Shown in pieces: positions 1 through 64,000 of a stretch of 64,000 nucleotides of DNA. Within the stretch, counting starts at the first letter, position 1; each line of letters opens with the position of its first letter. The notes beneath the pieces were generated by a model. The model was given only the letters and a program-made list of their open reading frames with translations. It did not search any database and had not been told where the DNA came from. Made by a program: the position numbers and the translations under genes. This DNA comes from Shimia aestuarii (lineage in GTDB: Bacteria; Pseudomonadota; Alphaproteobacteria; Rhodobacterales; Rhodobacteraceae), in the NCBI RefSeq assembly GCF_900114635.1, contig NZ_FOTQ01000001.1:992001-1056000 (forward strand), given 5' to 3'.

Positions 1-14
1 CCGATCAAGGCGAC

Positions 15-665
15 ATGGCGGGACAAACCAACATGATCGTTCAGGCGATCCTCGAAGATATCGACCGGGGCGATCTCAACCCCGGCGACAGCCTTGACGA
101 ACAGACACTGGCCCAGCGTCTCGGCGTCTCGCGCACCCCGGTGCGCGAAGCGCTGATCCAGCTGGAAACCTCCGGCCTGATCCTGCGCCTGCCGCGCAAG
201 GGTGCGGTGCTCTTCAAACCCACGCTCGAGGAATTCCTCGCCATTCTCGAAGTCCATGCCAAGCTCGAAGGTCAAGCCGCTGGCCTCGCCGCCCGCCGCC
301 TCTCCGAAAACGGCCAGTCCCACCTCGAAAGCATCGTCACAGCCTGCGAAATCCATGCTTCCACCAAGGGCGATGCAGACCCGGACGGCTATTACCAACT
401 CAACCTCACCTTCCACAAAACCGTGGCCGAAATCGCGGGCAACCCGTTCCTTCTGGACATGATCAAGACCAACGCGCGCAAGCTCATGGCCTATTACCGC
501 GCCCGCTATGCCTACGTCGGCGCCATCGCCACCTCGGCCCGCGAACACCGCGAAATCGCGGACCACATCTTTGCCCGCGACGCCGCCGCCGCCGAAACCG
601 CCATGGCCCGTCACGTGCAATTCGATCAGGTCACGGCCATGGACCTGCTCGCGGCCCTGAGCTGA
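15..665 (+). CDS. GntR family transcriptional regulator (FCD subfamily)
   Basis: DNA-binding regulator of 216 residues. The N-terminal winged helix (about residues 7-70) carries the typical GntR signature: GDSLDE, then LAQRLGVSRTPVREAL and a wing with RKGAVL. The C-terminal half (about 75-210) is all-helical and matches the FCD ligand-binding domain, with the metal/ligand-type pattern FH at about residue 140 and REHREI near 180. Such regulators usually repress nearby catabolic genes until a carboxylate or amine effector binds. The frame stays open upstream of the chosen ATG to the window edge, so the start could lie outside. It is followed by a repeat element and the convergent amidotransferase gene, so it is a candidate regulator of the P450 cassette. 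That link is inference. Confidence 0.88.
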   Translation: MAGQTNMIVQAILEDIDRGDLNPGDSLDEQTLAQRLGVSRTPVREALIQLETSGLILRLPRKGAVLFKPTLEEFLAILEVHAKLEGQAAGLAARRLSENGQSHLESIVTACEIHASTKGDADPDGYYQLNLTFHKTVAEIAGNPFLLDMIKTNARKLMAYYRARYAYVGAIATSAREHREIADHIFARDAAAAETAMARHVQFDQVTAMDLLAALS

Positions 666-670
666 GCCAA

Positions 671-735
671 CTCTTCCTTTTGCCGGAAATATCTCGGGGG
701 AATCGCCGCTCGCGGCGCTGGGAGCAGCGTCCCCT
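671..735 (+). repeat. REP-like intergenic element, copy A
   Basis: AT-rich core TTTTGCCGGAAATA followed by a G run and a small GC hairpin (CGCCG at 704-708 pairing with CGGCG at 713-717). It sits between two convergent genes. The core recurs at 4101-4147, 41321-41376 (inverted) and 46966-47035, so this is one member of a dispersed family that may also act as a terminator. Confidence 0.55.
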
Positions 736-1441
736 ATGCCTTAACAGCCCACTCGAAAAACCCGACGATCTGACGCGCCCAATCTTCCCGATCCGCGCGG
801 TTCTTCAACGATTCCCGCGCCGCTTTCGTCACCTCCGGCCCCACATAATCTGCCGTGAATTCCACCAGATCCGCAATGAACGCATCCGTCATTTCCGGGT
901 GATATTGTGTTGAATAGATATGCCGCCCCTTGAGGTAGCCCCCCACCGGGCACCCCGGTCCGCTTGCCACGGCCTCGATCCCCTCGGGCAAGTCCGCGAC
1001 CTGCTCGATATGGCTGGCATAAACCCCGATCCGCGCTGGTGCCTCGGCCCAAGGCAGCGGCATTTGCGTCACGTCGGCATACCCGTGCACCCAGCCCTCA
1101 GGGTTCCGATCCACGGCCCCGCCCAGCGCCACCGCAATCGCCTGATGCCCGAAACAGGCGCCAAACATGGGAATCTCCCGCCGGTCAATCTCGCGGATCA
1201 ACGCAAACAATTGCCCCACCCACGGCGCCTCATCATGTACCGAGGCCGGGCTTCCGGTGATCATCACCCCGTCAAACGCCCCGATATCCTCGGGAAACAC
1301 CCCATCCTTCACCGGGAACACCGAACAGTCCCAGTCGGGGCGCAGCTCCTTGATCAGAATGGTGAATTTTTCACCATCCTTGGGCCGCGCCTGGGCGAAT
1401 TCCGTCTCATCCGTGTTGGTCATCAGGATCGCGAGATGCAT
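734..1441 (-). CDS. class I glutamine amidotransferase-like protein
   Basis: Cytoplasmic protein of 235 residues with the GATase class I fold. The nucleophile Cys96 lies in ACFGHQ, and the His181/Glu183 pair in QYHPE completes the triad. I start at the ATG at 1441 because the reading frame upstream has no family similarity and runs into the divergent promoter. Proteins of this type hydrolyse glutamine or gamma-glutamyl bonds. In aniline-type amine catabolism a GATase-like partner is encoded beside a glutamine-synthetase-like ligase and is thought to hydrolyse the gamma-glutamyl conjugate. The gene is divergent from the P450-ligase-ferredoxin genes, which supports a similar role here. The substrate is unknown. 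Confidence 0.82.
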   Translation of the reverse strand: MHLAILMTNTDETEFAQARPKDGEKFTILIKELRPDWDCSVFPVKDGVFPEDIGAFDGVMITGSPASVHDEAPWVGQLFALIREIDRREIPMFGACFGHQAIAVALGGAVDRNPEGWVHGYADVTQMPLPWAEAPARIGVYASHIEQVADLPEGIEAVASGPGCPVGGYLKGRHIYSTQYHPEMTDAFIADLVEFTADYVGPEVTKAARESLKNRADREDWARQIVGFFEWAVKA

Positions 1442-1530
1442 GATTGGCCTCTCCAAAAGATTCTTCTTTGCGTATTTATGAAGTCCATATATATACATAA
1501 CAAAGCAAGCAAACAAGGGAGGTGCTTTGC
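1442..1530. promoter_or_regulatory. divergent promoter region of the P450 cassette
   Basis: AT-rich 89-base gap between the divergent amidotransferase and P450 genes, with an alternating stretch TATATATACATA at about 1489-1500. A strong ribosome binding site GGGAGG (1517-1522) sits eight bases before the P450 ATG. Both transcripts must start here. The AT-rich core is a plausible site for the GntR regulator encoded at the left edge, but I cannot define an operator. Confidence 0.45.
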
Positions 1531-2793
1531 ATGACGGTCTGGACTCCAACCGATGACGGCTTTGCCGATCTGACCAGCCACGACACCTTTGCACAAGGCG
1601 CCCCGCACAATACCTTTGCCCGCCTGCGCCGCGAAGACCCGGTCAGCTGGACCGATTACGATCAGGGTCAGGGCTTCTGGTCGATCACCCGCCATCAGGA
1701 CATCACCGAGATGAACCGCAATTTCGCCGTGTTCTCCTCGGCCCGCGGCATTCGCATGGAAGACCAGACCTACGAGGAATACCTCGCGCGCCGCACCTTT
1801 CAGGAAACCGACCCGCCCGAGCACATGAAAACCCGGATCAAGGTCGCCAAGGCGTTTTCCAAACCTGTCGTGGCCGGGTTCGAACAGGACCTGCGCGACC
1901 TCTCCAACCAGATCCTCGACGCCGCCCTCTCCAACACCACGTTCGACGCCACCAAGGACATCGCCCGCCAGCTTCCGATGCTCATGTTGGGCCGCATCCT
2001 CGGCACCCCGGAAAAGGACCTGCCATGGCTCGTGGAAAAGGGTGACGCCCTGATCGCCAACACCGACCCGGATTTCACCGATCACGTGCTCGACCAGATG
2101 ACCACGGATGAATTCCGCATGATGCCCTTCAACTCCCCGGCGGGCGCCGAGCTATACGCCTATGCCAAGGAATTGATGGCCCACAAGAACGCCACCGGCG
2201 ATACCGACGGAGTGCTGCACCTGATCCTGCAACCGGACAAGGACGGCAACACCATCTCCGAAGAGGAATTCCGCAACTTCTTCTGCCTGCTCGTAGCCGC
2301 GGGCAACGACACCACCCGCTACTCGATCGCCGCCGGCATTCAGGCCATGTGCCACCAGCCCGAGCTGCTCTCCCAAATGCAACAAGGCGGCGACGACCTC
2401 TGGGAACTGGCGCCGGACGAGATCATCCGCTGGGCCACCCCTGCCCTCTATTTCCGCCGCACCCTCACGCAAGACTTCGAGGCGCATGGCAAGCAGATGA
2501 AAGAGGGCGACAAGGTCCTTTTCTGGTGGTCCTCGGCCAACCGCGACGACACCGTGTTCGACGACCCGTTCCGCGTCAACTTGATGCGGTCCCCCAACAA
2601 ACACATGTCCTTCGGACAGTCCGGCCCGCATGTCTGCCTAGGCATGTGGCTCGCACGCCTCGAAGTCCGCGTGTTGTTCCAGGAGCTATGCAAACGGCTC
2701 AAAAAGATAGAACCTGATGGCAAACACAAATTCCTGCGTTCCAACTTTGTCGGCGGCATCAAGGAACTGCCCGTCCGCGTTACGCTGCAATAA
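1531..2793 (+). CDS. cytochrome P450
   Basis: Soluble bacterial class I P450 of 420 residues. Visible landmarks are the I-helix oxygen-activation motif AGNDTT (257-262), the K-helix ExxR pair Glu297/Arg300, and the heme loop FGQSGPHVCLG with the thiolate Cys369. The N terminus has no membrane anchor. The ATG at 1531 is preferred over an in-frame GTG nine bases earlier because GGGAGG ends eight bases before it. It is followed after 11 bases by the glutamine-synthetase-like gene and then by a ferredoxin that could deliver its electrons. No ferredoxin reductase is encoded nearby. Substrate is unknown. The context suggests a free or gamma-glutamylated amine. Confidence 0.93.
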   Translation: MTVWTPTDDGFADLTSHDTFAQGAPHNTFARLRREDPVSWTDYDQGQGFWSITRHQDITEMNRNFAVFSSARGIRMEDQTYEEYLARRTFQETDPPEHMKTRIKVAKAFSKPVVAGFEQDLRDLSNQILDAALSNTTFDATKDIARQLPMLMLGRILGTPEKDLPWLVEKGDALIANTDPDFTDHVLDQMTTDEFRMMPFNSPAGAELYAYAKELMAHKNATGDTDGVLHLILQPDKDGNTISEEEFRNFFCLLVAAGNDTTRYSIAAGIQAMCHQPELLSQMQQGGDDLWELAPDEIIRWATPALYFRRTLTQDFEAHGKQMKEGDKVLFWWSSANRDDTVFDDPFRVNLMRSPNKHMSFGQSGPHVCLGMWLARLEVRVLFQELCKRLKKIEPDGKHKFLRSNFVGGIKELPVRVTLQ

Positions 2794-2804
2794 GGATATC
2801 CAAG

Positions 2805-4094
2805 ATGAAAGACCGCCTGCGCGCCGTTTTCTGTGACCACCTGTCGATCATGCGCGGCAAATACCTGCCCGCCTCGAAACTCGCCGACAGCGAAACCCGC
2901 TTCTGCCGCTCCACCTTTGGCGTGCATTACGACAAGGATCTGCTCCCGGCCCCCGGTGCGATGATGATGGACGGCCTGCCAGACATGGAGCTGCGCTGGA
3001 AACATGACGATATCCGCGACAGCTGGGATCCGCATACCAAGATTGTTCTCGGCGATCTTTACGACGACGAAGGCGCGCCGCTCGAGCTTTGCCCGCGCGG
3101 CACCCTGAAACGCGCCGTTGCCAAATGGGAGGCCCGCGGCCTCACCCCCAAGGTCGGCATCGAGCTCGAGGCCTTTGCCATGCAGGCGGATGAGGATGGC
3201 AACCTGCGCCCCTATGATACGCCAGGTGCGGTGGTCTATGGCACCGGCCCGCTCACCGACCCGATGCGCTTCAATGATGCGATCTGGGAAAAGGCGGATG
3301 AGCTGGGCTTCCGCCTCGACATGATCACGGCGGAATTCGACGCTCCACAATTCGAATACACGCTCACTTTTGACAATGCGGTGCAGGCGGTGGACGACAT
3401 CGTTCTCTTCCGCCTGATGGCCAAGGAAATTGCGCTCGAACATGGCATCATCCTGACCTTCATGCCCAAACCCATCGCCGAGGCGGGCGGCTCGGGCATG
3501 CATATCAATTTCTCCTTCTCCGATGTCTCGGGCGGCAACGCGCTTTCGTCCGGCGCGCGCAACATGCCCGAAACCCTCAACGACCTTTCCAAGCAATGCC
3601 TTGCCGGCCTGCTGCACCATCACAAGGCGCTCGCCGGTCTGATCGCCCCTACCGCCAACAGCTACCAGCGGCTGCAACCGGGCTCGCTCTCGGGGTTCTG
3701 GAAGAACTGGGGCGGTGACCACCGCAACGTCACCACCCGCATAAGCTCCGAAGGCGGCCCGAAATCCCGGCTTGAACACCGCATGGCCGACGGTACGGCC
3801 AACCCCTACACCGCCGTCGCCGCCGTTCTGAACGCCTCGCTTCTGGGCGTGGAAAACAACTACCCGCTGCAGCCAATCGAAACCGGTGACGGGTTTGAGA
3901 AAAACGACGCCAAGGAAAGCTGCGCCATGGATCTCAAAGGCGCCGTGGCCGACCTCAAGGCCGACACGGTGCTGGCCGACGCTATCGGTCGCCTGCTGGT
4001 CGACAACCATGTTTTCATGAAAGAGAAAGAAGTCAAAAAGACCAAGGATCTCGAAGGCGACGCCCTGCGCGACTTCTATGTCTACTTCGTCTGA
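2805..4094 (+). CDS. glutamine synthetase family protein (probable gamma-glutamyl amide ligase)
   Basis: Cytoplasmic ATP-dependent ligase of 429 residues with the glutamine synthetase fold. The beta-grasp N domain is followed by a catalytic domain with the metal-binding ELEAF segment, AEFDAPQFEYTL, the GSGMHINFS loop holding the ammonia/amine-site histidine, and NPYTAVAAVL near the end. It diverges from housekeeping GlnA, which is longer and carries an adenylylation loop. Relatives of this length act as gamma-glutamylamine synthetases or in aniline, isopropylamine and ethanolamine use. Its position between a P450 and a ferredoxin, opposite a GATase-like hydrolase, points to glutamylation of an amine before or during oxidation. 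That role is inferred. Confidence 0.85.
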   Translation: MKDRLRAVFCDHLSIMRGKYLPASKLADSETRFCRSTFGVHYDKDLLPAPGAMMMDGLPDMELRWKHDDIRDSWDPHTKIVLGDLYDDEGAPLELCPRGTLKRAVAKWEARGLTPKVGIELEAFAMQADEDGNLRPYDTPGAVVYGTGPLTDPMRFNDAIWEKADELGFRLDMITAEFDAPQFEYTLTFDNAVQAVDDIVLFRLMAKEIALEHGIILTFMPKPIAEAGGSGMHINFSFSDVSGGNALSSGARNMPETLNDLSKQCLAGLLHHHKALAGLIAPTANSYQRLQPGSLSGFWKNWGGDHRNVTTRISSEGGPKSRLEHRMADGTANPYTAVAAVLNASLLGVENNYPLQPIETGDGFEKNDAKESCAMDLKGAVADLKADTVLADAIGRLLVDNHVFMKEKEVKKTKDLEGDALRDFYVYFV

Positions 4095-4100
4095 CCCCTC

Positions 4101-4147
4101 TTCATTTTGCCAGAAATACTCCCGCCGGAGGCCTAAAATCTCCGGCG
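4101..4147 (+). repeat. REP-like intergenic element, copy B, with hairpin
   Basis: Core TTTTGCCAGAAATACTCC followed by a perfect 8-bp stem, CGCCGGAG (4123-4130) with CTCCGGCG (4140-4147), and a 9-base loop. It separates the ligase gene from the ferredoxin gene and could attenuate or stabilise the transcript. Confidence 0.55.
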
Positions 4148-4168
4148 TAACGCCAAAGGACATGCCCG

Positions 4169-4483
4169 ATGAAAGTCACCTGGAAACTCCCCGACGGCAC
4201 CGAGAAATCCGCCGATGTCGCCAATGGCACCTCGATGATGCAGGCCGCCGTGGACAACAATATCCCGAACGTGATTGGAGAATGCGGGGGGTGCCTGTCC
4301 TGTGCCACCTGCCACGTTTACGTCGATGACGCATGGGTGGCCAGGACCGGCGCGGCGGATGATTTCGAAGACGCCATGCTCGACGTGGCCGAGGCCGAAC
4401 GGCGCGACACCTCGCGCCTCTCCTGCCAGATCGAAGCCAGCGACGCGCTTGACGGGCTGGTGCTCATCGTTCCCCAGCCCTGA
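4169..4483 (+). CDS. [2Fe-2S] ferredoxin, adrenodoxin type
   Basis: Electron carrier of 104 residues. Cluster ligands are Cys39, Cys45 and Cys48 (C-x5-C-x2-C) and Cys86 in RLSCQIE, the spacing of adrenodoxin/putidaredoxin-type ferredoxins that serve bacterial P450s. An additional Cys42 inside the cluster loop (GECGGCLSC) is not a standard ligand. The gene lies 75 bases after the ligase gene with AAGGA before the ATG. It is the most likely redox partner of the P450 encoded upstream. It would need a ferredoxin reductase from elsewhere in the genome. Confidence 0.92.
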   Translation: MKVTWKLPDGTEKSADVANGTSMMQAAVDNNIPNVIGECGGCLSCATCHVYVDDAWVARTGAADDFEDAMLDVAEAERRDTSRLSCQIEASDALDGLVLIVPQP

Positions 4484-4556
4484 CCCGCCGCTAGGGAAAC
4501 TCACGGTTTCGTGATACCCTCTTCCGGCAAGCGAACAGGAAGAGGGACGATTAACC

Positions 4557-5393
4557 ATGAAAACCGGGATACTGGCCGCATTCATTCTGAGCGTGGCAAC
4601 ACTCGCCCAAGCCGAAGTGTCCGCCGAACGCGGGGAATACCTCGTGCGTGGCCCCGCAGGCTGCGGCAACTGCCACACGCCGCAAGGGCCCAACGGTCCG
4701 GACATGTCCAACGAATTCGGCGGCATGATGGTCGAGAAGAACGACCATTTCGAGGCCTGGGCGGTCAATATCACCCCCGGAGGCCGGGTTGCCGACTGGT
4801 CCGACGCGGAACTGGCCCGCGCCATCCGCGAAGGCATCCGCCCCGACGGAACCGTGATCGGCCCACCCATGCCCATTGGCCTCTATCGCGGTTTGGGAGA
4901 CGATGACCTGATGTCCATCGTCGCCTTCCTGCGCACAGTGCCGCCCAGCGACAACCAGACGCCATTCTCGACCTACAACATCCCGCTGCCGCCCGCCTAC
5001 GGCCCGCCCATTGAAAGCGTGACCGCTCCGCCGCGCGGTGTTTCCGCGGAATACGGCGCCTATCTCGCCGGCCCGGTGGCGCATTGCACCGAATGCCACA
5101 CGACCTTTGGTCCGATGGGTCCGATGTTCGACACCCATCTCGGCGCGGGCGGGTATGAATTCCACGGCCCTTGGGGCGTCTCTGTCGCGCCCAACATCAC
5201 CAGCCATGAAGACGGCCTTGCGGGCTATTCCGATGCCGAACTCAAAGCGATGATCACCACCGGGACACGCCCGGACGGATCGCGCATGAAACCCCCGATG
5301 GGGTATCACCACTACGCCGCCACATCGGACGAGGATATCGACGCCATCATCCTCTACCTGCGGACAATTCCCCCCTTGCCTGATCCGTCCTGA
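4557..5393 (+). CDS. diheme cytochrome c, periplasmic
   Basis: Exported protein of 278 residues. A Sec signal peptide spans about residues 1-19 (ending TLAQA). Two CxxCH heme sites are visible: Cys36/Cys39/His40 (CGNCH) and Cys177/Cys180/His181 (CTECH), each starting a cytochrome c domain of about 120 residues with the internal repeats SDAELARAIREG and SDAELKAMITTG. The architecture resembles the cytochrome subunits of membrane alcohol, gluconate or aldehyde dehydrogenases, but no such dehydrogenase is adjacent. It follows the ferredoxin gene by 73 bases, so co-transcription is possible. Being periplasmic, it is unlikely to serve the cytoplasmic P450 directly. The partner is unknown. Confidence 0.9.
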   Translation: MKTGILAAFILSVATLAQAEVSAERGEYLVRGPAGCGNCHTPQGPNGPDMSNEFGGMMVEKNDHFEAWAVNITPGGRVADWSDAELARAIREGIRPDGTVIGPPMPIGLYRGLGDDDLMSIVAFLRTVPPSDNQTPFSTYNIPLPPAYGPPIESVTAPPRGVSAEYGAYLAGPVAHCTECHTTFGPMGPMFDTHLGAGGYEFHGPWGVSVAPNITSHEDGLAGYSDAELKAMITTGTRPDGSRMKPPMGYHHYAATSDEDIDAIILYLRTIPPLPDPS

Positions 5394-5423
5394 GCCTGAC
5401 CTCCGAAACCCTGAGAACACGGA

Positions 5424-5456
5424 AACGGCCCGCGCGATATCTTCACGCGGGCCGTT
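5424..5456. terminator. bidirectional hairpin between convergent genes
   Basis: Perfect 11-bp stem AACGGCCCGCG (5424-5434) / CGCGGGCCGTT (5446-5456) with an 11-base loop, placed 31 bases after the diheme cytochrome stop codon. Its position fits a terminator, although the following T run is weak. Confidence 0.7.
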
Positions 5457-5469
5457 CTGCTCTTCATTA

Positions 5470-5509
5470 CCGACGCAATACCGACGTTATACCGACGTGA
5501 TACCGATCG
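5470..5509 (+). repeat. 11-bp iterated direct repeat, array 1
   Basis: Three full tandem units CCGACGCAATA, CCGACGTTATA and CCGACGTGATA with exact 11-base period, then a partial CCGATCG. The array lies in the gap between two convergent genes just past the hairpin. The same unit occurs at 20806-20849 (inverted) and 61246-61289. Confidence 0.8.
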
Positions 5510-5555
5510 CCATTTTCACCATTAACCCAATAGCTTGAGCCTGATTCGCGGGGTT

Positions 5556-6914
5556 TTACCCCGCGGCGGCCGCAAACCCTGCATCCAGCGCCGTCAGGAT
5601 CGTCTGCACATCTTCGCTGGTCAGTACCAGCGGCGGCGACAGGATGATATTCGGCCCCGACACCCGCACCATGGCACCGTTCTGGTACGCGACTTCCTGA
5701 ACGGTACCAATGGTTTGCTTGTCGATCGGCGCCTTGCTGCCCCGATCACTGGCAAGCTCCATCGCCGTCATCAGGCCCTCTCCGCCACGCACGTCGCCAA
5801 TCGCCTCGTACTTGCCCTGAAGGGCCTGCAACCCGGCATAAAGCTCTGCCCCACGCGCCGCCGCGTTGTCCTTGACGTTGAGCCGCAGCGTCTCGGCCAC
5901 ACAAGCCAACGCCGCCGCCGCCCCCACCGGATGACCCGAGTATGTATACCCATGCCCGATCGCCGCCGCACCGCTGGTATCCTTCTCGAACACCTCTGCG
6001 ACGTGCTCGGCAATCATCACTGCGCCAAACGGGAAATACCCGTTTGTTATCGCCTTAGCCGTGCACATCAGGTCCGGCTGCACCCCCCAATGCCGCGACC
6101 CGGTCCAGCTTCCACTGCGCCCAAACGCCGTGATCACCTCATCCGCGATCAACAGGATTCCATGCTTGGTACAGATCTCGCGCACACCCGGCATAAAGCT
6201 TTCATGCGGCACGATTACGCCCCCGGCCCCAAGGATCGGCTCCATGATCATTGCGGCGATTGTGCCTGCGCCTTGGAACGCGATTTCGTCCTCAAGCGCC
6301 TGCAAACAAAGGGCCGACAGCTTCTCGGGATCGGTTTCGTTGAACGGGTTGCGATAGGTGTAAGGTGCGGGAATATGGTAGCACCCGGGCAAAAGCGGCT
6401 CGTACTGGGTGCGGAAATTCGCGTTCCCGTTGACGCTCGCGCCGCCCATATGCGTCCCGTGATAGCCTTTCTTCAGCGACAGGAACTTGGTCCGCCCCGC
6501 CTCGCCCCGCACCTTGTGATACTGCCGCGCCAGACGCAGCGCGGTTTCCACCGAATCCGACCCACCCGAAGTATAGAAAGCCCGTGTCAGGCCATCCGGT
6601 TCATAGAACTCGCGCAGGACCTCGCTCAGCTCAATGATCACGTCATTGGTCGTGCCTCGGAAGGTCGAATAATAGGGCAACACGTCCAGCTGGCGCGCAA
6701 TTGCATCCTTCACCGGCTGGCACGAAAACCCGAGGTTCACGTTCCAGAGGCCGCCGACCCCGTCGACCACCTCATGCCCATCCACATCCCGGATGCGCAC
6801 ACCTTCAGCGCCGGTCACGATGGTGGGCGGGTTGTTCAGACTGTCGGCCGGATGCGCCATCGGATGCCAAAGCGACCGGGCGTTCTTTTCCTTAAGAAAA
6901 TTGCTGTCTTTCAT
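5556..6914 (-). CDS. class III aminotransferase (omega-amino acid:pyruvate type)
   Basis: PLP enzyme of 452 residues, full length for the subgroup II aminotransferases. Visible are the substrate-loop GLWNVNLGF, the cofactor phosphate motif SGGSDSVETALRLAR, LIADEVITAFGRSG with the ring-stacking Asp258, and the Schiff-base Lys287 in TAKAITNGYFPFG. Relatives move amino groups from beta-alanine, taurine or other omega-amino acids to pyruvate. The gene follows the IclR regulator by 15 bases on the same strand and shares a divergent control region with the tct operon, so the set probably handles one amino compound. The exact donor cannot be read from sequence. Confidence 0.88.
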   Translation of the reverse strand: MKDSNFLKEKNARSLWHPMAHPADSLNNPPTIVTGAEGVRIRDVDGHEVVDGVGGLWNVNLGFSCQPVKDAIARQLDVLPYYSTFRGTTNDVIIELSEVLREFYEPDGLTRAFYTSGGSDSVETALRLARQYHKVRGEAGRTKFLSLKKGYHGTHMGGASVNGNANFRTQYEPLLPGCYHIPAPYTYRNPFNETDPEKLSALCLQALEDEIAFQGAGTIAAMIMEPILGAGGVIVPHESFMPGVREICTKHGILLIADEVITAFGRSGSWTGSRHWGVQPDLMCTAKAITNGYFPFGAVMIAEHVAEVFEKDTSGAAAIGHGYTYSGHPVGAAAALACVAETLRLNVKDNAAARGAELYAGLQALQGKYEAIGDVRGGEGLMTAMELASDRGSKAPIDKQTIGTVQEVAYQNGAMVRVSGPNIILSPPLVLTSEDVQTILTALDAGFAAAAG

Positions 6915-6929
6915 GGTTTAACCTCTGTT

Positions 6930-7733
6930 TCAGGCCGCGGGCGCATGCCCGGGCATCGTTTCGAATTTTGTTTTGAAGGAGGCCGGTGGGAACCCGCCAA
7001 GAAGTCGAGTCATCTCCAAAGCGGCGCGCGGTACTTCGGCGCGAATCACGGCACGAAGCGCATCGCTCATCCGGGCGACGGGCGCCGCAACAGCCACCGC
7101 GCCATAACAACGCTGCTGCGCATCAAACACGGGGGCGGCATGCGAATGCACATCCTCTTCAAAACCGCTGACGTTTTCGGCAATGCCCGACCGGCGCACA
7201 TCCTCCAACTGCCCGAGAATCACCTCCGGGTCGGTCACGGACATGGGGGTGCGTCGTTCAAGCGGTTGGGCCAGAACCTGTGTAACAAAGGCCGTGTCGC
7301 TATGCGCCAGAACAGCCAATCCCGAGCTGGTCGAATGGAAGGTGATGACCTCCGCGTCATCCATCGTCACCCGCGTGCCGTGCTGAACACTGTAGCTATA
7401 GGCCAGCGTGCACAACTGGTCGCCCTGCAGGATGGACATATGCGTCGTTTCACCGGTGGCCGCGCTCAGCCGGTCCAGCACCTGCTGGGCCATCTCGCGC
7501 ATGGGCACAGCCGCTTCCCGCAGACTCGCAAGACGCAGGAAAACTGGTCCCAAGCGATAGGCACGCCCCGATCCAACCTGCTCAACGAATCCGTTTTCTG
7601 CCAGTTCAGTGAGCAGACGAAACACCGTCGCCTTGTTCAGCCCGGTCAGCCTCGTCATCTCGGAAAGCCCGATCTCCTGCCGGTCCCGAGAGAAAAATCC
7701 AAGCAAAGACAATGCCTTGGATACTGTTCCCAT
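6930..7733 (-). CDS. IclR family transcriptional regulator
   Basis: Regulator of 267 residues. The N-terminal winged helix (about 1-60) contains SEMTRLTGLNKATVFRLLTEL and GRAYRLGP. The C-terminal effector domain (about 80-250) has the usual GETTHMSI, SSGLAVLA and AAPVFD segments. Tetrameric IclR proteins commonly control divergent catabolic operons through palindromes. It is the first gene of the leftward pair with the aminotransferase and faces tctC across a 171-base gap holding two palindromes. It has 14-20 extra residues at the C terminus rich in Ala and Pro with no recognisable role. Confidence 0.9.
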   Translation of the reverse strand: MGTVSKALSLLGFFSRDRQEIGLSEMTRLTGLNKATVFRLLTELAENGFVEQVGSGRAYRLGPVFLRLASLREAAVPMREMAQQVLDRLSAATGETTHMSILQGDQLCTLAYSYSVQHGTRVTMDDAEVITFHSTSSGLAVLAHSDTAFVTQVLAQPLERRTPMSVTDPEVILGQLEDVRRSGIAENVSGFEEDVHSHAAPVFDAQQRCYGAVAVAAPVARMSDALRAVIRAEVPRAALEMTRLLGGFPPASFKTKFETMPGHAPAA

Positions 7734-7784
7734 AATGTCCTCCCGGTTTAAGCTGCCCCTGGGTCAGGCGGTTTCAAAATTTTC

Positions 7785-7796
7785 CCGTGATCACGG
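7785..7796. promoter_or_regulatory. palindrome in the iclR-tctC control region
   Basis: Perfect 12-bp palindrome CCGTGATCACGG, flanked by TTTC on both sides, 52 bases upstream of the IclR start codon. It is a candidate operator. Assignment to IclR is inferred from position only. Confidence 0.45.
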
Positions 7797-7808
7797 TTTC
7801 TAAAAGTG

Positions 7809-7835
7809 TTGACAGATTAATAGTTAACCTGTCAA
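7809..7835. promoter_or_regulatory. 27-bp imperfect palindrome, candidate operator upstream of tctC
   Basis: TTGACAG (7809-7815) and CTGTCAA (7829-7835) form perfect 7-bp arms around an AT-rich centre that is itself nearly symmetric (TTAA on both sides). The left arm also resembles a -35 box TTGACA for the rightward tct operon. A regulator bound here would block that promoter. Confidence 0.5.
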
Positions 7836-7904
7836 TCTATTTTCGAACCTTTGGTTTGAATAATGAACCGCACACAAGTGCGATCAGAAAACAGGGAGAC
7901 CAGA

Positions 7905-8846
7905 ATGAAAACGACCCAGATACTCGGCGGCGCCCTTGCGCTTGCCATGACGGCCATGGGCGGCGCAGCCCTTGCCGAATACCCCGAAAAACCCGTCAGC
8001 TTCGTTGTGCCGTGGCCTCCCGGTGATCTCGAAGACGTGCTGACTCGCATGATTGCCGAAGACTTCCAGGCCGAATACGGCGTGGCAGCAGCCGTGGTGA
8101 ATAAACCCGGCGGCGGCGGTGGCCCCTTCCCCGGCGCGATTGGCGTCGCAACGGCGCCGGCTGACGGCTACACCATTGGTTCCTTCGTACCCGCCGTCCC
8201 GGTGATCGGCCACGAAATCGGCATCGACGAACTCGCCGACGAAGTCTTTGAACCGATTGGCATTTTCCTTACCTACCCGTTCGTGATTGCCACTGCAGGA
8301 GACGCACCTTATTCGTCCATGGCCGAGTTGGCCGAGTATGCAAAATCCAACGACGTGGCGCTTGGCCATTTCGGTGATGTGCTGACGCCGACCCAGGTAA
8401 CCAAGGCATTCGCAGTGAATGCCGGTTTTGAATGGGGATCGGATGCGGCCTTTGACGCGCTCGACTGCAACACGCTGGCTTCGGGCGACGCCGATGTGAT
8501 CAACACGACGCTGCAACTGATCCTGCCCTGCCTCGACAGCGTCAAGGTTCTGACCTCGATCACCGGCGAGCGCATTTCTCTGGTGCCGGATGCACCGACC
8601 ATTGGTGAGCTGGACAGCACGCTCGACATCGCTCTTTGGAACGGGCTGTTCGTGCACAAGGACACCCCCCAGGACGCCCGTGACAAGATCGCAGCCGTCG
8701 CGGCGAAAACCGTGATGAGCGACCGCGCTCAGGCCGTAGCGAAGGAAACCGGTGCGTTGGTTTACTGGGCCGATGCCGCCGCGTCGGCCGACATCATCGC
8801 CAAGGACAAGGCGACTGTCGCACACATCGGCAAGCTTCTGGAATAA
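7905..8846 (+). CDS. tctC: tripartite tricarboxylate transporter substrate-binding protein
   Basis: Periplasmic binding protein of 313 residues with a Sec signal peptide (about 1-24, ending GGAALA) followed by YPEKPVSFVVPWPPG, the typical mature start of TctC/Bug proteins. The usual GGxxD loop is replaced by PPGDLEDVLTRM, and a glycine-rich NKPGGGGG follows. The fold and size fit carboxylate capture for the TctAB permease encoded next. The ATG at 7905 is preferred because AGGGAG precedes it. A stronger ribosome site and the hairpin after the gene fit the expected excess of binding protein over permease. Ligand is unknown. The operon suggests an amino or hydroxy acid. Confidence 0.9.
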   Translation: MKTTQILGGALALAMTAMGGAALAEYPEKPVSFVVPWPPGDLEDVLTRMIAEDFQAEYGVAAAVVNKPGGGGGPFPGAIGVATAPADGYTIGSFVPAVPVIGHEIGIDELADEVFEPIGIFLTYPFVIATAGDAPYSSMAELAEYAKSNDVALGHFGDVLTPTQVTKAFAVNAGFEWGSDAAFDALDCNTLASGDADVINTTLQLILPCLDSVKVLTSITGERISLVPDAPTIGELDSTLDIALWNGLFVHKDTPQDARDKIAAVAAKTVMSDRAQAVAKETGALVYWADAAASADIIAKDKATVAHIGKLLE

Positions 8847-8857
8847 AACACCTTTTC

Positions 8858-8887
8858 AGGGCCGGGATTTGAGAAAACCCCGGCCCT
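8858..8887 (+). terminator. intercistronic hairpin between tctC and tctB
   Basis: Perfect 9-bp stem AGGGCCGGG (8858-8866) / CCCGGCCCT (8879-8887) with a 12-base loop, followed by a short pyrimidine stretch. It probably acts as a partial terminator or a 3' end stabiliser giving more tctC than tctBA message. Confidence 0.65.
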
Positions 8888-8911
8888 CTTTGCATCCAAG
8901 GGACCGCCGAC

Positions 8912-9442
8912 ATGAGTTCACTCGAGGAAAAACGCTTCCCCGGCCCGCTACGTGGCCAGTTGATATTTGCCATCGTGTTCTTTGTCGTGGCCCTGCTTCT
9001 GCTGTCCCAGATCGGCGAGCAGACAAAGTGGGTCAAACGGACCAAGTTCTTTGCCCAGCCCCGTTTCTGGCCTGCGGTCGGACTGATCGGCATGGTCGTG
9101 TTCGGAGGGCTGCATCTCTGGAAGCTGCCACGCCGCCGGTTTGACCGGATGGACTACCGCGAATGGCGCATCTGGTTCCTTGCGATTGAATGGGTTGGCT
9201 GGTTCCTGCTCTATGTTCTGCTGGTCCCTATCATCGGCTACCTACCAACAACGATGATCTTCATGCCCATTATCACTTGGCGCCTTGGCTATCGTGACAA
9301 GCGCATGCTGTGGGTGGCGGCGACCTTCGGAACACTCGTCGTGGTGCTGTTCAAATCCTTGCTTCAGGTCAAGATCCCCGGTGGCCTGATCTATGAATAC
9401 CTGCCCAGCGCGCTGCGCAGCTTCTTTATCCTGAACCTGTAA
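8912..9442 (+). CDS. tctB: tripartite tricarboxylate transporter small permease subunit
   Basis: Membrane protein of 176 residues with about four hydrophobic segments (residues 17-35, 49-66, 84-115 as a hairpin, 130-150), the layout of TctB. It carries no conserved catalytic residues. In characterised systems the small subunit pairs with the 12-helix TctA. It lies between tctC and tctA, separated from tctA by nine bases, which fixes the assignment more than sequence does. Confidence 0.85.
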   Translation: MSSLEEKRFPGPLRGQLIFAIVFFVVALLLLSQIGEQTKWVKRTKFFAQPRFWPAVGLIGMVVFGGLHLWKLPRRRFDRMDYREWRIWFLAIEWVGWFLLYVLLVPIIGYLPTTMIFMPIITWRLGYRDKRMLWVAATFGTLVVVLFKSLLQVKIPGGLIYEYLPSALRSFFILNL

Positions 9443-9451
9443 AGGCGCGCC

Positions 9452-11071
9452 ATGGACCTCATTCTTTCCTCCATCGACATTCTTGCCCGCTGGGACGTTC
9501 TGCTTGCCCTGCTTGCGGGATCCGTGGGCGGCGTTCTGATTGGCGCTATCCCCGGTGTCGGCCCGGCCGTTGCCATTGCGATCCTGCTGCCTGCGACGTT
9601 TTCGATGGACCCGATCGTCGGTCTGACCGTGCTACTTGGCATCTATGGCAGCTCGATGTATGGCGGCTCGATCCCCGCGATCCTGATCAACACCCCCGGC
9701 ACGGCCGTCAACGCCCTGACCACCTATGACGGCTACCCCATGACAGCGCGCGGCGAAGCCCGCCGTGCCCTGTCACTGGCCTATTCCGCATCCTTTTTCG
9801 GCGGTGTTTTCTCGGTAGTCTGCCTGATCCTGTTTGCCCCGATCCTTGCAAAGATCGCCCCCATGTTCGGCAGCCGCGAGATCTTTCTCGCCGCGCTCCT
9901 TGGCATCATCCTTGTGGTCATTGCCCATCGCGGCCAATCGTTGATCGCCGCCGCGCTGGCCTGTTTCGGCATCTTCCTCAACACAGTTGGACTCGAAGCG
10001 GTCAAATACTCTAAACGCTACACATTTGATCAGTCATTCCTGTCTTCCGGCGTCAACCTGATCGTGGTCGTACTCGGCCTTTTCGCCCTGTCCCAGGCCT
10101 TCTATCTCTTACAGGGCGAGGACGAAAAAACCCGCATCACAAAACTGCGCGGCGGGCTGTTCCAAGGCTTACGGGAACTGGCCCGCCACCCCCGTGTCGC
10201 AGGCGTTTCGGGCACGTTTGGCGTCCTCATGGGCATGATCCCCGGCGTCGGTGAGTTCACGGCACAGTTCCTGAGTTACACCTACGCCCAGAAAACCTCA
10301 AAACGCCCGCAGGATTTCGGCCACGGCTCTTCCGAGGGCCTGATTGCTGCCGAAACGGCCAACAACGCAGTACCGGCCGCCGCCATGGTTCCGCTGCTTG
10401 CGCTTGGCATCCCGGGCGAAGCGCTCACGGCGATGATGCTCAGCGTATTCTACGTGCACAACGTGGTGCCCGGCCCGCAACTGTTCCAGAACCAGATGGA
10501 CTTTGTCGTCGCGCTCTATATTGCGCTTCTTCTGCTCAACGTGCTGGTGCTGGTTTTTCTGCTCTTTGCCACAAACCACCTGATCAAGGTCGTAAAAATC
10601 CCCAACCGTTTCCTCGGCGCCTGCATCCTCGTGCTCAGCTTTGTCGGGGTCTATTCCTTGCGCAACTCGGTTACGGATTGCCTGATTGCCTCGGCATTCG
10701 GCATCTTCGGATTTGTCCTGAAACGCCTGTCACTTCCGGCAGTCCCGATCATCCTCGGCATGGTTCTGGGCGGCATCATGGAGGTGAAGCTACGCGCCGG
10801 CATGGCACGGGTCAAAACTCCGTTCGACTTCATTGATCGCCCCATCGCCATGATCCTGTTCCTGATGATTGTGGGCGTTCTCATTCTGCATTTCATACGC
10901 GTCCTGAAGGACCGCAAAGACCTCAAGGAGGCCAAATGGTCGACCAAGCACGCATCGACGAACTTCGGCATGCACCTCTTCCGCCGCAAAAGCTTTTTGT
11001 TGCGGGAACGTGGCAGGAAGGTTCGGGAGAAACACTTGAAGTACAATCCCCGATCGACGGACAAACGCTGA
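9452..11071 (+). CDS. tctA: tripartite tricarboxylate transporter large permease subunit
   Basis: Polytopic inner-membrane protein of 539 residues with the TctA signatures GAIPGVGPAVAIAILLP near residue 32 and its inverted-repeat partner MGMIPGVGEFTAQFLSYTYA near 258, plus LALGIPGEALTAMML. These mark the ion-coupled carboxylate carriers. The last transmembrane helix ends near residue 485. The remaining tail is highly basic and is encoded by the same DNA as the start of the aldehyde dehydrogenase gene (136-base overlap). This tail is unusual and may result from loss of an earlier stop codon. Confidence 0.9.
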   Translation: MDLILSSIDILARWDVLLALLAGSVGGVLIGAIPGVGPAVAIAILLPATFSMDPIVGLTVLLGIYGSSMYGGSIPAILINTPGTAVNALTTYDGYPMTARGEARRALSLAYSASFFGGVFSVVCLILFAPILAKIAPMFGSREIFLAALLGIILVVIAHRGQSLIAAALACFGIFLNTVGLEAVKYSKRYTFDQSFLSSGVNLIVVVLGLFALSQAFYLLQGEDEKTRITKLRGGLFQGLRELARHPRVAGVSGTFGVLMGMIPGVGEFTAQFLSYTYAQKTSKRPQDFGHGSSEGLIAAETANNAVPAAAMVPLLALGIPGEALTAMMLSVFYVHNVVPGPQLFQNQMDFVVALYIALLLLNVLVLVFLLFATNHLIKVVKIPNRFLGACILVLSFVGVYSLRNSVTDCLIASAFGIFGFVLKRLSLPAVPIILGMVLGGIMEVKLRAGMARVKTPFDFIDRPIAMILFLMIVGVLILHFIRVLKDRKDLKEAKWSTKHASTNFGMHLFRRKSFLLRERGRKVREKHLKYNPRSTDKR

Positions 11072-12420
11072 CAACGCTTGCGGGCGCTTCGACATCCGAT
11101 GTGGATCGCGCTGTTGCCGCCGCCCGCTCGGCTTTTGAAGATGGCCGCTGGTCGCGCATTGCCCCTGCCGCGCGCAAAAGGGTTCTGCACCGGCTGGCGG
11201 ACCTGATTGAGAAACACGCGCTGGAACTGGCGGTACTGGGTGTGCGTGACAATGGCACCGAACTTAATATGGCGCTCAAGGCGGAGCCTGGATCAGCCGC
11301 GGGCACATTCCGTTACTACGCTGAAGCGATAGACAAGATATACGGTGAGATCGCCCCAACGGCGCCTGGAACTCTGGGCCTCGTCCACAAGGAACCCGTG
11401 GGCGTGGTCGGTGCCATTGTGCCCTGGAATTTCCCGCTGATGATCGGCGCGTGGAAGCTGGCCCCGGCCTTGGCTGCAGGCAACTCCGTTGTGCTCAAGC
11501 CCGCCGAAACTGCGTCGCTTTCGCTTCTGAAACTGGCCGAACTGGCCGCCGAAGCCGGGGTGCCTGAAGGAGTTCTCAACGTGGTGACCGGCTCTGGCGC
11601 CGTCGCGGGTGAAGCCCTCGCCATGTCGATGGATGTCGATGTGCTGGTCTTCACCGGCTCCGGCCCGGTGGGGCGCCGCCTTTTGGAATACTCCGCCCGG
11701 TCCAATCTCAAGCGGGTCTATCTGGAGCTTGGGGGAAAGTCCCCCAATATCGTTTTTGCCGACGCCCCGGACCTCGAAGAGGCTGCCATGGTGTCTGCCG
11801 GGGGGATTTTCCGAAACTCGGGACAGGTCTGTGTCGCCGGGTCGCGTCTTCTGGTCGAAGAGAGCATTCATGACACCTTTGTCGAACGCGTCGCGCATCA
11901 TGCCCGTCAACTCAAGGTTGGCGATCCGCTTGACCTCACGACCAATGTCGGGGCCGTAAACTCCCTGCGACAGTTGGAGGGCAACCTTGGCTTCATCGAC
12001 AGTGCCCGCAGCGAGGGCAACACCATCGCGCTTGGCGGCAACCGCATCCTTGAGGAAACCGGTGGCTATTACATGGAACCCACCATTGTCACCGATGTGG
12101 GGCCGCAAGACCGGATCGCGCGGAACGAGGTCTTCGGCCCGGTACTGAGCGTGCAGACCTTCGAAACCGACGCCGAGGCCCTCGCCCTTGCCAATGGCAC
12201 CGATTATGGTCTTGCCGCCGGAGTCTGGACCAGCAATCTCAGCCGCGCGCACAACATGGTTGCGGGCATCCGGTCGGGCGTGGTGCACGTGAACACTTAC
12301 GGAGGCGCAGACGCGACCGTGCCGCTGGGGGGGATGAAGCAATCGGGCAACGGGCACGACAAGTCCCTGCATGCGATGGACAAATACCTCGACCTGAAAA
12401 CCGCCTGGATCAAGCTATGA
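10936..12420 (+). CDS. NAD(P)-dependent aldehyde dehydrogenase
   Basis: Enzyme of 494 residues, full length for the ALDH superfamily. Seen are PWNFPLMIGAWKLAPALAAG (cofactor site), the general base Glu264 in LELGGKSP, and the nucleophile Cys299 in SGQVCVAGSR. It most resembles the broad aldehyde/amino-aldehyde dehydrogenase group. The start at 10936 has a strong AAGGAGG at 10924-10930, inside the tctA frame. The next gene overlaps its stop codon by four bases. In this operon it would oxidise the aldehyde released by the phospholyase-like enzyme encoded next. That substrate is inferred. Confidence 0.92.
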   Translation: MVDQARIDELRHAPLPPQKLFVAGTWQEGSGETLEVQSPIDGQTLTTLAGASTSDVDRAVAAARSAFEDGRWSRIAPAARKRVLHRLADLIEKHALELAVLGVRDNGTELNMALKAEPGSAAGTFRYYAEAIDKIYGEIAPTAPGTLGLVHKEPVGVVGAIVPWNFPLMIGAWKLAPALAAGNSVVLKPAETASLSLLKLAELAAEAGVPEGVLNVVTGSGAVAGEALAMSMDVDVLVFTGSGPVGRRLLEYSARSNLKRVYLELGGKSPNIVFADAPDLEEAAMVSAGGIFRNSGQVCVAGSRLLVEESIHDTFVERVAHHARQLKVGDPLDLTTNVGAVNSLRQLEGNLGFIDSARSEGNTIALGGNRILEETGGYYMEPTIVTDVGPQDRIARNEVFGPVLSVQTFETDAEALALANGTDYGLAAGVWTSNLSRAHNMVAGIRSGVVHVNTYGGADATVPLGGMKQSGNGHDKSLHAMDKYLDLKTAWIKL

Positions 12421-13709
12421 CCGCGACGCAAACACTGGTTGACCGCCGCGCGAAACTGCTCGGCCCCAATGTCAGTACATTCTACGACGACCCCGTTCAT
12501 ATCGTGCGCGGCGAAGGCGTTTGGGTCTGGGACGCAGACGGGCGACAGTACCTCGATTGCTATAACAACGTCCCCCATGTGGGGCACTGCCATCCGAAAG
12601 TTGTCGAGGCAATCTGCAAACAGGCCTCCACCCTCAATACCCACACACGCTATCTGCACGAAGGCATTCTGGACTATGTCGAGGACCTGACCGACACATT
12701 CGACGACCCGCTCAACACCGCCATCATGACCTGCACGGGGTCCGAGGCAAACGACATTGCTCTGCGCATGGCGCAGGGCATCACCGGCAACACCGGTGTG
12801 ATTGCCACCGATCACACCTATCACGGCAATACCATGGCGGTGTCGCAACTCTCATGCACCAATCCGCCACCCGATCGCTGGAACAATGTCGCCTTTGTCC
12901 CAGCACCTGACAGCTATCGCCCCTTGGGCGGCGAAGGTGGACAGGCCCACGCGCAAGCTTTTGCCGCAGAAATCGAGCGCGCCATTGCGGAGCTTCAGGA
13001 GCGCGGGCATCAACTGTCGGCCCTCATTATTTGTCCCTACTTCGCCAATGAAGGTTTCCCAACACTGGAAAAGGGCTTTCTACGGCCTGCGATTGACGCC
13101 GTGCGCAAGGCGGGGGGCATCATCATCGCTGACGAAGTCCAGCCCGGTTTTGGCCGTCTCGGCACTGATTTCTGGGGGCACCAGAAGGCAGGGTTCCTGC
13201 CTGATGTCGTCGCCTTGGGCAAACCCATGGCGAACGGACACCCGGTTGGCGGCGTCGTCACCAGCCCTGAAATCATGGCGGCATTCCGGAAGAACTTTCG
13301 ATATTTCAACACCTTTGGCGGCAACCCCGTTTCTGCCGCCGCCGCCCGGGCAACTTTGCGTATCGTGCACGACGAAGGCCTGATGGAAAACGCGCGCGCC
13401 GTCGGCGACTATGCCCGCGACGGGTTGCGCAAATTGGCGGAAACCCACTCCTGCATAGGGGATGTGCGTGGTTCGGGATTGTTCTTCGGCGCTGAATTGG
13501 TCCTCGACCGAGAGTCGCGCGCACCTGCCACAGCCTTCACCAAACAAATTGCTAACGCGATGCGCCGCAAAGGCGTTCTGCTGAACTTTCTTGGCATCCA
13601 CTATAATGCTCTCAAAATCCGCCCGCCGCTTCCGTTTTCACGAGAGAACGCGGATCTGATGCTGGAGCGTCTGGACGAGGCGCTGACCGAAACGCCGCTT
13701 GCTCCATGA
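12417..13709 (+). CDS. class III PLP enzyme of the phosphoamine phospho-lyase group
   Basis: PLP enzyme of 430 residues. It has the aminotransferase III scaffold, with GSEANDIALRMAQ, IIADEVQPGFGRLG and the Schiff-base Lys269 in ALGKPMANGHPVGG. Several stretches closely match ethanolamine-phosphate and phosphohydroxylysine phospho-lyases (human ETNPPL/PHYKPL): YLDCYNNVPHVGHCHP near residue 41, LNTHTRYLH near 75, and the GKPMxNGHP lysine motif. Those enzymes eliminate phosphate and ammonia from an O-phosphorylated amino alcohol to give an aldehyde. The next gene encodes an APH-type kinase, as expected for the phosphorylation step, and the previous one an aldehyde dehydrogenase. I prefer phospho-lyase over transaminase. 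The exact substrate is open. Confidence 0.82.
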   Translation: MTATQTLVDRRAKLLGPNVSTFYDDPVHIVRGEGVWVWDADGRQYLDCYNNVPHVGHCHPKVVEAICKQASTLNTHTRYLHEGILDYVEDLTDTFDDPLNTAIMTCTGSEANDIALRMAQGITGNTGVIATDHTYHGNTMAVSQLSCTNPPPDRWNNVAFVPAPDSYRPLGGEGGQAHAQAFAAEIERAIAELQERGHQLSALIICPYFANEGFPTLEKGFLRPAIDAVRKAGGIIIADEVQPGFGRLGTDFWGHQKAGFLPDVVALGKPMANGHPVGGVVTSPEIMAAFRKNFRYFNTFGGNPVSAAAARATLRIVHDEGLMENARAVGDYARDGLRKLAETHSCIGDVRGSGLFFGAELVLDRESRAPATAFTKQIANAMRRKGVLLNFLGIHYNALKIRPPLPFSRENADLMLERLDEALTETPLAP

Positions 13710-14644
13710 CCGATCCCGTCGTGCAACAGGCCCTGCCTCTCTGGGGTTTGCAGGGGGCAGACTTCTCACTGCTCGCGCAACGCGAGAACCATGTCTACGC
13801 TGTGCGACAGGGCACAACGAAATACGCACTACGCCTGCACCGCCCGGGTTATCGCACGACGCCCGAACTGGTCTCGGAACTCGATTGGATGATGTACCTG
13901 TCCCGTCAAGGCCTGCACGTCCCTGCACCAATCCCGACCCACGACGGCTCATACCTGGCGAAACTTGGGACCATCCACGCCAGCCTGTTGACATGGCTCG
14001 ACGGCACGCCAATCGGAGAGGGCTCGGAGATTAGTGAGGGTTCCCCCACACAGATCGCCCGGATGGTGGGGCGAGAAATGGCGCGCCTTCACGATCTCAC
14101 CGACAACTGGGGCTGTCCCAATGCCTTTGTCCGCCCCAACTGGACCGCGGACGCCCTATTAGGGGAAAATCCTCTTTGGGGGCGCTTCTGGGAACACCCG
14201 CACCTTTCACCAGACCAAAAAAACCTCCTGCTGAAGACCCGCTCCCGCGCCTCTCGAGACCTTCATGCTCTGGAAGCCGATGAAGGCCTGATCCATGCGG
14301 ACCTTTTGACCGAGAACATCCTGCTGTGGAACGATGGTCTTGGCATTCTCGACTTTGACGATTGCGCGATCGGATACCGCTCTTTCGAACTTGCGACATT
14401 TCTGCTGCGCTACCTCGAACGCCGGGATTTTCCCGATTTGCGCAACGCCTTGCTAGACGGATACGCCGCGCGTCGTGCCATCTCGGCGGAGGAGCTTGAT
14501 CTCATGCTTCTATTGCGCGCCTTGACTTACGTGGGCTGGATCATCCCGCGCCTGAATGAACCCGGCGGCGAGACCCGCTCGAAAAGAATGATCGCCAGGG
14601 CCACGGGCTTGGCCAATACATACCTGGAAGGGAGACCATCATGA
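13706..14644 (+). CDS. APH/choline-kinase-like phosphotransferase, probable amino-alcohol kinase
   Basis: Kinase-fold protein of 312 residues. The N lobe contains ENHVYAVRQGTTKYALRLHRPG with the ATP-binding Lys. The C lobe has the Brenner motif HADLLTEN with catalytic Asp199 and the metal-binding ILDFDD (Asp216). It overlaps the phospholyase-like gene by four bases (ATGA), so the two are probably translationally coupled. Hydroxylysine kinase and bacterial amino-alcohol kinases belong to this family and pair with phospho-lyases. The pairing supports phosphorylation of an amino alcohol. Homoserine or aminoglycoside kinase activity is less likely in this setting. Confidence 0.83.
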   Translation: MTDPVVQQALPLWGLQGADFSLLAQRENHVYAVRQGTTKYALRLHRPGYRTTPELVSELDWMMYLSRQGLHVPAPIPTHDGSYLAKLGTIHASLLTWLDGTPIGEGSEISEGSPTQIARMVGREMARLHDLTDNWGCPNAFVRPNWTADALLGENPLWGRFWEHPHLSPDQKNLLLKTRSRASRDLHALEADEGLIHADLLTENILLWNDGLGILDFDDCAIGYRSFELATFLLRYLERRDFPDLRNALLDGYAARRAISAEELDLMLLLRALTYVGWIIPRLNEPGGETRSKRMIARATGLANTYLEGRPS

Positions 14645-15873
14645 GCCAGGAAAAAACCATTCTCGTTGTCGGCACCTACGATACCAAGGACGATGAATTG
14701 AACTATATGTGCGACTGTATCCGGAGTCAGGGCGGCAACGTGCTGTCGATGGATGTGAGCGTGCTGGGCGATCCCTCGCAGCCGACGGATTATTCGAAAC
14801 ATGATGTCGCCGAAGAGGGCGACAGCTCGATCCAGGCCGCAATCGACTCGGGCGACGAAAACATCGCCATGCAGATCATGGCACAAGGCGCGTCGCTCCT
14901 CGCTCTGCGGCTCTATCACGAAGGCAAGGTGGATGGCGTTGTCGTGCTTGGCGGCACCATGGGGACCGACCTGGCGCTGGACGTGTGCCAGGCGCTGCCG
15001 CTAGGTGTCCCGAAGTACGTGGTCTCGACGGTAAGCTTCTCACAGCTTCTGCCGCCGGAACGACTTGCGGCGGATATACAGATGATCCTGTGGGCCGGAG
15101 GTCTCTACGGGCTTAACTCGGTCTGCAAATCGTCACTGTCACAGGCGGCGGGTGCCGTTTTGGGCGCGGCCCGCGCCGTGGAAAAACCCAAAGGGGACAA
15201 GCCCTTGATCGGCATGACTTCGTTTGGAAAGACCATTCTACACTATATGGTCACACTCAAACCCGCGCTGGAAGAGCGTGGGTTTGAGGTGGCCGTATTC
15301 CACGCCACAGGAATGGGCGGGAGGGCCTTTGAGTCCTTGGCTGCAGAGGGGGCCTTTGCCTGTGTCATGGATTTTGCGACGCAGGAGGTGGGCAACCACC
15401 TGATGGGTGGACTGTCTGCCGGGGCCGACCGGCTGACAAATGCCGGGGCCAGCGCCACTCCGCAGATCGTGGCCCCTGCCTGTTATGACCTGGTTGACCT
15501 TGTGGGCTGGAAACCGCTCCCCGACCAGATGAGCGAAAAGCCCGCGCATGACCACAACAGGCTTTTGAAGTCTGTGGTGCTGGATAACGAAGAGCGCCGC
15601 GCCGTGGCGCGGGCGCTTTGCGAGAAACTGGCCACGGCCAAGGGGCCGACGAGCTTCATAATGCCCAAGGGCGGTTGCAACGAATGGGATAGGCCCGGTG
15701 CTGACCTTCACGACGCGGCGGGTCTTGCCGCCTTTGTGGAAGAGATCGAAGCCGCGATGCCCGAAACGGTCGATTACGTGTCGCTAGACGGACATATCAA
15801 TGACGCCCAATTCTGTGAAACGGTCCTGCGTATCTTTGACGGTTGGGTCGCAGATGGCACGGTGAAACGCTGA
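14641..15873 (+). CDS. Tm-1-like ATP-binding domain protein (UPF0261)
   Basis: Cytoplasmic protein of 410 residues that fits the UPF0261/Tm-1 family. The N-terminal Rossmann-like domain begins ILVVGTYDTKDDELNY and contains VVVLGGTMGTDLALDV. A second domain starts near residue 185 with LIGMTSFGKTILH and includes FHATGMGGRAFE and MPKGGCNEWDRPGADLHD. The plant relative Tm-1 binds ATP and blocks a viral replicase, but the bacterial role is not established. It is the last gene of the tct operon, overlapping the kinase gene by four bases, so it probably takes part in the same catabolism. Confidence 0.82.
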   Translation: MSQEKTILVVGTYDTKDDELNYMCDCIRSQGGNVLSMDVSVLGDPSQPTDYSKHDVAEEGDSSIQAAIDSGDENIAMQIMAQGASLLALRLYHEGKVDGVVVLGGTMGTDLALDVCQALPLGVPKYVVSTVSFSQLLPPERLAADIQMILWAGGLYGLNSVCKSSLSQAAGAVLGAARAVEKPKGDKPLIGMTSFGKTILHYMVTLKPALEERGFEVAVFHATGMGGRAFESLAAEGAFACVMDFATQEVGNHLMGGLSAGADRLTNAGASATPQIVAPACYDLVDLVGWKPLPDQMSEKPAHDHNRLLKSVVLDNEERRAVARALCEKLATAKGPTSFIMPKGGCNEWDRPGADLHDAAGLAAFVEEIEAAMPETVDYVSLDGHINDAQFCETVLRIFDGWVADGTVKR

Positions 15874-15942
15874 AATCACGGCTTGAAGCCCTGCCGCCCG
15901 CACCTCTACTGTGTGTCAACGATCAGGTGAGAGGGGCGGGCC

Positions 15943-16389
15943 GTGGGACAAATCGACCAACTGTTTTGGGGATCGGTCCTGCTCGGGATCTGTGCCGTCA
16001 TTCACGTGGGAATGCTGTCTCTGAGCATTCGGCTTCTCGAACGGCTGGGCGTTGCCCTCGAAGAACGGCTGCCCTCGTTGCGCGTGTCGATCATCGTGCT
16101 GTTCGCGTTCGGCATGATCGTGCTGTCGCATACGATCCATGTGTGGATCTGGGCCGGGACGCTGATGCGCATGGGGGCGATCACCTATTGGTTTGACGCC
16201 ATATACTTTTCCCTGGTGACATATACGACCGTGGGATACGGGGACATTGTTCTGCCCATCGCATTCCGCGTGTTCGGCGCATTTGGCGGCGTTACGGGGA
16301 TTTTGTGTTTCGGTGTCAGCACCGCCTTTCTTGTTGCCCTGCTTGGGCGCCTGTTGCCGCGTTCGCTCACGGGGTTAAAGCGCGATTGA
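15943..16389 (+). CDS. two-pore-helix type potassium channel family protein
   Basis: Inner-membrane protein of 148 residues. Hydrophobic helices lie at about 8-34 and 48-72, then a pore helix and selectivity filter TTVGYGD at about residues 92-98, and a final helix at about 107-130. The filter is canonical for K+ conduction. No cytoplasmic regulator domain (RCK, cyclic nucleotide) is attached, so gating is not evident. Translation probably starts at the GTG at 15943, preceded by GAGAGGGG. It stands alone between the tct operon and the DUF2478 gene. Confidence 0.83.
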   Translation: MGQIDQLFWGSVLLGICAVIHVGMLSLSIRLLERLGVALEERLPSLRVSIIVLFAFGMIVLSHTIHVWIWAGTLMRMGAITYWFDAIYFSLVTYTTVGYGDIVLPIAFRVFGAFGGVTGILCFGVSTAFLVALLGRLLPRSLTGLKRD

Positions 16390-16420
16390 ACACGGCAGCA
16401 CCCAAGGTTATCTACGACAT

Positions 16421-16930
16421 ATGCTAAAAATTGCTTACACCATGGCGCACGGGCGCGGCGAACTGGATCTGTTGCTGGCCGATCTCGCGCAACGGCTCGA
16501 GGCGCGCGGCCTTAGAACCCGCGGCATTGTCCAGATCAACAGCGGCTGCGAAACCGATCAGAAATGTGACATGGATGTGCAGGTCCTGCCGGACGGTCCC
16601 ATGATCCGCATTTCGCAGTTCCTTGGCAAAGAGGCGCGCGGATGCCGGCTTGACCCAAACGCCATGGCCGCAGCGGTGGCCGAGGTCGAGCGCTCTATGG
16701 CAACGTCATACGACGTTTTCCTGCTCAATAAATTCGGCAAGCAAGAGGCCGAGGGGCGCGGGTTTCGCGACCTTCTGGCCGAAGCTGCGGCCAGCGGCGC
16801 CACGGTCATTGCCGGGACAAACCCACTTAACGCACCCGTTTTTGAAGAGTTTTCGGATGGTGAAGCGAGCTGTGTCGCCCCGGATATCGACGCGCTTCTG
16901 GCGTGGTATGACAAGGTAAACGCCGCCTGA
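16421..16930 (+). CDS. DUF2478 family protein
   Basis: Soluble protein of 169 residues. It starts with an IAYTMAHGRGELD loop in the position of a nucleotide-binding loop, has CETDQKCDMDV near residue 45, and the family hallmark LLNKFGKQEAEGRGFRDLL near 104. DUF2478 members are often encoded near molybdate transport or molybdoenzyme genes and are annotated as NTPase-like, but their function is unknown. No molybdenum genes are seen here. Convergent with the transporter gene at 16939. Confidence 0.75.
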   Translation: MLKIAYTMAHGRGELDLLLADLAQRLEARGLRTRGIVQINSGCETDQKCDMDVQVLPDGPMIRISQFLGKEARGCRLDPNAMAAAVAEVERSMATSYDVFLLNKFGKQEAEGRGFRDLLAEAAASGATVIAGTNPLNAPVFEEFSDGEASCVAPDIDALLAWYDKVNAA

Positions 16931-16938
16931 CGCGTGTT

Positions 16939-18018
16939 TCAATCGTCCACTTCGCTGGGAACCTGACCGTTGTTGGTCAGCAAAACCGCCAATGGCCGCG
17001 TCGTTTGGAAGAACGACATGATCGTCATGACCCCCGAGGTCAGGATCACCGAAAGGATTGCACCGATCGGCCCCCAGATCGCGGTCCATGCAGCAAGGGA
17101 CACCATCACGATGACCGGAGACAGGTTCATGGAACGCCCCATCAAACGGGGCTCCCAGAAATACCCCACCCCGAATTGCGTGACGCTCAGGGCGCCAAAC
17201 AACAGTACCGCCTTCAGACCCAACCCGAAATCGCCGATTGCAAACAGCATGGGCAGGGCCATCGCGATCCAGCTTCCAACATAGGGAATATAGTTGAACA
17301 CCGCTGTCAGCACGGCAAAAAAGGCCGCGAACTCGACCCCGAACAACAGGAAGATAACGTAGCAGATCACGCCAAGCACGGCATTGATCAGCGTTTTGGT
17401 GGTGAAATAGGTGCCGATCTGATCCGTGATCAGGTCGATCGTGCGCCAGACCGTCTGGCGGCTTTCCGCATCGGGCACGACAACCTGAAGCTTGGTGGCA
17501 ATGCTTTCACGTTCGATCAGGAACAGGATGGCATAAAGAAACACCAGCGCCAAGTAGCCGGCGGAATAGCTGAGCGAATTGACCGTGTAGCGAATGAGCG
17601 CCTGCAGGTCGACATTGTCGAAAACCAGCCGGTCAAGCGATTGCCATGTCACCTCAAGCTCATAGTCGAAGCGCGCCGCGAAGGCCGAGAGAATGCCGGA
17701 CAGGGACTCTGCGTATTGTGGGATGGCGCGCACGACCGGTTCAAGGTTGCGGGCAAAGAACGCCACGCCAACGGTCAGCACGACAAACAACACGAATGTT
17801 GCCATGGTCATGCGCAGCCAGGCCGGGATGACCCGGGAATAGAGCGGGATGCGCGAGAGCAAGTTGGAAATACCATCCATGAGAAACGCGACCAGCGCCC
17901 CAAGCACGATGGGCACCAGGATTGGCTGGGCTTCTTTCAGCACCCACCCGATGGCAATCGTGGCGATCACCGCGAGGCTGACCGCCGAGATACGCATAGA
18001 TGTCTCGATCCGTTTCAC
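16939..18018 (-). CDS. AI-2E family transporter (PerM-like)
   Basis: Polytopic membrane protein of 359 residues with about seven to eight helices, including a pair at 10-50, one at 65-90, a long soluble segment to about 150, and helices at 150-170, 210-330. The segments LINAVLGVICYVIFLLFG and FNYIPYVGSWIAMALPML are characteristic of the AI-2E/PerM family. Members export small molecules or ions (some are Na+/H+ antiporters), so the name does not prove autoinducer transport. A monocistronic gene with no informative neighbours. Confidence 0.86.
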   Translation of the reverse strand: MKRIETSMRISAVSLAVIATIAIGWVLKEAQPILVPIVLGALVAFLMDGISNLLSRIPLYSRVIPAWLRMTMATFVLFVVLTVGVAFFARNLEPVVRAIPQYAESLSGILSAFAARFDYELEVTWQSLDRLVFDNVDLQALIRYTVNSLSYSAGYLALVFLYAILFLIERESIATKLQVVVPDAESRQTVWRTIDLITDQIGTYFTTKTLINAVLGVICYVIFLLFGVEFAAFFAVLTAVFNYIPYVGSWIAMALPMLFAIGDFGLGLKAVLLFGALSVTQFGVGYFWEPRLMGRSMNLSPVIVMVSLAAWTAIWGPIGAILSVILTSGVMTIMSFFQTTRPLAVLLTNNGQVPSEVDD

Positions 18019-18084
18019 AGGCGGTCCTTCCTCTGGCGTTGCGCCATCCTATCGCGTGGCACAGGGCGGGCAAGGGGGATCGCT

Positions 18085-18852
18085 CTAGCCAATCAGCGCG
18101 CGCCGGATCAGGTTCAGTCCCGCAATGGTGAGCACCAGAAGCGTGGCCTTGCGAAACGTCGCCTGGTCGATGCGGTCATGGATCCGCCCGCCAAGCCACA
18201 TTCCCAGGATCGCAGGGGGCACCAGCATCAGCGAGAACAACGCCGTGTCACCGCGCAGTACTCCCGAACCGATGTGGGCAAAGAACAAGAGCACCGCGCC
18301 CAGCCCGTAGATTACGCCTTGCACGCGGATTTGCTCGGCCTTTTCGGTGCCCAACGCGGTCAGATACGCCACTGTGGGTGGCCCCCAGACACCGGACACC
18401 CCCCCGATCCCGCCAGCGATCGCGGCAATCACCGCCTCGACCCGACGGGACGGTTTGGACAGGGCGATGGTCACGCCGAACAATTGCATGGCGGCAAACG
18501 CGGTCACGGGCAGACCGATAAGCAGCAGGAAGGCGTTCTGTGGCAGCACCCGCACGAACTGGGCCGAGATCACCAGCGCCACCGCGCCGACCAGAAGAAA
18601 GGTGCGGAACCTCACGACCGAGTGCAGCGCGGCCCGCGGTCCCTGACGCAGGGCCTGCATGCCGTTTGTCACCACCGTCGGCAGGATCAACCCGGCAAGG
18701 GCCCAGTCAGGGGTCAGGAAGGTTGACAGGGCAGAAACCAGAACCATGGGCATTCCGAACCCCACCATCCCCTTGATGATCCCGGCAAAAACCGCGATCA
18801 GAAGGGACGAGACCAGAAGCACTGGGCCAAGGTGGGTCAGAATTGCATCCAT
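18085..18852 (-). CDS. TauE/SafE family sulfite exporter-like membrane protein
   Basis: Membrane protein of 255 residues with about eight helices in two four-helix repeats. The N-terminal repeat has the family motif AGIIKGMVGFGMPMV near residue 24, and the second has AIAGGIGGVSGVWGPP near 140. Family members export sulfite, sulfoacetate or related organosulfur anions. No sulfur-metabolism gene lies next to it. It is divergent from mcd across a 143-base gap. Confidence 0.87.
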   Translation of the reverse strand: MDAILTHLGPVLLVSSLLIAVFAGIIKGMVGFGMPMVLVSALSTFLTPDWALAGLILPTVVTNGMQALRQGPRAALHSVVRFRTFLLVGAVALVISAQFVRVLPQNAFLLLIGLPVTAFAAMQLFGVTIALSKPSRRVEAVIAAIAGGIGGVSGVWGPPTVAYLTALGTEKAEQIRVQGVIYGLGAVLLFFAHIGSGVLRGDTALFSLMLVPPAILGMWLGGRIHDRIDQATFRKATLLVLTIAGLNLIRRALIG

Positions 18853-18942
18853 GGTTTGCTATAGGGCGTAAACCCCATGGGCGCAAAATCTTTAACGCGC
18901 AACAAACGAACAAAACCAGCGCAGCATTCGTATTTATGTTGC

Positions 18943-18960
18943 GCTGCACCTGCAAAAGAA
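18943..18960 (+). promoter_or_regulatory. 18-bp promoter element upstream of mcd
   Basis: GCTGCACCTGCAAAAGAA, 35 bases before the mcd ATG. Upstream, GCGCAGC (18919-18925) is an inverted match to GCGCTGC (18941-18947). The same 18-mer with two changes lies at 20983-21000 before the TetR gene, suggesting a shared regulator. Confidence 0.5.
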
Positions 18961-18995
18961 ATATGTCACACTGCAGAAAAAGAGGAACATGATTC

Positions 18996-20684
18996 ATGGC
19001 CCATGATGGACAGGACCTGACGATGACAAAAGCCGTAATTCTCCCCGATTTGCTTTCCCTGACCGGTGCGGCGGTAGCCCCGGTGGAAGCGATTCTGGAA
19101 ACCGCCAAAAACCGCGTACGTGAGACCGTATCCGAAAATGGTAAAGTTTCCGGAAAGCTGATCGAAGAAAATCAGTCGGCCGCGCATGGTCTTGCATGGC
19201 TGGCAACCTACGTGCAGTCGCTGCAACAGATGCAGGCCTGGGCCGAACGCCTTCAGTCGGACGGCAAGTTCGGCGAAATGGAACAGCTGATCCACCAGAT
19301 CGCCTTTGGTGAATACCTCTGGCAGATCTATGGCGGCATCCCGATGAGCCAGAACGAGATCGTGCGCCTGCAGGATCTGGGTCTTACGCAGGACGAGACC
19401 CGCGGCCTGATGGCGCCCGAAATCATGACCCTATGCCAACAGGGCAACAGCCAGGCCGCACGTATGCGTCTTGTCGACCTGATGCAGGACAACGCGGGCC
19501 ACGCGACCTTTGGCGCGACCGGTCTGGACGAAGAGCTGGAAATGATCCGAGAACAGTTCCGCCGTTATGCCGACGAACGGGTGATTCCCAACGCTCATGA
19601 ATGGCACCTGAATGACGAGCTGATCCCGATGGAAATCATCGAGGAACTGGGCGAGATGGGCGTGTTTGGCCTGACCATTCCCGAGGAATATGGTGGGCTT
19701 GGCCTCTCCAAAGCGTCGATGGTTGTGGTATCCGAAGAACTGTCGCGCGGCTATATCGGTGTGGGCTCGCTGGGCACCCGTTCCGAGATCGCGGCCGAGC
19801 TGGTCGAAGCGGGCGGCACCGAGGAACAGAAACAGCAGTGGCTGCCGAAACTGGCCAGCGCCGAGATCCTGCCGACCGCCGTATTCACCGAACCGAACAC
19901 CGGGTCGGACCTTGGCAGCCTGCGCACCCGCGCGGTCAAAAATGCCGAGGGTGACTGGGAGGTTACGGGCAACAAGACGTGGATCACCCACGCCGCGCGG
20001 ACCCATGTAATGACCCTTTTGGCGCGCACTGATCCCAACACGACCGACCACCGCGGCCTGTCGATGTTCCTTGCCGAAAAGACGCCGGGCACCGACGAGA
20101 ACCCCTTCCCCACCGAAGGCATGACCGGTGGCGAAATCGAGGTTCTGGGCTATCGCGGTATGAAGGAATACGAGCTTGGCTTTGACGGGTTCAAGGTCAA
20201 GGGTGAAAACCTTTTGGGCGGCGTCGAAGGTCAGGGCTTCAAACAGCTGATGAAGACGTTTGAAGCGGCGCGTATCCAGACCGCCGCCCGCGCCATCGGC
20301 GTGGCACAAAACGCGCTTGAGGTCGGCATGCAGTATGCCAATGACCGCAAGCAATTCGGCAAATCACTGATCCACTTCCCGCGGGTTGCGGGCAAGCTGG
20401 CGATGATGGCAGTCGAGATCATGGTGGCGCGTCAGCTGACCTATTTCAGCGCCTGGGAAAAAGACCACGGCCAGCGCTGTGACCTTGAAGCGGGTATGGC
20501 GAAGCTGTTGGGGGCCCGCGTGGCATGGGCCAGCGCGGACAACGCGCTGCAGATCCATGGCGGCAACGGATTCGCGCTGGAATACCAGATCAGCCGGATC
20601 CTGTGTGACGCGCGTATCCTCAATATCTTTGAAGGTGCGGCGGAAATTCAGGCACAGGTGATTGCCCGCCGCCTGCTGGGCTAA
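18996..20684 (+). CDS. mcd: (2S)-methylsuccinyl-CoA dehydrogenase of the ethylmalonyl-CoA pathway
   Basis: FAD enzyme of 562 residues. An all-helical N-terminal extension of about 170 residues precedes a standard acyl-CoA dehydrogenase core: FTEPNTGSDLGSLRTRA, WITHAARTHVMTLLART, the FAD-contact ANDRKQFGKSL, and QIHGGNGFALEYQISRILCDAR near the end. The long extension and overall size match methylsuccinyl-CoA dehydrogenase, which converts methylsuccinyl-CoA to mesaconyl-CoA during acetyl-CoA assimilation. Ordinary acyl-CoA dehydrogenases are about 380-400 residues. The start at 18996 has AGAGGA nine bases upstream. A second Met lies nine codons later. The next gene is a TetR regulator. Confidence 0.82.
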   Translation: MAHDGQDLTMTKAVILPDLLSLTGAAVAPVEAILETAKNRVRETVSENGKVSGKLIEENQSAAHGLAWLATYVQSLQQMQAWAERLQSDGKFGEMEQLIHQIAFGEYLWQIYGGIPMSQNEIVRLQDLGLTQDETRGLMAPEIMTLCQQGNSQAARMRLVDLMQDNAGHATFGATGLDEELEMIREQFRRYADERVIPNAHEWHLNDELIPMEIIEELGEMGVFGLTIPEEYGGLGLSKASMVVVSEELSRGYIGVGSLGTRSEIAAELVEAGGTEEQKQQWLPKLASAEILPTAVFTEPNTGSDLGSLRTRAVKNAEGDWEVTGNKTWITHAARTHVMTLLARTDPNTTDHRGLSMFLAEKTPGTDENPFPTEGMTGGEIEVLGYRGMKEYELGFDGFKVKGENLLGGVEGQGFKQLMKTFEAARIQTAARAIGVAQNALEVGMQYANDRKQFGKSLIHFPRVAGKLAMMAVEIMVARQLTYFSAWEKDHGQRCDLEAGMAKLLGARVAWASADNALQIHGGNGFALEYQISRILCDARILNIFEGAAEIQAQVIARRLLG

Positions 20685-20710
20685 GCCTCCCTAACAGGAA
20701 GTGAAGATGC

Positions 20711-20746
20711 CGCCCCGCGTGATGCCGACAGGTGTTGCGCGGGGCG
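20711..20746 (+). terminator. hairpin after mcd
   Basis: Perfect 9-bp stem CGCCCCGCG (20711-20719) / CGCGGGGCG (20738-20746) with an 18-base loop, followed by a short CGTTTTG. Probable terminator for mcd. Confidence 0.6.
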
Positions 20747-20805
20747 AATGCGTTTTGCTGTGATGTAAAAGGGTAAATTCCTGAAAACGTGCGGTTTCCC
20801 CGGTT

Positions 20806-20849
20806 CGGTAACGCGTCGGTATCACGTCGGTATTGCGTCGGTGTCCTGC
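20806..20849 (-). repeat. 11-bp iterated direct repeat, array 2
   Basis: Read on the minus strand, the units are CCGACGCAATA, CCGACGTGATA and CCGACGCGTTA in exact 11-base register, flanked by degenerate ACA/ACCG ends. It is the inverted equivalent of the arrays at 5470-5509 and 61246-61289, and lies about 180 bases before the TetR gene. Confidence 0.8.
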
Positions 20850-20982
20850 CGGGATTCGGCAGTAAATCACAAAATGAACTCAGCGCGCTTAAGTTCACGT
20901 TAGGAATTGGTGCCGCAGGCAGGCGCGCACAGGTGATGCAGGAAAGCCGCTCCGGCGAAATGCTGCGATGCAGCGCGACAAT

Positions 20983-21000
20983 GCTGCACTTGCAAAACAA
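20983..21000 (+). promoter_or_regulatory. 18-bp promoter element upstream of the TetR gene
   Basis: GCTGCACTTGCAAAACAA, 25 bases before the TetR start codon, matching the element upstream of mcd at 16 of 18 positions. A small palindrome GCTGC-GAT-GCAGC (20962-20974) precedes it. Suggests autoregulation by the TetR protein together with control of mcd. Confidence 0.5.
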
Positions 21001-21025
21001 CTTGGCGCAACGTAACCCTTGGGGC

Positions 21026-21580
21026 ATGACTGCAACGCGCCTTTCTCCTGACCTTTGGATTGCCGCCGGGTTCGACGCCCTGCTGGAGCAGGGTCCGGCT
21101 GCGCTCAAGGCAGAGTCATTGGCACGTCGGCTGAAAACGACCAAGGGATCGTTTTACTGGCATTTCAAGGATGTACCGGCTTTCCATGCTGCCATGCTGG
21201 AACAGTGGGAACGTCAGGCGCTGCTCGATATTGAGGCCGCTTTGGTCGAAGACTCGACCGCCGCGCAGAAGCTGCGCCACCTGAGCCAGATTGCGACGAT
21301 CGGCAATGGCGATTCGGCAAATGGCATGCGGCTTGAGCCTGCGATCCGGGCCTGGGCACATGACAATGACTTTGTGGCCGAAGCCGTGGCGCGGGTGGAT
21401 GATCTGCGCCTGACCCAGCTGACCGCCGCGCTCAGCGAAAATGGTCTCTCGAACCCGGAACTGTCGCGCATTCTCTATGCCGCCAATCTTGGCATGGCGG
21501 AACTGAGCCGTCGTGACGGAGAAGTGAATGACGCTCCGCTTGGAACTCTGGTCGACCTGATCCTCGCGCTTTACGAATAG
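21026..21580 (+). CDS. TetR/AcrR family transcriptional regulator
   Basis: DNA-binding protein of 184 residues. The N-terminal helix-turn-helix (about 10-55) contains LARRLKTTKGSFYWHFKDVPAF, the TetR recognition helix pattern. The C-terminal helices form an effector domain without clear match. The ATG at 21026 starts the family-like sequence. The frame extends upstream, but through a promoter region. Its promoter shares an element with mcd, two steps upstream in the same direction, so it may sense a CoA thioester of the ethylmalonyl-CoA pathway. It is followed four bases later by the lipoprotein gene. Confidence 0.88.
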   Translation: MTATRLSPDLWIAAGFDALLEQGPAALKAESLARRLKTTKGSFYWHFKDVPAFHAAMLEQWERQALLDIEAALVEDSTAAQKLRHLSQIATIGNGDSANGMRLEPAIRAWAHDNDFVAEAVARVDDLRLTQLTAALSENGLSNPELSRILYAANLGMAELSRRDGEVNDAPLGTLVDLILALYE

Positions 21581-21583
21581 GCC

Positions 21584-21982
21584 ATGCGCCTGTTCCTGAC
21601 GTTTTCTGCCCTTTTGCTTGCTGCTGCCTGTACGCGCAATGAAACCGTTGCCGCCTATGGGGGCGCGGATCATGTCTGGCAGTTGAGCCGCATTGACGGC
21701 GTGCCCGTATCCTATGTCGCGACGCTTTCGTTTGCGACGGATGGCAAAGTGGCCGGGACGGGGCCGTGCAACGAATTTGCGGCCCGCCAGAGCGCGCCCT
21801 ACCCGTGGTTCACGCTGGAACGGTTTGTGGCAACCGAGATGTATTGCGACAAGCTTGCCGATGAGCAGAGCTTTTTCGCGGCCCTTCAGGAGATGAGCTT
21901 ATCCGAAGTGTCGGGAACTCGGATGATCCTGAGCAATGACGCCAAGCGCGAGATGCTGTTCACGGCTGTGACCGGCGGCTGA
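21584..21982 (+). CDS. META-domain (HslJ-like) lipoprotein
   Basis: Protein of 132 residues. A short lipoprotein signal ends in LLLAAAC with Cys16 as the probable lipidation site. The rest matches the META domain: [31 protein letters not shown] and [12 protein letters not shown] proteins such as HslJ are associated with heat or antibiotic stress but have no known enzymatic activity. It is co-directional with the TetR gene (4-base gap) and its 3' end overlaps the convergent recO gene by 23 bases. Confidence 0.8.
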
Positions 21983-22688
21983 AGAGGTCGACAAACCTAT
22001 CGCGGGCTTCCGGCAGAGGTTTGTGGCCCAATTCGGGCGCCAGCTTTTCCTTGAGGAAGTAACCAGTCGTTTTCAGGGCCAGGATGACTTGCGTGTCCGG
22101 CGCTTCGCCAGCGCCGCGCAGGCAATCGGGCAAAGGGAGCAAGCGATCTGCCCACTCCCCGGCCCCTAGGGCGGAAACCGCGCGCCCGGATTTCGGAGAA
22201 ACATAGACCAACCTTTCGGTCGTGCCCGTCACGGCGCAAGAGGTGAGATCAAGCCCGAACCCCAGTTCTTCAAGCAGGGCCAGTTCCCAGCGCAGGTAGG
22301 CCAATGGCCAGATCTCGTTCTGTCCCAAGAGATCCATGAGCGGTTCGGTGCGCGCGTAAAGCCGGGGATGGGGCTCGCGTTCGGGCAGGCAGAAGGTCAG
22401 CAACGCCGTGACCGCATTCAGCCCGGCAAGCGCCATGCGATCCGAGAGCACGGCAGCGCGCGAGCGCAGCGGTTCGACGGTGTAGGCGCCGATATGATCC
22501 TCGAGGCGGGCGCGCCATGCCACGTCAAGCTGCCCGCCCGGTTGCAAGATCGGGGTCATCTTGCGGCTGATCCCCCCACGCACGACGCCCGCATGGCGCC
22601 CGTGTTCTGCGGTGAACATGTCGAGAATGACCGAAGTTTCGCCGTGCTTGCGGGTGGAAAGAACGATGCCTTGGTCGCGCCAGTCCAT
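21960..22688 (-). CDS. recO: DNA repair protein RecO
   Basis: Recombination mediator of 242 residues. The N-terminal OB fold begins [19 protein letters not shown], with [15 protein letters not shown]. The helical C-terminal part has [18 protein letters not shown] and the SGRAVS segment. RecO helps RecF/RecR load RecA on SSB-coated gaps. It is at the end of the era/rnc/lepB housekeeping run, a conserved alphaproteobacterial arrangement. Confidence 0.93.
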
Positions 22689-22739
22689 GTGTCAGATCCC
22701 TGATGTCGGAAGGTTAATCTAACAGGGCCCGGCCGTGAA

Positions 22740-23069
22740 TCAATCCGACAGCCCCTGCTCGTCCAGCAGGTGGCGGCCCCGGCGATCCTCGACCTCGATC
22801 ACCCAGACATCAGTGTCAAAGCTGCGTTGTCGGGCCAATGATGCGTCAACCTCGGCCTCGGCACCTTCGGCCAGCACCATCCAGTTTCGTTCCCCTGTCA
22901 TCAGGTCAAAACTGCGCTGGAACACCTTGGCCTGTCCGTCAAGCGTGTTGAGCTTGACCAGAACCGCACCCGCCGTGTCATCGCCATGCGCCACGACAAA
23001 GGCCAGGATGTCATTCAGGCGCAGCCGCGCGAGATAGGCCTGCACCCAGAACTCAGCCGTTAACTTCAT
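22740..23069 (-). CDS. DUF1491 family protein
   Basis: Protein of 109 residues resembling the DUF1491 family, typical of alphaproteobacteria and often found between era and recO. Visible conserved parts are KLTAEFWVQAYLARLRL, GAVLVKLNTLDGQA and DVWVIEVEDRRGRHLL. It has no signal or membrane segment. I start at the second Met (23069) because AAGG lies nine bases before it and directly abuts the first Met. Function is unknown. Confidence 0.8.
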   Translation of the reverse strand: MKLTAEFWVQAYLARLRLNDILAFVVAHGDDTAGAVLVKLNTLDGQAKVFQRSFDLMTGERNWMVLAEGAEAEVDASLARQRSFDTDVWVIEVEDRRGRHLLDEQGLSD

Positions 23070-23139
23070 GGTAACCATCCTTGGGCAAGACTGTCCGATA
23101 CCGAGGGGGCCGCAAGAGCCAAGAGGATCGACAGGACCG

Positions 23140-23328
23140 ATGAACGAGCAATTTCAAACCCCCAAGGGAACCCGGTTTCTTGGGCTAACCATGCTGGCGC
23201 TGGCGGTCATGGACTTTAGCGGTGCCATAGACCCGGCATTCAAGACACCGGTCCGTGTCACGATGGTGCTCTGTGCGATTGCTTCGGTCACATGGTTCCT
23301 TTTGGCGGTCATGCGTTTCCGTCGCTGA
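23140..23328 (+). CDS. small membrane protein, unknown
   Basis: Protein of 62 residues with two hydrophobic segments (about 14-31 and 40-58) and a basic C terminus. AGGA precedes the ATG by a short spacer. I recognise no family. It lies divergently from the DUF1491 gene, and its last 20 bases overlap the end of era on the other strand. Its coding-like composition supports it, but the evidence is modest. Confidence 0.5.
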   Translation: MNEQFQTPKGTRFLGLTMLALAVMDFSGAIDPAFKTPVRVTMVLCAIASVTWFLLAVMRFRR

Positions 23329-24217
23329 AGTCCAGACCCATTTCCGAATAGCGTTCCTTTTCATCAAGCCAGTTGGGCCGCACCTTGACCTGCAGAAAGA
23401 GGTGCACCTTGCGGCCCAGAAACTCGGAGAGCTCTTCGCGCGCGGCCTTGGACACAGCCTTGATGGTTTCGCCCCGGTTGCCCAGCACGATGCCCTTGTG
23501 CCCGTCGCGCATGACATAGATGATCTGGTCCACGCGCGCCGAGCCGTCTTTGCGTTCTTCCCAGCTCTCGGTTTCGACCGTCAACTGGTAGGGCAGTTCC
23601 TGATGCAGGCGCAGGGTCAGCTTTTCGCGGGTCATCTCGGCCGCGATCATGCGCATGGGCAAATCGGCAATCTGGTCCTCGGGATAGAGCCATGGCCCTT
23701 CGGGAAGTTCCTCAGCCAGCCACTTGCGCAACGTGTCACAGCCATGGCCCTTTTCGGCGGAGATCATGAAGGTTTCCGCAAAGGAGAAGCGCTCGTTCAG
23801 ATCCTTGGTCAGCGCGAGCAGCGCCTCGGATTTCACGCGGTCGATCTTGTTGATGGCGAGCGCGATCTTGCGCCCGGTGCTGATCTCTTCGAGCCGTTCA
23901 AGGATGGTTTCCACGCCCTGCGTGATGCCGCGATGCGCCTCGACCATAAGGACGATGATATCGGCATCCGCCGCCCCGCCCCATGCCGCGGCCACCATCG
24001 CGCGGTCCAGCCGGCGGCGCGGCCGGAACAGGCCGGGCGTGTCCACGAACACGATCTGGCTGTCACCTTCGAGCGCCACGCCGCGAATGCGGGCGCGGGT
24101 GGTTTGAACCTTGTGGGTCACAATCGACACCTTGGCACCCACCATCTGGTTGGTGAGCGTGGATTTCCCGGCGTTGGGCTCTCCGATCAAGGCGACGAAT
24201 CCGGCACGTGTGGTCAT
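23309..24217 (-). CDS. era: GTPase Era
   Basis: Ribosome-assembly GTPase of 302 residues. G1 motif GEPNAGKST, G3 DTPG and G4 NKID form the GTPase domain. The C-terminal KH domain holds GIVLGNRGETIKAVSKAAR. Era binds the 3' end of 16S rRNA. I start at MTTRAGFVALIGEPNAGK (24217), since upstream codons in frame lack similarity. It is downstream of rnc and lepB on the same strand, a conserved order. Confidence 0.95.
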   Translation of the reverse strand: MTTRAGFVALIGEPNAGKSTLTNQMVGAKVSIVTHKVQTTRARIRGVALEGDSQIVFVDTPGLFRPRRRLDRAMVAAAWGGAADADIIVLMVEAHRGITQGVETILERLEEISTGRKIALAINKIDRVKSEALLALTKDLNERFSFAETFMISAEKGHGCDTLRKWLAEELPEGPWLYPEDQIADLPMRMIAAEMTREKLTLRLHQELPYQLTVETESWEERKDGSARVDQIIYVMRDGHKGIVLGNRGETIKAVSKAAREELSEFLGRKVHLFLQVKVRPNWLDEKERYSEMGLDFSDGNA

Positions 24218-24330
24218 GGGGTGTTCCTGTACTAGCAGCTCAGAGCATTTAGAGCATTTGCCGCAAAAGAGCCAGTACCTCGAGCAGGGTGGTACCCGAC
24301 CGACACAGGGCACGGTTGGAAACGCCGGGA

Positions 24331-25011
24331 TCAGCCCGTCAGCTTGTCCAGCAGCGCCTTGGCAGCGGCCTGTTCGGCCTTGCGCTTGGAGCCGTCACGC
24401 GCCTGGGCTTCCTGTCCGGTATCGAGCCGCACGGCGATGGTGAAAATGGGTGCGTGATCGGGGCCGGAGCGGGACAGCATGATGTAGCTTGGCGGGTTTA
24501 ACCCCCGCCCTTGCGCCCATTCCTGAAGGGAGGTCTTGGGGTCGCGGGCATCAGCCTCGACCGTCTGAATGCGCTTGCCCCACAGGCGCAGCACCAGATC
24601 GCGCGCGACCTCGAACCCGGCATCCTTGTAGACGGCGGCAATCACGGCCTCCATCGCATCGCCCAGGAGCGCCTGCTTGCGTCGCCCACCTGACATCATC
24701 TCGGAGCGGCCCAGTTTCAACGCCGCGCCAAGGTCGATCTCGGCGGCCACTTCGGCACAGGCTTCCTTGCGCACCAGCGCGTTGAAGCGCGGGGCAAGCT
24801 GGCCCTCGGAAGCGCCGCGGTCATGGGCCAGAAGCGCCTCGGCCATCACGAGGCCAAGCACCCGGTCGCCCAGAAATTCGAGGCGTTGGTTGTCTTCGCG
24901 CGTTGTAGAGGAGCGCGAGGAATGCGTCACCGCGCGCACGAGGAGGTCTGGCCGGGAGAACGTGTGGCCAAGCCGCGCTTCGAGCGCTTGGAGGTCGGCG
25001 GAAAGCTTCAA
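24331..25011 (-). CDS. rnc: ribonuclease III
   Basis: Double-stranded RNA endonuclease of 226 residues. The catalytic domain has the signature [18 protein letters not shown] with metal-binding acidic residues and [16 protein letters not shown]. The C-terminal dsRBD has [13 protein letters not shown] and [13 protein letters not shown]. The best start is the TTG at 25011, which overlaps the lepB stop codon as TTGA and has AAGGG upstream. An earlier ATG lies inside lepB. Coupled translation with lepB is therefore likely. Confidence 0.93.
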
Positions 25012-25847
25012 TAGATGCCCTTGAAGAAACGGTCCGAACGCCAAGTCCAGAAGGCAAACATCGACTTGCCCGCAGAAGAGAACATGATGCGATCCGCGCG
25101 CCCGATCAGGTTTTCATAAGGCACGAACCCCACCCCGCGCGCGGCCTGTGGCACACGGCTGTCGGTCGAGTTGTCCCGGTTGTCACCCATGAAGAAATAA
25201 TGGCCTTCGGGGACGGTGTAGACACCGGTATTGTCCGAGCCCTGATTGGTGATGTTGAGGATCGCGTGGCTGACCCCGCCCGGCAGTGTCTCGATCTGGC
25301 GCGACTTCACGCAGAGACCGCCATCGCCCACGGGGCCGTTTTCACAGCGCGGGCGCAGGCGTTGCGGGCCCTGCGGGCCTGCGGTTTCTTCGAACAGGCC
25401 GCCATCTTCAAGCTTCACCGCTTCACCGTTGATATGCACCACGCCGGCGATGATCTGAACCTTGTCGCCGGGCAGGCCGATCAGGCGTTTGATGAAGTCA
25501 AACCCGGTGACCGGGTGGCGGAAAACCACGACATCGCCGCGCTCGGGTTCACCGCCCAGAATGCGGGTGTTGTCGCCATCCAGCCAGCCGCAGAGGTTCT
25601 TGGCGTCGATATTGATGCCCACGGCGGGGATGCGGATCGATGGGCAGGAGGCGTAGGAATAGCCATAGGTCATTTTGTTGACGAACAGGAAATCCCCGAT
25701 CAGCAACGTGTCCTTCATCGACCCGGAGGGAATCCAGAAGGGCTGAAAGAACAGAGTGCGGAAGACGCCCGCGATCAGCAGGGCATAGACGATCGTCTTG
25801 ATCGTCTCGACGATGCCGCCGTCTTTCTTCTTGGCCTTGTCTGCCAT
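25008..25847 (-). CDS. lepB: signal peptidase I
   Basis: Membrane-anchored S26 serine peptidase of 279 residues that removes Sec signal peptides at the periplasmic face. One N-terminal helix spans about 12-34. Catalytic Ser43 lies in PSGSMKDT and the general base Lys120 in [12 protein letters not shown]. Conserved box [11 protein letters not shown] follows near residue 222. It is in an acpS-lepB-rnc-era run. Confidence 0.95.
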
Positions 25848-25902
25848 GTCTGTCTCTCCGGTTGCGCTTTGGCGCGTTACATGAGGGGCGGCGCGCTGGG
25901 TG

Positions 25903-26316
25903 TCAACCCGGCGTGGATTGGATCGGGCGGGCTTCGATCACGACAAAGGCCTGTGCCCATGGGTGATCGTCGGTCAGGGTGACGTGGATGATGGCTTCGT
26001 GCCCCGGCGGTGTCATGTCGTCGAGGCGTGTCTTGGCCCAGCCTGTGACGTGCATGACAGGCTGCCCGGTGCGAAGGTTCGAGACATACATGTCCTTCCA
26101 GCTGATCCCCATGCGCAGGCCGGTGCCCAGCGCCTTGGAACACGCCTCTTTGGCGGCCCATCGCTTGGCATAGGTGCCCACGGTATCACGGCGACGTTCA
26201 GCCTTGGCCTGCTCCACGTCGGTGAAAACCCGGTTTCGGAACCGGTCGCCAAACCGTTCGAGCGTGTTCGCGACACGGTCGATATTGGCCAGATCTGTGC
26301 CCACGCCGAGGATCAT
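25903..26316 (-). CDS. acpS: holo-[acyl-carrier-protein] synthase
   Basis: Phosphopantetheinyl transferase of 137 residues that activates acyl carrier protein from CoA. The Mg2+-binding Asp is in [13 protein letters not shown], and the second site is [19 protein letters not shown] use the ATG at 26316, where the family sequence begins. A Met seven codons upstream would overlap pdxJ. The pdxJ-acpS-lepB arrangement is typical. Confidence 0.93.
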
Positions 26317-26323
26317 GCGCCCT

Positions 26324-27073
26324 TCATGCCTTTGCACTTTCCGCCCGCGCCTCGTCCATCAGGCGGCGCATTTCGTGGATCACGGGGGTAATTCCCGAGA
26401 AGATCGCCTCGGAAATCAGGAAGTGGCCGATATTGAGTTCCATCACCTCGGGCAAGGCCGCGATGGGTTTGACCGTGTCGAAGGTCAGCCCGTGGCCCGC
26501 GTGCACTTCCAATCCAAGTGAGTGGGCAAAAGTTGCCATCTCGGTCAGCCGGACCAGTTCGGCCTCACGCTCTTCGAAGCGGCCCTCGGCATGATAGTCG
26601 CAATAGGCACCGGTGTGCAGTTCGATCACTTCGGCGCCGATCCGGTTGGCGGCCTCGATCTGGGGCCGGTCGGCGGCAATGAAGATCGACACCCGGCAAC
26701 CCGCCTCGCGCAGGGGCGCAATGAAATGGGCCAGCTTGTTTTCCTCGCGCGCCACTTCCAGACCGCCTTCGGTGGTCTTCTCCTCGCGCTTTTCGGGCAC
26801 GATACAGACCGCGTGGGGTTTGTGACGCAGGGCAATCTGCTGCATCTCGTCCGTGGCGGCCATCTCGAAGTTGAGCGGCACGGTCAGGTGCTCCATCAGC
26901 GCGTCGATGTCGGCATCAAGGATGTGGCGGCGATCTTCGCGCAGGTGCGCGGTAATACCGTCGGCGCCAGCCTCTTCCGCCATACGCGCTGCGCGGACAG
27001 GATCGGGATAGGCCCCGCCCCGCGCATTCCGCACGGTGGCCACATGGTCGATATTCACCCCAAGACGCAGCAT
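26324..27073 (-). CDS. pdxJ: pyridoxine 5'-phosphate synthase
   Basis: TIM-barrel enzyme of 249 residues that condenses deoxyxylulose phosphate and aminoacetone phosphate in vitamin B6 synthesis. It starts [19 protein letters not shown], with active-site His in NIDH. Other marks are [31 protein letters not shown] and [12 protein letters not shown]. First gene of the pdxJ-acpS-lepB-rnc-era run. Confidence 0.96.
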
Positions 27074-27148
27074 GGTGACAGCCCTCGTAGTTTGTTGGTC
27101 AGTGATGCGGACCCTATGACGCCAAGGCGCGCAAGAAAACCGCTTTCT

Positions 27149-27817
27149 TTACCGCTTGGCCTTTTCAGAAGCCGCAGCACGGGCTGCCTGTTCGGCGGCC
27201 CTGGCACGCGCCTTTTCCATCTTCTTGCGAAGCCGCGTCACACGCCGTTTCTGATAGGCGCGGATCACGGGCACCGAAAGGTAATAGGCGATCGTGCCCG
27301 CGATGATGCCCGGAAGGATGCCGCCGATCATGTAGGGGAAAAACACTTCGTCATAGAAGATGCTGAGCCCGGTCCAGTCGGGGGTGTCATCGTTGAACAT
27401 GGCCCAGAAATTGTGCCACAGGTCCCCGCCGGCATTGGCGAACTTCGCCGCCAGGGATTGATGCGCGCCCTCGTGGAACTCGGTCCCCAGGAGGAAATGC
27501 CCGGTCTTGAGCGAGATCACCCCGATCGGCAGGTAGGTCAGCGGATTGCCGAAGAATGTCGCCAGCAGGGCCGCCAGAAGGTTCCCCGACAGCACACGCG
27601 CAAGGATCGCAGCGACCACGAAGTGCAATCCGTAAAACGGCGTGAACGTGGTGAACACCCCACACCAGATACCGCGCGCGATGAATTCCGGTGTGCCCGG
27701 CAAACGGTGCAGACGGTGCCGTACATAGTGGAACGCCCGGGTCCAACCACCACGCGGATAGAAGAATTCCGCCACCACCTGGTAGAGGGGTCTTCTATCG
27801 CGGCGCTTGAAAACCAC
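27149..27817 (-). CDS. DUF2062 domain-containing membrane protein
   Basis: Membrane protein of 222 residues matching DUF2062. The core runs from about residue 40 (ARGIWCGVFTTFTPFYGLHFV), through an LARVLSGNLLAALLATFFGNPLT helix, to a last hydrophobic segment near 150-185 (IGGILPGIIAGTIAYYLSV). The end is a very basic, Ala/Arg/Lys-rich tail. Function is unknown. It is co-directional with rsh, 21 bases after its stop. Confidence 0.85.
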   Translation of the reverse strand: MVFKRRDRRPLYQVVAEFFYPRGGWTRAFHYVRHRLHRLPGTPEFIARGIWCGVFTTFTPFYGLHFVVAAILARVLSGNLLAALLATFFGNPLTYLPIGVISLKTGHFLLGTEFHEGAHQSLAAKFANAGGDLWHNFWAMFNDDTPDWTGLSIFYDEVFFPYMIGGILPGIIAGTIAYYLSVPVIRAYQKRRVTRLRKKMEKARARAAEQAARAAASEKAKR

Positions 27818-27838
27818 AGGTGACGTTTCCTTTGCTGA

Positions 27839-29974
27839 TCAGCCCTCGGACGATGCGCGGGCCTTCTCGGGGTTTCGATAGCGTTCGATCTCTGCCACAT
27901 CCGACTCCGCCTCGAGCGCCATCATCAATTTGTGCAGATGCTTGGCATCGCTCAGATCGACACTGACGAGAAGACGATAGAAATCCGGCTTGCGGTCCAC
28001 GAACTCCAGATCCGAGATATTGGCCCCGTGCTCTCCGATCAATGTGCAAATACGTCCCAGTACGCCCGCGTCATTGCCGATCGTGACCCAGATCTGAACC
28101 GTATAGATCGGTTTGTGCTGCCCCGCATGCCAATGCAGGTCCAGCCAGCGCTGGGGCTGGTCCTCGTAATCGCCAAGAGAATCACAATCGATGGCGTGCA
28201 CCACCACCCCCTTGCCACGGAAAGTGATGCCCACGATCCGCTCGCCCGGAAGCGGCTGGCAACAGGGGGCCCGGTGAAAGCTTTGATCCGGGGACAGGCC
28301 GATCACGGCGCGCTCACCCGACACTTCGTCGCTTTGTTCTGGAGCCAGGTCGGGATAGACCGCTTGCACCACTTCGGCTGCCGTCAGCTCGGCCGAGCCG
28401 AGCCGGGCAAGGACCTCGTCCTTTTCCTTGAAACGCAGGTTCTTGGCGGCGATCTCGAGCACCTTGTCGGTCGACTTCTTGCCGACATGCTCGAACGCGG
28501 CGCGGGCCAGTTCCGCTCCCAGCCTGACAAACCTTTCGCGGTCCATCTCGCGCAGGGCGCGGCGGATGGCGGTACGCGCCTTGCCGGTGGTTGCGATGTC
28601 CAGCCAAGTCGCCTGGGGCGTCTGGCCCTCGGCAGTGATGATCTCGACCGATTGGCCGTTCTTGATCCGCGTCCAGAGCGGCACCCGCTGGTGGTCGATC
28701 TTGGCGCCGACACAGGCATGACCGATACGGGTGTGAATGGCATAGGCAAAGTCGATTGGGGTCGCCCCGCGCGGCAGCTTCACCACCTCGCCCTTGGGCG
28801 TGAAGCAGAACACCTGGTCCGAATACATCTCGAGCTTGACCGCCTCGAGGAAATCCTCGTGGTCTTCCTCGGCGTCAAACTGTTCGGTCAGGCCGCTGAT
28901 CCATTTCACTGGGTCGACCGCAAAGGGGTTTTCGCCCCGCACGCCATCCTTGTAGGACCAGTGCGCCGCAACACCGGATTCGGCCACGTCATGCATCTGG
29001 TGCGTGCGTATCTGCACCTCGACCCGGCGCCCGTCACGTCCCGACACCGTCGTATGGATGGACCGATAGCCGTTCGACTTGGGTTGACTGATGTAATCCT
29101 TGAACCGCCCCGGCACGGCCCGCCAGCGCTGGTGAATCGCCCCAAGTACCCGGTAACAATCGTTTTCGTTATCCGTGATGACGCGAAATCCATAGATGTC
29201 GGACAGGCGCGAAAATCCCTGCTCCTTCATCTGCATCTTGCGCCAGATCGAATAGGGCTTCTTGGCGCGGCCGACGACAACGGCATTGATGTCGTTGTTA
29301 TACAGTTCTTTTTTCATGTCGGCGGTGATCCGTTCGATCACATCACCGGTTTCCTTTTGCAGCGTGATGAACCGCCGCATGATCGAAGCGCGCCCCTCGG
29401 GGTTGAGAACCTTGAAGGCAAGGTCTTCCAGCTCGTCGCGCATCCACTGCATCCCCATGCGCCCGGCAAGCGGGGCATAGATGTCCATGGTTTCACGCGC
29501 TTTCTGGACCTGTTTCTCGGCCTTCATCGCCCTGATCGTGCGCATGTTGTGCAGGCGGTCGGCCAGCTTGACGAGGATAACCCGCAGGTCCTTGGACATG
29601 GCCATGAACAGCTTGCGGAAATTCTCGGCCTGCTTGGTCTCGGTCGAGCTGAGCTGTAGGTTGGTCAGCTTGGTGACACCATCCACGAGCACTGCGACCT
29701 CGTTGCCGAACTTGCCCGCAACCTCATCATAAGACGCCTGGGTGTCCTCGATCGTGTCGTGCAATAGGGCGGTGATGATCGTCGCGTCATCCAGATGCTG
29801 TTCGGCCAGGATCATCGCCACTTCGATGGGATGCGTGAAATAAGGCTCGCCCGAGCGACGAAACTGCCCCTCGTGCATGTCGCGGCCATAGTCATAGGCC
29901 GCGCGGATCAGCGCTTCATTGGTGCGGGGGTTGTAGGCGCGAATGAGATCGACAAGGTCGTCTGCCGGGATCAT
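27839..29974 (-). CDS. rsh: bifunctional (p)ppGpp synthetase/hydrolase (RelA/SpoT homologue)
   Basis: Stringent-response enzyme of 711 residues, the single RSH type of alphaproteobacteria. The N-terminal HD hydrolase domain has FTHPIEVAMILAE and ALLHDTIEDT. The synthetase domain has YGFRVITDNENDCYRVLG and QPKSNGYRSIHTTV. The regulatory part has a TGS domain (VFCFTPKGEVVKLPRGATP, residues about 370-430) and a C-terminal ACT domain. Both catalytic sites look intact. It lies just downstream of rpoZ. Confidence 0.95.
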   Translation of the reverse strand: MIPADDLVDLIRAYNPRTNEALIRAAYDYGRDMHEGQFRRSGEPYFTHPIEVAMILAEQHLDDATIITALLHDTIEDTQASYDEVAGKFGNEVAVLVDGVTKLTNLQLSSTETKQAENFRKLFMAMSKDLRVILVKLADRLHNMRTIRAMKAEKQVQKARETMDIYAPLAGRMGMQWMRDELEDLAFKVLNPEGRASIMRRFITLQKETGDVIERITADMKKELYNNDINAVVVGRAKKPYSIWRKMQMKEQGFSRLSDIYGFRVITDNENDCYRVLGAIHQRWRAVPGRFKDYISQPKSNGYRSIHTTVSGRDGRRVEVQIRTHQMHDVAESGVAAHWSYKDGVRGENPFAVDPVKWISGLTEQFDAEEDHEDFLEAVKLEMYSDQVFCFTPKGEVVKLPRGATPIDFAYAIHTRIGHACVGAKIDHQRVPLWTRIKNGQSVEIITAEGQTPQATWLDIATTGKARTAIRRALREMDRERFVRLGAELARAAFEHVGKKSTDKVLEIAAKNLRFKEKDEVLARLGSAELTAAEVVQAVYPDLAPEQSDEVSGERAVIGLSPDQSFHRAPCCQPLPGERIVGITFRGKGVVVHAIDCDSLGDYEDQPQRWLDLHWHAGQHKPIYTVQIWVTIGNDAGVLGRICTLIGEHGANISDLEFVDRKPDFYRLLVSVDLSDAKHLHKLMMALEAESDVAEIERYRNPEKARASSEG

Positions 29975-30003
29975 GCGTGCCTACCTGTGGTTCTCTTGGG
30001 GGG

Positions 30004-30357
30004 TCAGCCCTGACCCTGTGCTTCCATCAGCGCGCGCAGCAGCTTTTCTTCGGACATGTCGTCATCCGCAGGCGCATCGCTTTCGGCACCCATCAGCAGA
30101 GCCATCTTGTCGTCTTCCGGCTCGTCCACCTCGATCTGGGTCTGGTTTTCCTCGATCAGGCGCTCGCGCAGCTCTTCCGCGGTCTGGGTTTCCTCTGCGA
30201 TCTCGCGCAGGGCCACGACCGGGTTCTTGTCGTTGTCACGATCCAGCGTGATCGGGGCACCGGCCGAAATCTCGCGTGCGCGGTGGGCCGCGAGCATCAC
30301 CAGCTCAAAGCGGTTCTGAACCTTGTCGACGCAATCTTCTACGGTAACGCGGGCCAT
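30004..30357 (-). CDS. rpoZ: DNA-directed RNA polymerase omega subunit
   Basis: Small RNA polymerase subunit of 117 residues that assists beta-prime assembly and ppGpp binding. It begins [29 protein letters not shown], conserved across the family. The ATG at 30357 gives this start. The tail after residue 75 is acidic, as in other alphaproteobacteria. It precedes rsh by 29 bases, a conserved pairing. Confidence 0.95.
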
Positions 30358-30432
30358 GGGGCACTCCACTCTCTTGGATCGGATAGGAAGCCGTGTATGT
30401 AAGGGGCTTTTCCCCCCTTGACAAGCACTGAT

Positions 30433-30993
30433 TCACAGGGGTTTCAGCGCATCCCGGTCTGATTGCGGCAATTGCGCAAGGAAATCGCGCAAGGACTTGC
30501 CCAACAAGGGGTGAATCCAGTTCGGAGCGATGTCACAAAGCGGCCCGAGCACGAATGCGCGGTCCTGCAGACGCGGGTGCGGGAGAATCAGGTCGTCGGG
30601 AGCCTTCTTCTTCTGGTCTTCGATCGGAAGGTCGCGCCAATGCGTTTGGCTCACCGGGTCAGGCAGCACCTTTTCGCCATAGGCAACCAGATCGAGATCC
30701 AGCGTGCGCATGCCCCAGCGCTGCTCGCGCGCGCGCCCGAAATCAGCCTCGATGGCGTGAAGCTCGTGCAACAGAGCCTTAGGCGAAAGCGATGTGCGCA
30801 CCGATACTGCCGCGTTCACGTAATCAGGGCCGGCGCCTTCGGGAAAACACGGCGTCTGGAAGAATCGGCTGACCGCACAAAGGCGAATTTGGCCCTCATT
30901 CAACCGCTTGAGCGCTGCGGCGATGGTTTCGGCAGGCGTGCCGAGATCAGTTGGCAGGTTGCCGCCAAGAGCTAAGAGCGCGCATTCATTCAC
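30433..30993 (-). CDS. folK: 2-amino-4-hydroxy-6-hydroxymethyldihydropteridine diphosphokinase
   Basis: Folate-pathway HPPK of 186 residues that transfers pyrophosphate from ATP to hydroxymethyl-dihydropterin. It has the ALGGNLP N-terminal loop, SRFFQTPCFPEGAGPDYVNAA, and the catalytic RWGMRTLDLDLVAYG with the two metal-binding Asp. The C-terminal LPHPRLQDRAFVLGPL is also present. Upstream of rpoZ on the same strand. Confidence 0.94.
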   Translation of the reverse strand: MNECALLALGGNLPTDLGTPAETIAAALKRLNEGQIRLCAVSRFFQTPCFPEGAGPDYVNAAVSVRTSLSPKALLHELHAIEADFGRAREQRWGMRTLDLDLVAYGEKVLPDPVSQTHWRDLPIEDQKKKAPDDLILPHPRLQDRAFVLGPLCDIAPNWIHPLLGKSLRDFLAQLPQSDRDALKPL

Positions 30994-31145
30994 TTTTTGT
31001 TAACCTTTTGTAACGTACGCATGTAAAAAGGCGATCCACGGCTTGAAGGCAAGCCAAATTTCTTTACCTTATAACTGCTGTTGTGCCTGCACTTTTTTAC
31101 TCACGGGACTTTCAAGGCGCGGCAGAGTCAGAAAGGACATTATTG

Positions 31146-31721
31146 ATGTTTTATAAGGACGAACGGCTTGCGCTGTTCATAGATGGGTCGAATCTGTATG
31201 CCGCAGCGAAATCGCTGGGCTTTGATATCGACTACAAACTGCTGCGGCAGGAATTCATGCGACGTGGCAAATTGCTTCGGGCATTCTACTACACAGCCTT
31301 GCTGGAGAATGACGAGTATTCGCCGATCCGCCCTCTGGTGGACTGGTTGCACTATAACGGCTTCACCATGGTGACCAAGCCGGCCAAGGAGTACACAGAC
31401 TCCCAGGGCCGTCGCAAGGTCAAGGGGAACATGGATATCGAGCTGGCTGTGGATGCCATGGAGCTTGCGCCGCGCGTAGATCATATCGTGCTGTTTTCCG
31501 GAGATGGGGATTTCCGGCCGCTGGTGGAGAGCCTGCAGCGCCAGGGTGTGCGTGTTTCGGTGGTGTCGACCATTCGCAGCCAGCCGCCGATGATCTCGGA
31601 CGAGCTGCGTCGTCAGGCCGACAACTTCATCGAGTTGGAAGGGCTTCGCGAAGTGATCGGGCGCCCGCCGCGCGATCCGATGCCGGACCGCGACCGCGAG
31701 GTCGAGTTCAGCGCCAAGTAA
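31146..31721 (+). CDS. NYN domain protein (LabA/DUF88 family)
   Basis: PIN-like NYN protein of 191 residues. Acidic residues expected for a metal-dependent nuclease are in LALFIDGSNLYAAAKSLG, GNMDIELAVDAMEL and VLFSGDGDFRPLVESL. The ATG at 31146 has AAAGGA eight bases upstream. An earlier in-frame start lacks similarity. Members are proposed RNases, unproven here. Divergent from folK and followed by a terminator. Confidence 0.86.
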   Translation: MFYKDERLALFIDGSNLYAAAKSLGFDIDYKLLRQEFMRRGKLLRAFYYTALLENDEYSPIRPLVDWLHYNGFTMVTKPAKEYTDSQGRRKVKGNMDIELAVDAMELAPRVDHIVLFSGDGDFRPLVESLQRQGVRVSVVSTIRSQPPMISDELRRQADNFIELEGLREVIGRPPRDPMPDRDREVEFSAK

Positions 31722-31727
31722 GACCGG

Positions 31728-31758
31728 ACCGGGGCCAAGTGCCCCGGTTTTCTTTTGT
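31728..31758 (+). terminator. rho-independent terminator after the NYN gene
   Basis: Stem ACCGGGGC (31728-31735) / GCCCCGGT (31741-31748) with loop CAAGT, followed by TTTTCTTTT. Seven bases after the stop codon. Confidence 0.85.
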
Positions 31759-31777
31759 GGTTTCGTGGCGGGCTGGT

Positions 31778-32218
31778 CTAGCCGCCGTTGCGCGCGTTGT
31801 GCATGTCGATCACGCGCGCGGGCCAGGTGCTTTTGATATAGGCAAGCACTTCGAGGATCTGTTCATCACTCAGCACGTCCTCGAAGCCCGGCATGTTGCT
31901 TTCATAACCCTGCCCGACCACCTTGGCCGTGCCATACTTGGTGATAGCGAACAGCACCTGATCCGGGTGATGCCACGTGTGCCCGCTTTCATCATGGGGC
32001 GGGGCCGGCATCAGCCCGTCTGCGCCGCGGTCGCGCCAATTGTCTTCCCCTTCCAGGTTTGCACCATGACAGCTTGCGCAATTCTCAACATAGATCGCTT
32101 GGCCGCGTGCCACCGCGCCCGTATTCTCATAGGGCAAAAACCCCTCGGCCACCCCTGCCCCGACAGTCGCTATCAACGCGGCGCCTCCCAGAATCGCCGC
32201 CATGCCCGCCTGTTTCAT
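31778..32218 (-). CDS. small monoheme cytochrome c
   Basis: Exported cytochrome of 146 residues. Signal peptide about 1-24 (ending GAGVA). Heme site CASCHG near residue 47 and the distal Met probably in NMPGFEDVLSD. The ATG at 32218 has GAGGAG seven bases upstream, which excludes a TTG two codons earlier. It belongs to the short class I cytochromes that serve oxidoreductases or oxidases. No partner gene is adjacent. Divergent from ispH. Confidence 0.87.
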   Translation of the reverse strand: MKQAGMAAILGGAALIATVGAGVAEGFLPYENTGAVARGQAIYVENCASCHGANLEGEDNWRDRGADGLMPAPPHDESGHTWHHPDQVLFAITKYGTAKVVGQGYESNMPGFEDVLSDEQILEVLAYIKSTWPARVIDMHNARNGG

Positions 32219-32337
32219 TGCCAAACTCCTCGCATATTTCTTCTCCGGTTACGCCCTTCCCGCACTGGAAGGTCAAGCCTCTGGACGTGGGCGCGATGAG
32301 ACACTAGGTCTTTCACGCACAGCCGCGAGGACGTTCC

Positions 32338-33291
32338 ATGACGAAGCCCCCCCTGACCATCCATCTCGCCGCCCCGCGTGGCTTCTGCGCCGGTGTGGAT
32401 CGCGCCATCAAGATCGTCGAAATGGCGCTTCAGAAGTGGGGCGCCCCGGTCTATGTCCGCCACGAGATCGTGCACAATAAATTTGTGGTAGACGGATTGC
32501 GCGCCAAGGGGGCGGTATTCGTCGAAGAACTGGGCGACTGTCCCGACGACCGTCCAGTGATCTTTTCCGCCCATGGCGTTGCCAAGTCGGTTCCAGCCGA
32601 AGCCGAGCGGCGCGAGATGATCTATGTCGATGCCACCTGCCCGCTGGTTAGCAAAGTCCATATCGAGGCCGAGCGCCATTCCGACAATGGCTTGCAGATC
32701 GTGATGATCGGCCATGCGGGCCACCCGGAAACCATCGGCACCATGGGGCAGCTCCCCGAGGGTGAGGTTGTGCTGGTGGAAACCGAAGAAGACGTCGCCA
32801 CGATTTCGGTGCGCGACCCGAACAAGCTGGCCTTCGTCACCCAGACCACGCTGTCGGTGGACGACACGATCGGCATCGTCGCCGCGCTTCAGAACCGCTT
32901 TCCCAATATTGTCGGACCGCACAAGGAAGACATCTGTTACGCCACCACCAACCGGCAGGAGGCGGTCAAGGCGATTGCGCCCAAGGTGGATGCGATCCTT
33001 GTCGTGGGCGCGCCCAACTCTTCGAACTCGCGGCGACTTGTCGAGGTTGGTGCAAACAATGGTTGCGCCTATTCGCAGCTTGTGCAGCGCGCCACCGAGA
33101 TCGACTGGCGCGCTCTTGAGGGCGTGGGGTCTGTCGGCATTACCGCTGGGGCGAGCGCGCCCGAGGTTCTGGTGAACGAGGTGATCGACGCCTTCCGCGA
33201 GCGGTTCGACGTGTCGGTGGAACAGGTGGAAACCGCGGTTGAACGGGTGAATTTCAAGGTGCCCCGCGTGCTCAGGGATCTGGACGCATGA
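32338..33291 (+). CDS. ispH: 4-hydroxy-3-methylbut-2-enyl diphosphate reductase
   Basis: Last enzyme of the MEP isoprenoid pathway, 317 residues, [4Fe-4S] protein making IPP and DMAPP. The three cluster cysteines are visible in [24 protein letters not shown] and [10 protein letters not shown]. His ligands in EIVHNKFVV and GHAGHPE are present. It overlaps the next gene by four bases and heads the operon ending with rnhA. Confidence 0.95.
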
Positions 33292-33740
33292 TCCGCATTC
33301 CAACCGCACCGCTTGTTCTGGGTCTTGCCGGGCTGATCCCCTTTGTCTGGGGGGCGTTGACGATTTTGATGCCCGACTGGCGTGACTGGGGCGCTTCGGC
33401 ATTGGGGCCGCGTTTTGTCGGCCCGTATGTGCAGCTTTTTTATGGCTCGGTGATCCTTGCCTTCATGTCAGGCGTACTCTGGGGCTTTGCCACCAAGGTC
33501 GAGGGATCGCGCGCCGCCATCGGCTATGTCCTGTCGACGATCCCGGCGCTTTGGGCGTTTTTCATGACTAGCGGCGGGCCGATTGGCGCCGCCACCAACC
33601 TTATGTTCGGCTTTGCCGGATTGCTGCTTCTGGACTACGCTTTTTATCAATGGGGTCTGACCCCGCCCTGGTGGATGCGGCTGCGCCTGTTGCTCACGGC
33701 GGTTGTCGTGACCTGCCTTGCGATTACCATCGTTTATTAG
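33288..33740 (+). CDS. DUF3429 family membrane protein
   Basis: Membrane protein of 150 residues with about four to five helices (about 8-28, 45-68, 76-94, 100-120, 130-150). The pattern [14 protein letters not shown] and [15 protein letters not shown] fits DUF3429. No known function. Translationally coupled to ispH (ATGA overlap). Confidence 0.8.
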
Positions 33741-33764
33741 GGTCGCTGCCCGAAAGGACATTTC

Positions 33765-34379
33765 ATGATCTCTGCCCAGTTCCTCTTGACCGCCCTTGTG
33801 GTGGTGATCGCGCCCGGAACCGGAGTGATTTACACGCTTGCCATGGGGCTTGGACAAGGCAGGCGCGCCGCGCTCTGGGCGGCTTTGGGCTGTACCTTCG
33901 GAATTGTCCCGCACCTGGTGGCGGCCACGCTGGGGCTGGCGGCAGTGCTGCATACATCCGCGCTGCTGTTCAACATCGTGAAATTCGCCGGTGTCGCCTA
34001 TCTGCTTTATCTGGCTTGGCAGGCCCTGCGCAGCGGCGGCGCACTGTCGGTGAGCGCCGAAACACGGGCCCAGCCCGGAGCGGCCGTCGCGCGCCGGGGC
34101 GCGCTCATAAATATCCTGAACCCGAAACTGTCGGTGTTCTTTCTTGCGCTTCTACCCCCCTTTCTGTCGGGCAACCCGACAACCGCGACAATGGAGATGT
34201 CCCTTCTCGGGGCGGTCTTCATGGCGATGACCTTTGGTGTCTTTGTCCTTTACGGCCTGTTTGCGGCAAGCGCGCGTGACCTCTTGCTTGGCAGCGCAAC
34301 GGTGATGCACTGGCTGAACCGGGGCTTTGCGGCCATCTTCGTCGCCCTGGCCGGACGGCTGGCACTGGAGCGGGCATGA
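33765..34379 (+). CDS. LysE family translocator
   Basis: Inner-membrane exporter of 204 residues with about six helices. It has VIAPGTGVIYTLAMGLGQGRRAA near the N terminus and the family motif FAGVAYLLYLAWQALR, then INILNPKLSVFFLALLP. The family exports amino acids or related compounds. The last four bases overlap the methyltransferase gene. Confidence 0.87.
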   Translation: MISAQFLLTALVVVIAPGTGVIYTLAMGLGQGRRAALWAALGCTFGIVPHLVAATLGLAAVLHTSALLFNIVKFAGVAYLLYLAWQALRSGGALSVSAETRAQPGAAVARRGALINILNPKLSVFFLALLPPFLSGNPTTATMEMSLLGAVFMAMTFGVFVLYGLFAASARDLLLGSATVMHWLNRGFAAIFVALAGRLALERA

Positions 34380-34963
34380 GCGACAGGGAAACCCTTGGCG
34401 TCTATGCCCGCAAGCACGACGACTATGCGGCTCTGCCCGTGTCAAAGGATCAAGTCGACGCGCTGAACATGTTCTGTGCCGCGCTCTCCCCCGGAGCGCA
34501 TGTGTTGGATCTGGGCTGCGGTCCGGGCCTGCAAGCAAGGGAACTCGTGCAGCGCGGCCTGAGCGTCAGCGCGCTGGATGCCACACCGGAATTCGTGGAG
34601 CGTGCACGCGCCAACGGGATCGACGCGCGGCTGGGCACATTTGACGACCTGACAGAGACCAACGCCTATGACGGGGTCTTTGCCAGCTTTTCTCTGCTGC
34701 ACGCGCCCAAGGCTGATTTCCCGCGCCACCTCGACGCGATCAAACGCGCGCTGCGCCCCGGTGGATGCCTTTTTCTGGGCCTGAAACTGGGTGAAGGCGA
34801 AGCACGCGACAGTCTGGGTCGCTTCTATGCCTATTACTCGGAAGCGGAATTGCGCAAACATCTGGAAAAGGCCGGTTTTTCGCTGTTGCAAGCCGTGACT
34901 GGAGAGGGCAAGGGACTGTCTGGAAGCATTGACCCTTATATCCTGATGACTGCACGTGCCTGA
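34376..34963 (+). CDS. class I SAM-dependent methyltransferase
   Basis: Rossmann-fold methyltransferase of 195 residues. The SAM loop is [16 protein letters not shown] (about 42-57), followed by [10 protein letters not shown] and [15 protein letters not shown]. The post-core [13 protein letters not shown] is also typical. Substrate not predictable. It overlaps lysE by four and rnhA by eight bases. Confidence 0.85.
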
Positions 34964-35402
34964 TCTTTTTGCCTATACCGATGGAGCCTGTTCCGGAAAT
35001 CCCGGCCCCGGAGGCTGGGGCGTGCTGATGCGCGCCATGGACGGCGATACCGTGCTCAAAGAGCGAGAATTGTCCGGCGGTGAACCGGAAACCACCAACA
35101 ACCGCATGGAGCTGATGGCGGCGATCACGGCGCTGGAAACGCTGGAGCGGGCAAGCACGATCACCATCGTCACCGATAGCGCCTATGTGAAAGACGGGAT
35201 CACAAAGTGGATCCACGGCTGGAAGCGCAACGGGTGGAAAAAGAAGGGCGGGCTTAAGAACGTTGACCTGTGGCAACGGCTTGACGCGGCACAGGCGCGT
35301 CACGACGTGACCTGGGAATGGGTCAAGGGCCATGCCGGTCACCCCGAGAACGAGCGCGCGGACGAGCTGGCCCGCGCGGGCATGGCGCCTTTCAAGCTCT
35401 AG
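34956..35402 (+). CDS. rnhA: ribonuclease HI
   Basis: Degrades RNA in RNA/DNA hybrids, 148 residues. The DEDD acidic residues are in [35 protein letters not shown] and NERADELAR. The start is a GTG at 34956 inside the end of the methyltransferase gene. Last gene of the ispH operon. Confidence 0.95.
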
Positions 35403-35405
35403 GGA

Positions 35406-36167
35406 TTACTCCGCCGCGATCCCGGCGCTGTCGTCCCAGCGTTTCTGATAATCAGTCTGATAGACTTTTTCGCTCCCGTCCCCGGCCCCTTCGAGCGGTT
35501 TGCGCACGGCGTAAGTGAGGATCACCGGACCTTCGGGCAACTTGCCCTGAAGGCGCGGGCGCACGCCGGTCTCGTTCGGGTTCGACGTGGTCACAACACG
35601 ACGCGCGAACATCGGCAACATCGGCTGGAGCGCGCATTGCAGCACCTCGTAGCCCAGCGTTTTCTCCCAGAAGCCGTACACCATCTCGGGTGTGATCTGG
35701 TAAAAGCCATGGTTGATCCAGTTGTTGCAGGGCGAATGGCCGATCAGAACCCCACCTGGTTTGAGCATCCTGTTGATGTTGCGATAGGCGGTGGGCAGGT
35801 CGAACACGTGTTCGCAGGTGCCCCCGTCATAGACCACGTCAAAGCGCTCGTGCAGCTCTTCGGGAAGCTCCCCGGCAAGGTCCTGCACGATCGAGGCGTC
35901 CTCAAAATCCGACACGTCCATACTGTCGACCTGATCAAAGCCGATCTTCTGGAAAAAGGTCTCGCAGAAATGGTTGTCGCTGTTCTTGAGATCCTCTTCG
36001 GTGAGACCCGGAAAATACTTCTCAAGGGTCTCGTCAAAGAGCGCTGCCGATCGTTTGCGGCGGCGCCCGATCCAGCGCTGGCGGCCCAGCATCACGATAT
36101 TGCCGCCAAGGGAATGCTCGGTCACGACATCCATGATGCGGACGGCGAGCGTGTCGGAAATAGCCAT
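35406..36167 (-). CDS. SAM-dependent methyltransferase-like protein
   Basis: Protein of 253 residues. The central region ERFDVVYDGGTCEHVFDLPTAYRNINRMLKPGGVLIGH fits the C-terminal half of a class I methyltransferase, although the N-terminal SAM loop (LGGNIVMLGRQRW) is weakly conserved. The ATG at 36167 gives MAISDTLAVR. It follows the glycosyltransferase by 34 bases and may modify the same cell-surface glycan or metabolite. Substrate unknown. Confidence 0.7.
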   Translation of the reverse strand: MAISDTLAVRIMDVVTEHSLGGNIVMLGRQRWIGRRRKRSAALFDETLEKYFPGLTEEDLKNSDNHFCETFFQKIGFDQVDSMDVSDFEDASIVQDLAGELPEELHERFDVVYDGGTCEHVFDLPTAYRNINRMLKPGGVLIGHSPCNNWINHGFYQITPEMVYGFWEKTLGYEVLQCALQPMLPMFARRVVTTSNPNETGVRPRLQGKLPEGPVILTYAVRKPLEGAGDGSEKVYQTDYQKRWDDSAGIAAE

Positions 36168-36201
36168 TGAGGTATCCTCGAAGAAGAAAGCGGACAGGCC
36201 G

Positions 36202-37227
36202 TCAGGCGGCCTGATCCAGTTCGATACGTTCGGCCAGCCTGGCAAGGAATTTCTTAGCCATGGGCTGACGGCGGGCCTTGATGGCCATGCGTTGCGCCCA
36301 GTCAATTGCCTTGGCGTGCTGACGCGCCACGGCCTCGTCCCGCAGGAGCAGCTCCTTGATCGCAAGCGCCTTGTCAAAGCGATGGACAAGACCAAGGTCC
36401 TCGACGTCGTTGCGGTCGAACTTGTTCCAGTAGCTGAATTCGATCTTGCCGTTCTGGTGGTTCGCGCGCCCGCGCCGCTGTTTGTTCAGGAAGGCGCCCA
36501 TCGAGCGCAGCGCATAGTGGTTGAGCTGTGCCACGTCATAGCCATAGCCCGTGTTCACATGCAGCGCGCCCTTGATCTGCCGGTCGTCGAACCGGGTGCC
36601 GTCCGGCGTGATCCAGTTGATCGGCCCGGCGTCCTGCTGCACGAAGGGGCGGTGCACCCCCATGCGGTTGAACTTGGTCCGGTCATTCTTGAACAGGGTC
36701 TTGAAAAAGCGGTGCTCACCCTCGCGGCCCTCAAAGGGTTGGGCGCGGGTGAATTGCAGCGGGACGGGTGTATCCTCGATCCCTTCTACGCCGTTGTTGC
36801 CGAAGATGCGCCAGACAAGAGAGATCGCATCGACCCCCGGAAAGGCGTCGATCAGCGCCTTGAACGTGCCGTCACCGACGTTGATCTGCAGGTACTCGTC
36901 CACATCCGCCACGAAAATCCAGTCGGCTTCGCGCACTGCAGCCTCGTGTTCGCCCCACATCAGGGCGCTCTTGTGCGGCCCACGGCGCATCACGCGATTG
37001 AACCGGTGATGCACTTCGCCCATGCGGTTGAGATTGCGCAGGATCATGTCCGTCTGATCGCTGCAGTCGTTGGTAAACACGACGATATCCGTCGCTCCCA
37101 GTGCCCGGTAATGCGCCACCCAGTCGAGGATGTAGGCACCCTCGTCCTTCATGGTGGTTACCACGGTCACTTTCGGCGCGGCTGTATCGCCTCCGAATCC
37201 GAAGAAAGCCACTGCTATATGCCTCAT
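36202..37227 (-). CDS. glycosyltransferase family 2-like protein
   Basis: Protein of 341 residues of the Glyco_tranf_2_4 type. It starts with VTVVTTMKDEGAYILDWVAHYRALG and has the metal/donor motif VADVDEYL near residue 126. The C-terminal region is basic and helical. Such enzymes build surface polysaccharides. It is transcribed with the methyltransferase downstream. Confidence 0.78.
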   Translation of the reverse strand: MRHIAVAFFGFGGDTAAPKVTVVTTMKDEGAYILDWVAHYRALGATDIVVFTNDCSDQTDMILRNLNRMGEVHHRFNRVMRRGPHKSALMWGEHEAAVREADWIFVADVDEYLQINVGDGTFKALIDAFPGVDAISLVWRIFGNNGVEGIEDTPVPLQFTRAQPFEGREGEHRFFKTLFKNDRTKFNRMGVHRPFVQQDAGPINWITPDGTRFDDRQIKGALHVNTGYGYDVAQLNHYALRSMGAFLNKQRRGRANHQNGKIEFSYWNKFDRNDVEDLGLVHRFDKALAIKELLLRDEAVARQHAKAIDWAQRMAIKARRQPMAKKFLARLAERIELDQAA

Positions 37228-37337
37228 ATGTAAGCGGCTCGTTCAAGCGGCCGCGTTTATGAAGAGAATCTTAACGCGGACCGACGGGAAACGTCTACAA
37301 TTTTTCGTTATTTGTTCGGAGTGTGGCCTGGACGACT

Positions 37338-37574
37338 CTATTTACGCCAATGGGTTGGCACGATGATCAACGCCCCGATGGACGAGATAATCGCGTTGAG
37401 ACCGGGGCTGCCAAAGCCGATGTGGAACATGCGGGAAATCATGTAAAACAGGAAGGCCCCACCGATGCAGATAATGATCGAGGGGACATAGCCGTTACGC
37501 GTGAAACCGCTGCGCTCGGACGCATAGCCGATGATACCGGCAATGATCACGGTGCCGAAAAAGGTAAAGAACAT
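37338..37574 (-). CDS. GlsB/YeaQ/YmgE-type small membrane protein
   Basis: Protein of 78 residues with three predicted helices. The pattern GTVIIAGIIGYASERSG followed by NGYVPSIIICIGGAFL and a third hydrophobic segment resembles the transglycosylase-associated GlsB/YmgE family. Function is poorly defined (stress, envelope). It follows fmt on the same strand by nine bases. Confidence 0.68.
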   Translation of the reverse strand: MFFTFFGTVIIAGIIGYASERSGFTRNGYVPSIIICIGGAFLFYMISRMFHIGFGSPGLNAIISSIGALIIVPTHWRK

Positions 37575-37583
37575 GTTCGGCTC

Positions 37584-38489
37584 CTAGAGCTGGCGTCCTT
37601 TTTCCAGCGGAAAGCCCCGCAGGAAGGTTTCTGCATCCTGCGCGCCTTTGCCCGCCCGTTGCAAGCGCAACAACTGCACCGCACCTGTGCCACACGCCAC
37701 AGTCAGCGCGTCATCCAGCAGCGTGCCGGGGGCACCTACGCCTTCTCCCAGCCGGGATGCCAGCAGTTTGATCCGCTGCCCGTCGATCTCGGTCCACGCG
37801 CCGGGAAACGGGGAAAGCCCGCGGATCTTGCGATCAACGTCTTCTGCCGGGGCGGTCCAGTCGATCTTGGCTTCGGACTTGTCGATCTTGTGGGCGTAGG
37901 TGACGCCATCGTCGGGCTGGGGCACCGGAACCAGATCCGGTAAGTCGCTCAAAGCCGCCACAATCAGCCTTGCCCCCATCTTCGAGAGCCTGTCATGCAA
38001 CAGGTCCGTCGTTTCGGTTTCCCCGATCCCGGTCTCGTCAACCATGAGCACCGGACCAGTGTCCAGTCCGGCTTCCATCTGCATGATGCAGACACCGGTT
38101 TTTTCATCGCCCGCCATGATAGCGCGGTGGATCGGCGCGGCCCCGCGCCAGCGCGGCAAAAGGCTGGCGTGAATATTGAGGCACCCATGCGCGGGGGCAT
38201 CAAGAATAGGCTGGGGCAGGATCAACCCATACGCGACCACAACGGCCACATCGGCATTCAGCGCGGCAAAGGCGGCCTGTTCTTCCGCCCCCTTGAGCGA
38301 GACCGGATGCCGGACCTCAAGACCAAGCGCTTGGGCGCGGGCATGCACGGGTGTCGGGCGGTCTTTCTTGCCGCGCCCTGCGGGGCGGGGCGGCTGGCAA
38401 TAGACAGCCGCGATCTCGTGGCCCGCCTCGACCAGCGCATCCAGAACCGGCACCGAGAAATCCGGCGTGCCCATGAAGACCACTTTCAT
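37584..38489 (-). CDS. fmt: methionyl-tRNA formyltransferase
   Basis: Formylates initiator Met-tRNA, 301 residues. Key N-H-D residues sit in [18 protein letters not shown] and [10 protein letters not shown]. The C-terminal tRNA-binding domain follows from about 205. It overlaps the deformylase-like gene by four bases, in a def-def-def-fmt operon. Confidence 0.95.
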
Positions 38490-38980
38490 CGCAGCTTCCT
38501 CGCCTTCTTGATCAGCATGTCGCGCTTTACCTTGCTCAGGCGATCAAAATACATCTTGCCGTTGATATGGTCGATCTGGTGCTGCACCGACGTGGCCCAA
38601 AGCCCGACAAAATCGCGCCGCTGGATCATGCCGTCCTCGTTGAGAAACCGCACCGTTACTGCGCGCGGGCGTTTGATCATGGCCGACACGCCGGGCAGGT
38701 TCGGGCTGGCTTCGTCGTGTTCGCGATCCTCGATCGAGGCATGCAGGATTTCCGGATTGGCCATGCGTACGGCCTGTCCGCGGGTATCGCTGGCATCGAC
38801 CACGATCAGGCGCAGCATTTCACCGATCTGGTTGGCGCCCATACCCACACCGGGCATGGCCTCCATCGTGTCGATCAGGTCGTCCCAGACCTGCCGCACA
38901 TGATCGGTGATCTCTTCCACCTCGGCGGCAGGGGTGCGCAGGCGTTTGTCGGGCCATTGCAGGCAGGGGCGAACGGTCAT
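38486..38980 (-). CDS. degenerate peptide deformylase paralogue (probably inactive)
   Basis: Deformylase-fold protein of 164 residues with all three catalytic motifs altered. Motif I reads [10 protein letters not shown] instead of GxGLAAxQ. Motif II reads EASPNLPG where active enzymes have EGCLSIPG, so the metal-ligand Cys is Ser92. Motif III is [10 protein letters not shown], with the catalytic Glu of HExxH replaced by Gln135. The two His remain. The fold-level similarity to the neighbouring deformylases is clear. It probably cannot deformylate, and may bind ribosomes or nascent chains, or be decaying. It overlaps fmt and the next def by four bases on each side, which keeps it in the operon. 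Confidence 0.85.
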
Positions 38981-39471
38981 GTCTGGGCCTCATATGTCGC
39001 GATGAAATCGGCCTTGTCGGCTTCGGTCAGGTGATCAAGCGTCACGCGCCCATCAAGATGGTCGATCTCGTGCTGGATGCAGCGCGCCTCGAAACCGTCA
39101 AAGTCACGCATATGCATGTCGCCGCGCGCATCCCGCCACGCCAACGTCACAGCGACGGGACGTTCCACCGGAACCATGAGACCGGGAATGGAGAGGCACC
39201 CTTCCTCCATCACTTCGGTACGCTTTTCGCGCACCATGATGACCGGGTCGAGAAAGGCCTCGGGCGTGGGGTCGCCCTCTTTCCAACCCGCGTCCATGAC
39301 GAAGATCCGTCGCATGACACCCACCTGCGGCGCGGCCAATCCGCGCCCATTGGCGGCATACATCGTGTCAAACATGTCCTGCACCAGCGCCTCGTGATCG
39401 TCCTCGCCCACATGGTCGCAGACCTGCGACAGGCGCTCATCAGGCCAGATCACCAGCGGCAGCACACTCAT
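38977..39471 (-). CDS. def: peptide deformylase, second paralogue
   Basis: Metallo-deformylase of 164 residues. Motifs GRGLAAPQVG, EEGCLSIPG and QHEIDHLDG are intact. The start at 39471 gives MSVLPLVIWPDERL. A longer frame upstream runs through the first def gene. Overlaps both neighbours by four bases. Paralogues may differ in substrate or expression, which I cannot see from sequence. Confidence 0.92.
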   Translation of the reverse strand: MSVLPLVIWPDERLSQVCDHVGEDDHEALVQDMFDTMYAANGRGLAAPQVGVMRRIFVMDAGWKEGDPTPEAFLDPVIMVREKRTEVMEEGCLSIPGLMVPVERPVAVTLAWRDARGDMHMRDFDGFEARCIQHEIDHLDGRVTLDHLTEADKADFIATYEAQT

Positions 39472-39989
39472 CCGCGCGCCAGCTCGCGTTTCAGCTTCTG
39501 GGATTTGCGGGTCATCATCTGGCGTTTCATCGGGCCGAGGTAATCGATGAAAAGCTTGCCGTTTAGGTGGTCGATCTCGTGCTGGACACAAGTTGCCCAA
39601 AGCCCGTCGAAATCCTTTTCCTGCGGATTGCCGTTCTCATCGATCCAGCCGACCCGGACCGCAGCCGGCCGGGTGACTTCGGCAAACTGTTCCGGGATCG
39701 AGAGGCACCCTTCTTCGTAGGTGTTGAGGTCGTCGGACTTGGCCAGAATTTCAGGATTGAACATCACCATGGGCTCAGGATCGCCCTCTTTCACGCAATC
39801 CATCACGATCAGCCGTTCCAGCACGCCCACCTGCGGTGCGGCGAGGCCAATCCCGGGCGCGTCATACATCGTCGCCAGCATGTCTTTGGCGAGGCTGCGC
39901 AGCTCGTCCGAGAGATCGTCAACGGGCGCACAGACCTTTTTCAAACGCGGGTCGGGGTGGATCAGGATCGGCTTAATCATGGGCTTCAT
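39468..39989 (-). CDS. def: peptide deformylase, first paralogue
   Basis: Canonical Fe2+-type peptide deformylase of 173 residues that removes the formyl group from nascent proteins. Motifs: GIGLAAPQVG, EEGCLSIPEQ and QHEIDHLNG. The start context (IKPILIHPDPRLKKVC) is the usual N terminus. First gene of the four-gene operon, divergent from the C-S lyase. Confidence 0.95.
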   Translation of the reverse strand: MKPMIKPILIHPDPRLKKVCAPVDDLSDELRSLAKDMLATMYDAPGIGLAAPQVGVLERLIVMDCVKEGDPEPMVMFNPEILAKSDDLNTYEEGCLSIPEQFAEVTRPAAVRVGWIDENGNPQEKDFDGLWATCVQHEIDHLNGKLFIDYLGPMKRQMMTRKSQKLKRELARG

Positions 39990-40081
39990 CTAGGCCATGC
40001 GCGCGCGCTGTGCAACGGGGCTTGCAACGCGGGGGGAAAGCGGTAGCTTCACCCGGACCCAAGAGGAGCAGAGGACCCATC

Positions 40082-41254
40082 ATGAGCTTTGACGAAATCA
40101 TCGACCGCTTTGGCACCCATTCCGTGAAATGGGACATGATGGAAGAGCTTTATGGGGTGCCGGCCAAGGACGGGATTTCCATGTGGGTGGCGGATATGGA
40201 TTTCCGCCCGCCGCAATGCGTGCGCGATGCATTGCAGGGCATGATCGACCACGGGGTTTTTGGCTATTACGGCGACTATACCGGCTATCACGCGGCGATC
40301 TGCTGGTGGATGGAAACCCGCCACGGCTGGACCGTGCAGCAGGACGAGATTTTCACCACCCACGGTCTGGTCAATGGCACCGCCATGTGCATCGACGCCT
40401 TTACCCAGCCGGGCGATGGCGTGGTGCTGATGACGCCGGTCTACCACGCGTTTCACAGGGTGATCCGCGCAGCTGATCGCAAGGTCGTGGAATGTGAACT
40501 GGCCCTGAACGAAGGGCGCTATGAAATGGATTTCGACGCTTGGGACGCGCAGATGACCGGTGACGAGACCATGCTGATCCTGTGTTCGCCGCACAATCCG
40601 GGCGGCCGTGTCTGGACCCTCGAGGAATTGCAGGGGGTGGCCGATTTCTGCAAACGCCACGACCTGATCCTTGTGTCGGACGAGATTCACCACGACCTCG
40701 TCTATCCCGGCAACACCCATATCGCGATGGCGCTGGTGGATGAAAGCATACGGGACCGTCTGGTGATGATGACCGCGACCACCAAGACCTTCAACATTGC
40801 GGGCGGGCATTCCGGCAACGTGATTATTCAGGATCCGGAGCTGCGCAAACGGTTTGGAGCGCGCATGGCGGCACTTGGGAAATCGCCCAACTCCTTTGGT
40901 CTCTACATGGCCGAAGCCGCCTATTCCCCCGAAGGCGCGGCATGGGTCGACGACCTCGTGGCCTACCTGGATGGCAACCGCAAAGTGCTTGACGACGCGG
41001 TGGCGGCGATCCCGGGACTGCAGTCGATGCCGCTGGAAGCGACCTATCTGAGTTGGGTGGATTTCTCGGGAACGGGCATGTCGCGCGAAGAGTTCACCCG
41101 TCGTGTCGAACAGGACGCGCGCATCGCCGTCAATCACGGCCCGACCTTTGGCAAGGGCGGCGACAGCTTCCTACGCTTCAACATCGCGACCCCCCGCGCG
41201 CGTGTGAGCGAGGCCGCTGAACGCCTGACGGCAGCTTTCTCGGACCTTCAGTAA
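40082..41254 (+). CDS. MalY/PatB family PLP-dependent C-S lyase-like enzyme
   Basis: PLP enzyme of 390 residues. The fold-type I aminotransferase marks are WVADMDFRPPQCV at the N terminus, the PLP-stacking SPHNPGGRVW, ILVSDEIHHDLVYPG, and the Schiff-base Lys in ATTKTFNIAGGHSGN. PatB/MalY proteins cleave cystathionine-type C-S bonds or act as aminotransferases. The start at 40082 has AAGAGGAGCAGAGG just upstream. No sulfur genes are adjacent. Confidence 0.87.
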   Translation: MSFDEIIDRFGTHSVKWDMMEELYGVPAKDGISMWVADMDFRPPQCVRDALQGMIDHGVFGYYGDYTGYHAAICWWMETRHGWTVQQDEIFTTHGLVNGTAMCIDAFTQPGDGVVLMTPVYHAFHRVIRAADRKVVECELALNEGRYEMDFDAWDAQMTGDETMLILCSPHNPGGRVWTLEELQGVADFCKRHDLILVSDEIHHDLVYPGNTHIAMALVDESIRDRLVMMTATTKTFNIAGGHSGNVIIQDPELRKRFGARMAALGKSPNSFGLYMAEAAYSPEGAAWVDDLVAYLDGNRKVLDDAVAAIPGLQSMPLEATYLSWVDFSGTGMSREEFTRRVEQDARIAVNHGPTFGKGGDSFLRFNIATPRARVSEAAERLTAAFSDLQ

Positions 41255-41385
41255 GCGTCAAAAACAAAGGCTCCCGCCCCTTTGTCGGTGCAGCAAAGCT
41301 GCGCCGCAAAGCGTTGGGCGTGGCGCGCCTTTGGCGCGCGTTTGAGTATTTCTGGCAAAATGAAGAACCGGGGGCGGCAGGATAT
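41255..41385. other. intergenic region with inverted repeats and REP-like copy C
   Basis: 131 bases, no gene. Contains a GCGCGCC (41323-41329) / GGCGCGC (41333-41339) hairpin and the REP-like core read on the minus strand. Lies between convergent genes. Confidence 0.6.
41321..41376 (-). repeat. REP-like intergenic element, copy C
   Basis: Minus-strand core CTTCATTTTGCCAGAAATA (reverse complement around 41345-41366) next to a GC hairpin. Shares the core with copies at 671-735 and 4101-4147. Confidence 0.55.
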
Positions 41386-41736
41386 CTAGCCGTTGGTGAT
41401 CAGCCCTGCGGGAACAAACTCGGGTTGTTCGAAATCGACCGGGGGTTTGTCGGTTGCCTGGGTGGCGCGCTTGAACTCGTACCGCATTTCACCAGCCTCT
41501 TCTTCGGAGGCGACGATCAGGCATTGCAGGAAATGCCGCCCGCCGTCGTACAGGTCCACGAGGCCGCGCAGGTGCGGTGCGTCCTCGACATCCAGGGTGA
41601 ACCCGTCTTCCTGAAAGCGCAGCACGCGAAAGCTGCGCCCATCAGCCTCGACCCGCAGCTTGTTGCGGCGCTTGAGATCTTTCTTGCGGGCCGCATCCAG
41701 CCCTTTCTGCACTTCCGGCGGTACATAGGTCGACAT
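41386..41736 (-). CDS. conserved hypothetical protein, soluble
   Basis: Protein of 116 residues, charged, without signal or membrane segment. N terminus is basic (ARKKDLKRRNKLRVEADG), followed by FRVLRFQEDGFTLDVEDAPHLRG and DLYDGGRHFLQCLIVASEEE. I recognise no family. Similar small proteins occur next to REP-like elements in related genomes by my impression only. Start at the ATG (41736), four codons after another Met. Confidence 0.6.
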   Translation of the reverse strand: MSTYVPPEVQKGLDAARKKDLKRRNKLRVEADGRSFRVLRFQEDGFTLDVEDAPHLRGLVDLYDGGRHFLQCLIVASEEEAGEMRYEFKRATQATDKPPVDFEQPEFVPAGLITNG

Positions 41737-41906
41737 TGTTCGCTCCATTCCTGCCCGTAGGGTTCAACCACATTCGGATTCGGTCAAGACAGGAATTTCC
41801 GATTTGCCGCCCCTTGTGCAAATACGCGCAACTCCTTTGCGCAGTGTTGCGTTTTCTCCGCACCGACCGAGACTTAGGTAGGAGACGAGCAAAACGGGAG
41901 CATAGG

Positions 41907-42896
41907 ATGGGACACCTTCTGGACGGACGCTGGGTGACGGAAGCGATCGACACCAAGGCAAGTGGCGGCAAATTCGAACGCGCAGCGGCCCAGTTCCGCA
42001 ACTGGATCACACCGGACGGGGCACCGGGGCCGAGCGGGGCCGGCGGGTTTGCTGCCGCAAGCGGGCGCTATCATCTTTATGTATCCTACGCATGCCCATG
42101 GGCCCATCGCACCCTGATTTTCAGATCCCTGAAGGGGTTGAGCGATCATATCGCGGTGTCGGCAGTGCATCCCGACATGCTTGATGAGGGCTGGAGCTTT
42201 GACGACGACTTCGCAGGCGCCACGGGGGATGCGCTTTTCAACAGCGGGCACGCCCACGATCTCTATACCCGTGCAGACCCGGCGTATTCGGGCCGGGCGA
42301 CGGTCCCGATCCTCTGGGACAAGGAACAGGCCACCATCGTTTCAAATGAAAGCGCCGAGATCATCCGCATGTTCAACAGCGCCTTTGACCGGATTACCGG
42401 AAATGACCTTGATTTCTGGCCCGAAGCGCTGCGCGAAGAGATCGAGGTTGTGAACACCCGCATCTATGACACGCTCAACAATGGGGTTTATCGCGCCGGT
42501 TTCGCCTCAACGCAGGACGCCTACGAGGACGCGGTATACCCCCTGTTCGACACGCTGGACTGGCTCGAAGACCGCCTCTCAAGAAACCGCTTCCTGATCG
42601 GCGACACGCTGACCGAAGCCGACTGGCGCCTGTTCACCACGCTGATCCGGTTCGATCCGGTCTATCATCTGCACTTCAAATGCAACCGACGCCGCATCGT
42701 GGATTATCCCAACCTGTGGGCCTACACCCGCGCACTGTACCAGGTGCCGGGTATCGCCGAGACGGTGAAGCTTGATCATATCGTGCGCCACTATCACTAC
42801 AGCCACGAAAGCATCAATCCGAACCGGATTGTCCCGATCAACCCGATTTTGGACTACGACGCGCCGCACGGGCGCGGCACGTCTCAAATCACCTGA
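41907..42896 (+). CDS. Xi-class glutathione S-transferase (glutathionyl-hydroquinone reductase)
   Basis: Protein of 329 residues matching ECM4-type S-glutathionyl-hydroquinone reductases. The catalytic Cys is in SYACPWAHRTLI, followed by TVPILWDKEQATIVSNESAEIIRMFN (glutathione site) and the helical C domain with FLIGDTLTEADWRLFTTLIRFD and HFKCNRR. The ATG at 41907 is preferred over longer starts. They reduce glutathionyl-hydroquinones during quinone detoxification. Confidence 0.92.
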   Translation: MGHLLDGRWVTEAIDTKASGGKFERAAAQFRNWITPDGAPGPSGAGGFAAASGRYHLYVSYACPWAHRTLIFRSLKGLSDHIAVSAVHPDMLDEGWSFDDDFAGATGDALFNSGHAHDLYTRADPAYSGRATVPILWDKEQATIVSNESAEIIRMFNSAFDRITGNDLDFWPEALREEIEVVNTRIYDTLNNGVYRAGFASTQDAYEDAVYPLFDTLDWLEDRLSRNRFLIGDTLTEADWRLFTTLIRFDPVYHLHFKCNRRRIVDYPNLWAYTRALYQVPGIAETVKLDHIVRHYHYSHESINPNRIVPINPILDYDAPHGRGTSQIT

Positions 42897-43270
42897 CGGT
42901 TTGTACCATAGTGCTCGACCATCGCGGCAAGGTCTTCAGGCGGGGTTCCGGTGGGCAAAAATGCCCGCGCGTTTGCGCAATGGTTGAAGATCGAGCCATC
43001 CGAGAAAAACACCGAGTTGGTGACAAAGATCACCTGCATCAACGGATGGCGATAGCTGGCATAATCCGAAAGGGCCAGCGCAGCGCCCCCTTCCAGCATC
43101 AGGTCGAGCACCATCACCTCGTAGGTGGCATCCGCGCAGGTGGCGTCTTCCAGCGCCGAAACCGCATCTGCGTGCGACGTGGCAAGGTCAGCCTCGACCC
43201 CCAATCGCAGCAAGTGTCGCTGCCAGACGATCCCCAAATCGGCGCAGCCCTCTACGATCAGCGTGCGCAT
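42884..43270 (-). CDS. receiver-domain-like protein, atypical
   Basis: Protein of 128 residues with response-regulator receiver topology: TLIVEGCADLG, then the phospho-acceptor candidate Asp56 in VMVLDLML and a Thr in VIFVTNSVF. The acidic pocket is reduced (EGCAD in place of DDD/DE), and the conserved Lys that should follow beta-5 is not seen (AFLPTGTPPED). It may be a non-phosphorylated receiver. It overlaps the end of the GST gene by 13 bases. A CtrA-type box lies upstream at 43349-43363. Confidence 0.65.
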   Translation of the reverse strand: MRTLIVEGCADLGIVWQRHLLRLGVEADLATSHADAVSALEDATCADATYEVMVLDLMLEGGAALALSDYASYRHPLMQVIFVTNSVFFSDGSIFNHCANARAFLPTGTPPEDLAAMVEHYGTNRQVI

Positions 43271-43439
43271 GTACACCCCCTGCCACTTCTGACAATTCGT
43301 TACGAATTTTCAATTAAACGTTGATGCGACGATTTTCCTAACGATTGGTTAACGAACTGTTAACGCCCCTTGCGTCGGCGGTCTCTTGCCAAAGGCCAGG
43401 TTTTCCGCTTCAACGCCGATCAAGAGGAACGCCGCAATC
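43271..43439. other. intergenic control region between receiver-like gene and cobC
   Basis: 169-base divergent gap. AT-rich near the receiver gene (AATTTTCAATTAAACG), holding one CtrA-type box. No riboswitch is visible. AAGAGGAA precedes the cobC start. Confidence 0.6.
43349..43363. promoter_or_regulatory. CtrA-type binding box
   Basis: TTAACGAACTGTTAA, i.e. TTAA-N7-TTAA, which exactly matches the CtrA full box consensus. It is 79 bases upstream of the receiver-like gene and 77 bases before cobC. CtrA binding is inferred. Confidence 0.6.
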
Positions 43440-44402
43440 ATGACTGTCCCGACACAAAAAAAACCGTTCGACACCCCCCGCGATCACGGGGGCGGGCTGG
43501 ACGCGGCCATGGCACAGTGGGGAGGCGCCCGCGCCGACTGGCTGGACCTCTCCACGGGAATCAACCCGGTGGCCTATCCCATACCCCCCATCCCGATGTC
43601 CGCCTGGATGGAACTGCCTGACAGGGCAGCACAGGCGGCGTTGATCGCGGCGGCGCGCAAATTCTGGAACTTGCCCGAGGCCGCAGCGGTGCTCGCCGCT
43701 CCGGGCGCCTCGGCGCTGATCGCGCGGATACCGGCACTGGCCACATCGGGGACGGTCGACATCCCGGCTCCGACCTATAATGAACATGCCGCCGCGTTCC
43801 GCGCACAAGGCTGGCAGATCGGCACGACCGCGCCTGACGCACGGGTTCTGGTGCATCCGAACAACCCCACCGGGCGGCTCTGGTCGACGGCGGACCTCAC
43901 CGCGCCTCTGACGATTATCGACGAAAGTTTCTGCGATATCTGCCCCAGCGACAGCCTGATCGCCGAAGCCGCGAAACCGGGGCGCATCGTGCTCAAGAGC
44001 TTTGGAAAGTTCTGGGGGCTCGCGGGTATGCGGCTCGGGTTTGCCATCGGAGACCCGGCGCTGATCGCGCGGCTGAACGACCTGTCCGGGCCGTGGGCCG
44101 TGTCCGGCCCTGCCCTCGTCACAGGCACTGCCGCCTTGCAGGATGCAGGCTGGGCCGAAGCCACGCGCAACCGCCTTTCCGAAGATGCATCCCGGCTCGA
44201 CACGTTGTTGACCGGAGCCGGGGCGCAACTGGCCGGGGGAACACCGCTGTTCCGGCTTTATGACGTTGACGATGCTGTCGCGTGGCAAAACAAGCTGGCC
44301 CGCGCCCATGTCTGGAGCCGTATCTTCCCGTACTCAAAGACATTTCTGCGCCTTGGTCTGCCCGCACCAGATCGCTGGGCGCAACTGGAGGACGCGCTAT
44401 GA
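43440..44402 (+). CDS. cobC: threonine-phosphate decarboxylase-like aminotransferase, cobalamin biosynthesis
   Basis: PLP enzyme of 320 residues in the HisC-like family. It begins [15 protein letters not shown], typical of CobC/CobD, and has [12 protein letters not shown] and the Schiff-base Lys in [20 protein letters not shown]. It makes (R)-1-aminopropan-2-ol O-phosphate for the lower B12 loop. ATG at 43440 has AAGAGGAA upstream. Overlaps cbiB by four bases, supporting the assignment. Confidence 0.88.
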
Positions 44403-45307
44403 GCACCGCTGCCCTCCTCGCTCTGGCACTACTGATCGACGCGATCTTCGGCGAACCGGATTGGGTCTGGCGCCGCCTGCCCCATCCTGCCGTCCTGATG
44501 GGACGCCTGATTGGTTGGGCCGAAACACACCTGAATCGAGGCCCAATTCGCCGGGTGAACGGCATCCTGCTCGTGCTCACCCTCGTGGGTGGCATGTGGG
44601 CCCTGGGACGGGGACTGTCTTTCCTCGGCTGGCTCCCGGAAATGGTCCTTGCCGCTATCCTTATGGCGCAACGCTCGCTTGTCGATCACGTGCGCGCCGT
44701 CGGGGACGCGCTTCGGATCTCGCTCGGGGACGGGCGCCGGGCCGTTGCACGTATCGTCAGCCGCGACACCGCCAACATGGATCAGAGCGCGGTTACACGC
44801 TCGGCAATCGAAAGCGCGGCCGAGAACCTCAGCGACGGCGTGATTGCCCCCGCTTTCTGGTACCTTGTCGCCGGGTTGCCCGGACTGCTTGTCTACAAGA
44901 TCATCAACACGGCTGACAGCATGATCGGCTATCGCACGGACCGTTTTGCCGCCTTTGGCTGGGCGGCGGCACGGCTTGACGATGTGCTCAACTGGATACC
45001 CGCCCGATTTACGGCCGCCTTGATCGCCGCCACGCACCACGGGTTTTCCGACTGGGGCGCCATTCGCGCCGATGCCCGCCTGCATCGCTCGCCCAATGCC
45101 GGCTGGCCTGAATCCGCCATGGCGCGCGCGCTCGATACCGCCATCGCCGGGCCGCGCGCCTATGACGGCGAGATGCGCGATTTTCCGTTCGTCAATCCAC
45201 ATGGCCGCCACGATCTTGGCCCAGATGATATCGACGCCGCCTGCACCGCGCTCTGGCGCTCATGGGGCGCATTCCTCGCAATCGTGATCGGCCTCGCCTT
45301 GATCTGA
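44399..45307 (+). CDS. cbiB: adenosylcobinamide-phosphate synthase CbiB/CobD
   Basis: Membrane enzyme of 302 residues that amidates adenosylcobyric acid with aminopropanol phosphate. It has [48 protein letters not shown] (split here into known parts) and [26 protein letters not shown]. Helices near 1-20, 48-70 and 275-300. Start at the ATG at 44399 within the cobC stop (ATGA). Confidence 0.92.
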
Positions 45308-45333
45308 GTGTTGCCCTGCGCCTGCTTCCTGTT

Positions 45334-45361
45334 AACCTCTTTGAAAATTCATTAAGAGGTT
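45334..45361 (+). promoter_or_regulatory. hairpin overlapping the ribosome site of the lytic transglycosylase gene
   Basis: Perfect 8-bp stem AACCTCTT (45334-45341) / AAGAGGTT (45354-45361), 12-base loop. The right arm contains the ribosome binding site AGAGG, eight bases before the ATG. Folding would hide it, so translation control is possible. Confidence 0.5.
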
Positions 45362-45367
45362 TGCCCC

Positions 45368-46537
45368 ATGCGATTTCTCCCCCTTCTCGCCGCGCTTGTC
45401 CTGAGCGCGGGTGCGGCCACGGCCAAGGCGCCCTGCGGCGGGTCATTCAACAGCTTTGTCGACGGACTCAAGAAAGAGGCCATTTCAAAGGGGCATTCCA
45501 AGTCTACGGTGGACAAGTTCTTTGCCAGCGCACGCTTTGACCAGAAAACCATCAACGCGGACCGCGCCCAGGGCGTGTTCCAGATGCCATTCCTCGATTT
45601 TTCGCAGCGCCTGATCAGCCAGAACCGGATCGACAACGGGCGCCGCAAATCGAAACAATATGACGCTGTTTTCCGCCAGATCGAACGCCAATACGGTGTC
45701 TCGCGCGGCGTGCTTCTGGCGTTCTGGGCGTTCGAAACCGACTATGGTGCGTTTCAGGGCAACTTCAACACGCTGAACTCGCTGGTGACGCTGTCGCATG
45801 ACTGCCGCCGACCCGATCTTTTCCGCCCACAGGTGTTTGCGGCGCTCGAACTTTATGAACGCGGCGATTTCAGCCCCACCAAGACCACGGGCGCCTGGGC
45901 GGGTGAAATCGGCATGGTCCAGATGCTGCCGGCCGACATTATCGAGAACGGTGTGGACGGCGACGGCGACGGTGAAGTCAATCTCAAGACCTCCGCCCCG
46001 GATGCGCTGATGTCTGGTGCCCAGATGCTCAGCCACCTCGGATGGCGCAAGAACGAACCGTGGCTTCAGGAGGTCGACGTTCCGCAAAACCTCGACTGGG
46101 CGAAATCCGGGCTTGATCACCAGATGAACGCCCGCGACTGGGCGAAACAGGGCGTGAAACCACGCTATGGAAACCTTCCGAACCTGCCCGCCTCGCTATT
46201 GCTGCCACAGGGGCGCAAGGGTCCGGCCTTCCTCGCCTATCCCAACTACCGCGTCTATTTCGAGTGGAACAAAAGCTTTGTCTACGTGACCACCGCCGCC
46301 TATTTTGCGACCCGGCTCGAAGGCGCGCCGCGCTATGATGCGGGCAATCCCGACCCCGCGCTCTCAGGCAACCAGATGAAACAGCTTCAGAAGAAGCTCA
46401 AGGCGCGCGGCCATGACGTCGGCAAGGTGGACGGCATCCTCGGCAAGCTGACCCGCGCCGCCGTGCAAAAGGAACAGATCCGCCTTGGCTTGCCCGCCGA
46501 CGCCTGGCCCACCACGGCGCTTCTCAACAAGCTCTAA
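45368..46537 (+). CDS. lytic murein transglycosylase with C-terminal peptidoglycan-binding domain
   Basis: Exported protein of 389 residues. Signal peptide about 1-19 (ending AATAKA). The MltB-like catalytic part has the Glu in FWAFETDYGAFQGNFNTLNSL and GEIGMVQMLPADIIENGVDGDGDG. The C-terminal PG-binding_1 domain is at about 325-389 (GNQMKQLQKKLKARGHDVGKVDG). It cleaves glycan strands to 1,6-anhydro products. The ribosome site lies in a hairpin. Confidence 0.9.
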   Translation: MRFLPLLAALVLSAGAATAKAPCGGSFNSFVDGLKKEAISKGHSKSTVDKFFASARFDQKTINADRAQGVFQMPFLDFSQRLISQNRIDNGRRKSKQYDAVFRQIERQYGVSRGVLLAFWAFETDYGAFQGNFNTLNSLVTLSHDCRRPDLFRPQVFAALELYERGDFSPTKTTGAWAGEIGMVQMLPADIIENGVDGDGDGEVNLKTSAPDALMSGAQMLSHLGWRKNEPWLQEVDVPQNLDWAKSGLDHQMNARDWAKQGVKPRYGNLPNLPASLLLPQGRKGPAFLAYPNYRVYFEWNKSFVYVTTAAYFATRLEGAPRYDAGNPDPALSGNQMKQLQKKLKARGHDVGKVDGILGKLTRAAVQKEQIRLGLPADAWPTTALLNKL

Positions 46538-46540
46538 GTC

Positions 46541-46891
46541 TCACGGTCTGACCGGGAACCGTTCGCCGTTTTCGGTCAGCACCACCAGCCGCCCGCCATT
46601 CTCGACAATCCGATCACAGCGCTCGACTCCGGTCACGAAGGTCACGCAGACCTTGCTGTCCGCCGCTGCCTTCCAATAGCCGTACCAGATACCGCCACCG
46701 CCATAGGTGTAGTTGTATTTGCCATCCGCCTCGTAGACGGATTTCCCGTCGTCAAAGAAGACCAGCGTCTGACCGGAAAGCCGCGCCTGCAATCCAGCCT
46801 GATCAAACAGGACGTCGCCATCGCGCATCTTCCAGTTCTGCGCCATGACCGGGCCTGCCCCCAGCGCCGCCACAAGCAACCATCTCACCAT
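46541..46891 (-). CDS. secreted hypothetical protein
   Basis: Protein of 116 residues with a clear signal peptide (about 1-17, ending GPVMA) and a mature part rich in Gly/Tyr (YNYTYGGGGIWYGYW) and with two Cys (CVTFVTGVERC) that may form a disulfide. CAGGAGG stands before the ATG at 46891. I recognise no family. Convergent with the transglycosylase gene, three bases apart. Confidence 0.65.
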   Translation of the reverse strand: MVRWLLVAALGAGPVMAQNWKMRDGDVLFDQAGLQARLSGQTLVFFDDGKSVYEADGKYNYTYGGGGIWYGYWKAAADSKVCVTFVTGVERCDRIVENGGRLVVLTENGERFPVRP

Positions 46892-46965
46892 GCCACGTCC
46901 TCCTGCCGGACAGACTAGCCCGACAGACGCACACACAAGCCTCACAAAAGAGTGACCCGCCCCGC

Positions 46966-47035
46966 ACTTTCTTTTTCCAAAAATACCCCGGGGAATCGCG
47001 GCTCTGCCGCGATGGGGAAGCGCCCCCAACCCCGC
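46966..47035 (+). repeat. REP-like intergenic element, copy D
   Basis: Core TTTTTCCAAAAATACCCC then a perfect 8-bp hairpin, ATCGCGGC (46995-47002) / GCCGCGAT (47006-47013), and a GGGG/CCCCC pair. Sits between the secreted protein gene and the end of smc. Confidence 0.55.
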
Positions 47036-50000
47036 TCAGGCGACCAGCGTCTCCGCCGCTTTGAGATCGACCGACACAAGCTGTGACACACCCTGCTCCG
47101 CCATGGTCACCCCGAAAAGACGATCCATGCGCGCCATTGTCACCGCGTGGTGGGTGATGATCAGGAAACGCGTGTTGGTGCGGCGACACATCTCGTCCAG
47201 AAGGTCGCAGAACCGCGTGACGTTCGCGTCATCCAGCGGCGCGTCCACCTCGTCAAGCACACAGATCGGCGCCGGGTTGGCAAGGAACACCGCAAAGATC
47301 AGCGCCATCGCCGTCAGGGTCTGCTCCCCCCCCGACAACAGCGACAGGGTCGACAGTTTCTTGCCCGGCGGCTGACACATGATCTCAAGCCCGGCTTCAA
47401 GCGGGTCGTCGCTTTCCACCAGTACAAGATTGGCCTCACCGCCGCCAAACAGGTGGCGGAACAACAGGCCAAAGTTCGAATTCACCTGCTCAAACGCTGT
47501 CAGCAATCGTTCCCGCCCTTCGCGGTTCAGGCTGGCAATCCCGTTGCGCAGGGTGCGGATCGCCTCTTCCAGATCGGCTTTTTCAGTGACCAGCGTATCG
47601 TGCTCTTCCTGCACTTCCTTGGCGTCCTCCTCGGCGCGCAAGTTCACCGCACCAAGGCTGTCGCGTTGCCGTTTGAGCCGGTTCACATCCGCCTCGATGC
47701 TGGCTGAATCCGGCATCTGGTCCGGATCGACATCCAGCCGTTCCAAAAGCGCGGCGGGGCCGACCTCCTGCTCTTCCATGATCCGCTCAGCAGCATAAGC
47801 CACGGTTTCGCGCGCCGCATCTGCGCGCGCTTCGGAGCGGGCGCGTGCCTCACGTGCTTCGCTGGCCGCGCGCTCGGCATCACGTTCGGCATGCTCCGCT
47901 TCCCGCAGCGCGGCTTCCGCCTCGGCCAGCGTGTCGGCCGCCTTGCGCCGGCGCGCTTCGGCCTCTTCGATCGCGTCCGTCAGCTCCTCGCGCTTGGCGG
48001 CAATCTCTTCGGGCGCGCTTCCGGCTTCGGCCAGTTCCTCTTCCGACGTTTCCTTGCGCTCGGCCAGCTCACCCATGCGTTTTTCAGCCGTTTCCAGACG
48101 ATGCCGCCAACCGCTGATTTCCTTGGTCACCTCCTGTGACCGCTTGAGCCGGGCCTCGCCTTCGCGGCGCACCTCGTCATGGGCTGAGCGGCGCGACATC
48201 ATCATGATGCGCGCGGCCTCGACCGTCATCTTCACGTCCTCGACGTCCTGACGTGCCTTGTCGAGATCCCCCAGATCGTCCAGCCCGCGCTCGGCCTCAA
48301 GCACCTGCGCACGCGCCGACATCGCCTCTTCTTCGTGGCGGGTCACGGCCAGCCCCAGCGATTCGAGCCGCCCTTCGGCCAGGTTGCGATCCGCTTCGGC
48401 ACGGCTCAGCGCGCGATTGGCATCGGCCACCGCCTTGTCCGCCTCGCGCCGGGCCAGACGCGCGGCCTTGTCGACCTCGGCCAGATCACGTAGGCGCATC
48501 TGCAGGGTCTCATGCGCCTGAACGGCACCATCCGCGCGGGCCGTGGCCTGTGCCATGGACTGCTTCAACTCTTCCAAACGGTTGAGCTGTTGCAGGCGCA
48601 GCGCCGCAGCGCTTGGGGCGTCTTCCGCCCATGCGCGATACCCGTCCCAGCGCCACAAATCGCCTTCGAGCGACACCAGTCGCTGCCCCGGCTTCAACAT
48701 GGGCTGCAAACGCGGCGCGTCTTCGCTTGAGGCCAGTCCGATCTGACTCATTCGCCGTTCCAGAACCTCGGGCACCGACACGTGCTGCACCAGCGACGTG
48801 ACCCCGTCTGGCAAGGGTTGATCCTCGGGATAAGGCGGCAGCACGTACCAGCCAGAGGGGCCATCCTCGTCCACCTCGGGCGCGCGCAGATCATCCGCCA
48901 TCGCCGCACCCAGCGCCTTCTCAAAGCCCTGCTGGACCTGAAGCCGATCAAGAATCTGCCCGCCTTCGGCGGTATCACGCTCGACCAGCTTGGCCAGCGC
49001 CGTGGTCTCGGCCCGAAGCGCGTTCAGCTCGCCCTCGGCCTCCGAACGTTCGGCGCGGGCATCGGCCTCGCGTGCCTGCGTTTCGGCGCGTTCCTCTTCG
49101 GTCGCGGCCAGCCGTTCCTCGGCAGCCTGCGCCGCCTCGATGGCCTCTTCCTCGGCCTCGCGCGCATGCTCAAGCTCCTTGGCAGACCGCTCCAGCGCTT
49201 CCCGAGACTCGGCCACGGCGGCGCGCGCCTTTTCGGCTTCGGTCTCGCTCTTGGCCTGGGTCTTGCGGCTGTCCTCCAGCAAACGATGCGCCGACTGGTG
49301 CCGGGCAGCAAGCCGCGCCACGTCCTCGGTCAGCTGTGCCAGTTCCGATTCGCGCTCCTGCAGCACGCTCGCCGCCTCGCGCGCTTCGTCCGCGGCCGCT
49401 TCGAGACGCTCGGCGTGGCCTTCCCCGGCCTTGGCGAGTTCGCGTTGTTCCCATTCGAGCCGCTCGATGGTCTCGCCCGCGTCCCGGTTCAACCCGGCCT
49501 CGCGTTCCATGTCGTGGGCCAGTTGCACGATACGGTTCTTCAGCGTCTCGATGATCTGGAGCGCGTGGGCTTCCTGATCGTTGAGCGTGTCGCGCTGTAC
49601 CTGCAGGCGCTGCAGAACGGCGGCGGCGATAGCCTCTTCCTCGCGCAAGGGCGGCAGGGCTTCATCCCGCACCACCCGTGCCTTGGCGGCGGCGCGCGCC
49701 GCGCCTTCGGCCTGTGCGGCGGCGGTGGTGCGCTCGCGCAATTCGTCATCCGCCCTGGCGCGTGCCTCGTCCGCTTCTTTCCAGCGACGATAGAGCAACA
49801 GTCCCTCGGACTGACGCAGTTCCTCGCCAATCGCGCGGTAGCGGGCGGCCTGCCGGGCCTGCCGCGCAAGTTGCGCCAGCTGGTTGGCCAGCTGCTCGAT
49901 CACATCATCGACGCGCGCCAGATTGGTTTCGGCGCCCTTGAGCTTGAGCTCCGCCTCGTGGCGACGTTGGTACAGGCCCGAGATCCCGGCCGCTTCCTCT

Positions 50001-50491
50001 AGGATGCGACGGCGGTTCTTGGGCTTGGCGTTGATCAGCTCCGCGATCTGACCCTGCCGGACAAGCGCCGGAGAATGCGCCCCGGTCGAGGCATCGGCAA
50101 AGAGCATCTGCACATCGCGCGCGCGCACGTCCTTGGAGTTGACCTTGTAGGCGCTGCCCACGTCCCGCGTGATGCGGCGCACGATCTCAAGGCTGTCTTC
50201 GTCGTTGAATCCTGCAGGCGCGAGCCGTTCCGAGTTGTCCAGAAGCAGGTTCACCTCGGCGAAGTTACGCGCCGGACGGGTTGCGGCCCCGGCAAAGATC
50301 ACGTCCTCCATGCCGCCGCCCCGCATCGCCGTCGGACGGTTTTCCCCCATGACCCAGCGCAGCGCCTCCAACAGGTTGGATTTGCCACAGCCGTTCGGCC
50401 CGACAACCCCGGTCAGACCATCCGCAATGATCAGGTCGGTCGGATCGACAAAGCTCTTGAAGCCGTTGAGTCTGAGTTTCGAAAAGCGCAA
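47036..50491 (-). CDS. smc: chromosome segregation ATPase SMC
   Basis: Structural maintenance of chromosomes protein of 1151 residues. Walker A is GPNGCGKSN near residue 30, with VDPTDLIIADGL before it. Long coiled coils flank a hinge at about 500-640 (QQGFEKALGAAMADDL). The C-terminal signature LLSGGEQTLTAMAL and Walker B CVLDEVDAPLDD close the ATPase. I favour the TTG at 50491 (LRFSKLRLNGFKSF), which has AGGAG 11 bases upstream. A TTG at 50524 is the alternative. Both are non-ATG. Confidence 0.94.
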   Translation of the reverse strand: MRFSKLRLNGFKSFVDPTDLIIADGLTGVVGPNGCGKSNLLEALRWVMGENRPTAMRGGGMEDVIFAGAATRPARNFAEVNLLLDNSERLAPAGFNDEDSLEIVRRITRDVGSAYKVNSKDVRARDVQMLFADASTGAHSPALVRQGQIAELINAKPKNRRRILEEAAGISGLYQRRHEAELKLKGAETNLARVDDVIEQLANQLAQLARQARQAARYRAIGEELRQSEGLLLYRRWKEADEARARADDELRERTTAAAQAEGAARAAAKARVVRDEALPPLREEEAIAAAVLQRLQVQRDTLNDQEAHALQIIETLKNRIVQLAHDMEREAGLNRDAGETIERLEWEQRELAKAGEGHAERLEAAADEAREAASVLQERESELAQLTEDVARLAARHQSAHRLLEDSRKTQAKSETEAEKARAAVAESREALERSAKELEHAREAEEEAIEAAQAAEERLAATEEERAETQAREADARAERSEAEGELNALRAETTALAKLVERDTAEGGQILDRLQVQQGFEKALGAAMADDLRAPEVDEDGPSGWYVLPPYPEDQPLPDGVTSLVQHVSVPEVLERRMSQIGLASSEDAPRLQPMLKPGQRLVSLEGDLWRWDGYRAWAEDAPSAAALRLQQLNRLEELKQSMAQATARADGAVQAHETLQMRLRDLAEVDKAARLARREADKAVADANRALSRAEADRNLAEGRLESLGLAVTRHEEEAMSARAQVLEAERGLDDLGDLDKARQDVEDVKMTVEAARIMMMSRRSAHDEVRREGEARLKRSQEVTKEISGWRHRLETAEKRMGELAERKETSEEELAEAGSAPEEIAAKREELTDAIEEAEARRRKAADTLAEAEAALREAEHAERDAERAASEAREARARSEARADAARETVAYAAERIMEEQEVGPAALLERLDVDPDQMPDSASIEADVNRLKRQRDSLGAVNLRAEEDAKEVQEEHDTLVTEKADLEEAIRTLRNGIASLNREGRERLLTAFEQVNSNFGLLFRHLFGGGEANLVLVESDDPLEAGLEIMCQPPGKKLSTLSLLSGGEQTLTAMALIFAVFLANPAPICVLDEVDAPLDDANVTRFCDLLDEMCRRTNTRFLIITHHAVTMARMDRLFGVTMAEQGVSQLVSVDLKAAETLVA

Positions 50492-50524
50492 AAGGCGGAC
50501 GTCTCCTGATTCCGGGTTCGGCAA

Positions 50525-50705
50525 GTCTGCAAACTCGCCCCCCCGCGAGTCAACGCCAAACCACTGAATGTGGCGACAGACCGCCAGTTATCCACAAGAT
50601 ATTGAAGAACGCCGCCAGATTGCAATTTCGCCACAGGCCGTTTTGGCGCATGCATGCGTCGGAATCTGCCTTGACCAGCAGGGGCAGGACAGTCCAAACA
50701 GGAAG
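50525..50705. other. intergenic region upstream of smc and of the cobalamin riboswitch
   Basis: About 180 bases without a gene. It includes one perfect DnaA-box sequence TTATCCACA (50588-50596) and the divergent promoters for smc (leftwards) and cbtBA (rightwards). Confidence 0.5.
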
Positions 50706-50892
50706 GGTACGGTTTCTGCGGGTGCTCAATGGCATCCAAGGATGAAATGGGAATGCGGAAACGGGCTTACGCCCCAAGCCGCAGCCGCCCCCGCGACTGT
50801 AAGCGGCGAGCGCGCGTTCAATACCACTGGAGCCCCGGCTCTGGGAAGGGAATGCACCGCGTTGACCCGCAAGCCAGGAGACCAGCCGTGCG
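50706..50892 (+). ncRNA. cobalamin (B12) riboswitch
   Basis: Leader RNA with the recognisable B12-element pieces in order: a GGGTGCTC P2-like start, AAGCCGCAGCCGCCCCCGCGACTGTAAGCGG with the conserved GACTGTAAGC, then ACCACTGGAGCC, GGGAAGG, and the closing box AGCCAGGAGACC before cbtB. It is expected to lower cbtBA expression when adenosylcobalamin is plentiful. The exact ends are approximate. Confidence 0.85.
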
Positions 50893-50943
50893 CAACGCAA
50901 CCCCAATCGCCCGTCGGGTGTGACGGGAAAGGAGACTAGGACC

Positions 50944-51114
50944 ATGACGACCCAAACCGCATCTTTCGCCGCCGCCAAAACCCACGGCCTCGCCTTCATC
51001 CTGGCGATGACTGTTGGTGTTGCCCTGCTGACCGTTTCGGGAATGGCGCAGGCCACCGTGCTGCATGACGCCGCCCACGATCAGCGTCACGCGATGGCAT
51101 TCCCCTGCCACTAA
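50944..51114 (+). CDS. cbtB: cobalt transporter subunit CbtB
   Basis: Small membrane protein of 56 residues. One transmembrane helix at about 15-36 and a C-terminal histidine-rich metal site HDAAHDQRHAMAFPCH, typical of CbtB. Strong ribosome site AAGGAGA upstream. Placed just after the riboswitch and 21 bases before cbtA. Confidence 0.85.
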   Translation: MTTQTASFAAAKTHGLAFILAMTVGVALLTVSGMAQATVLHDAAHDQRHAMAFPCH

Positions 51115-51135
51115 GCAGGCGCCTGTCGTAAGACA

Positions 51136-51822
51136 ATGACCAAAAATCTGTTATCCAGCGCCGTGTTCGCTGGCCTGATTGCAGGGCTGATCGCAGCCCT
51201 GCTTCAGTTCGTTTTTGTCATCCCGCTTCTGCTGGAGGGCGAACTTTATGAATCCGGTCAACGGGTGCATTTCCTTGTTGACGGCATGACCCAGTCCGAA
51301 AAGGGCGGGCCCGGCCTTGGCAATGAATGGGGACGTCACCTGATGACCGTGGCGTTCAATGTCGTGACCTATACCGGCTACGGCCTTTTGCTTGTGGCGG
51401 CGATGGGCTTTGCCCGGGAACGCACCGGGCTGCAGATCACCGTGCAGAATGGTCTGATCTGGGGTCTGTGTGGCTTTATCGCCGTGCAACTGGCCCCGGC
51501 GATGGGCCTGCCGCCGGAACTGCCCGGTACGCCCGCCGCCGAAGTGGCCCCGCGACAGGTCTGGTGGATCGGCACGATCCTTGCCACGGCGATTGGCCTT
51601 GCGCTGATTGCCTTTGGCAGGGGTGTTCTTGTCCACGCTGTTGCCCTGTTGTTGATCCTGATGCCGCACCTGTTTGGCGCGCCGCATCTGGACACCTATT
51701 TCGGCATCGCCCCGCCCGAGCTTTCGGCCGAGTTCGCCACGATCTCGCTGGGTGTGGCTGCCGTGGGTTGGTGCCTGCTGGGGTATTTCAGCGCCTATTT
51801 CCTCGCCCGCGGCGAAGACTAG
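51136..51822 (+). CDS. cbtA: cobalt transporter CbtA
   Basis: Membrane protein of 228 residues with about six helices (about 8-30, 73-92, 104-125, 145-190, 200-222). The AGLIAGLIAALLQFVFVIPLLLEGELYES start and AHLFGAP-like part (LMPHLFGAPHLD) match CbtA. Takes up Co2+ for B12 synthesis under riboswitch control. Confidence 0.87.
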   Translation: MTKNLLSSAVFAGLIAGLIAALLQFVFVIPLLLEGELYESGQRVHFLVDGMTQSEKGGPGLGNEWGRHLMTVAFNVVTYTGYGLLLVAAMGFARERTGLQITVQNGLIWGLCGFIAVQLAPAMGLPPELPGTPAAEVAPRQVWWIGTILATAIGLALIAFGRGVLVHAVALLLILMPHLFGAPHLDTYFGIAPPELSAEFATISLGVAAVGWCLLGYFSAYFLARGED

Positions 51823-51846
51823 GAACCACACAAGACAACCAAGAAC

Positions 51847-51878
51847 AAAGCCCAACCGGAGCAACCCGGTTGGGCTTT
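51847..51878. terminator. strong bidirectional terminator after cbtA
   Basis: Perfect 13-bp stem AAAGCCCAACCGG (51847-51859) / CCGGTTGGGCTTT (51866-51878), 6-base loop, then TTCTTTG. Between convergent cbtA and the cytochrome gene. Confidence 0.9.
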
Positions 51879-51894
51879 TTCTTTGTCACGCCGA

Positions 51895-53517
51895 TTACTC
51901 TGCGCGGCGGAGCCAATCCAAGCGGATGTCATGCGTATAGCGGAACTCCGGCGGCAGGGTCGGCGCGGTCGAGCTGTCGATCTCGGCATGCACATTGACC
52001 GGCGGCTTGATCGTGGCATCGCGCCCGAACAGAAAACTCTGCTCTTGGACAATCACGCGATAGGCCTTGTTCATCGCGAGCGCGCGCTCCGCGCTTGGCG
52101 TGATCAGGTCGTAGACACTGCGCCCCTGCATCGCCGCGTGATCGACCTGTCCATTCGCATCGAACCAGCGCGCGCGCATCTCGTCGTTTGAGCGGAACTC
52201 GTCCGCCCCGCCCGCACGCTCAAGATAGGTCGCAATCTCTCCGCGTGCCTGACCCCGGTTTGGCACATCCTGCATCAATCTGAGGTCGATATAGCCCCAG
52301 CCCTCGGCACCGGGAAGCTTGCGCGGAAAGGCCCATGTCTGATCCAGCGTCGCCCCAACCGAGGCATGACAACCCCGGCAAAACAGCTGTTCCTCGTCGG
52401 TTTGGGGCCGCAGATCCCCGTTGGCATCCTCGATGAAGCCCAGCAGGGTCCAGCCAAACCCGGTATCCATACCGCGATCCCCAAGGTCGATATATCGGGG
52501 CAGGTTCTCGTCCAGCTTCTCCTGATTTTCATTGCCATAAAGCGAGGCCAGCGCCGGGGCGGTATAGAGCCGCGACTTCACCATGTAGCGCAACTCCTTC
52601 ATGCGCCGTGGCACATGAATTGCCCCATTCTCGCCCACACCGACATAACGCACGGAATGCAGGAACTCGGTACCTTCGGGGTAGAGCATCCGATGCACAG
52701 GCTGATCCGACGCCGCGCCCAGAAACCTGTCGCGCCGCAGGATTTTGCCGGTCTTGCCCAGCACGCCATCGCCGTCGATATCCGCGCCAATCGCCCCCTC
52801 GTCCACCATCGGCAGGGTGGTGTCTTCAAAGTCCTGAAACGCCATTTCCAAAAGCGCGAGATTGGCCATGTAGACGTCCCGCGACTCGGCGCCGTTTTCA
52901 TCGGTGTAGAAGGGCGCAGGCAGGCGGATCAGCACATCATCGGTCGACCCGTTTGACGGCCAGAAGGTCGATGGCTGAGGTTTGTAGACAAAGGCCACCC
53001 ACCACGATCCGTCCCGCGCCAGCCCATGTTCATCAAAGGCCCCCGCACCCGCTCCATAATCCGCAAGGTCCGGCATCCAGCCCTGCCAGTCCCGCGCGGC
53101 AAGGCGCGCAGGCAGCGCATCGTAATTGTCCTGATTGATATAGGCGAGGACGTCTTCATCCGGCATCGCCGCCACCGCCTCGGTGCGATCGACAAACAGG
53201 TTGGTCCAGTGGTTCACCAGCGCTGCGTCGGAAAAGGCGTATTCCTGCTGCAGCGACCCGTCGCCCATATAGTTGGGTCGCGCGCTGTCCTCATAGCTCT
53301 GATGGCAGACGTAACAAGGGTTATGCTTGCCCTCGATCCGCGTGTAACACATCGGCGGCACCGGCGCTTCGGGGTTGTAGCGCCGCCCGACAGCGGCCAG
53401 CTCCTCAGAGGCGGGCCGGGCCTGCATCAAGGCCGCGCTGTCCATGCTGGCAAGGTCGGACCCCGCCCACGCGGGCGCGGTCAACAGAAGGCAAAGAGGG
53501 ACTGAAAGAGCTCTCAT
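51895..53517 (-). CDS. large exported diheme cytochrome c-like protein
   Basis: Protein of 540 residues. Signal peptide about 1-18 (ending APAWA). Heme c sites are Cys68/Cys71/His72 (CYVCH) and Cys380/Cys383/His384 (CRGCH). The region between has no family I can name. MCYTRIEGKHNPCYVCHQSY and GFGWTLLGFIEDANGDLRPQ are visible. Start MRALSVPLCLLLTAPAWA (53517). Downstream of the DUF839 gene on the same strand, 77 bases apart. May be an electron-transfer or sensor cytochrome. Confidence 0.8.
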   Translation of the reverse strand: MRALSVPLCLLLTAPAWAGSDLASMDSAALMQARPASEELAAVGRRYNPEAPVPPMCYTRIEGKHNPCYVCHQSYEDSARPNYMGDGSLQQEYAFSDAALVNHWTNLFVDRTEAVAAMPDEDVLAYINQDNYDALPARLAARDWQGWMPDLADYGAGAGAFDEHGLARDGSWWVAFVYKPQPSTFWPSNGSTDDVLIRLPAPFYTDENGAESRDVYMANLALLEMAFQDFEDTTLPMVDEGAIGADIDGDGVLGKTGKILRRDRFLGAASDQPVHRMLYPEGTEFLHSVRYVGVGENGAIHVPRRMKELRYMVKSRLYTAPALASLYGNENQEKLDENLPRYIDLGDRGMDTGFGWTLLGFIEDANGDLRPQTDEEQLFCRGCHASVGATLDQTWAFPRKLPGAEGWGYIDLRLMQDVPNRGQARGEIATYLERAGGADEFRSNDEMRARWFDANGQVDHAAMQGRSVYDLITPSAERALAMNKAYRVIVQEQSFLFGRDATIKPPVNVHAEIDSSTAPTLPPEFRYTHDIRLDWLRRAE

Positions 53518-53594
53518 CGTGGCGCGTCCTTGATTGTGCAGACGGGGCGGCTCGCCTGAGCCACCCCGACAGGTCGTTTCCCCTGAGCCACGGC

Positions 53595-55151
53595 TTAGCC
53601 GCGACGCCACAGCCACATGGCGTTGTTCTCGTGCTTGCCGGTGTCTTCCCCGATCAGCACGTCACCATTATCCAGAACCAGAATGTTGTCGGGGTTCGAG
53701 ATATTGTCGAGCGCACAGGCGTTGGCGCCGTTGTTCTTGTCATAGGGACCACCGGCGACGGCGGGCACCATCATGCCGACGTTATAGTTGGCATCGAGCT
53801 TCATCTCATAGACCACGCCGCATTTGTTCTGGGACACCTGAATGTCACCCGCATCGTCCGACATACCTTTTTCCACGGCGGACATGGCCATGTACATGTA
53901 AGGCACCGAGCCGTTCTTGGCGGCGTCAAGGTTGATGTTCACGCCTTCCATCTTGCGGAACTCGGCCGTGGCGCCCTTGGCCACCGCCGCTTTGCGCGAT
54001 TCAAGGAAGGCCACCCGGTTGTCCCGCGCTTCCCCAATGGCCCATTCCGCGACCTCGGCGTCGGAGATATAGCTGTTTTCCCCGGCCACATAATCATCCT
54101 GCGAGATCCCGTCATACTGCGCGATCCAGCTTTCGATTTCGGTGTTGGAGCCATGCGCCAGTTCGATCCAGCTGATCTGGAAACCGGTGGTGGCCGAATC
54201 TGCCCCCGGCTCGCCCAGCTGCGTCGCCTTGGCCGCATAAAGCGTGCCTGCGCTCATGTCGCCTGCCGTATCCGCCACAAACTTGTAGAACACCACGTCC
54301 GTGCCATCGTCGGACAGGTACACGGTGCGCTGATCCGGCATGACCACTGCGTTCTCATGGCTGAAACGCCCTTGGGCAAAAAGCTTGACCGGAGTGGCCG
54401 TGCCCGCCGGGTCGGTGATCTCCACTATATAGCCATAGCGATAGGGGTTGGGATAGGCGCCGACATAGCTCTCCAGCGCCTCGACCCCGCCGATGTATTT
54501 GTACTCGGGATTGTTCCAGTCGGCGGTGGTGTCGAAATAGAGCTCTTCCGAGGTGAGCGGCGTGCCCCACGGGCTGAGCGTGCCGAAACAGTTCACCCAT
54601 GTGCCCTGCACCCCTGAGAAATCCAGCATCTTCGCGTCGGTTTCATCCACGCGCCACATCCCGTCCGCGGCGCGGCTCATCTTGACGCGGGACATGCCGC
54701 CGGGGCGGTCTTCCCAGTTGGTAAAGAGATACCCGACGTCATCACCGGTCGGAACAAAGGCATTGAAATCCGGATCGTTGGAAATCTTGATCTCGCCACC
54801 GGCTCCAACGATATGCCCGATCCGACCAAAATCGCCTTCCTGAACGAGAATCTGGTACGTCCCCATGCTGCTCTTGACCACGGCCTTGTCGTCATCGCTG
54901 GTCGGCACGGCCAGTTCACCCGCCGCAAAATCGGCATTGGCAATCACACCGACCGTGGCTTTGGCAAAGTCGCTGGGCAGGTCCGACGCCGGGTGCTGCA
55001 CGTTGAAAAAGAGGTCGTCGCCCTGAAGGAACATGCCGGTGATTTCACCGCCGACAGGCACGGTGGCGACGCGGGTCAGCGTGTCGGCCATTGCCGCAGA
55101 GGTCAGGCAAGTCGACGTCGCCAGAACAGCAATCAGATGGGTCGGCTTCAT
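53595..55151 (-). CDS. exported DUF839 (PhoX-like) beta-propeller protein
   Basis: Protein of 518 residues similar to PhoX/DUF839. Sec signal peptide about 1-22 (ending SAAMA). There is no twin-arginine motif, unlike true PhoX. Conserved parts are GTWVNCFGTLSPWGTPLTSEE, RYGYIVEITDPAGTATPVKL, GRFSHENAVVMPDQRTVYLSDDGTDVVFYKF and NPDNILVLDNGDVLIGEDT. PhoX enzymes are Ca2+/Fe-dependent phosphatases. Here it could be a phosphatase or only a beta-propeller. Start at 55151 has AAGGA upstream. Probably co-transcribed with the diheme cytochrome. Confidence 0.8.
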   Translation of the reverse strand: MKPTHLIAVLATSTCLTSAAMADTLTRVATVPVGGEITGMFLQGDDLFFNVQHPASDLPSDFAKATVGVIANADFAAGELAVPTSDDDKAVVKSSMGTYQILVQEGDFGRIGHIVGAGGEIKISNDPDFNAFVPTGDDVGYLFTNWEDRPGGMSRVKMSRAADGMWRVDETDAKMLDFSGVQGTWVNCFGTLSPWGTPLTSEELYFDTTADWNNPEYKYIGGVEALESYVGAYPNPYRYGYIVEITDPAGTATPVKLFAQGRFSHENAVVMPDQRTVYLSDDGTDVVFYKFVADTAGDMSAGTLYAAKATQLGEPGADSATTGFQISWIELAHGSNTEIESWIAQYDGISQDDYVAGENSYISDAEVAEWAIGEARDNRVAFLESRKAAVAKGATAEFRKMEGVNINLDAAKNGSVPYMYMAMSAVEKGMSDDAGDIQVSQNKCGVVYEMKLDANYNVGMMVPAVAGGPYDKNNGANACALDNISNPDNILVLDNGDVLIGEDTGKHENNAMWLWRRG

Positions 55152-55259
55152 AATAGGCATCCTTGAAATTCGGTCCAATTTGGCGCGGACCCTAGGCAGA
55201 GTATACTACAGCTCTGTGACAGGGCCTTGTCAGGGATATGAAACCCGGCGCAGACGCGA

Positions 55260-56516
55260 CTAGCCCGTGATCCGTTTCATCACCTCAAGAAACTTGGCCA
55301 CTTCCTGCACAGAGTTATAGTGGCACATCGACACCCGAACACAGCTGTCCAATCCCAGCGGGGTCAGGATATTGCCGGAATAATGATCGTCCTTGCGCAG
55401 ATGGGTGCGGATGCCTTCGGCGTTCAGCCGCGCAACCACCTCGACCGATGGCACCCCATCGACAACGAGCGACGCCAGCCCCTCGCGCGCCGGGTTGTCG
55501 ATACCGCCAATGATCGTGACCTTCTCCATCTCGGCCAGACCGGGCAGGTTGCCGGTGCCATGGATCATCGCGTGGCAGAGGGCCGCCTCCTGTGCATGGA
55601 TCGCCTCTCCCGCTGCGACGAATTTCGAGCGCCGGTCCGTGGCGTCGCTCACCTGCCCCCCAAGCCATTCGAAATATCCCACCACATCCGACATGGTGGC
55701 ATAGGCGCCCGTGTCGCGCGTGCCCATTTCCCAGTTATCTTCCGGCCCGCCGATCAGGCTGTCATGGGGCAAGGCCGTCAGGCGGTCCGAAATCCACGCC
55801 ACGCCATAGCCATGCCGCGAGAACACCTTGTAGGGCGAGATCACGTAGCCATCCGCGCCATAAGCCGTCAGGTCGATTCGGCCATGCGCGGCGTGCTGGA
55901 TTCCGTCGATGATGACGAAACACTCGGGTGCCACGGCACGGATCGCGTCTACGACGCTTGCCACATCAACGCCCATGCCCGTCACCGGCGATGTGTGCAC
56001 AATGGTCGCCACGCGTGTGTCCGCAGTCACGGCGGCGGCATAGGCCTCGGCCCCCACGGTCCCCGTGGCATCGTCATGCGCCACCAGCACATGCTCCAGC
56101 CCGGCAACCCGCGCCCAGCGCGCCGCCGCACTGCGTGTTGCGGGGTGTTCCAGCGTCGTGCCAAGCACGATGCCGTTCCCCTGCCCGACCCCGAGACAGA
56201 TATTCATGATGAGGCGGAACAGAAGTTCGGTTCCACTCTCGCCCACGAAGAACTGTCCGCCCGGCGCGTTCATGAAGGCGGCCATGTCCTCGCGCGCGCT
56301 GGCAATGGTGCGCACCAGCGCATGACTGCCCGGATTGTCCCGCCCCTGGTTGTCGGGAATGGCGGCATAGCGGGTCGAGGTTTCCACAACCGATTTCAGC
56401 GTCAGCGCGCCCCCGGCATTTTCGAAGAAGACGCGCTCTCCCTGTTCGGGACAGGCCTCCACCTGCGCAAATCGCGCGCGGATCTGGGACAGAAGATCGG
56501 GGGTGATCCGGGTCAT
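55260..56516 (-). CDS. class V aminotransferase family protein (cysteine desulfurase-like)
   Basis: PLP enzyme of 418 residues of fold-type I. It has FFENAGGALT near residue 31, CFVIIDGIQHAAHGRIDL for the cofactor Asp, and the Schiff-base Lys in VISPYKVFSRHGYG. No sulfur-carrier gene lies nearby, and the motif around the expected catalytic Cys loop is not typical of IscS/SufS. It may be an isopenicillin-epimerase-like or other lyase. Start at MTRITPDLL (56516). Divergent from the porin gene. Confidence 0.75.
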   Translation of the reverse strand: MTRITPDLLSQIRARFAQVEACPEQGERVFFENAGGALTLKSVVETSTRYAAIPDNQGRDNPGSHALVRTIASAREDMAAFMNAPGGQFFVGESGTELLFRLIMNICLGVGQGNGIVLGTTLEHPATRSAAARWARVAGLEHVLVAHDDATGTVGAEAYAAAVTADTRVATIVHTSPVTGMGVDVASVVDAIRAVAPECFVIIDGIQHAAHGRIDLTAYGADGYVISPYKVFSRHGYGVAWISDRLTALPHDSLIGGPEDNWEMGTRDTGAYATMSDVVGYFEWLGGQVSDATDRRSKFVAAGEAIHAQEAALCHAMIHGTGNLPGLAEMEKVTIIGGIDNPAREGLASLVVDGVPSVEVVARLNAEGIRTHLRKDDHYSGNILTPLGLDSCVRVSMCHYNSVQEVAKFLEVMKRITG

Positions 56517-56727
56517 GTGCGTTTCCTTGTGCCGTTCGTAAGTCAGACCTACGCAAAAATCCGCCAACGCGCAGCAGAATTTGTTGTCTCAAAGCGACAA
56601 TCTCTGGCGCATTATCCCCGTGTCTCTGGTCCCCGGGCCAGCGATCAGGTTTAGAAGGCGCACGGGCCGCGCGTCTTGATTGGAAGACGCCCATGACCCA
56701 TCCCACAACCAGAAGAGATTCAACGCC

Positions 56728-57837
56728 ATGTCCGCGCCGATCAAAGCCCCGTTCATTGCCGCCGCACTGCTTGCCGCCACGTCGACCTCCGCCCTTGCAG
56801 AATACCGCTGGGAGACCTCGGGCGGTGGCAGTTTCCAGTTTTACGGTCAGTTCGACCCGGCCTACCTGTCCTTTGACGACGGCGTTTCAACAAAGGACGG
56901 CATCGTCGACAACACCAATTCGAACAGCCGCGTCGGCATCTGGTTCCGCCAGCCCACCGACAACGGCGAATTCGCCATCAACCTTGAATCCTCGTTTGGC
57001 CTGCGCCCCTCTGCGGGGATGACCCAGGGCTTCACCCCGGATGCCGCCAACTGGCGCCGCACGAACATCCGTAAGGTCGAGGCGATCTGGAAATCCGACC
57101 AGTACGGCACCTTCTTCCTGGGCCAGGGCAGCATGTCCAGCGACAGCGCAGCAAACAAGGATCTGTCGGGCACCACGCTCGTGCTCTACAACTCGATTCC
57201 CGACACCGCCGGTGCCTTCCGCTTTCGCACCACTGCAGGCGCACTGACCACGAAGACCATCGCGCAGGCGTTTGGCAGCTTTGACGGCGGGCGCAAGGGC
57301 CGCATCCGCTATGACACCCCGGCCTACAAGGGCTTCAAACTGTCGGTGAGCTATGGCGAAGAAGTGCTTGCCAAGAACGTCAACCAGGAGGTGACGGATG
57401 TGGGCATTCACTATGCGCGCCAGATTGGCGCCTACAAGCTTGCGGGCGGCTTGGCGTATTCGCACAACGAGTTTGGCAACGGCACCAAACGCCGCGATAC
57501 GATCGGCTCGTTCAGTGCCCTGCATGACTCGGGTTGGAACGTCACCGTCGCCGCTGGCGACCGTCGCGAGACGGGGCACTATGTCTATGGCAAGATCGGC
57601 TATCAGGCGGACTGGTTGGCGGCGGGCAAGACCGCGCTTGCGATCGACTATTATTCAGGTCAGGACAAGACTTCTGCCGGGTCCGAGTCGGATTCGGTGG
57701 GCATCGGCGTAGTTCAGAACTTTGACCGCGCCCGTGTGCAGGCCTATCTGGGCTATCGTCAGTACAGCCTGAACGAAACCGGCGTAACCTATCGCGATGC
57801 ATCGTCCGTGATGTTCGGCGCACGCTGGCAGTTCTGA
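56728..57837 (+). CDS. outer-membrane porin
   Basis: Exported beta-barrel protein of 369 residues. Signal peptide about 1-24 (ending TSALA). The mature start is YRWETSGGGSFQFYGQFDPAY. Alternating aromatic/charged strands run throughout and the last residue is Phe (GARWQF), as in outer-membrane barrels. It resembles alphaproteobacterial porins. Start at the ATG at 56728 with AGAAGAG upstream. Confidence 0.84.
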   Translation: MSAPIKAPFIAAALLAATSTSALAEYRWETSGGGSFQFYGQFDPAYLSFDDGVSTKDGIVDNTNSNSRVGIWFRQPTDNGEFAINLESSFGLRPSAGMTQGFTPDAANWRRTNIRKVEAIWKSDQYGTFFLGQGSMSSDSAANKDLSGTTLVLYNSIPDTAGAFRFRTTAGALTTKTIAQAFGSFDGGRKGRIRYDTPAYKGFKLSVSYGEEVLAKNVNQEVTDVGIHYARQIGAYKLAGGLAYSHNEFGNGTKRRDTIGSFSALHDSGWNVTVAAGDRRETGHYVYGKIGYQADWLAAGKTALAIDYYSGQDKTSAGSESDSVGIGVVQNFDRARVQAYLGYRQYSLNETGVTYRDASSVMFGARWQF

Positions 57838-57854
57838 CGCACCCCTGAACAGAA

Positions 57855-57887
57855 CGCGCCCGGCCTGCGCAAAGGCAGCCGGGCGCG
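57855..57887 (+). terminator. terminator after porin
   Basis: Perfect 10-bp stem CGCGCCCGGC (57855-57864) / GCCGGGCGCG (57878-57887) with 13-base loop, 18 bases after the stop. The T run is poor. Confidence 0.65.
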
Positions 57888-57938
57888 CATGCTCGAATTT
57901 GACCACCCGGCAAACTCGCCGAAACGGGCAGCCCGATG

Positions 57939-59132
57939 TTACGTGACCCTTGAAACCGTCTGGTATTTTGGGTCCCGCCAAAGCTCCTGCGTGATCACGT
58001 CTTCAATGATTTTCGCTGCGGCGATCACGTCGCCCTCGTCGATGTACAAGGGTGTGAAGCCAAACCGCATGATGTTGGGCGCGCGAAAATCGCCGATCAC
58101 GCCACGATCAATGAGCGCCTGCATCGCCGCATAGCCGTGCTCGAACCCGAACGACACCTGCGAACCGCGCAGCGCGGCATCACGCGGCGAGGCCAGTTCC
58201 AGCCGCGGACAGCGCGCCTCGACTTCCTTGATGAACAGATCACACAGGCGCATCGACGCGGCGCGCAAATCGGCCATGTCTACGCCTTCCCACACCTTGA
58301 GCGCCTCTTGTAGCACCGACAATTGCAGGATCGCAGGAGTGCCGACGCGCATGCGTTCGGTCGACATGGCCGGGCGGTAATTGCGCTCCATTGCAAAGGG
58401 CGCATCATGACCAAGCCACCCCGACAACGCTGGCTGTACCTTGGTCGCAAGATCCGGGCGCACATAGATAAAGGCCGGGGCGCCGGGCCCGCCGTTGAGG
58501 TATTTATAGGTACAGCCCACTGCGAATTCCGCGTTGCTGGCTGTCAGATCCACCGGCACCGCGCCCGCCGAATGGGCCAGATCCCAGATCATCACCGCGC
58601 CCATGTCATGCGCGCGCTGCGTGATCGCCGCCATGTCATGCATCCGCCCCGAGCGATAGTCGACCTGCGTGAGCATCACCACGGCCACTTCTTCGGTGAT
58701 GGCCTCCATCACGTCTTCAGGCGCGGGTGTGCGCAGCTCGTACCCCTTGTCGATGGTCCCGATCAGCCCCTCGGCCATATAAAGGTCAGACGGGAAGTTG
58801 CCGTTGTCCGAGAGGATCACCCGACGGTCCGGGCGCATCTTCAGGGCGGCGGCAAGAGCCTGGTACACCTTGATCGAGAGGGTATCGCCAGTAGCCACCG
58901 ACCCGGCAGGCGCGCCCAGAAGCCCCGCCAGCGTATCACCCAAGTCCTGCGGCAAGGCCATCCACCCGGCTGTGTTCCACGCCCGGATCAACTGCTGCCC
59001 CCATTCCTCGCGGATCACGCGCGTGGCACGCTCAGCTGCCCCTTTGGGCAGAACACCCAGCGAGTTGCCATCAAGATAGATGACCCCTTCGGGGATATCG
59101 AACAGCTCTTTTCTTGGCAGTGTCACACCCAT
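57939..59132 (-). CDS. kynU: kynureninase
   Basis: PLP enzyme of 397 residues that cleaves kynurenine to anthranilate and alanine. It has YLDGNSLGVLP, the PLP-Asp region MIWDLAHSAGAVPVDL and the Schiff-base Lys in GCTYKYLNGGPGAPAF. Substrate-binding segment WLGHDAPFAME is also present. It starts two bases after the kynA stop codon and is probably coupled to it. Confidence 0.92.
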   Translation of the reverse strand: MGVTLPRKELFDIPEGVIYLDGNSLGVLPKGAAERATRVIREEWGQQLIRAWNTAGWMALPQDLGDTLAGLLGAPAGSVATGDTLSIKVYQALAAALKMRPDRRVILSDNGNFPSDLYMAEGLIGTIDKGYELRTPAPEDVMEAITEEVAVVMLTQVDYRSGRMHDMAAITQRAHDMGAVMIWDLAHSAGAVPVDLTASNAEFAVGCTYKYLNGGPGAPAFIYVRPDLATKVQPALSGWLGHDAPFAMERNYRPAMSTERMRVGTPAILQLSVLQEALKVWEGVDMADLRAASMRLCDLFIKEVEARCPRLELASPRDAALRGSQVSFGFEHGYAAMQALIDRGVIGDFRAPNIMRFGFTPLYIDEGDVIAAAKIIEDVITQELWRDPKYQTVSRVT

Positions 59133-59134
59133 GA

Positions 59135-59974
59135 TCACAATTCTCCTCGCAGATGCCAAAGTTCGGGAAACAGTTCGACGCTTAACATCTTACGCAAATA
59201 TTGCACACCCGAAGTTCCCCCTGTCCCGCGCTTGAACCCGATCACCCGTTCCACCGTGGTCACATGGTTGAACCGCCAGCGTCGGAAATAATCCTCAAGG
59301 TCCACAAGCTTCTCGCCCAGTTCGTAAAGGGTCCAATGGGCATCGACATCTTCATAAACAATCTTCCAGCGCGCCTGAACTTCTGGAATCGCCTCATGAG
59401 GCGCGTTGAGCTGGGGCGCGGGCGGGGTGGCATCCGGGCCGTCCAGTTCGCGGTACAAAAGGGCAATCACCTCGTCATAAAAACTCGGACGCGCCAGTTC
59501 CGCCGACAGAACGTGGTGCACGTCCGGCACATGCTCATGCGGCTTCAGAAGGTTCGGGTTCCGGTTCCCCAGCACATACTCGATCATCCTGTATTGCCAA
59601 GACTGGAACCCACTCGACGGCCCCAGGGCCTCGCGAAACCGCGTGTAATCGGCAGGCGTCATGGTGCGAAGCACATCCCACGCGCTGTTGAGCTGTTCAA
59701 AAATCCGGCTCACTCGGGCCAGCATCTTGAACATATGCGCCATGTCGCCGTCGACCAGCGCCTGCCGCGCCGCGCCCAGTTCATGTATGGCCAGTTTCAT
59801 CCACAATTCGCTGGTCTGGTGCTGGATGATGAACAGCAATTCGTCATGGGCGCCGGAAAGTGGGAACTGCTGGTCCAGCAACGCGTCCAGATGGAGATAG
59901 TCGCCATAGGACATCGCATCCACAAAGGACATCTTCGCGCCGTCCCGGCTTGGGTCAAAGGGGGGCTTGGTCAT
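59135..59974 (-). CDS. kynA: tryptophan 2,3-dioxygenase
   Basis: Heme enzyme of 279 residues that opens the indole ring of tryptophan. It has MSYGDYLHLDALL, the substrate-contact HDELLFIIQHQTSELWMKL and the proximal-His region RWRFNHVTTVERVIGFKRGTGGTSG near the end. Together with kynU it degrades tryptophan to anthranilate. A kynurenine formamidase is not in the window. Confidence 0.95.
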   Translation of the reverse strand: MTKPPFDPSRDGAKMSFVDAMSYGDYLHLDALLDQQFPLSGAHDELLFIIQHQTSELWMKLAIHELGAARQALVDGDMAHMFKMLARVSRIFEQLNSAWDVLRTMTPADYTRFREALGPSSGFQSWQYRMIEYVLGNRNPNLLKPHEHVPDVHHVLSAELARPSFYDEVIALLYRELDGPDATPPAPQLNAPHEAIPEVQARWKIVYEDVDAHWTLYELGEKLVDLEDYFRRWRFNHVTTVERVIGFKRGTGGTSGVQYLRKMLSVELFPELWHLRGEL

Positions 59975-60219
59975 GTGTCTTCCCGCAATCGAAAAGGTTG
60001 GAATGTCCCGGTCTCGGCCAAGGTCGGAACCGCGATGGCGGCTATGGACCGGGGATAACTATGGGATTCGATGACCGCTTTGACATGGTTTTGCAAGGGT
60101 TACGCCATGGCGGGTGATCCCCCTTCCCCTTGGCTGAGAACCCGGCACACCATAGGATTGCGGGTGTCCCACAATGTGCCACAGGACCGCCACTGCAGCT
60201 TGCCTCCGGCCGGAGCTCC
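59975..60219. other. intergenic region upstream of kynA
   Basis: 245 bases with no gene I can support. It holds the promoter of the leftward kynA-kynU pair and the 3' end of the SDR-like gene. A GGCTGAGAA stretch (60132-60140) is the only riboswitch-like word. Confidence 0.5.
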
Positions 60220-60978
60220 TCAATTTTCACCCACCGACGGGCTGAGCACTTGACCGTTAATCGCGCCCGCTTCTTCGGAACACAACCAAAGCGCCGCAGC
60301 GGCAATTTCGTCTGTCCGATTGAATTGGCGCTGCGGGCTGATCTGCTGCAAGGCGGCCTTTGCCTTGTCCAACTCCAACCCGGCTTTTTCCACGATATCG
60401 GATCGCGACAGGTCCATGATCCGGGATTCCACATAGCCGGGGCAAATCGCATTGACCGTGATCCCGCTCGTATCCAGCTCAATCGCTACTGCCAGCGTCA
60501 GCCCGACCACCCCAAATCCGGCGGCGCAATCGCCGCTGACACAGGGGGAGCCCTTCAACCCGGCCATCGAGGCCACCGCGATCAGCCGCCCCCAGTCATG
60601 CCGGCGCATGTCGGCCAACCCGGCCTGCCAGCAGTGAACCACGCTCTTGAGATTGACCGCTAGCGAAGCATCCAGTTGCTCGTTCGTCATCTCCTCAAAT
60701 GGCACGCGCTCCCCGCCCTCGGGAGCGGCAACCACGATCTCAACGGTACCGTTCAGCCCCCGCGCCTGGCGAAACGCATCCCCGACGGCGTCCCGGTCGG
60801 TCACGTCACATGTCACCCAGCCAATGGCCTTGTGCTGCTTCGCAACCTCCCGCAAAGGTGCTTCGCGCCTGCCCAACACCGTCACCCGCGCCCCGGCATG
60901 GGCCAGCACCTCTGCGATTGCTGCCCCCGCCCCGGAACCGCCCTCGCTTACGATGGCATGTTTGTCGGCAATGCTCAT
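60220..60978 (-). CDS. short-chain dehydrogenase-like protein lacking the catalytic Tyr/Lys
   Basis: SDR-fold protein of 252 residues. The dinucleotide loop is altered (SEGGSGAG in place of TGGxxGIG). The catalytic Asn109 and Ser137 remain, but the YxxxK pair is replaced: Asp150 and Gly154 in SGDCAAGFG where active SDRs have SAYCAAKHG. The rest, including ITVNAICPGYVESRIM, is family-like. It is therefore probably not a normal oxidoreductase. It could be a binding protein, or a decaying gene. No frameshift or stop is seen. Confidence 0.8.
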   Translation of the reverse strand: MSIADKHAIVSEGGSGAGAAIAEVLAHAGARVTVLGRREAPLREVAKQHKAIGWVTCDVTDRDAVGDAFRQARGLNGTVEIVVAAPEGGERVPFEEMTNEQLDASLAVNLKSVVHCWQAGLADMRRHDWGRLIAVASMAGLKGSPCVSGDCAAGFGVVGLTLAVAIELDTSGITVNAICPGYVESRIMDLSRSDIVEKAGLELDKAKAALQQISPQRQFNRTDEIAAAALWLCSEEAGAINGQVLSPSVGEN

Positions 60979-61341
60979 ATCCGGATCACCTCCGCTTCAC
61001 GATTGAAAAGGGCACCCAAACCCCTTGCCCAGGGTTCGACCCCGGCCCTGATTTGGAGTTGACCCGCCGGACCTTGCCCCTCGGACCATTGTCCGAACAC
61101 TCTTGTCACACAAGCCCTCACAAACATGACAAAGGGGGTTTCCTGACTTGTGGCCATGGTAGGCCAAGCCAGATTTTGCTTCAGGCTTGAAGCTCAATAT
61201 TTGAAATGCCGAAAATCCCCAAGCCGAACAGGCTGGATTCCAATACCGATGCAATACCGACATGATACCGACGTAACACCGACGCGCCCAAAACTGCGAT
61301 TTGCGCCAATGGCAGATCCCGTGTAAGACGGCCCTCTTATC
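60979..61341. other. 363-base intergenic region upstream of the U32 peptidase gene
   Basis: No supported gene. It contains a TPsiC-like word GGTTCGACCC (61033-61042) without a tRNA around it, and the third 11-bp repeat array at 61246-61289, about 50 bases before the U32 start. Confidence 0.6.
61246..61289 (+). repeat. 11-bp iterated direct repeat, array 3
   Basis: Four units in exact 11-base register: CCGATGCAATA, CCGACATGATA, CCGACGTAACA, CCGACGCGCCC. Matches arrays 1 and 2. It lies 53 bases upstream of the first possible start codon of the U32 gene. Confidence 0.8.
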
Positions 61342-63012
61342 ATGGATGCGCGACTCATGACCCAGAAAAAATCCGAACTCCTGATGCCTGCGGGCAACCT
61401 GCGAAAACTCAAGATGGCGGTGCTTTACGGTGCCGATGCCGTCTATCTTGGCACGCCTGACCTGTCGCTCAGGACCAAGTCGGAATTCTCTCTGGAAGAG
61501 GTGATCGAGGGCGTCGAGTTCTGCCACGCGCATGGCCGCCGCGCCTACCTCACGCTCAATTTGTTTAGTCATAACAAAGATATACCCAAGCTCGACGAAT
61601 ATATCGACACGGTACGCAAGGTGAAGCCTGACGGGCTGATCATTTCCGATCCCGGTGTGTTCCAGTTCGTGCGCGAACGCGCCCCCGAAATCCCGCTGCA
61701 CGTTTCGACACAGGCCAATATCGCCTCGTGGCTGACCACACAGTTCTGGCAGTCCCAAGGCGCCGACCTGGTGGTTCTGGCACGCGAAGTCTCGTTTCCG
61801 GAACTGGAAGAAATCCGCGAAAAATGTCCTGATATCAAGCTCGAAGCCTTCATCCACGGCGCCATGTGCATGACCTATTCCGGTCGCTGCCTGTTGTCGA
61901 ACTTCATGGCCGAGCGTGGCGCGAACCAGGGCAACTGTGCCAACTCCTGCCGCTGGAACTACAAGTTCCACATGCGCCTCAAGGATGGCACCGTGCAGGA
62001 ACTGATCGTCGACGAAGACAACCTGCACATGTTCGAGTTTCTGCTGGAAGAAGGCGTGCGGCCCGGTGAATTTCTCCCCATTCAAGAGGATGAACGCGGC
62101 AGTTATATCCTGAATTCCAAGGACTTGTGCTTGATGCCCAAGCTTGACGACTATCTGCGGATTGGCGTGGATAGTCTCAAGGTCGAGGGGCGTGGCAAGT
62201 CGGAATACTATGCCGCCATCGTCGCCCGCGCTTATCGCATGGCGATTGATGACTATTACGCGGACCCCGAAAACTGGAACGCGGCCGACTATATGGAAGA
62301 GCTCGAAACGGTTGGAAACCGCGGCTATACGCTCGCCTTCCACAAGGGCCGACTGACCAACCTCGCCCACGGCTATGAGCAGACACAGGCCATTGCCCAG
62401 TGGGAATATGCCGGGTTCGTCACCGAGGTGAAGGACGATGCCTTCTTTGTCGAAGTGAAGAACAAACTAGAGCCGGGCGACGTGATCGAGATTGTCTCGC
62501 CGGTGGCCCGCAACACGATTCTTCTGCGCGGTTACGAATACGAAGTGGCTGAGACCGGTGAGAAAAAAGAGGTTATCCACGGCTCGACAAAAACCGTGAT
62601 CCGCCTGCCGTTTTCTCTTTTTGAACAAGAAGATATGGACGATCTGCGGCACAACTTCCCGCCGATGACCGTGCTGCGCAAGGAGCGCGCGCTGACTGAG
62701 GAACAGTGGAAACGGCTGCAACTCGACAAGACGGCGCTGGCGATGGAGGTCAAGGATTCCACGAACGAAACCGCCTATAAACGCCGCCGCGATGCGCTGG
62801 TCGAGGCAATCGAGGCCGACACCAATACGCGCCGTTTCAAGACCAACCGCAAAGGCACCGAAGGCTGTTGCGGCAAGGGGTGCAACGGCTGTCTGATCTT
62901 CTGGCAGGACGACATGTACGCCCACGCCCGCGAAGTGCTCAAAGAGCGCAAGCAAGGCGCGATGTTGACCAAGGCCGAAGCCGCCGCGTTCAAGCTGCCG
63001 GCGGCGGAATGA
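61342..63012 (+). CDS. U32 family peptidase (TrhP/RlhA-like)
   Basis: Protein of 556 residues. Family signature EAFIHGAMCMTYSGRC lies near residue 172, with LMPAGNLRKLKMAVLYGADAVYLG at the N terminus. The C terminus carries a Cys-rich GCCGKGCNGC that could hold a cluster. Relatives hydroxylate tRNA or rRNA rather than cleave proteins. The Met at 61357 is an alternative start. Confidence 0.88.
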   Translation: MDARLMTQKKSELLMPAGNLRKLKMAVLYGADAVYLGTPDLSLRTKSEFSLEEVIEGVEFCHAHGRRAYLTLNLFSHNKDIPKLDEYIDTVRKVKPDGLIISDPGVFQFVRERAPEIPLHVSTQANIASWLTTQFWQSQGADLVVLAREVSFPELEEIREKCPDIKLEAFIHGAMCMTYSGRCLLSNFMAERGANQGNCANSCRWNYKFHMRLKDGTVQELIVDEDNLHMFEFLLEEGVRPGEFLPIQEDERGSYILNSKDLCLMPKLDDYLRIGVDSLKVEGRGKSEYYAAIVARAYRMAIDDYYADPENWNAADYMEELETVGNRGYTLAFHKGRLTNLAHGYEQTQAIAQWEYAGFVTEVKDDAFFVEVKNKLEPGDVIEIVSPVARNTILLRGYEYEVAETGEKKEVIHGSTKTVIRLPFSLFEQEDMDDLRHNFPPMTVLRKERALTEEQWKRLQLDKTALAMEVKDSTNETAYKRRRDALVEAIEADTNTRRFKTNRKGTEGCCGKGCNGCLIFWQDDMYAHAREVLKERKQGAMLTKAEAAAFKLPAAE

Positions 63013-63045
63013 TCTGCACGGAAAGCGTTTTTCAACGCCTTTGGG

Positions 63046-63522
63046 TCAGGTTCTGTAGAAACAGTAGCGGTCCGGCGCGACGGTTTCCGGGCCACGCACC
63101 TGCTCAAAACCGACCAGCGGCTGGCCTGAAATCAGAACGCCGCCCGGCGCCATGATATCGGCAATCATGGGCGACAGACGCGCGGCTTCGGCCACGTCCT
63201 TGTCTTTCTCGCCAAAGCCAAAGTCATAATGCGCCAACACGATCTTGGCGCCGCTCGCGGCCAGTTTCCTGAGCATGTCTTCGGCTTCGCCTTGCAGGAA
63301 GTCCTGCTCGGGTGGAATGCAGGAAGGATGACATTGCAATACACGGTCGATGACCCATATCCGGCGATCGGGCGCGATCTCGCGCAGGTGGTCATAGGTG
63401 CGGCCATTGCCAAGCCCCATATCCACGTAATCGCCTTCGACCCCAGCCACACAGGCGTGCCCCCATTCCAGCCCGTCCCGCTGGGCGGCCAGCCGCCGCA
63501 TCATGCTGTCCAAACGGCTCAT
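63046..63522 (-). CDS. small class I methyltransferase-like protein
   Basis: Protein of 158 residues. SAM-like loop DYVDMGLGNGRTYDHL, then DRRIWVIDRVLQCHP and KIVLAHYDFGFGEKD, and the late MIADIMAPGGVLISGQPLVG. Short for the family. It starts at 63522, overlapping the deacetylase gene by four bases. Substrate unknown. Confidence 0.72.
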   Translation of the reverse strand: MSRLDSMMRRLAAQRDGLEWGHACVAGVEGDYVDMGLGNGRTYDHLREIAPDRRIWVIDRVLQCHPSCIPPEQDFLQGEAEDMLRKLAASGAKIVLAHYDFGFGEKDKDVAEAARLSPMIADIMAPGGVLISGQPLVGFEQVRGPETVAPDRYCFYRT

Positions 63523-64000
63523 GTCCTGTCCTTTCCGTTCTGCCGAAAGAGCGTCACGGGCCCCTCGCAAAGTTCCAAAATGAATTGACGCGAGAACTCC
63601 CAGATATCCGCGTCATGTACAAGGTGATGTGTCAGATACCCCAAGGGCTCGGCATTGTCTGACCGCCCCTCCCGCCTGTCACGCAACAGGGCAACCGTCT
63701 GTTCCAAAATAGCTTCTGGCGGTACAAGCCCACGTGTGCCGCGCCAGAAGATCGGGTCGATATGGGTGTTGATCTGTTCCAGCCCCGGCACAGCATCGAC
63801 CGACTTGCGCGGCAAATAGGTCGAAACCGACTCGTATCCCAGCGACTGCAACAAAGGCAACGCACCATTGTCCAACCGGTTCCAAGGCGGCACGAACATC
63901 CGCGCCAAACGCGCGCCGAACAGGTCTTCCATCCTTGCCAGACCCGCCTTCAAATCGGCCTCGATCTCGGCCTTTGGACGGCCCGGTCCGAACTCGGCTT
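63519..64000 (-). CDS. polysaccharide deacetylase family protein (5' part outside window)
   Basis: C-terminal 160 residues of a protein whose beginning is beyond the right edge; the frame is open to position 64000. The part MFVPPWNRLDNGALPLLQSLGYESVSTYLPRK fits the NodB-type barrel, and THHLVHDADIWEFSRQFI is near the end. Deacetylates N-acetyl glycans or related substrates. Coupled to the methyltransferase. Confidence 0.75.
   Translation of the reverse strand, partial: AEFGPGRPKAEIEADLKAGLARMEDLFGARLARMFVPPWNRLDNGALPLLQSLGYESVSTYLPRKSVDAVPGLEQINTHIDPIFWRGTRGLVPPEAILEQTVALLRDRREGRSDNAEPLGYLTHHLVHDADIWEFSRQFILELCEGPVTLFRQNGKDRT

What the first reader, a model, noticed from the sequence alone, without database searches (positions are those of the whole stretch)
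10936..14644. Aldehyde dehydrogenase / phospho-lyase / kinase operon for an amino alcohol
The class III PLP enzyme has ETNPPL/PHYKPL-like stretches (YLDCYNNVPHVGHCHP and ALGKPMANGHP) and overlaps an APH-type kinase and an aldehyde dehydrogenase by 4 bases each. Known chemistry: kinase + phospho-lyase converts an amino alcohol to an aldehyde, which the dehydrogenase would oxidise. A Tct transporter and a Tm-1-like protein in the same operon suggest a new import-and-degrade route.
Basis: partly seen in the sequence, partly recalled or inferred. Interest (0 to 1): 0.72.

Follow-up and report, generated by a model that had tools for sequence, protein, structure and literature searches.

The report
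Bacterial octopamine/noradrenaline-type amine breakdown operon
A marine bacterium carries an operon that probably breaks down adrenaline-like aromatic amines by first phosphorylating them and then splitting off phosphate and ammonia; the enzyme types are clear, but the substrate is inferred from neighbouring genes and untested.

Summary
The operon is real and at the stated place: aldehyde dehydrogenase, class III PLP enzyme, APH-type kinase and Tm-1-like protein, joined by 4-base overlaps, behind a Tct transporter. The PLP enzyme groups with phospho-lyases (A1RDF1, human ETNPPL), not transaminases, so kinase -> phospho-lyase -> aldehyde -> acid is well supported by family. The neighbourhood points away from small amino alcohols. 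Directly upstream of the window, on the same contig, lie hpaF-D-G-H-I, the meta-cleavage pathway for 3,4-dihydroxyphenylacetate. Relatives of the kinase/lyase pair lie beside or inside hpa clusters in other Proteobacteria and around A1RDF1 itself in an actinobacterium; some lie beside a DOPA-type decarboxylase. Most loci, however, show no hpa gene in the stretch held. Best reading: catabolism of beta-hydroxylated arylethylamines (octopamine, noradrenaline, phenylethanolamine) to arylacetaldehydes, with a second class III enzyme (AT3) making the same aldehydes from the non-hydroxylated amines. A P450 / glutamine-synthetase-like / amidotransferase block co-occurs and might hydroxylate the ring. 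The Tct binding protein has an altered, more acidic ligand loop, as would suit a cation. No substrate was tested. New variant of a known kind of pathway.

The parts
5556..6914 (-). AT3, class III omega-transaminase, proposed for tyramine/dopamine-type amines
   Evidence: Aminotran_3 9.6e-92; NCBIfam PRK07481 740 bits over cut-off 575, unnamed function; best PDB 5lh9 omega transaminase 1.5e-131; lacks the phospho-lyase motifs
6930..7733 (-). IclR-type regulator, divergent from the operon
   Evidence: IclR_C and HTH_IclR
7863..8846 (+). TctC periplasmic binding protein; ligand loop PPGDLED at nt 8016-8036
   Evidence: Pfam TctC 6.2e-15; loop compared; coordinates
8912..9442 (+). TctB-like small membrane subunit
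   Evidence: position and conservation in 6 of 6 relatives; annotated TctB in the orthologous Ruegeria conchae operon
9452..11071 (+). TctA-like permease; frame open into the ALDH gene
   Evidence: ORF; orthologue annotated as TTT permease
10936..12420 (+). Aldehyde dehydrogenase, KauB/PuuC-like
   Evidence: Aldedh 1.2e-163; best NCBIfam PuuC, below cut-off; best PDB 6b4r KauB 6.7e-161
12417..13709 (+). PLP phospho-lyase (PPL)
   Evidence: best PDB 5g4i 1.9e-113 and 6tor 1.8e-106; tree; motifs
13706..14644 (+). APH-type small-molecule kinase
   Evidence: Pfam APH 1e-28; HADLLTEN at nt 14294-14317 and LDFDD at 14348-14362; 35% identical to the kinase beside A1RDF1
14641..15873 (+). Tm-1-like UPF0261 protein, role unknown
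   Evidence: both UPF0261 domains; NCBIfam PRK02399.1-4 637 bits over cut-off 556
2805..4094 (+). Glutamine-synthetase-like ligase, possible gamma-glutamyl-amine synthetase (associated block)
   Evidence: Gln-synt_C 6.5e-74; type III GS and gamma-glutamylputrescine synthetase models below cut-off
1522..2793 (+). Cytochrome P450 (associated block)
   Evidence: p450 1.2e-17; best PDB 8vxi CYP125MRCA 2.8e-93
734..1495 (-). Class I amidotransferase-like hydrolase (associated block; start uncertain)
   Evidence: GATase 3.1e-18
15..665 (+). GntR-type regulator between hpaI (just outside the window) and the P450 block
   Evidence: NCBIfam GntR-family models, all below cut-off; hpaFDGHI upstream in L139

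Best explanation
The operon breaks down beta-hydroxylated aromatic ethylamines (octopamine, noradrenaline, phenylethanolamine type). (1) TctABC imports the amine [inferred]. (2) The APH-type kinase phosphorylates the side-chain hydroxyl [family shown, substrate inferred]. (3) The PLP phospho-lyase eliminates phosphate and the resulting enamine loses ammonia, giving an arylacetaldehyde [family shown, substrate inferred]. (4) The ALDH oxidises it to the arylacetate [family shown, substrate inferred]. (5) The adjacent hpa genes cleave 3,4-dihydroxyphenylacetate [hpaD shown by family model, the others by similarity]. AT3 makes the same aldehyde from tyramine or dopamine [inferred]. The P450 block may supply a ring hydroxyl through gamma-glutamyl intermediates [inferred]. 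The Tm-1-like protein has no assigned role.
For: PPL is a phospho-lyase by sequence. Its own genome has hpaFDGHI ending 18 bases before the window, about 16 kb from PPL. PPL+APH lie inside an hpa cluster without AT3, ALDH or Tct in L158, and behind a decarboxylase and hpaI in L083. The module is flanked by HpaB and hpa genes in Rhizobium and followed by hpaF-E-D in Lutimaribacter and Thalassovita. The solved relative A1RDF1 sits with a kinase, an ALDH, phenylacetaldehyde dehydrogenase and hpa genes in Paenarthrobacter. Window-type PPL and HpaD co-occur in 10 of 13 genomes (expected 4.0), p=6e-4. The decarboxylase near some modules is of DOPA/aromatic type and is within 3 kb of HpaD in 34 of 78 family genomes with both.
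Against: No activity is shown. Most window-type loci (36 of 48) have no hpa gene in the stretch held, and 3 of 13 module genomes have no HpaD at the threshold used. Against the core paralogue clade (0 of 17) the hpa contrast is only p=0.04 after pruning. The ALDH is closest to KauB/PuuC, not to phenylacetaldehyde dehydrogenases. A1RDF1 and ETNPPL are known for phosphoethanolamine (entry name; A1RDF1 activity recalled). Scattered hpa linkage on the tree could be repeated loss as well as repeated gain.
Confidence: 0.66

Rival explanations
1. One reading: a small aliphatic amino alcohol (ethanolamine, 1-amino-2-propanol) or hydroxylysine is phosphorylated, eliminated to an aldehyde and oxidised; the hpa neighbours belong to AT3/ALDH or are coincidental.
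For: Closest solved relatives are named phospho-lyase and ethanolamine-phosphate phospho-lyase. The ALDH is of the KauB/PuuC aliphatic type. The core paralogue pair has no aromatic context: 0 of 17 loci.
Against: hpa or decarboxylase linkage with PPL+APH alone in L158 and L083, and around A1RDF1.
Confidence: 0.2
2. A carboxylated hydroxy-amine (for example 4-amino-3-hydroxybutyrate or a beta-hydroxy aromatic amino acid) is the substrate; a Tct transporter would then carry an ordinary carboxylate.
For: Tct transporters and their solved binding proteins are named for carboxylates (terephthalate-binding protein among the matches).
Against: The ligand loop AGGxxD of solved TctC chains is PPGDLED in all 29 module rows; in Rhizobium, Shinella and Paenarthrobacter the neighbouring transporter is an amino-acid permease-type protein.
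Confidence: 0.1
3. The PLP enzyme is an ordinary transaminase.
For: Aminotran_3 domain.
Against: Closest relatives are phospho-lyases, more than 50 orders of magnitude in E-value ahead of the next family; separate clade; a kinase in 47 of 48 window-type loci.
Confidence: 0.04

Closest known systems
A1RDF1 phospho-lyase locus of Paenarthrobacter aurescens TC1, pTC2 (PDB 5g4i/5g4j = AAur_pTC20101)
   Same: PPL, kinase and ALDH genes together, beside phenylacetaldehyde dehydrogenase and hpa genes; PPL 42% and kinase 35% identical
   Different: No AT3, Tct, IclR or Tm-1 orthologue among the 34 features listed there; TetR and an amino-acid permease instead
Kinase / phospho-lyase / aldehyde dehydrogenase route for small amino alcohols and hydroxylysine (older biochemistry; human ETNPPL and PHYKPL; recalled)
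   Same: Same three enzyme types; PPL in one clade with ETNPPL
   Different: Gene context here is aromatic; substrate untested
Tyramine/dopamine catabolon of Pseudomonas putida U (recalled; one search gave listings only)
   Same: Biogenic aromatic amines to 3,4-dihydroxyphenylacetate and hpa ring cleavage
   Different: Here a kinase and phospho-lyase, which would act on beta-hydroxylated amines; HpaB not found in this genome; amine oxidase not searched for
Glutamylation systems: isopropylamine (Ipu), aniline, 1-naphthylamine
   Same: GS-like ligase, oxygenase and amidotransferase-like hydrolase together (PMC6776027 section 22; PMC11335346 passages)
   Different: P450 and GS only 24% and 27% identical to the TC1 Ipu proteins; here they co-occur with hpa genes

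Membership tests
Class III PLP phospho-lyases (ETNPPL/PHYKPL/A1RDF1) | Aminotransferase class III domain | tested here: met
   Aminotran_3 1e-72
Class III PLP phospho-lyases (ETNPPL/PHYKPL/A1RDF1) | Closer to characterised phospho-lyases than to transaminases | tested here: met
   E 1.9e-113 and 1.8e-106 against 8e-55 for the next family; tree split 99/99, with three transaminase rows only
Class III PLP phospho-lyases (ETNPPL/PHYKPL/A1RDF1) | Sequence motifs shared by A1RDF1 and ETNPPL | tested here: met
   NNVxHVGHxxP, GKPMxNGHP and LKx(R/K)PP kept, absent in AT3
Class III PLP phospho-lyases (ETNPPL/PHYKPL/A1RDF1) | Phosphate and ammonia release from a phosphorylated amino alcohol | not testable with these tools
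   needs protein
ETNPPL proper (ethanolamine-phosphate phospho-lyase) | Phosphoethanolamine as physiological substrate | not testable with these tools
   context argues for aromatic substrates
Aromatic biogenic amine (hpa) catabolic clusters | Homoprotocatechuate ring-cleavage genes next to the amine genes | tested here: met
   hpaD over TIGR02295 cut-off, hpaF/G/H/I by similarity, ending 18 bases before the window
Aromatic biogenic amine (hpa) catabolic clusters | 4-hydroxyphenylacetate 3-hydroxylase HpaB | tested here: not met
   no HpaB in G000 by protein or by HpaB_N model
Canonical TctC carboxylate-binding proteins | AGGxxD ligand loop as in the three solved chains aligned | tested here: not met
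   PPGDLED in the window and in 29 of 29 module rows, 24 distinct loci
Glutamylation-dependent amine oxidation (Ipu/GoaS type) | GS-like, oxygenase and amidotransferase-like genes together | tested here: met
   Gln-synt_C, p450, GATase
Glutamylation-dependent amine oxidation (Ipu/GoaS type) | Close sequence kinship with IpuC | tested here: inconclusive
   27% identity over 415 residues

The most novel reading that the evidence does not exclude
The locus is one supercluster for aromatic biogenic amines with two convergent ways to remove nitrogen: transamination for tyramine/dopamine and kinase + phospho-lyase for octopamine/noradrenaline. A P450 acting on gamma-glutamyl amides does the ring hydroxylation that HpaBC does elsewhere, and the amine is imported by a tripartite tricarboxylate transporter refitted for a cation.
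Probability: 0.35. Interest if true: 0.82.

Novelty: new variant of a known kind. Interest (0 to 1): 0.7.

Why it matters
Beta-hydroxylated aromatic amines are animal and plant signals (octopamine, noradrenaline; general knowledge). None of the papers listed by ten library searches describes a kinase/phospho-lyase route for them (most result lists were cut). Such a route would give bacterial relatives of ETNPPL a physiological role, explain why A1RDF1 sits among arylacetate genes, and provide marker genes in marine and soil bacteria, including the model strain Ruegeria pomeroyi DSS-3, whose megaplasmid carries the ALDH-PPL-APH-Tm1 block and AT3. One set of purified-enzyme assays would settle the substrate.

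Tried and rejected
Considered and rejected or set aside. True transaminase. Alaninol from an Ipu-like route as the direct substrate: elimination from 2-amino-1-propanol phosphate would give acetone, not an aldehyde (chemical reasoning), and the window's GS and P450 are far from the Ipu proteins. The idea that the P450 simply replaces HpaB: HpaB is rare both with the P450 (4 of 41) and without it (7 of 39), p=0.34 (80 of the 90 HpaD genomes were examined). N-methylated amines (synephrine, adrenaline) are unlikely direct substrates of an enzyme that must form an aldimine (reasoning). The core paralogue pair gave no context clue: 0 of 17 loci with hpa, decarboxylase, AT3, ALDH, Tct or Tm1. The promoter/terminator scan was no better than shuffles. 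The NCBIfam scan of the Shinella decarboxylase pointed first to a diaminobutyrate decarboxylase model, far below its cut-off; the PDB comparison put it with DOPA/aromatic decarboxylases. In one search I could not confirm the hpa flag of L082 with the Rhizobium proteins; one search showed that it rests on one HpaD(Fe)-like gene, 55% identical. No structure was predicted.
Full report
Observation. ALDH 10936-12420, class III PLP enzyme (PPL) 12417-13709, APH-type kinase 13706-14644 and UPF0261/Tm-1-like 14641-15873 follow each other with 4-base overlaps. TctC, TctB and TctA precede them; an IclR regulator and a second class III enzyme (AT3) are divergent. The genome belongs with Shimia: same-genus handles match named Shimia contigs by length and position. 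The gene order is kept in 6 of 6 relatives fetched that have a 71-88% PPL, and in the Ruegeria pomeroyi DSS-3 megaplasmid without Tct and IclR.

What the PLP enzyme is. Against solved structures the best matches are phospho-lyase A1RDF1 (5g4i, 1.9e-113) and human ETNPPL (6tor, 1.8e-106); the next is dialkylglycine decarboxylase at 8e-55. In an 88-row tree the PPL rows, with ETNPPL and A1RDF1 among them, are split from the transaminase rows by a long branch with support 99/99 (only three transaminase rows, midpoint root, several long branches). Motifs shared with A1RDF1 and ETNPPL are kept and are absent from AT3. An APH kinase lies in the fetched stretch in 47 of 48 window-type loci and 17 of 17 core-paralogue loci, but was recognised in only 5 of 20 more distant loci, some of which carry a kinase too divergent for the cut used or fused to the lyase. 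Kinase followed by phospho-lyase is thus well supported as a mechanism; activity itself is not shown.

Two versions in one genome. G000 has a second PPL (63% identical) with only a kinase beside it. Of the 24 other same-genus genomes searched, 23 have the core-type copy (60-65% identical) and five of these also have the window-type copy; one (G016) has neither. The window-type operon is the accessory, elaborated version.

Substrate from context. The window starts 18 bases after hpaI: the same contig carries hpaF, hpaD, hpaG, hpaH and hpaI directly upstream. HpaD exceeds its equivalog cut-off (413 against 321 bits), and the five proteins are 40-79% identical to the annotated Rhizobium homoprotocatechuate proteins. 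A further hpaE/hpaD(Fe) pair, each over its cut-off, lies on contig C6. PPL lies about 16 kb from hpaD here and 14-24 kb from it in G005, G009 and G014. Elsewhere the link is tighter. In L158 an HpaB-like gene (30% identical), APH, PPL and hpaI-H-G-D-E-F run on one strand, with no AT3, ALDH or Tct recognised. In L161 the module stands beside hpa genes. In L083 a decarboxylase, hpaI, PPL and APH run together. L174, L175 and L176 hold most of these genes within 20 kb, but were picked because proximity was already known. In Rhizobium the module lies between HpaB/flavin reductase and hpaR and hpa genes; in Lutimaribacter and Thalassovita it is followed by hpaF-E-D. A1RDF1 is AAur_pTC20101 (a 103-residue piece of 5g4i matches exactly), near a kinase, an ALDH, phenylacetaldehyde dehydrogenase, HpaI and a hydratase, with hpaE 11 kb away. 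Labelling 14 hpa-linked rows on the tree needs 13 changes, at least 11 of them forced: the linkage was gained or lost many times. The label is no more clustered than shuffles, and unlabelled rows were seen only with limited flanks.

Counts. In window-type loci an hpa gene lies in the stretch held in 12 of 48. Without the three loci picked for proximity it is 10 of 45; without L082, which rests on one 55% HpaD(Fe)-like gene, 9 of 45. The core clade has 0 of 17; the contrast is p=0.017 unpruned and 0.044 pruned. Ten of the 48 loci are shorter than 17 kb. A decarboxylase is present in 5 of 48 (3 of 45 without the picked loci). Over 295 family genomes, nearly all from different genera: window-type PPL in 13, P450 in 48, HpaD in 90, decarboxylase in 137, each at its own E-value cut. 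Overlaps: PPL and P450 12 (expected 2.1), PPL and HpaD 10 (expected 4.0), PPL and decarboxylase 13, P450 and HpaD 41 (expected 14.6). Within 20 kb on one contig: PPL-HpaD 2, PPL-P450 3, PPL-decarboxylase 1 of the co-occurring genomes; many genomes are in pieces. In the same genus HpaD was found in 5 of 6 with the module and 7 of 19 without (p=0.06). The decarboxylase is of DOPA/aromatic type, stands within 3 kb of HpaD in 34 of 78 genomes with both, and is embedded between hpa genes in L172 and L173. In this family the pathway is thus often linked to aromatic amines. In G000 itself the decarboxylase lies far from the window (C18:517012).

Proposed working. Kinase + PPL convert ArCH(OH)CH2NH2 to ArCH2CHO; AT3 converts ArCH2CH2NH2 to the same aldehyde; ALDH gives ArCH2COOH; hpa enzymes open the 3,4-dihydroxy ring. 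Shown: gene families, order, linkage. Inferred: every substrate. Against it: the ALDH is closest to KauB/PuuC, not StyD; 3 of 13 module genomes have no HpaD at the cut used; most loci show no hpa gene nearby.

Ring hydroxylation. HpaB was not found in any of 18 window-type genomes, while the P450 was found in 17 of them. GS-like + amidotransferase + oxygenase is the layout of aniline/naphthylamine and isopropylamine systems (PMC11335346, passages; PMC6776027, section 22). A P450 acting on gamma-glutamyl amines is possible. But HpaB is rare in HpaD genomes anyway (11 of 80) with no clear exclusion by the P450, and the P450 is CYP125-like, so this stays a conjecture.

Transport. The loop AGGxxD of three solved homologues is PPGDLED in 29 of 29 module rows (24 distinct loci). 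Of 15 TctC genes found in nine genomes, ten have an ordinary GG loop, four PPGDLED (three in this module, one in a Tm1-ALDH-Tct-IclR-HAD-AT3 cluster without PPL, L157) and one PPGGEED. Extra acidic residues fit a cationic ligand; no binding data exist.

Literature. Ten searches listed no paper on this operon or on a kinase/phospho-lyase route for aromatic amines; I saw titles and starts of abstracts, and most lists were cut. The library lacks most subscription papers, and I recall, unchecked, that phenylethanolamine use by A. aurescens TC1 and the tyramine/dopamine catabolon of P. putida U have been studied. PMC8154272 (passages) names ethanolamine-phosphate phospho-lyase and one close relative as the only documented class III lyases besides PbfA, the enzyme that paper reports. 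PMC5064897 (passages) was looked at and not used.

Noticed in passing
window 9452-11071 and 10936-12420: The TctA frame stays open 136 bases into the ALDH gene; the ATGG start that avoids a TctA stop is kept in the ALDH orthologues of Shimia and several relatives.
   Followed up: partly
L156 (G000:C19:4000-23900), TctC at 10246: A sibling TctC with loop PPGGEED in the same genome, with different neighbours, possibly for another cation.
   Followed up: partly
L157 (G036:C8:83000-102900): Tm1-ALDH-Tct-IclR-HAD-AT3 cluster without PPL; G036 has no PPL match at E 1e-80.
   Followed up: partly
L045:8124-11120 and L046:8216-11182: Proteins of about 1000 residues with a kinase-like start and a phospho-lyase end, the form that clusters with human ETNPPL in the tree.
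   Followed up: partly
L031 (G000:C18:1299500-1319000), 7948-10214: A second kinase + phospho-lyase pair, present in 23 of 24 other same-genus genomes, with no contextual clue to its substrate.
   Followed up: partly
L122:7970-8620 and relatives: A HAD-type hydrolase next to AT3 and Tm1 in 9 of 48 window-type loci; its role is unknown.
   Followed up: no
window 57939-59974: Two adjacent - strand ORFs whose first residues look like kynureninase and tryptophan 2,3-dioxygenase (judged by eye, no family search).
   Followed up: no
window 4557-5393: A protein with two CxxCH haem-binding motifs (cytochrome c-like, by eye), kept beside the GS-like gene or AT3 in some relatives.
   Followed up: no
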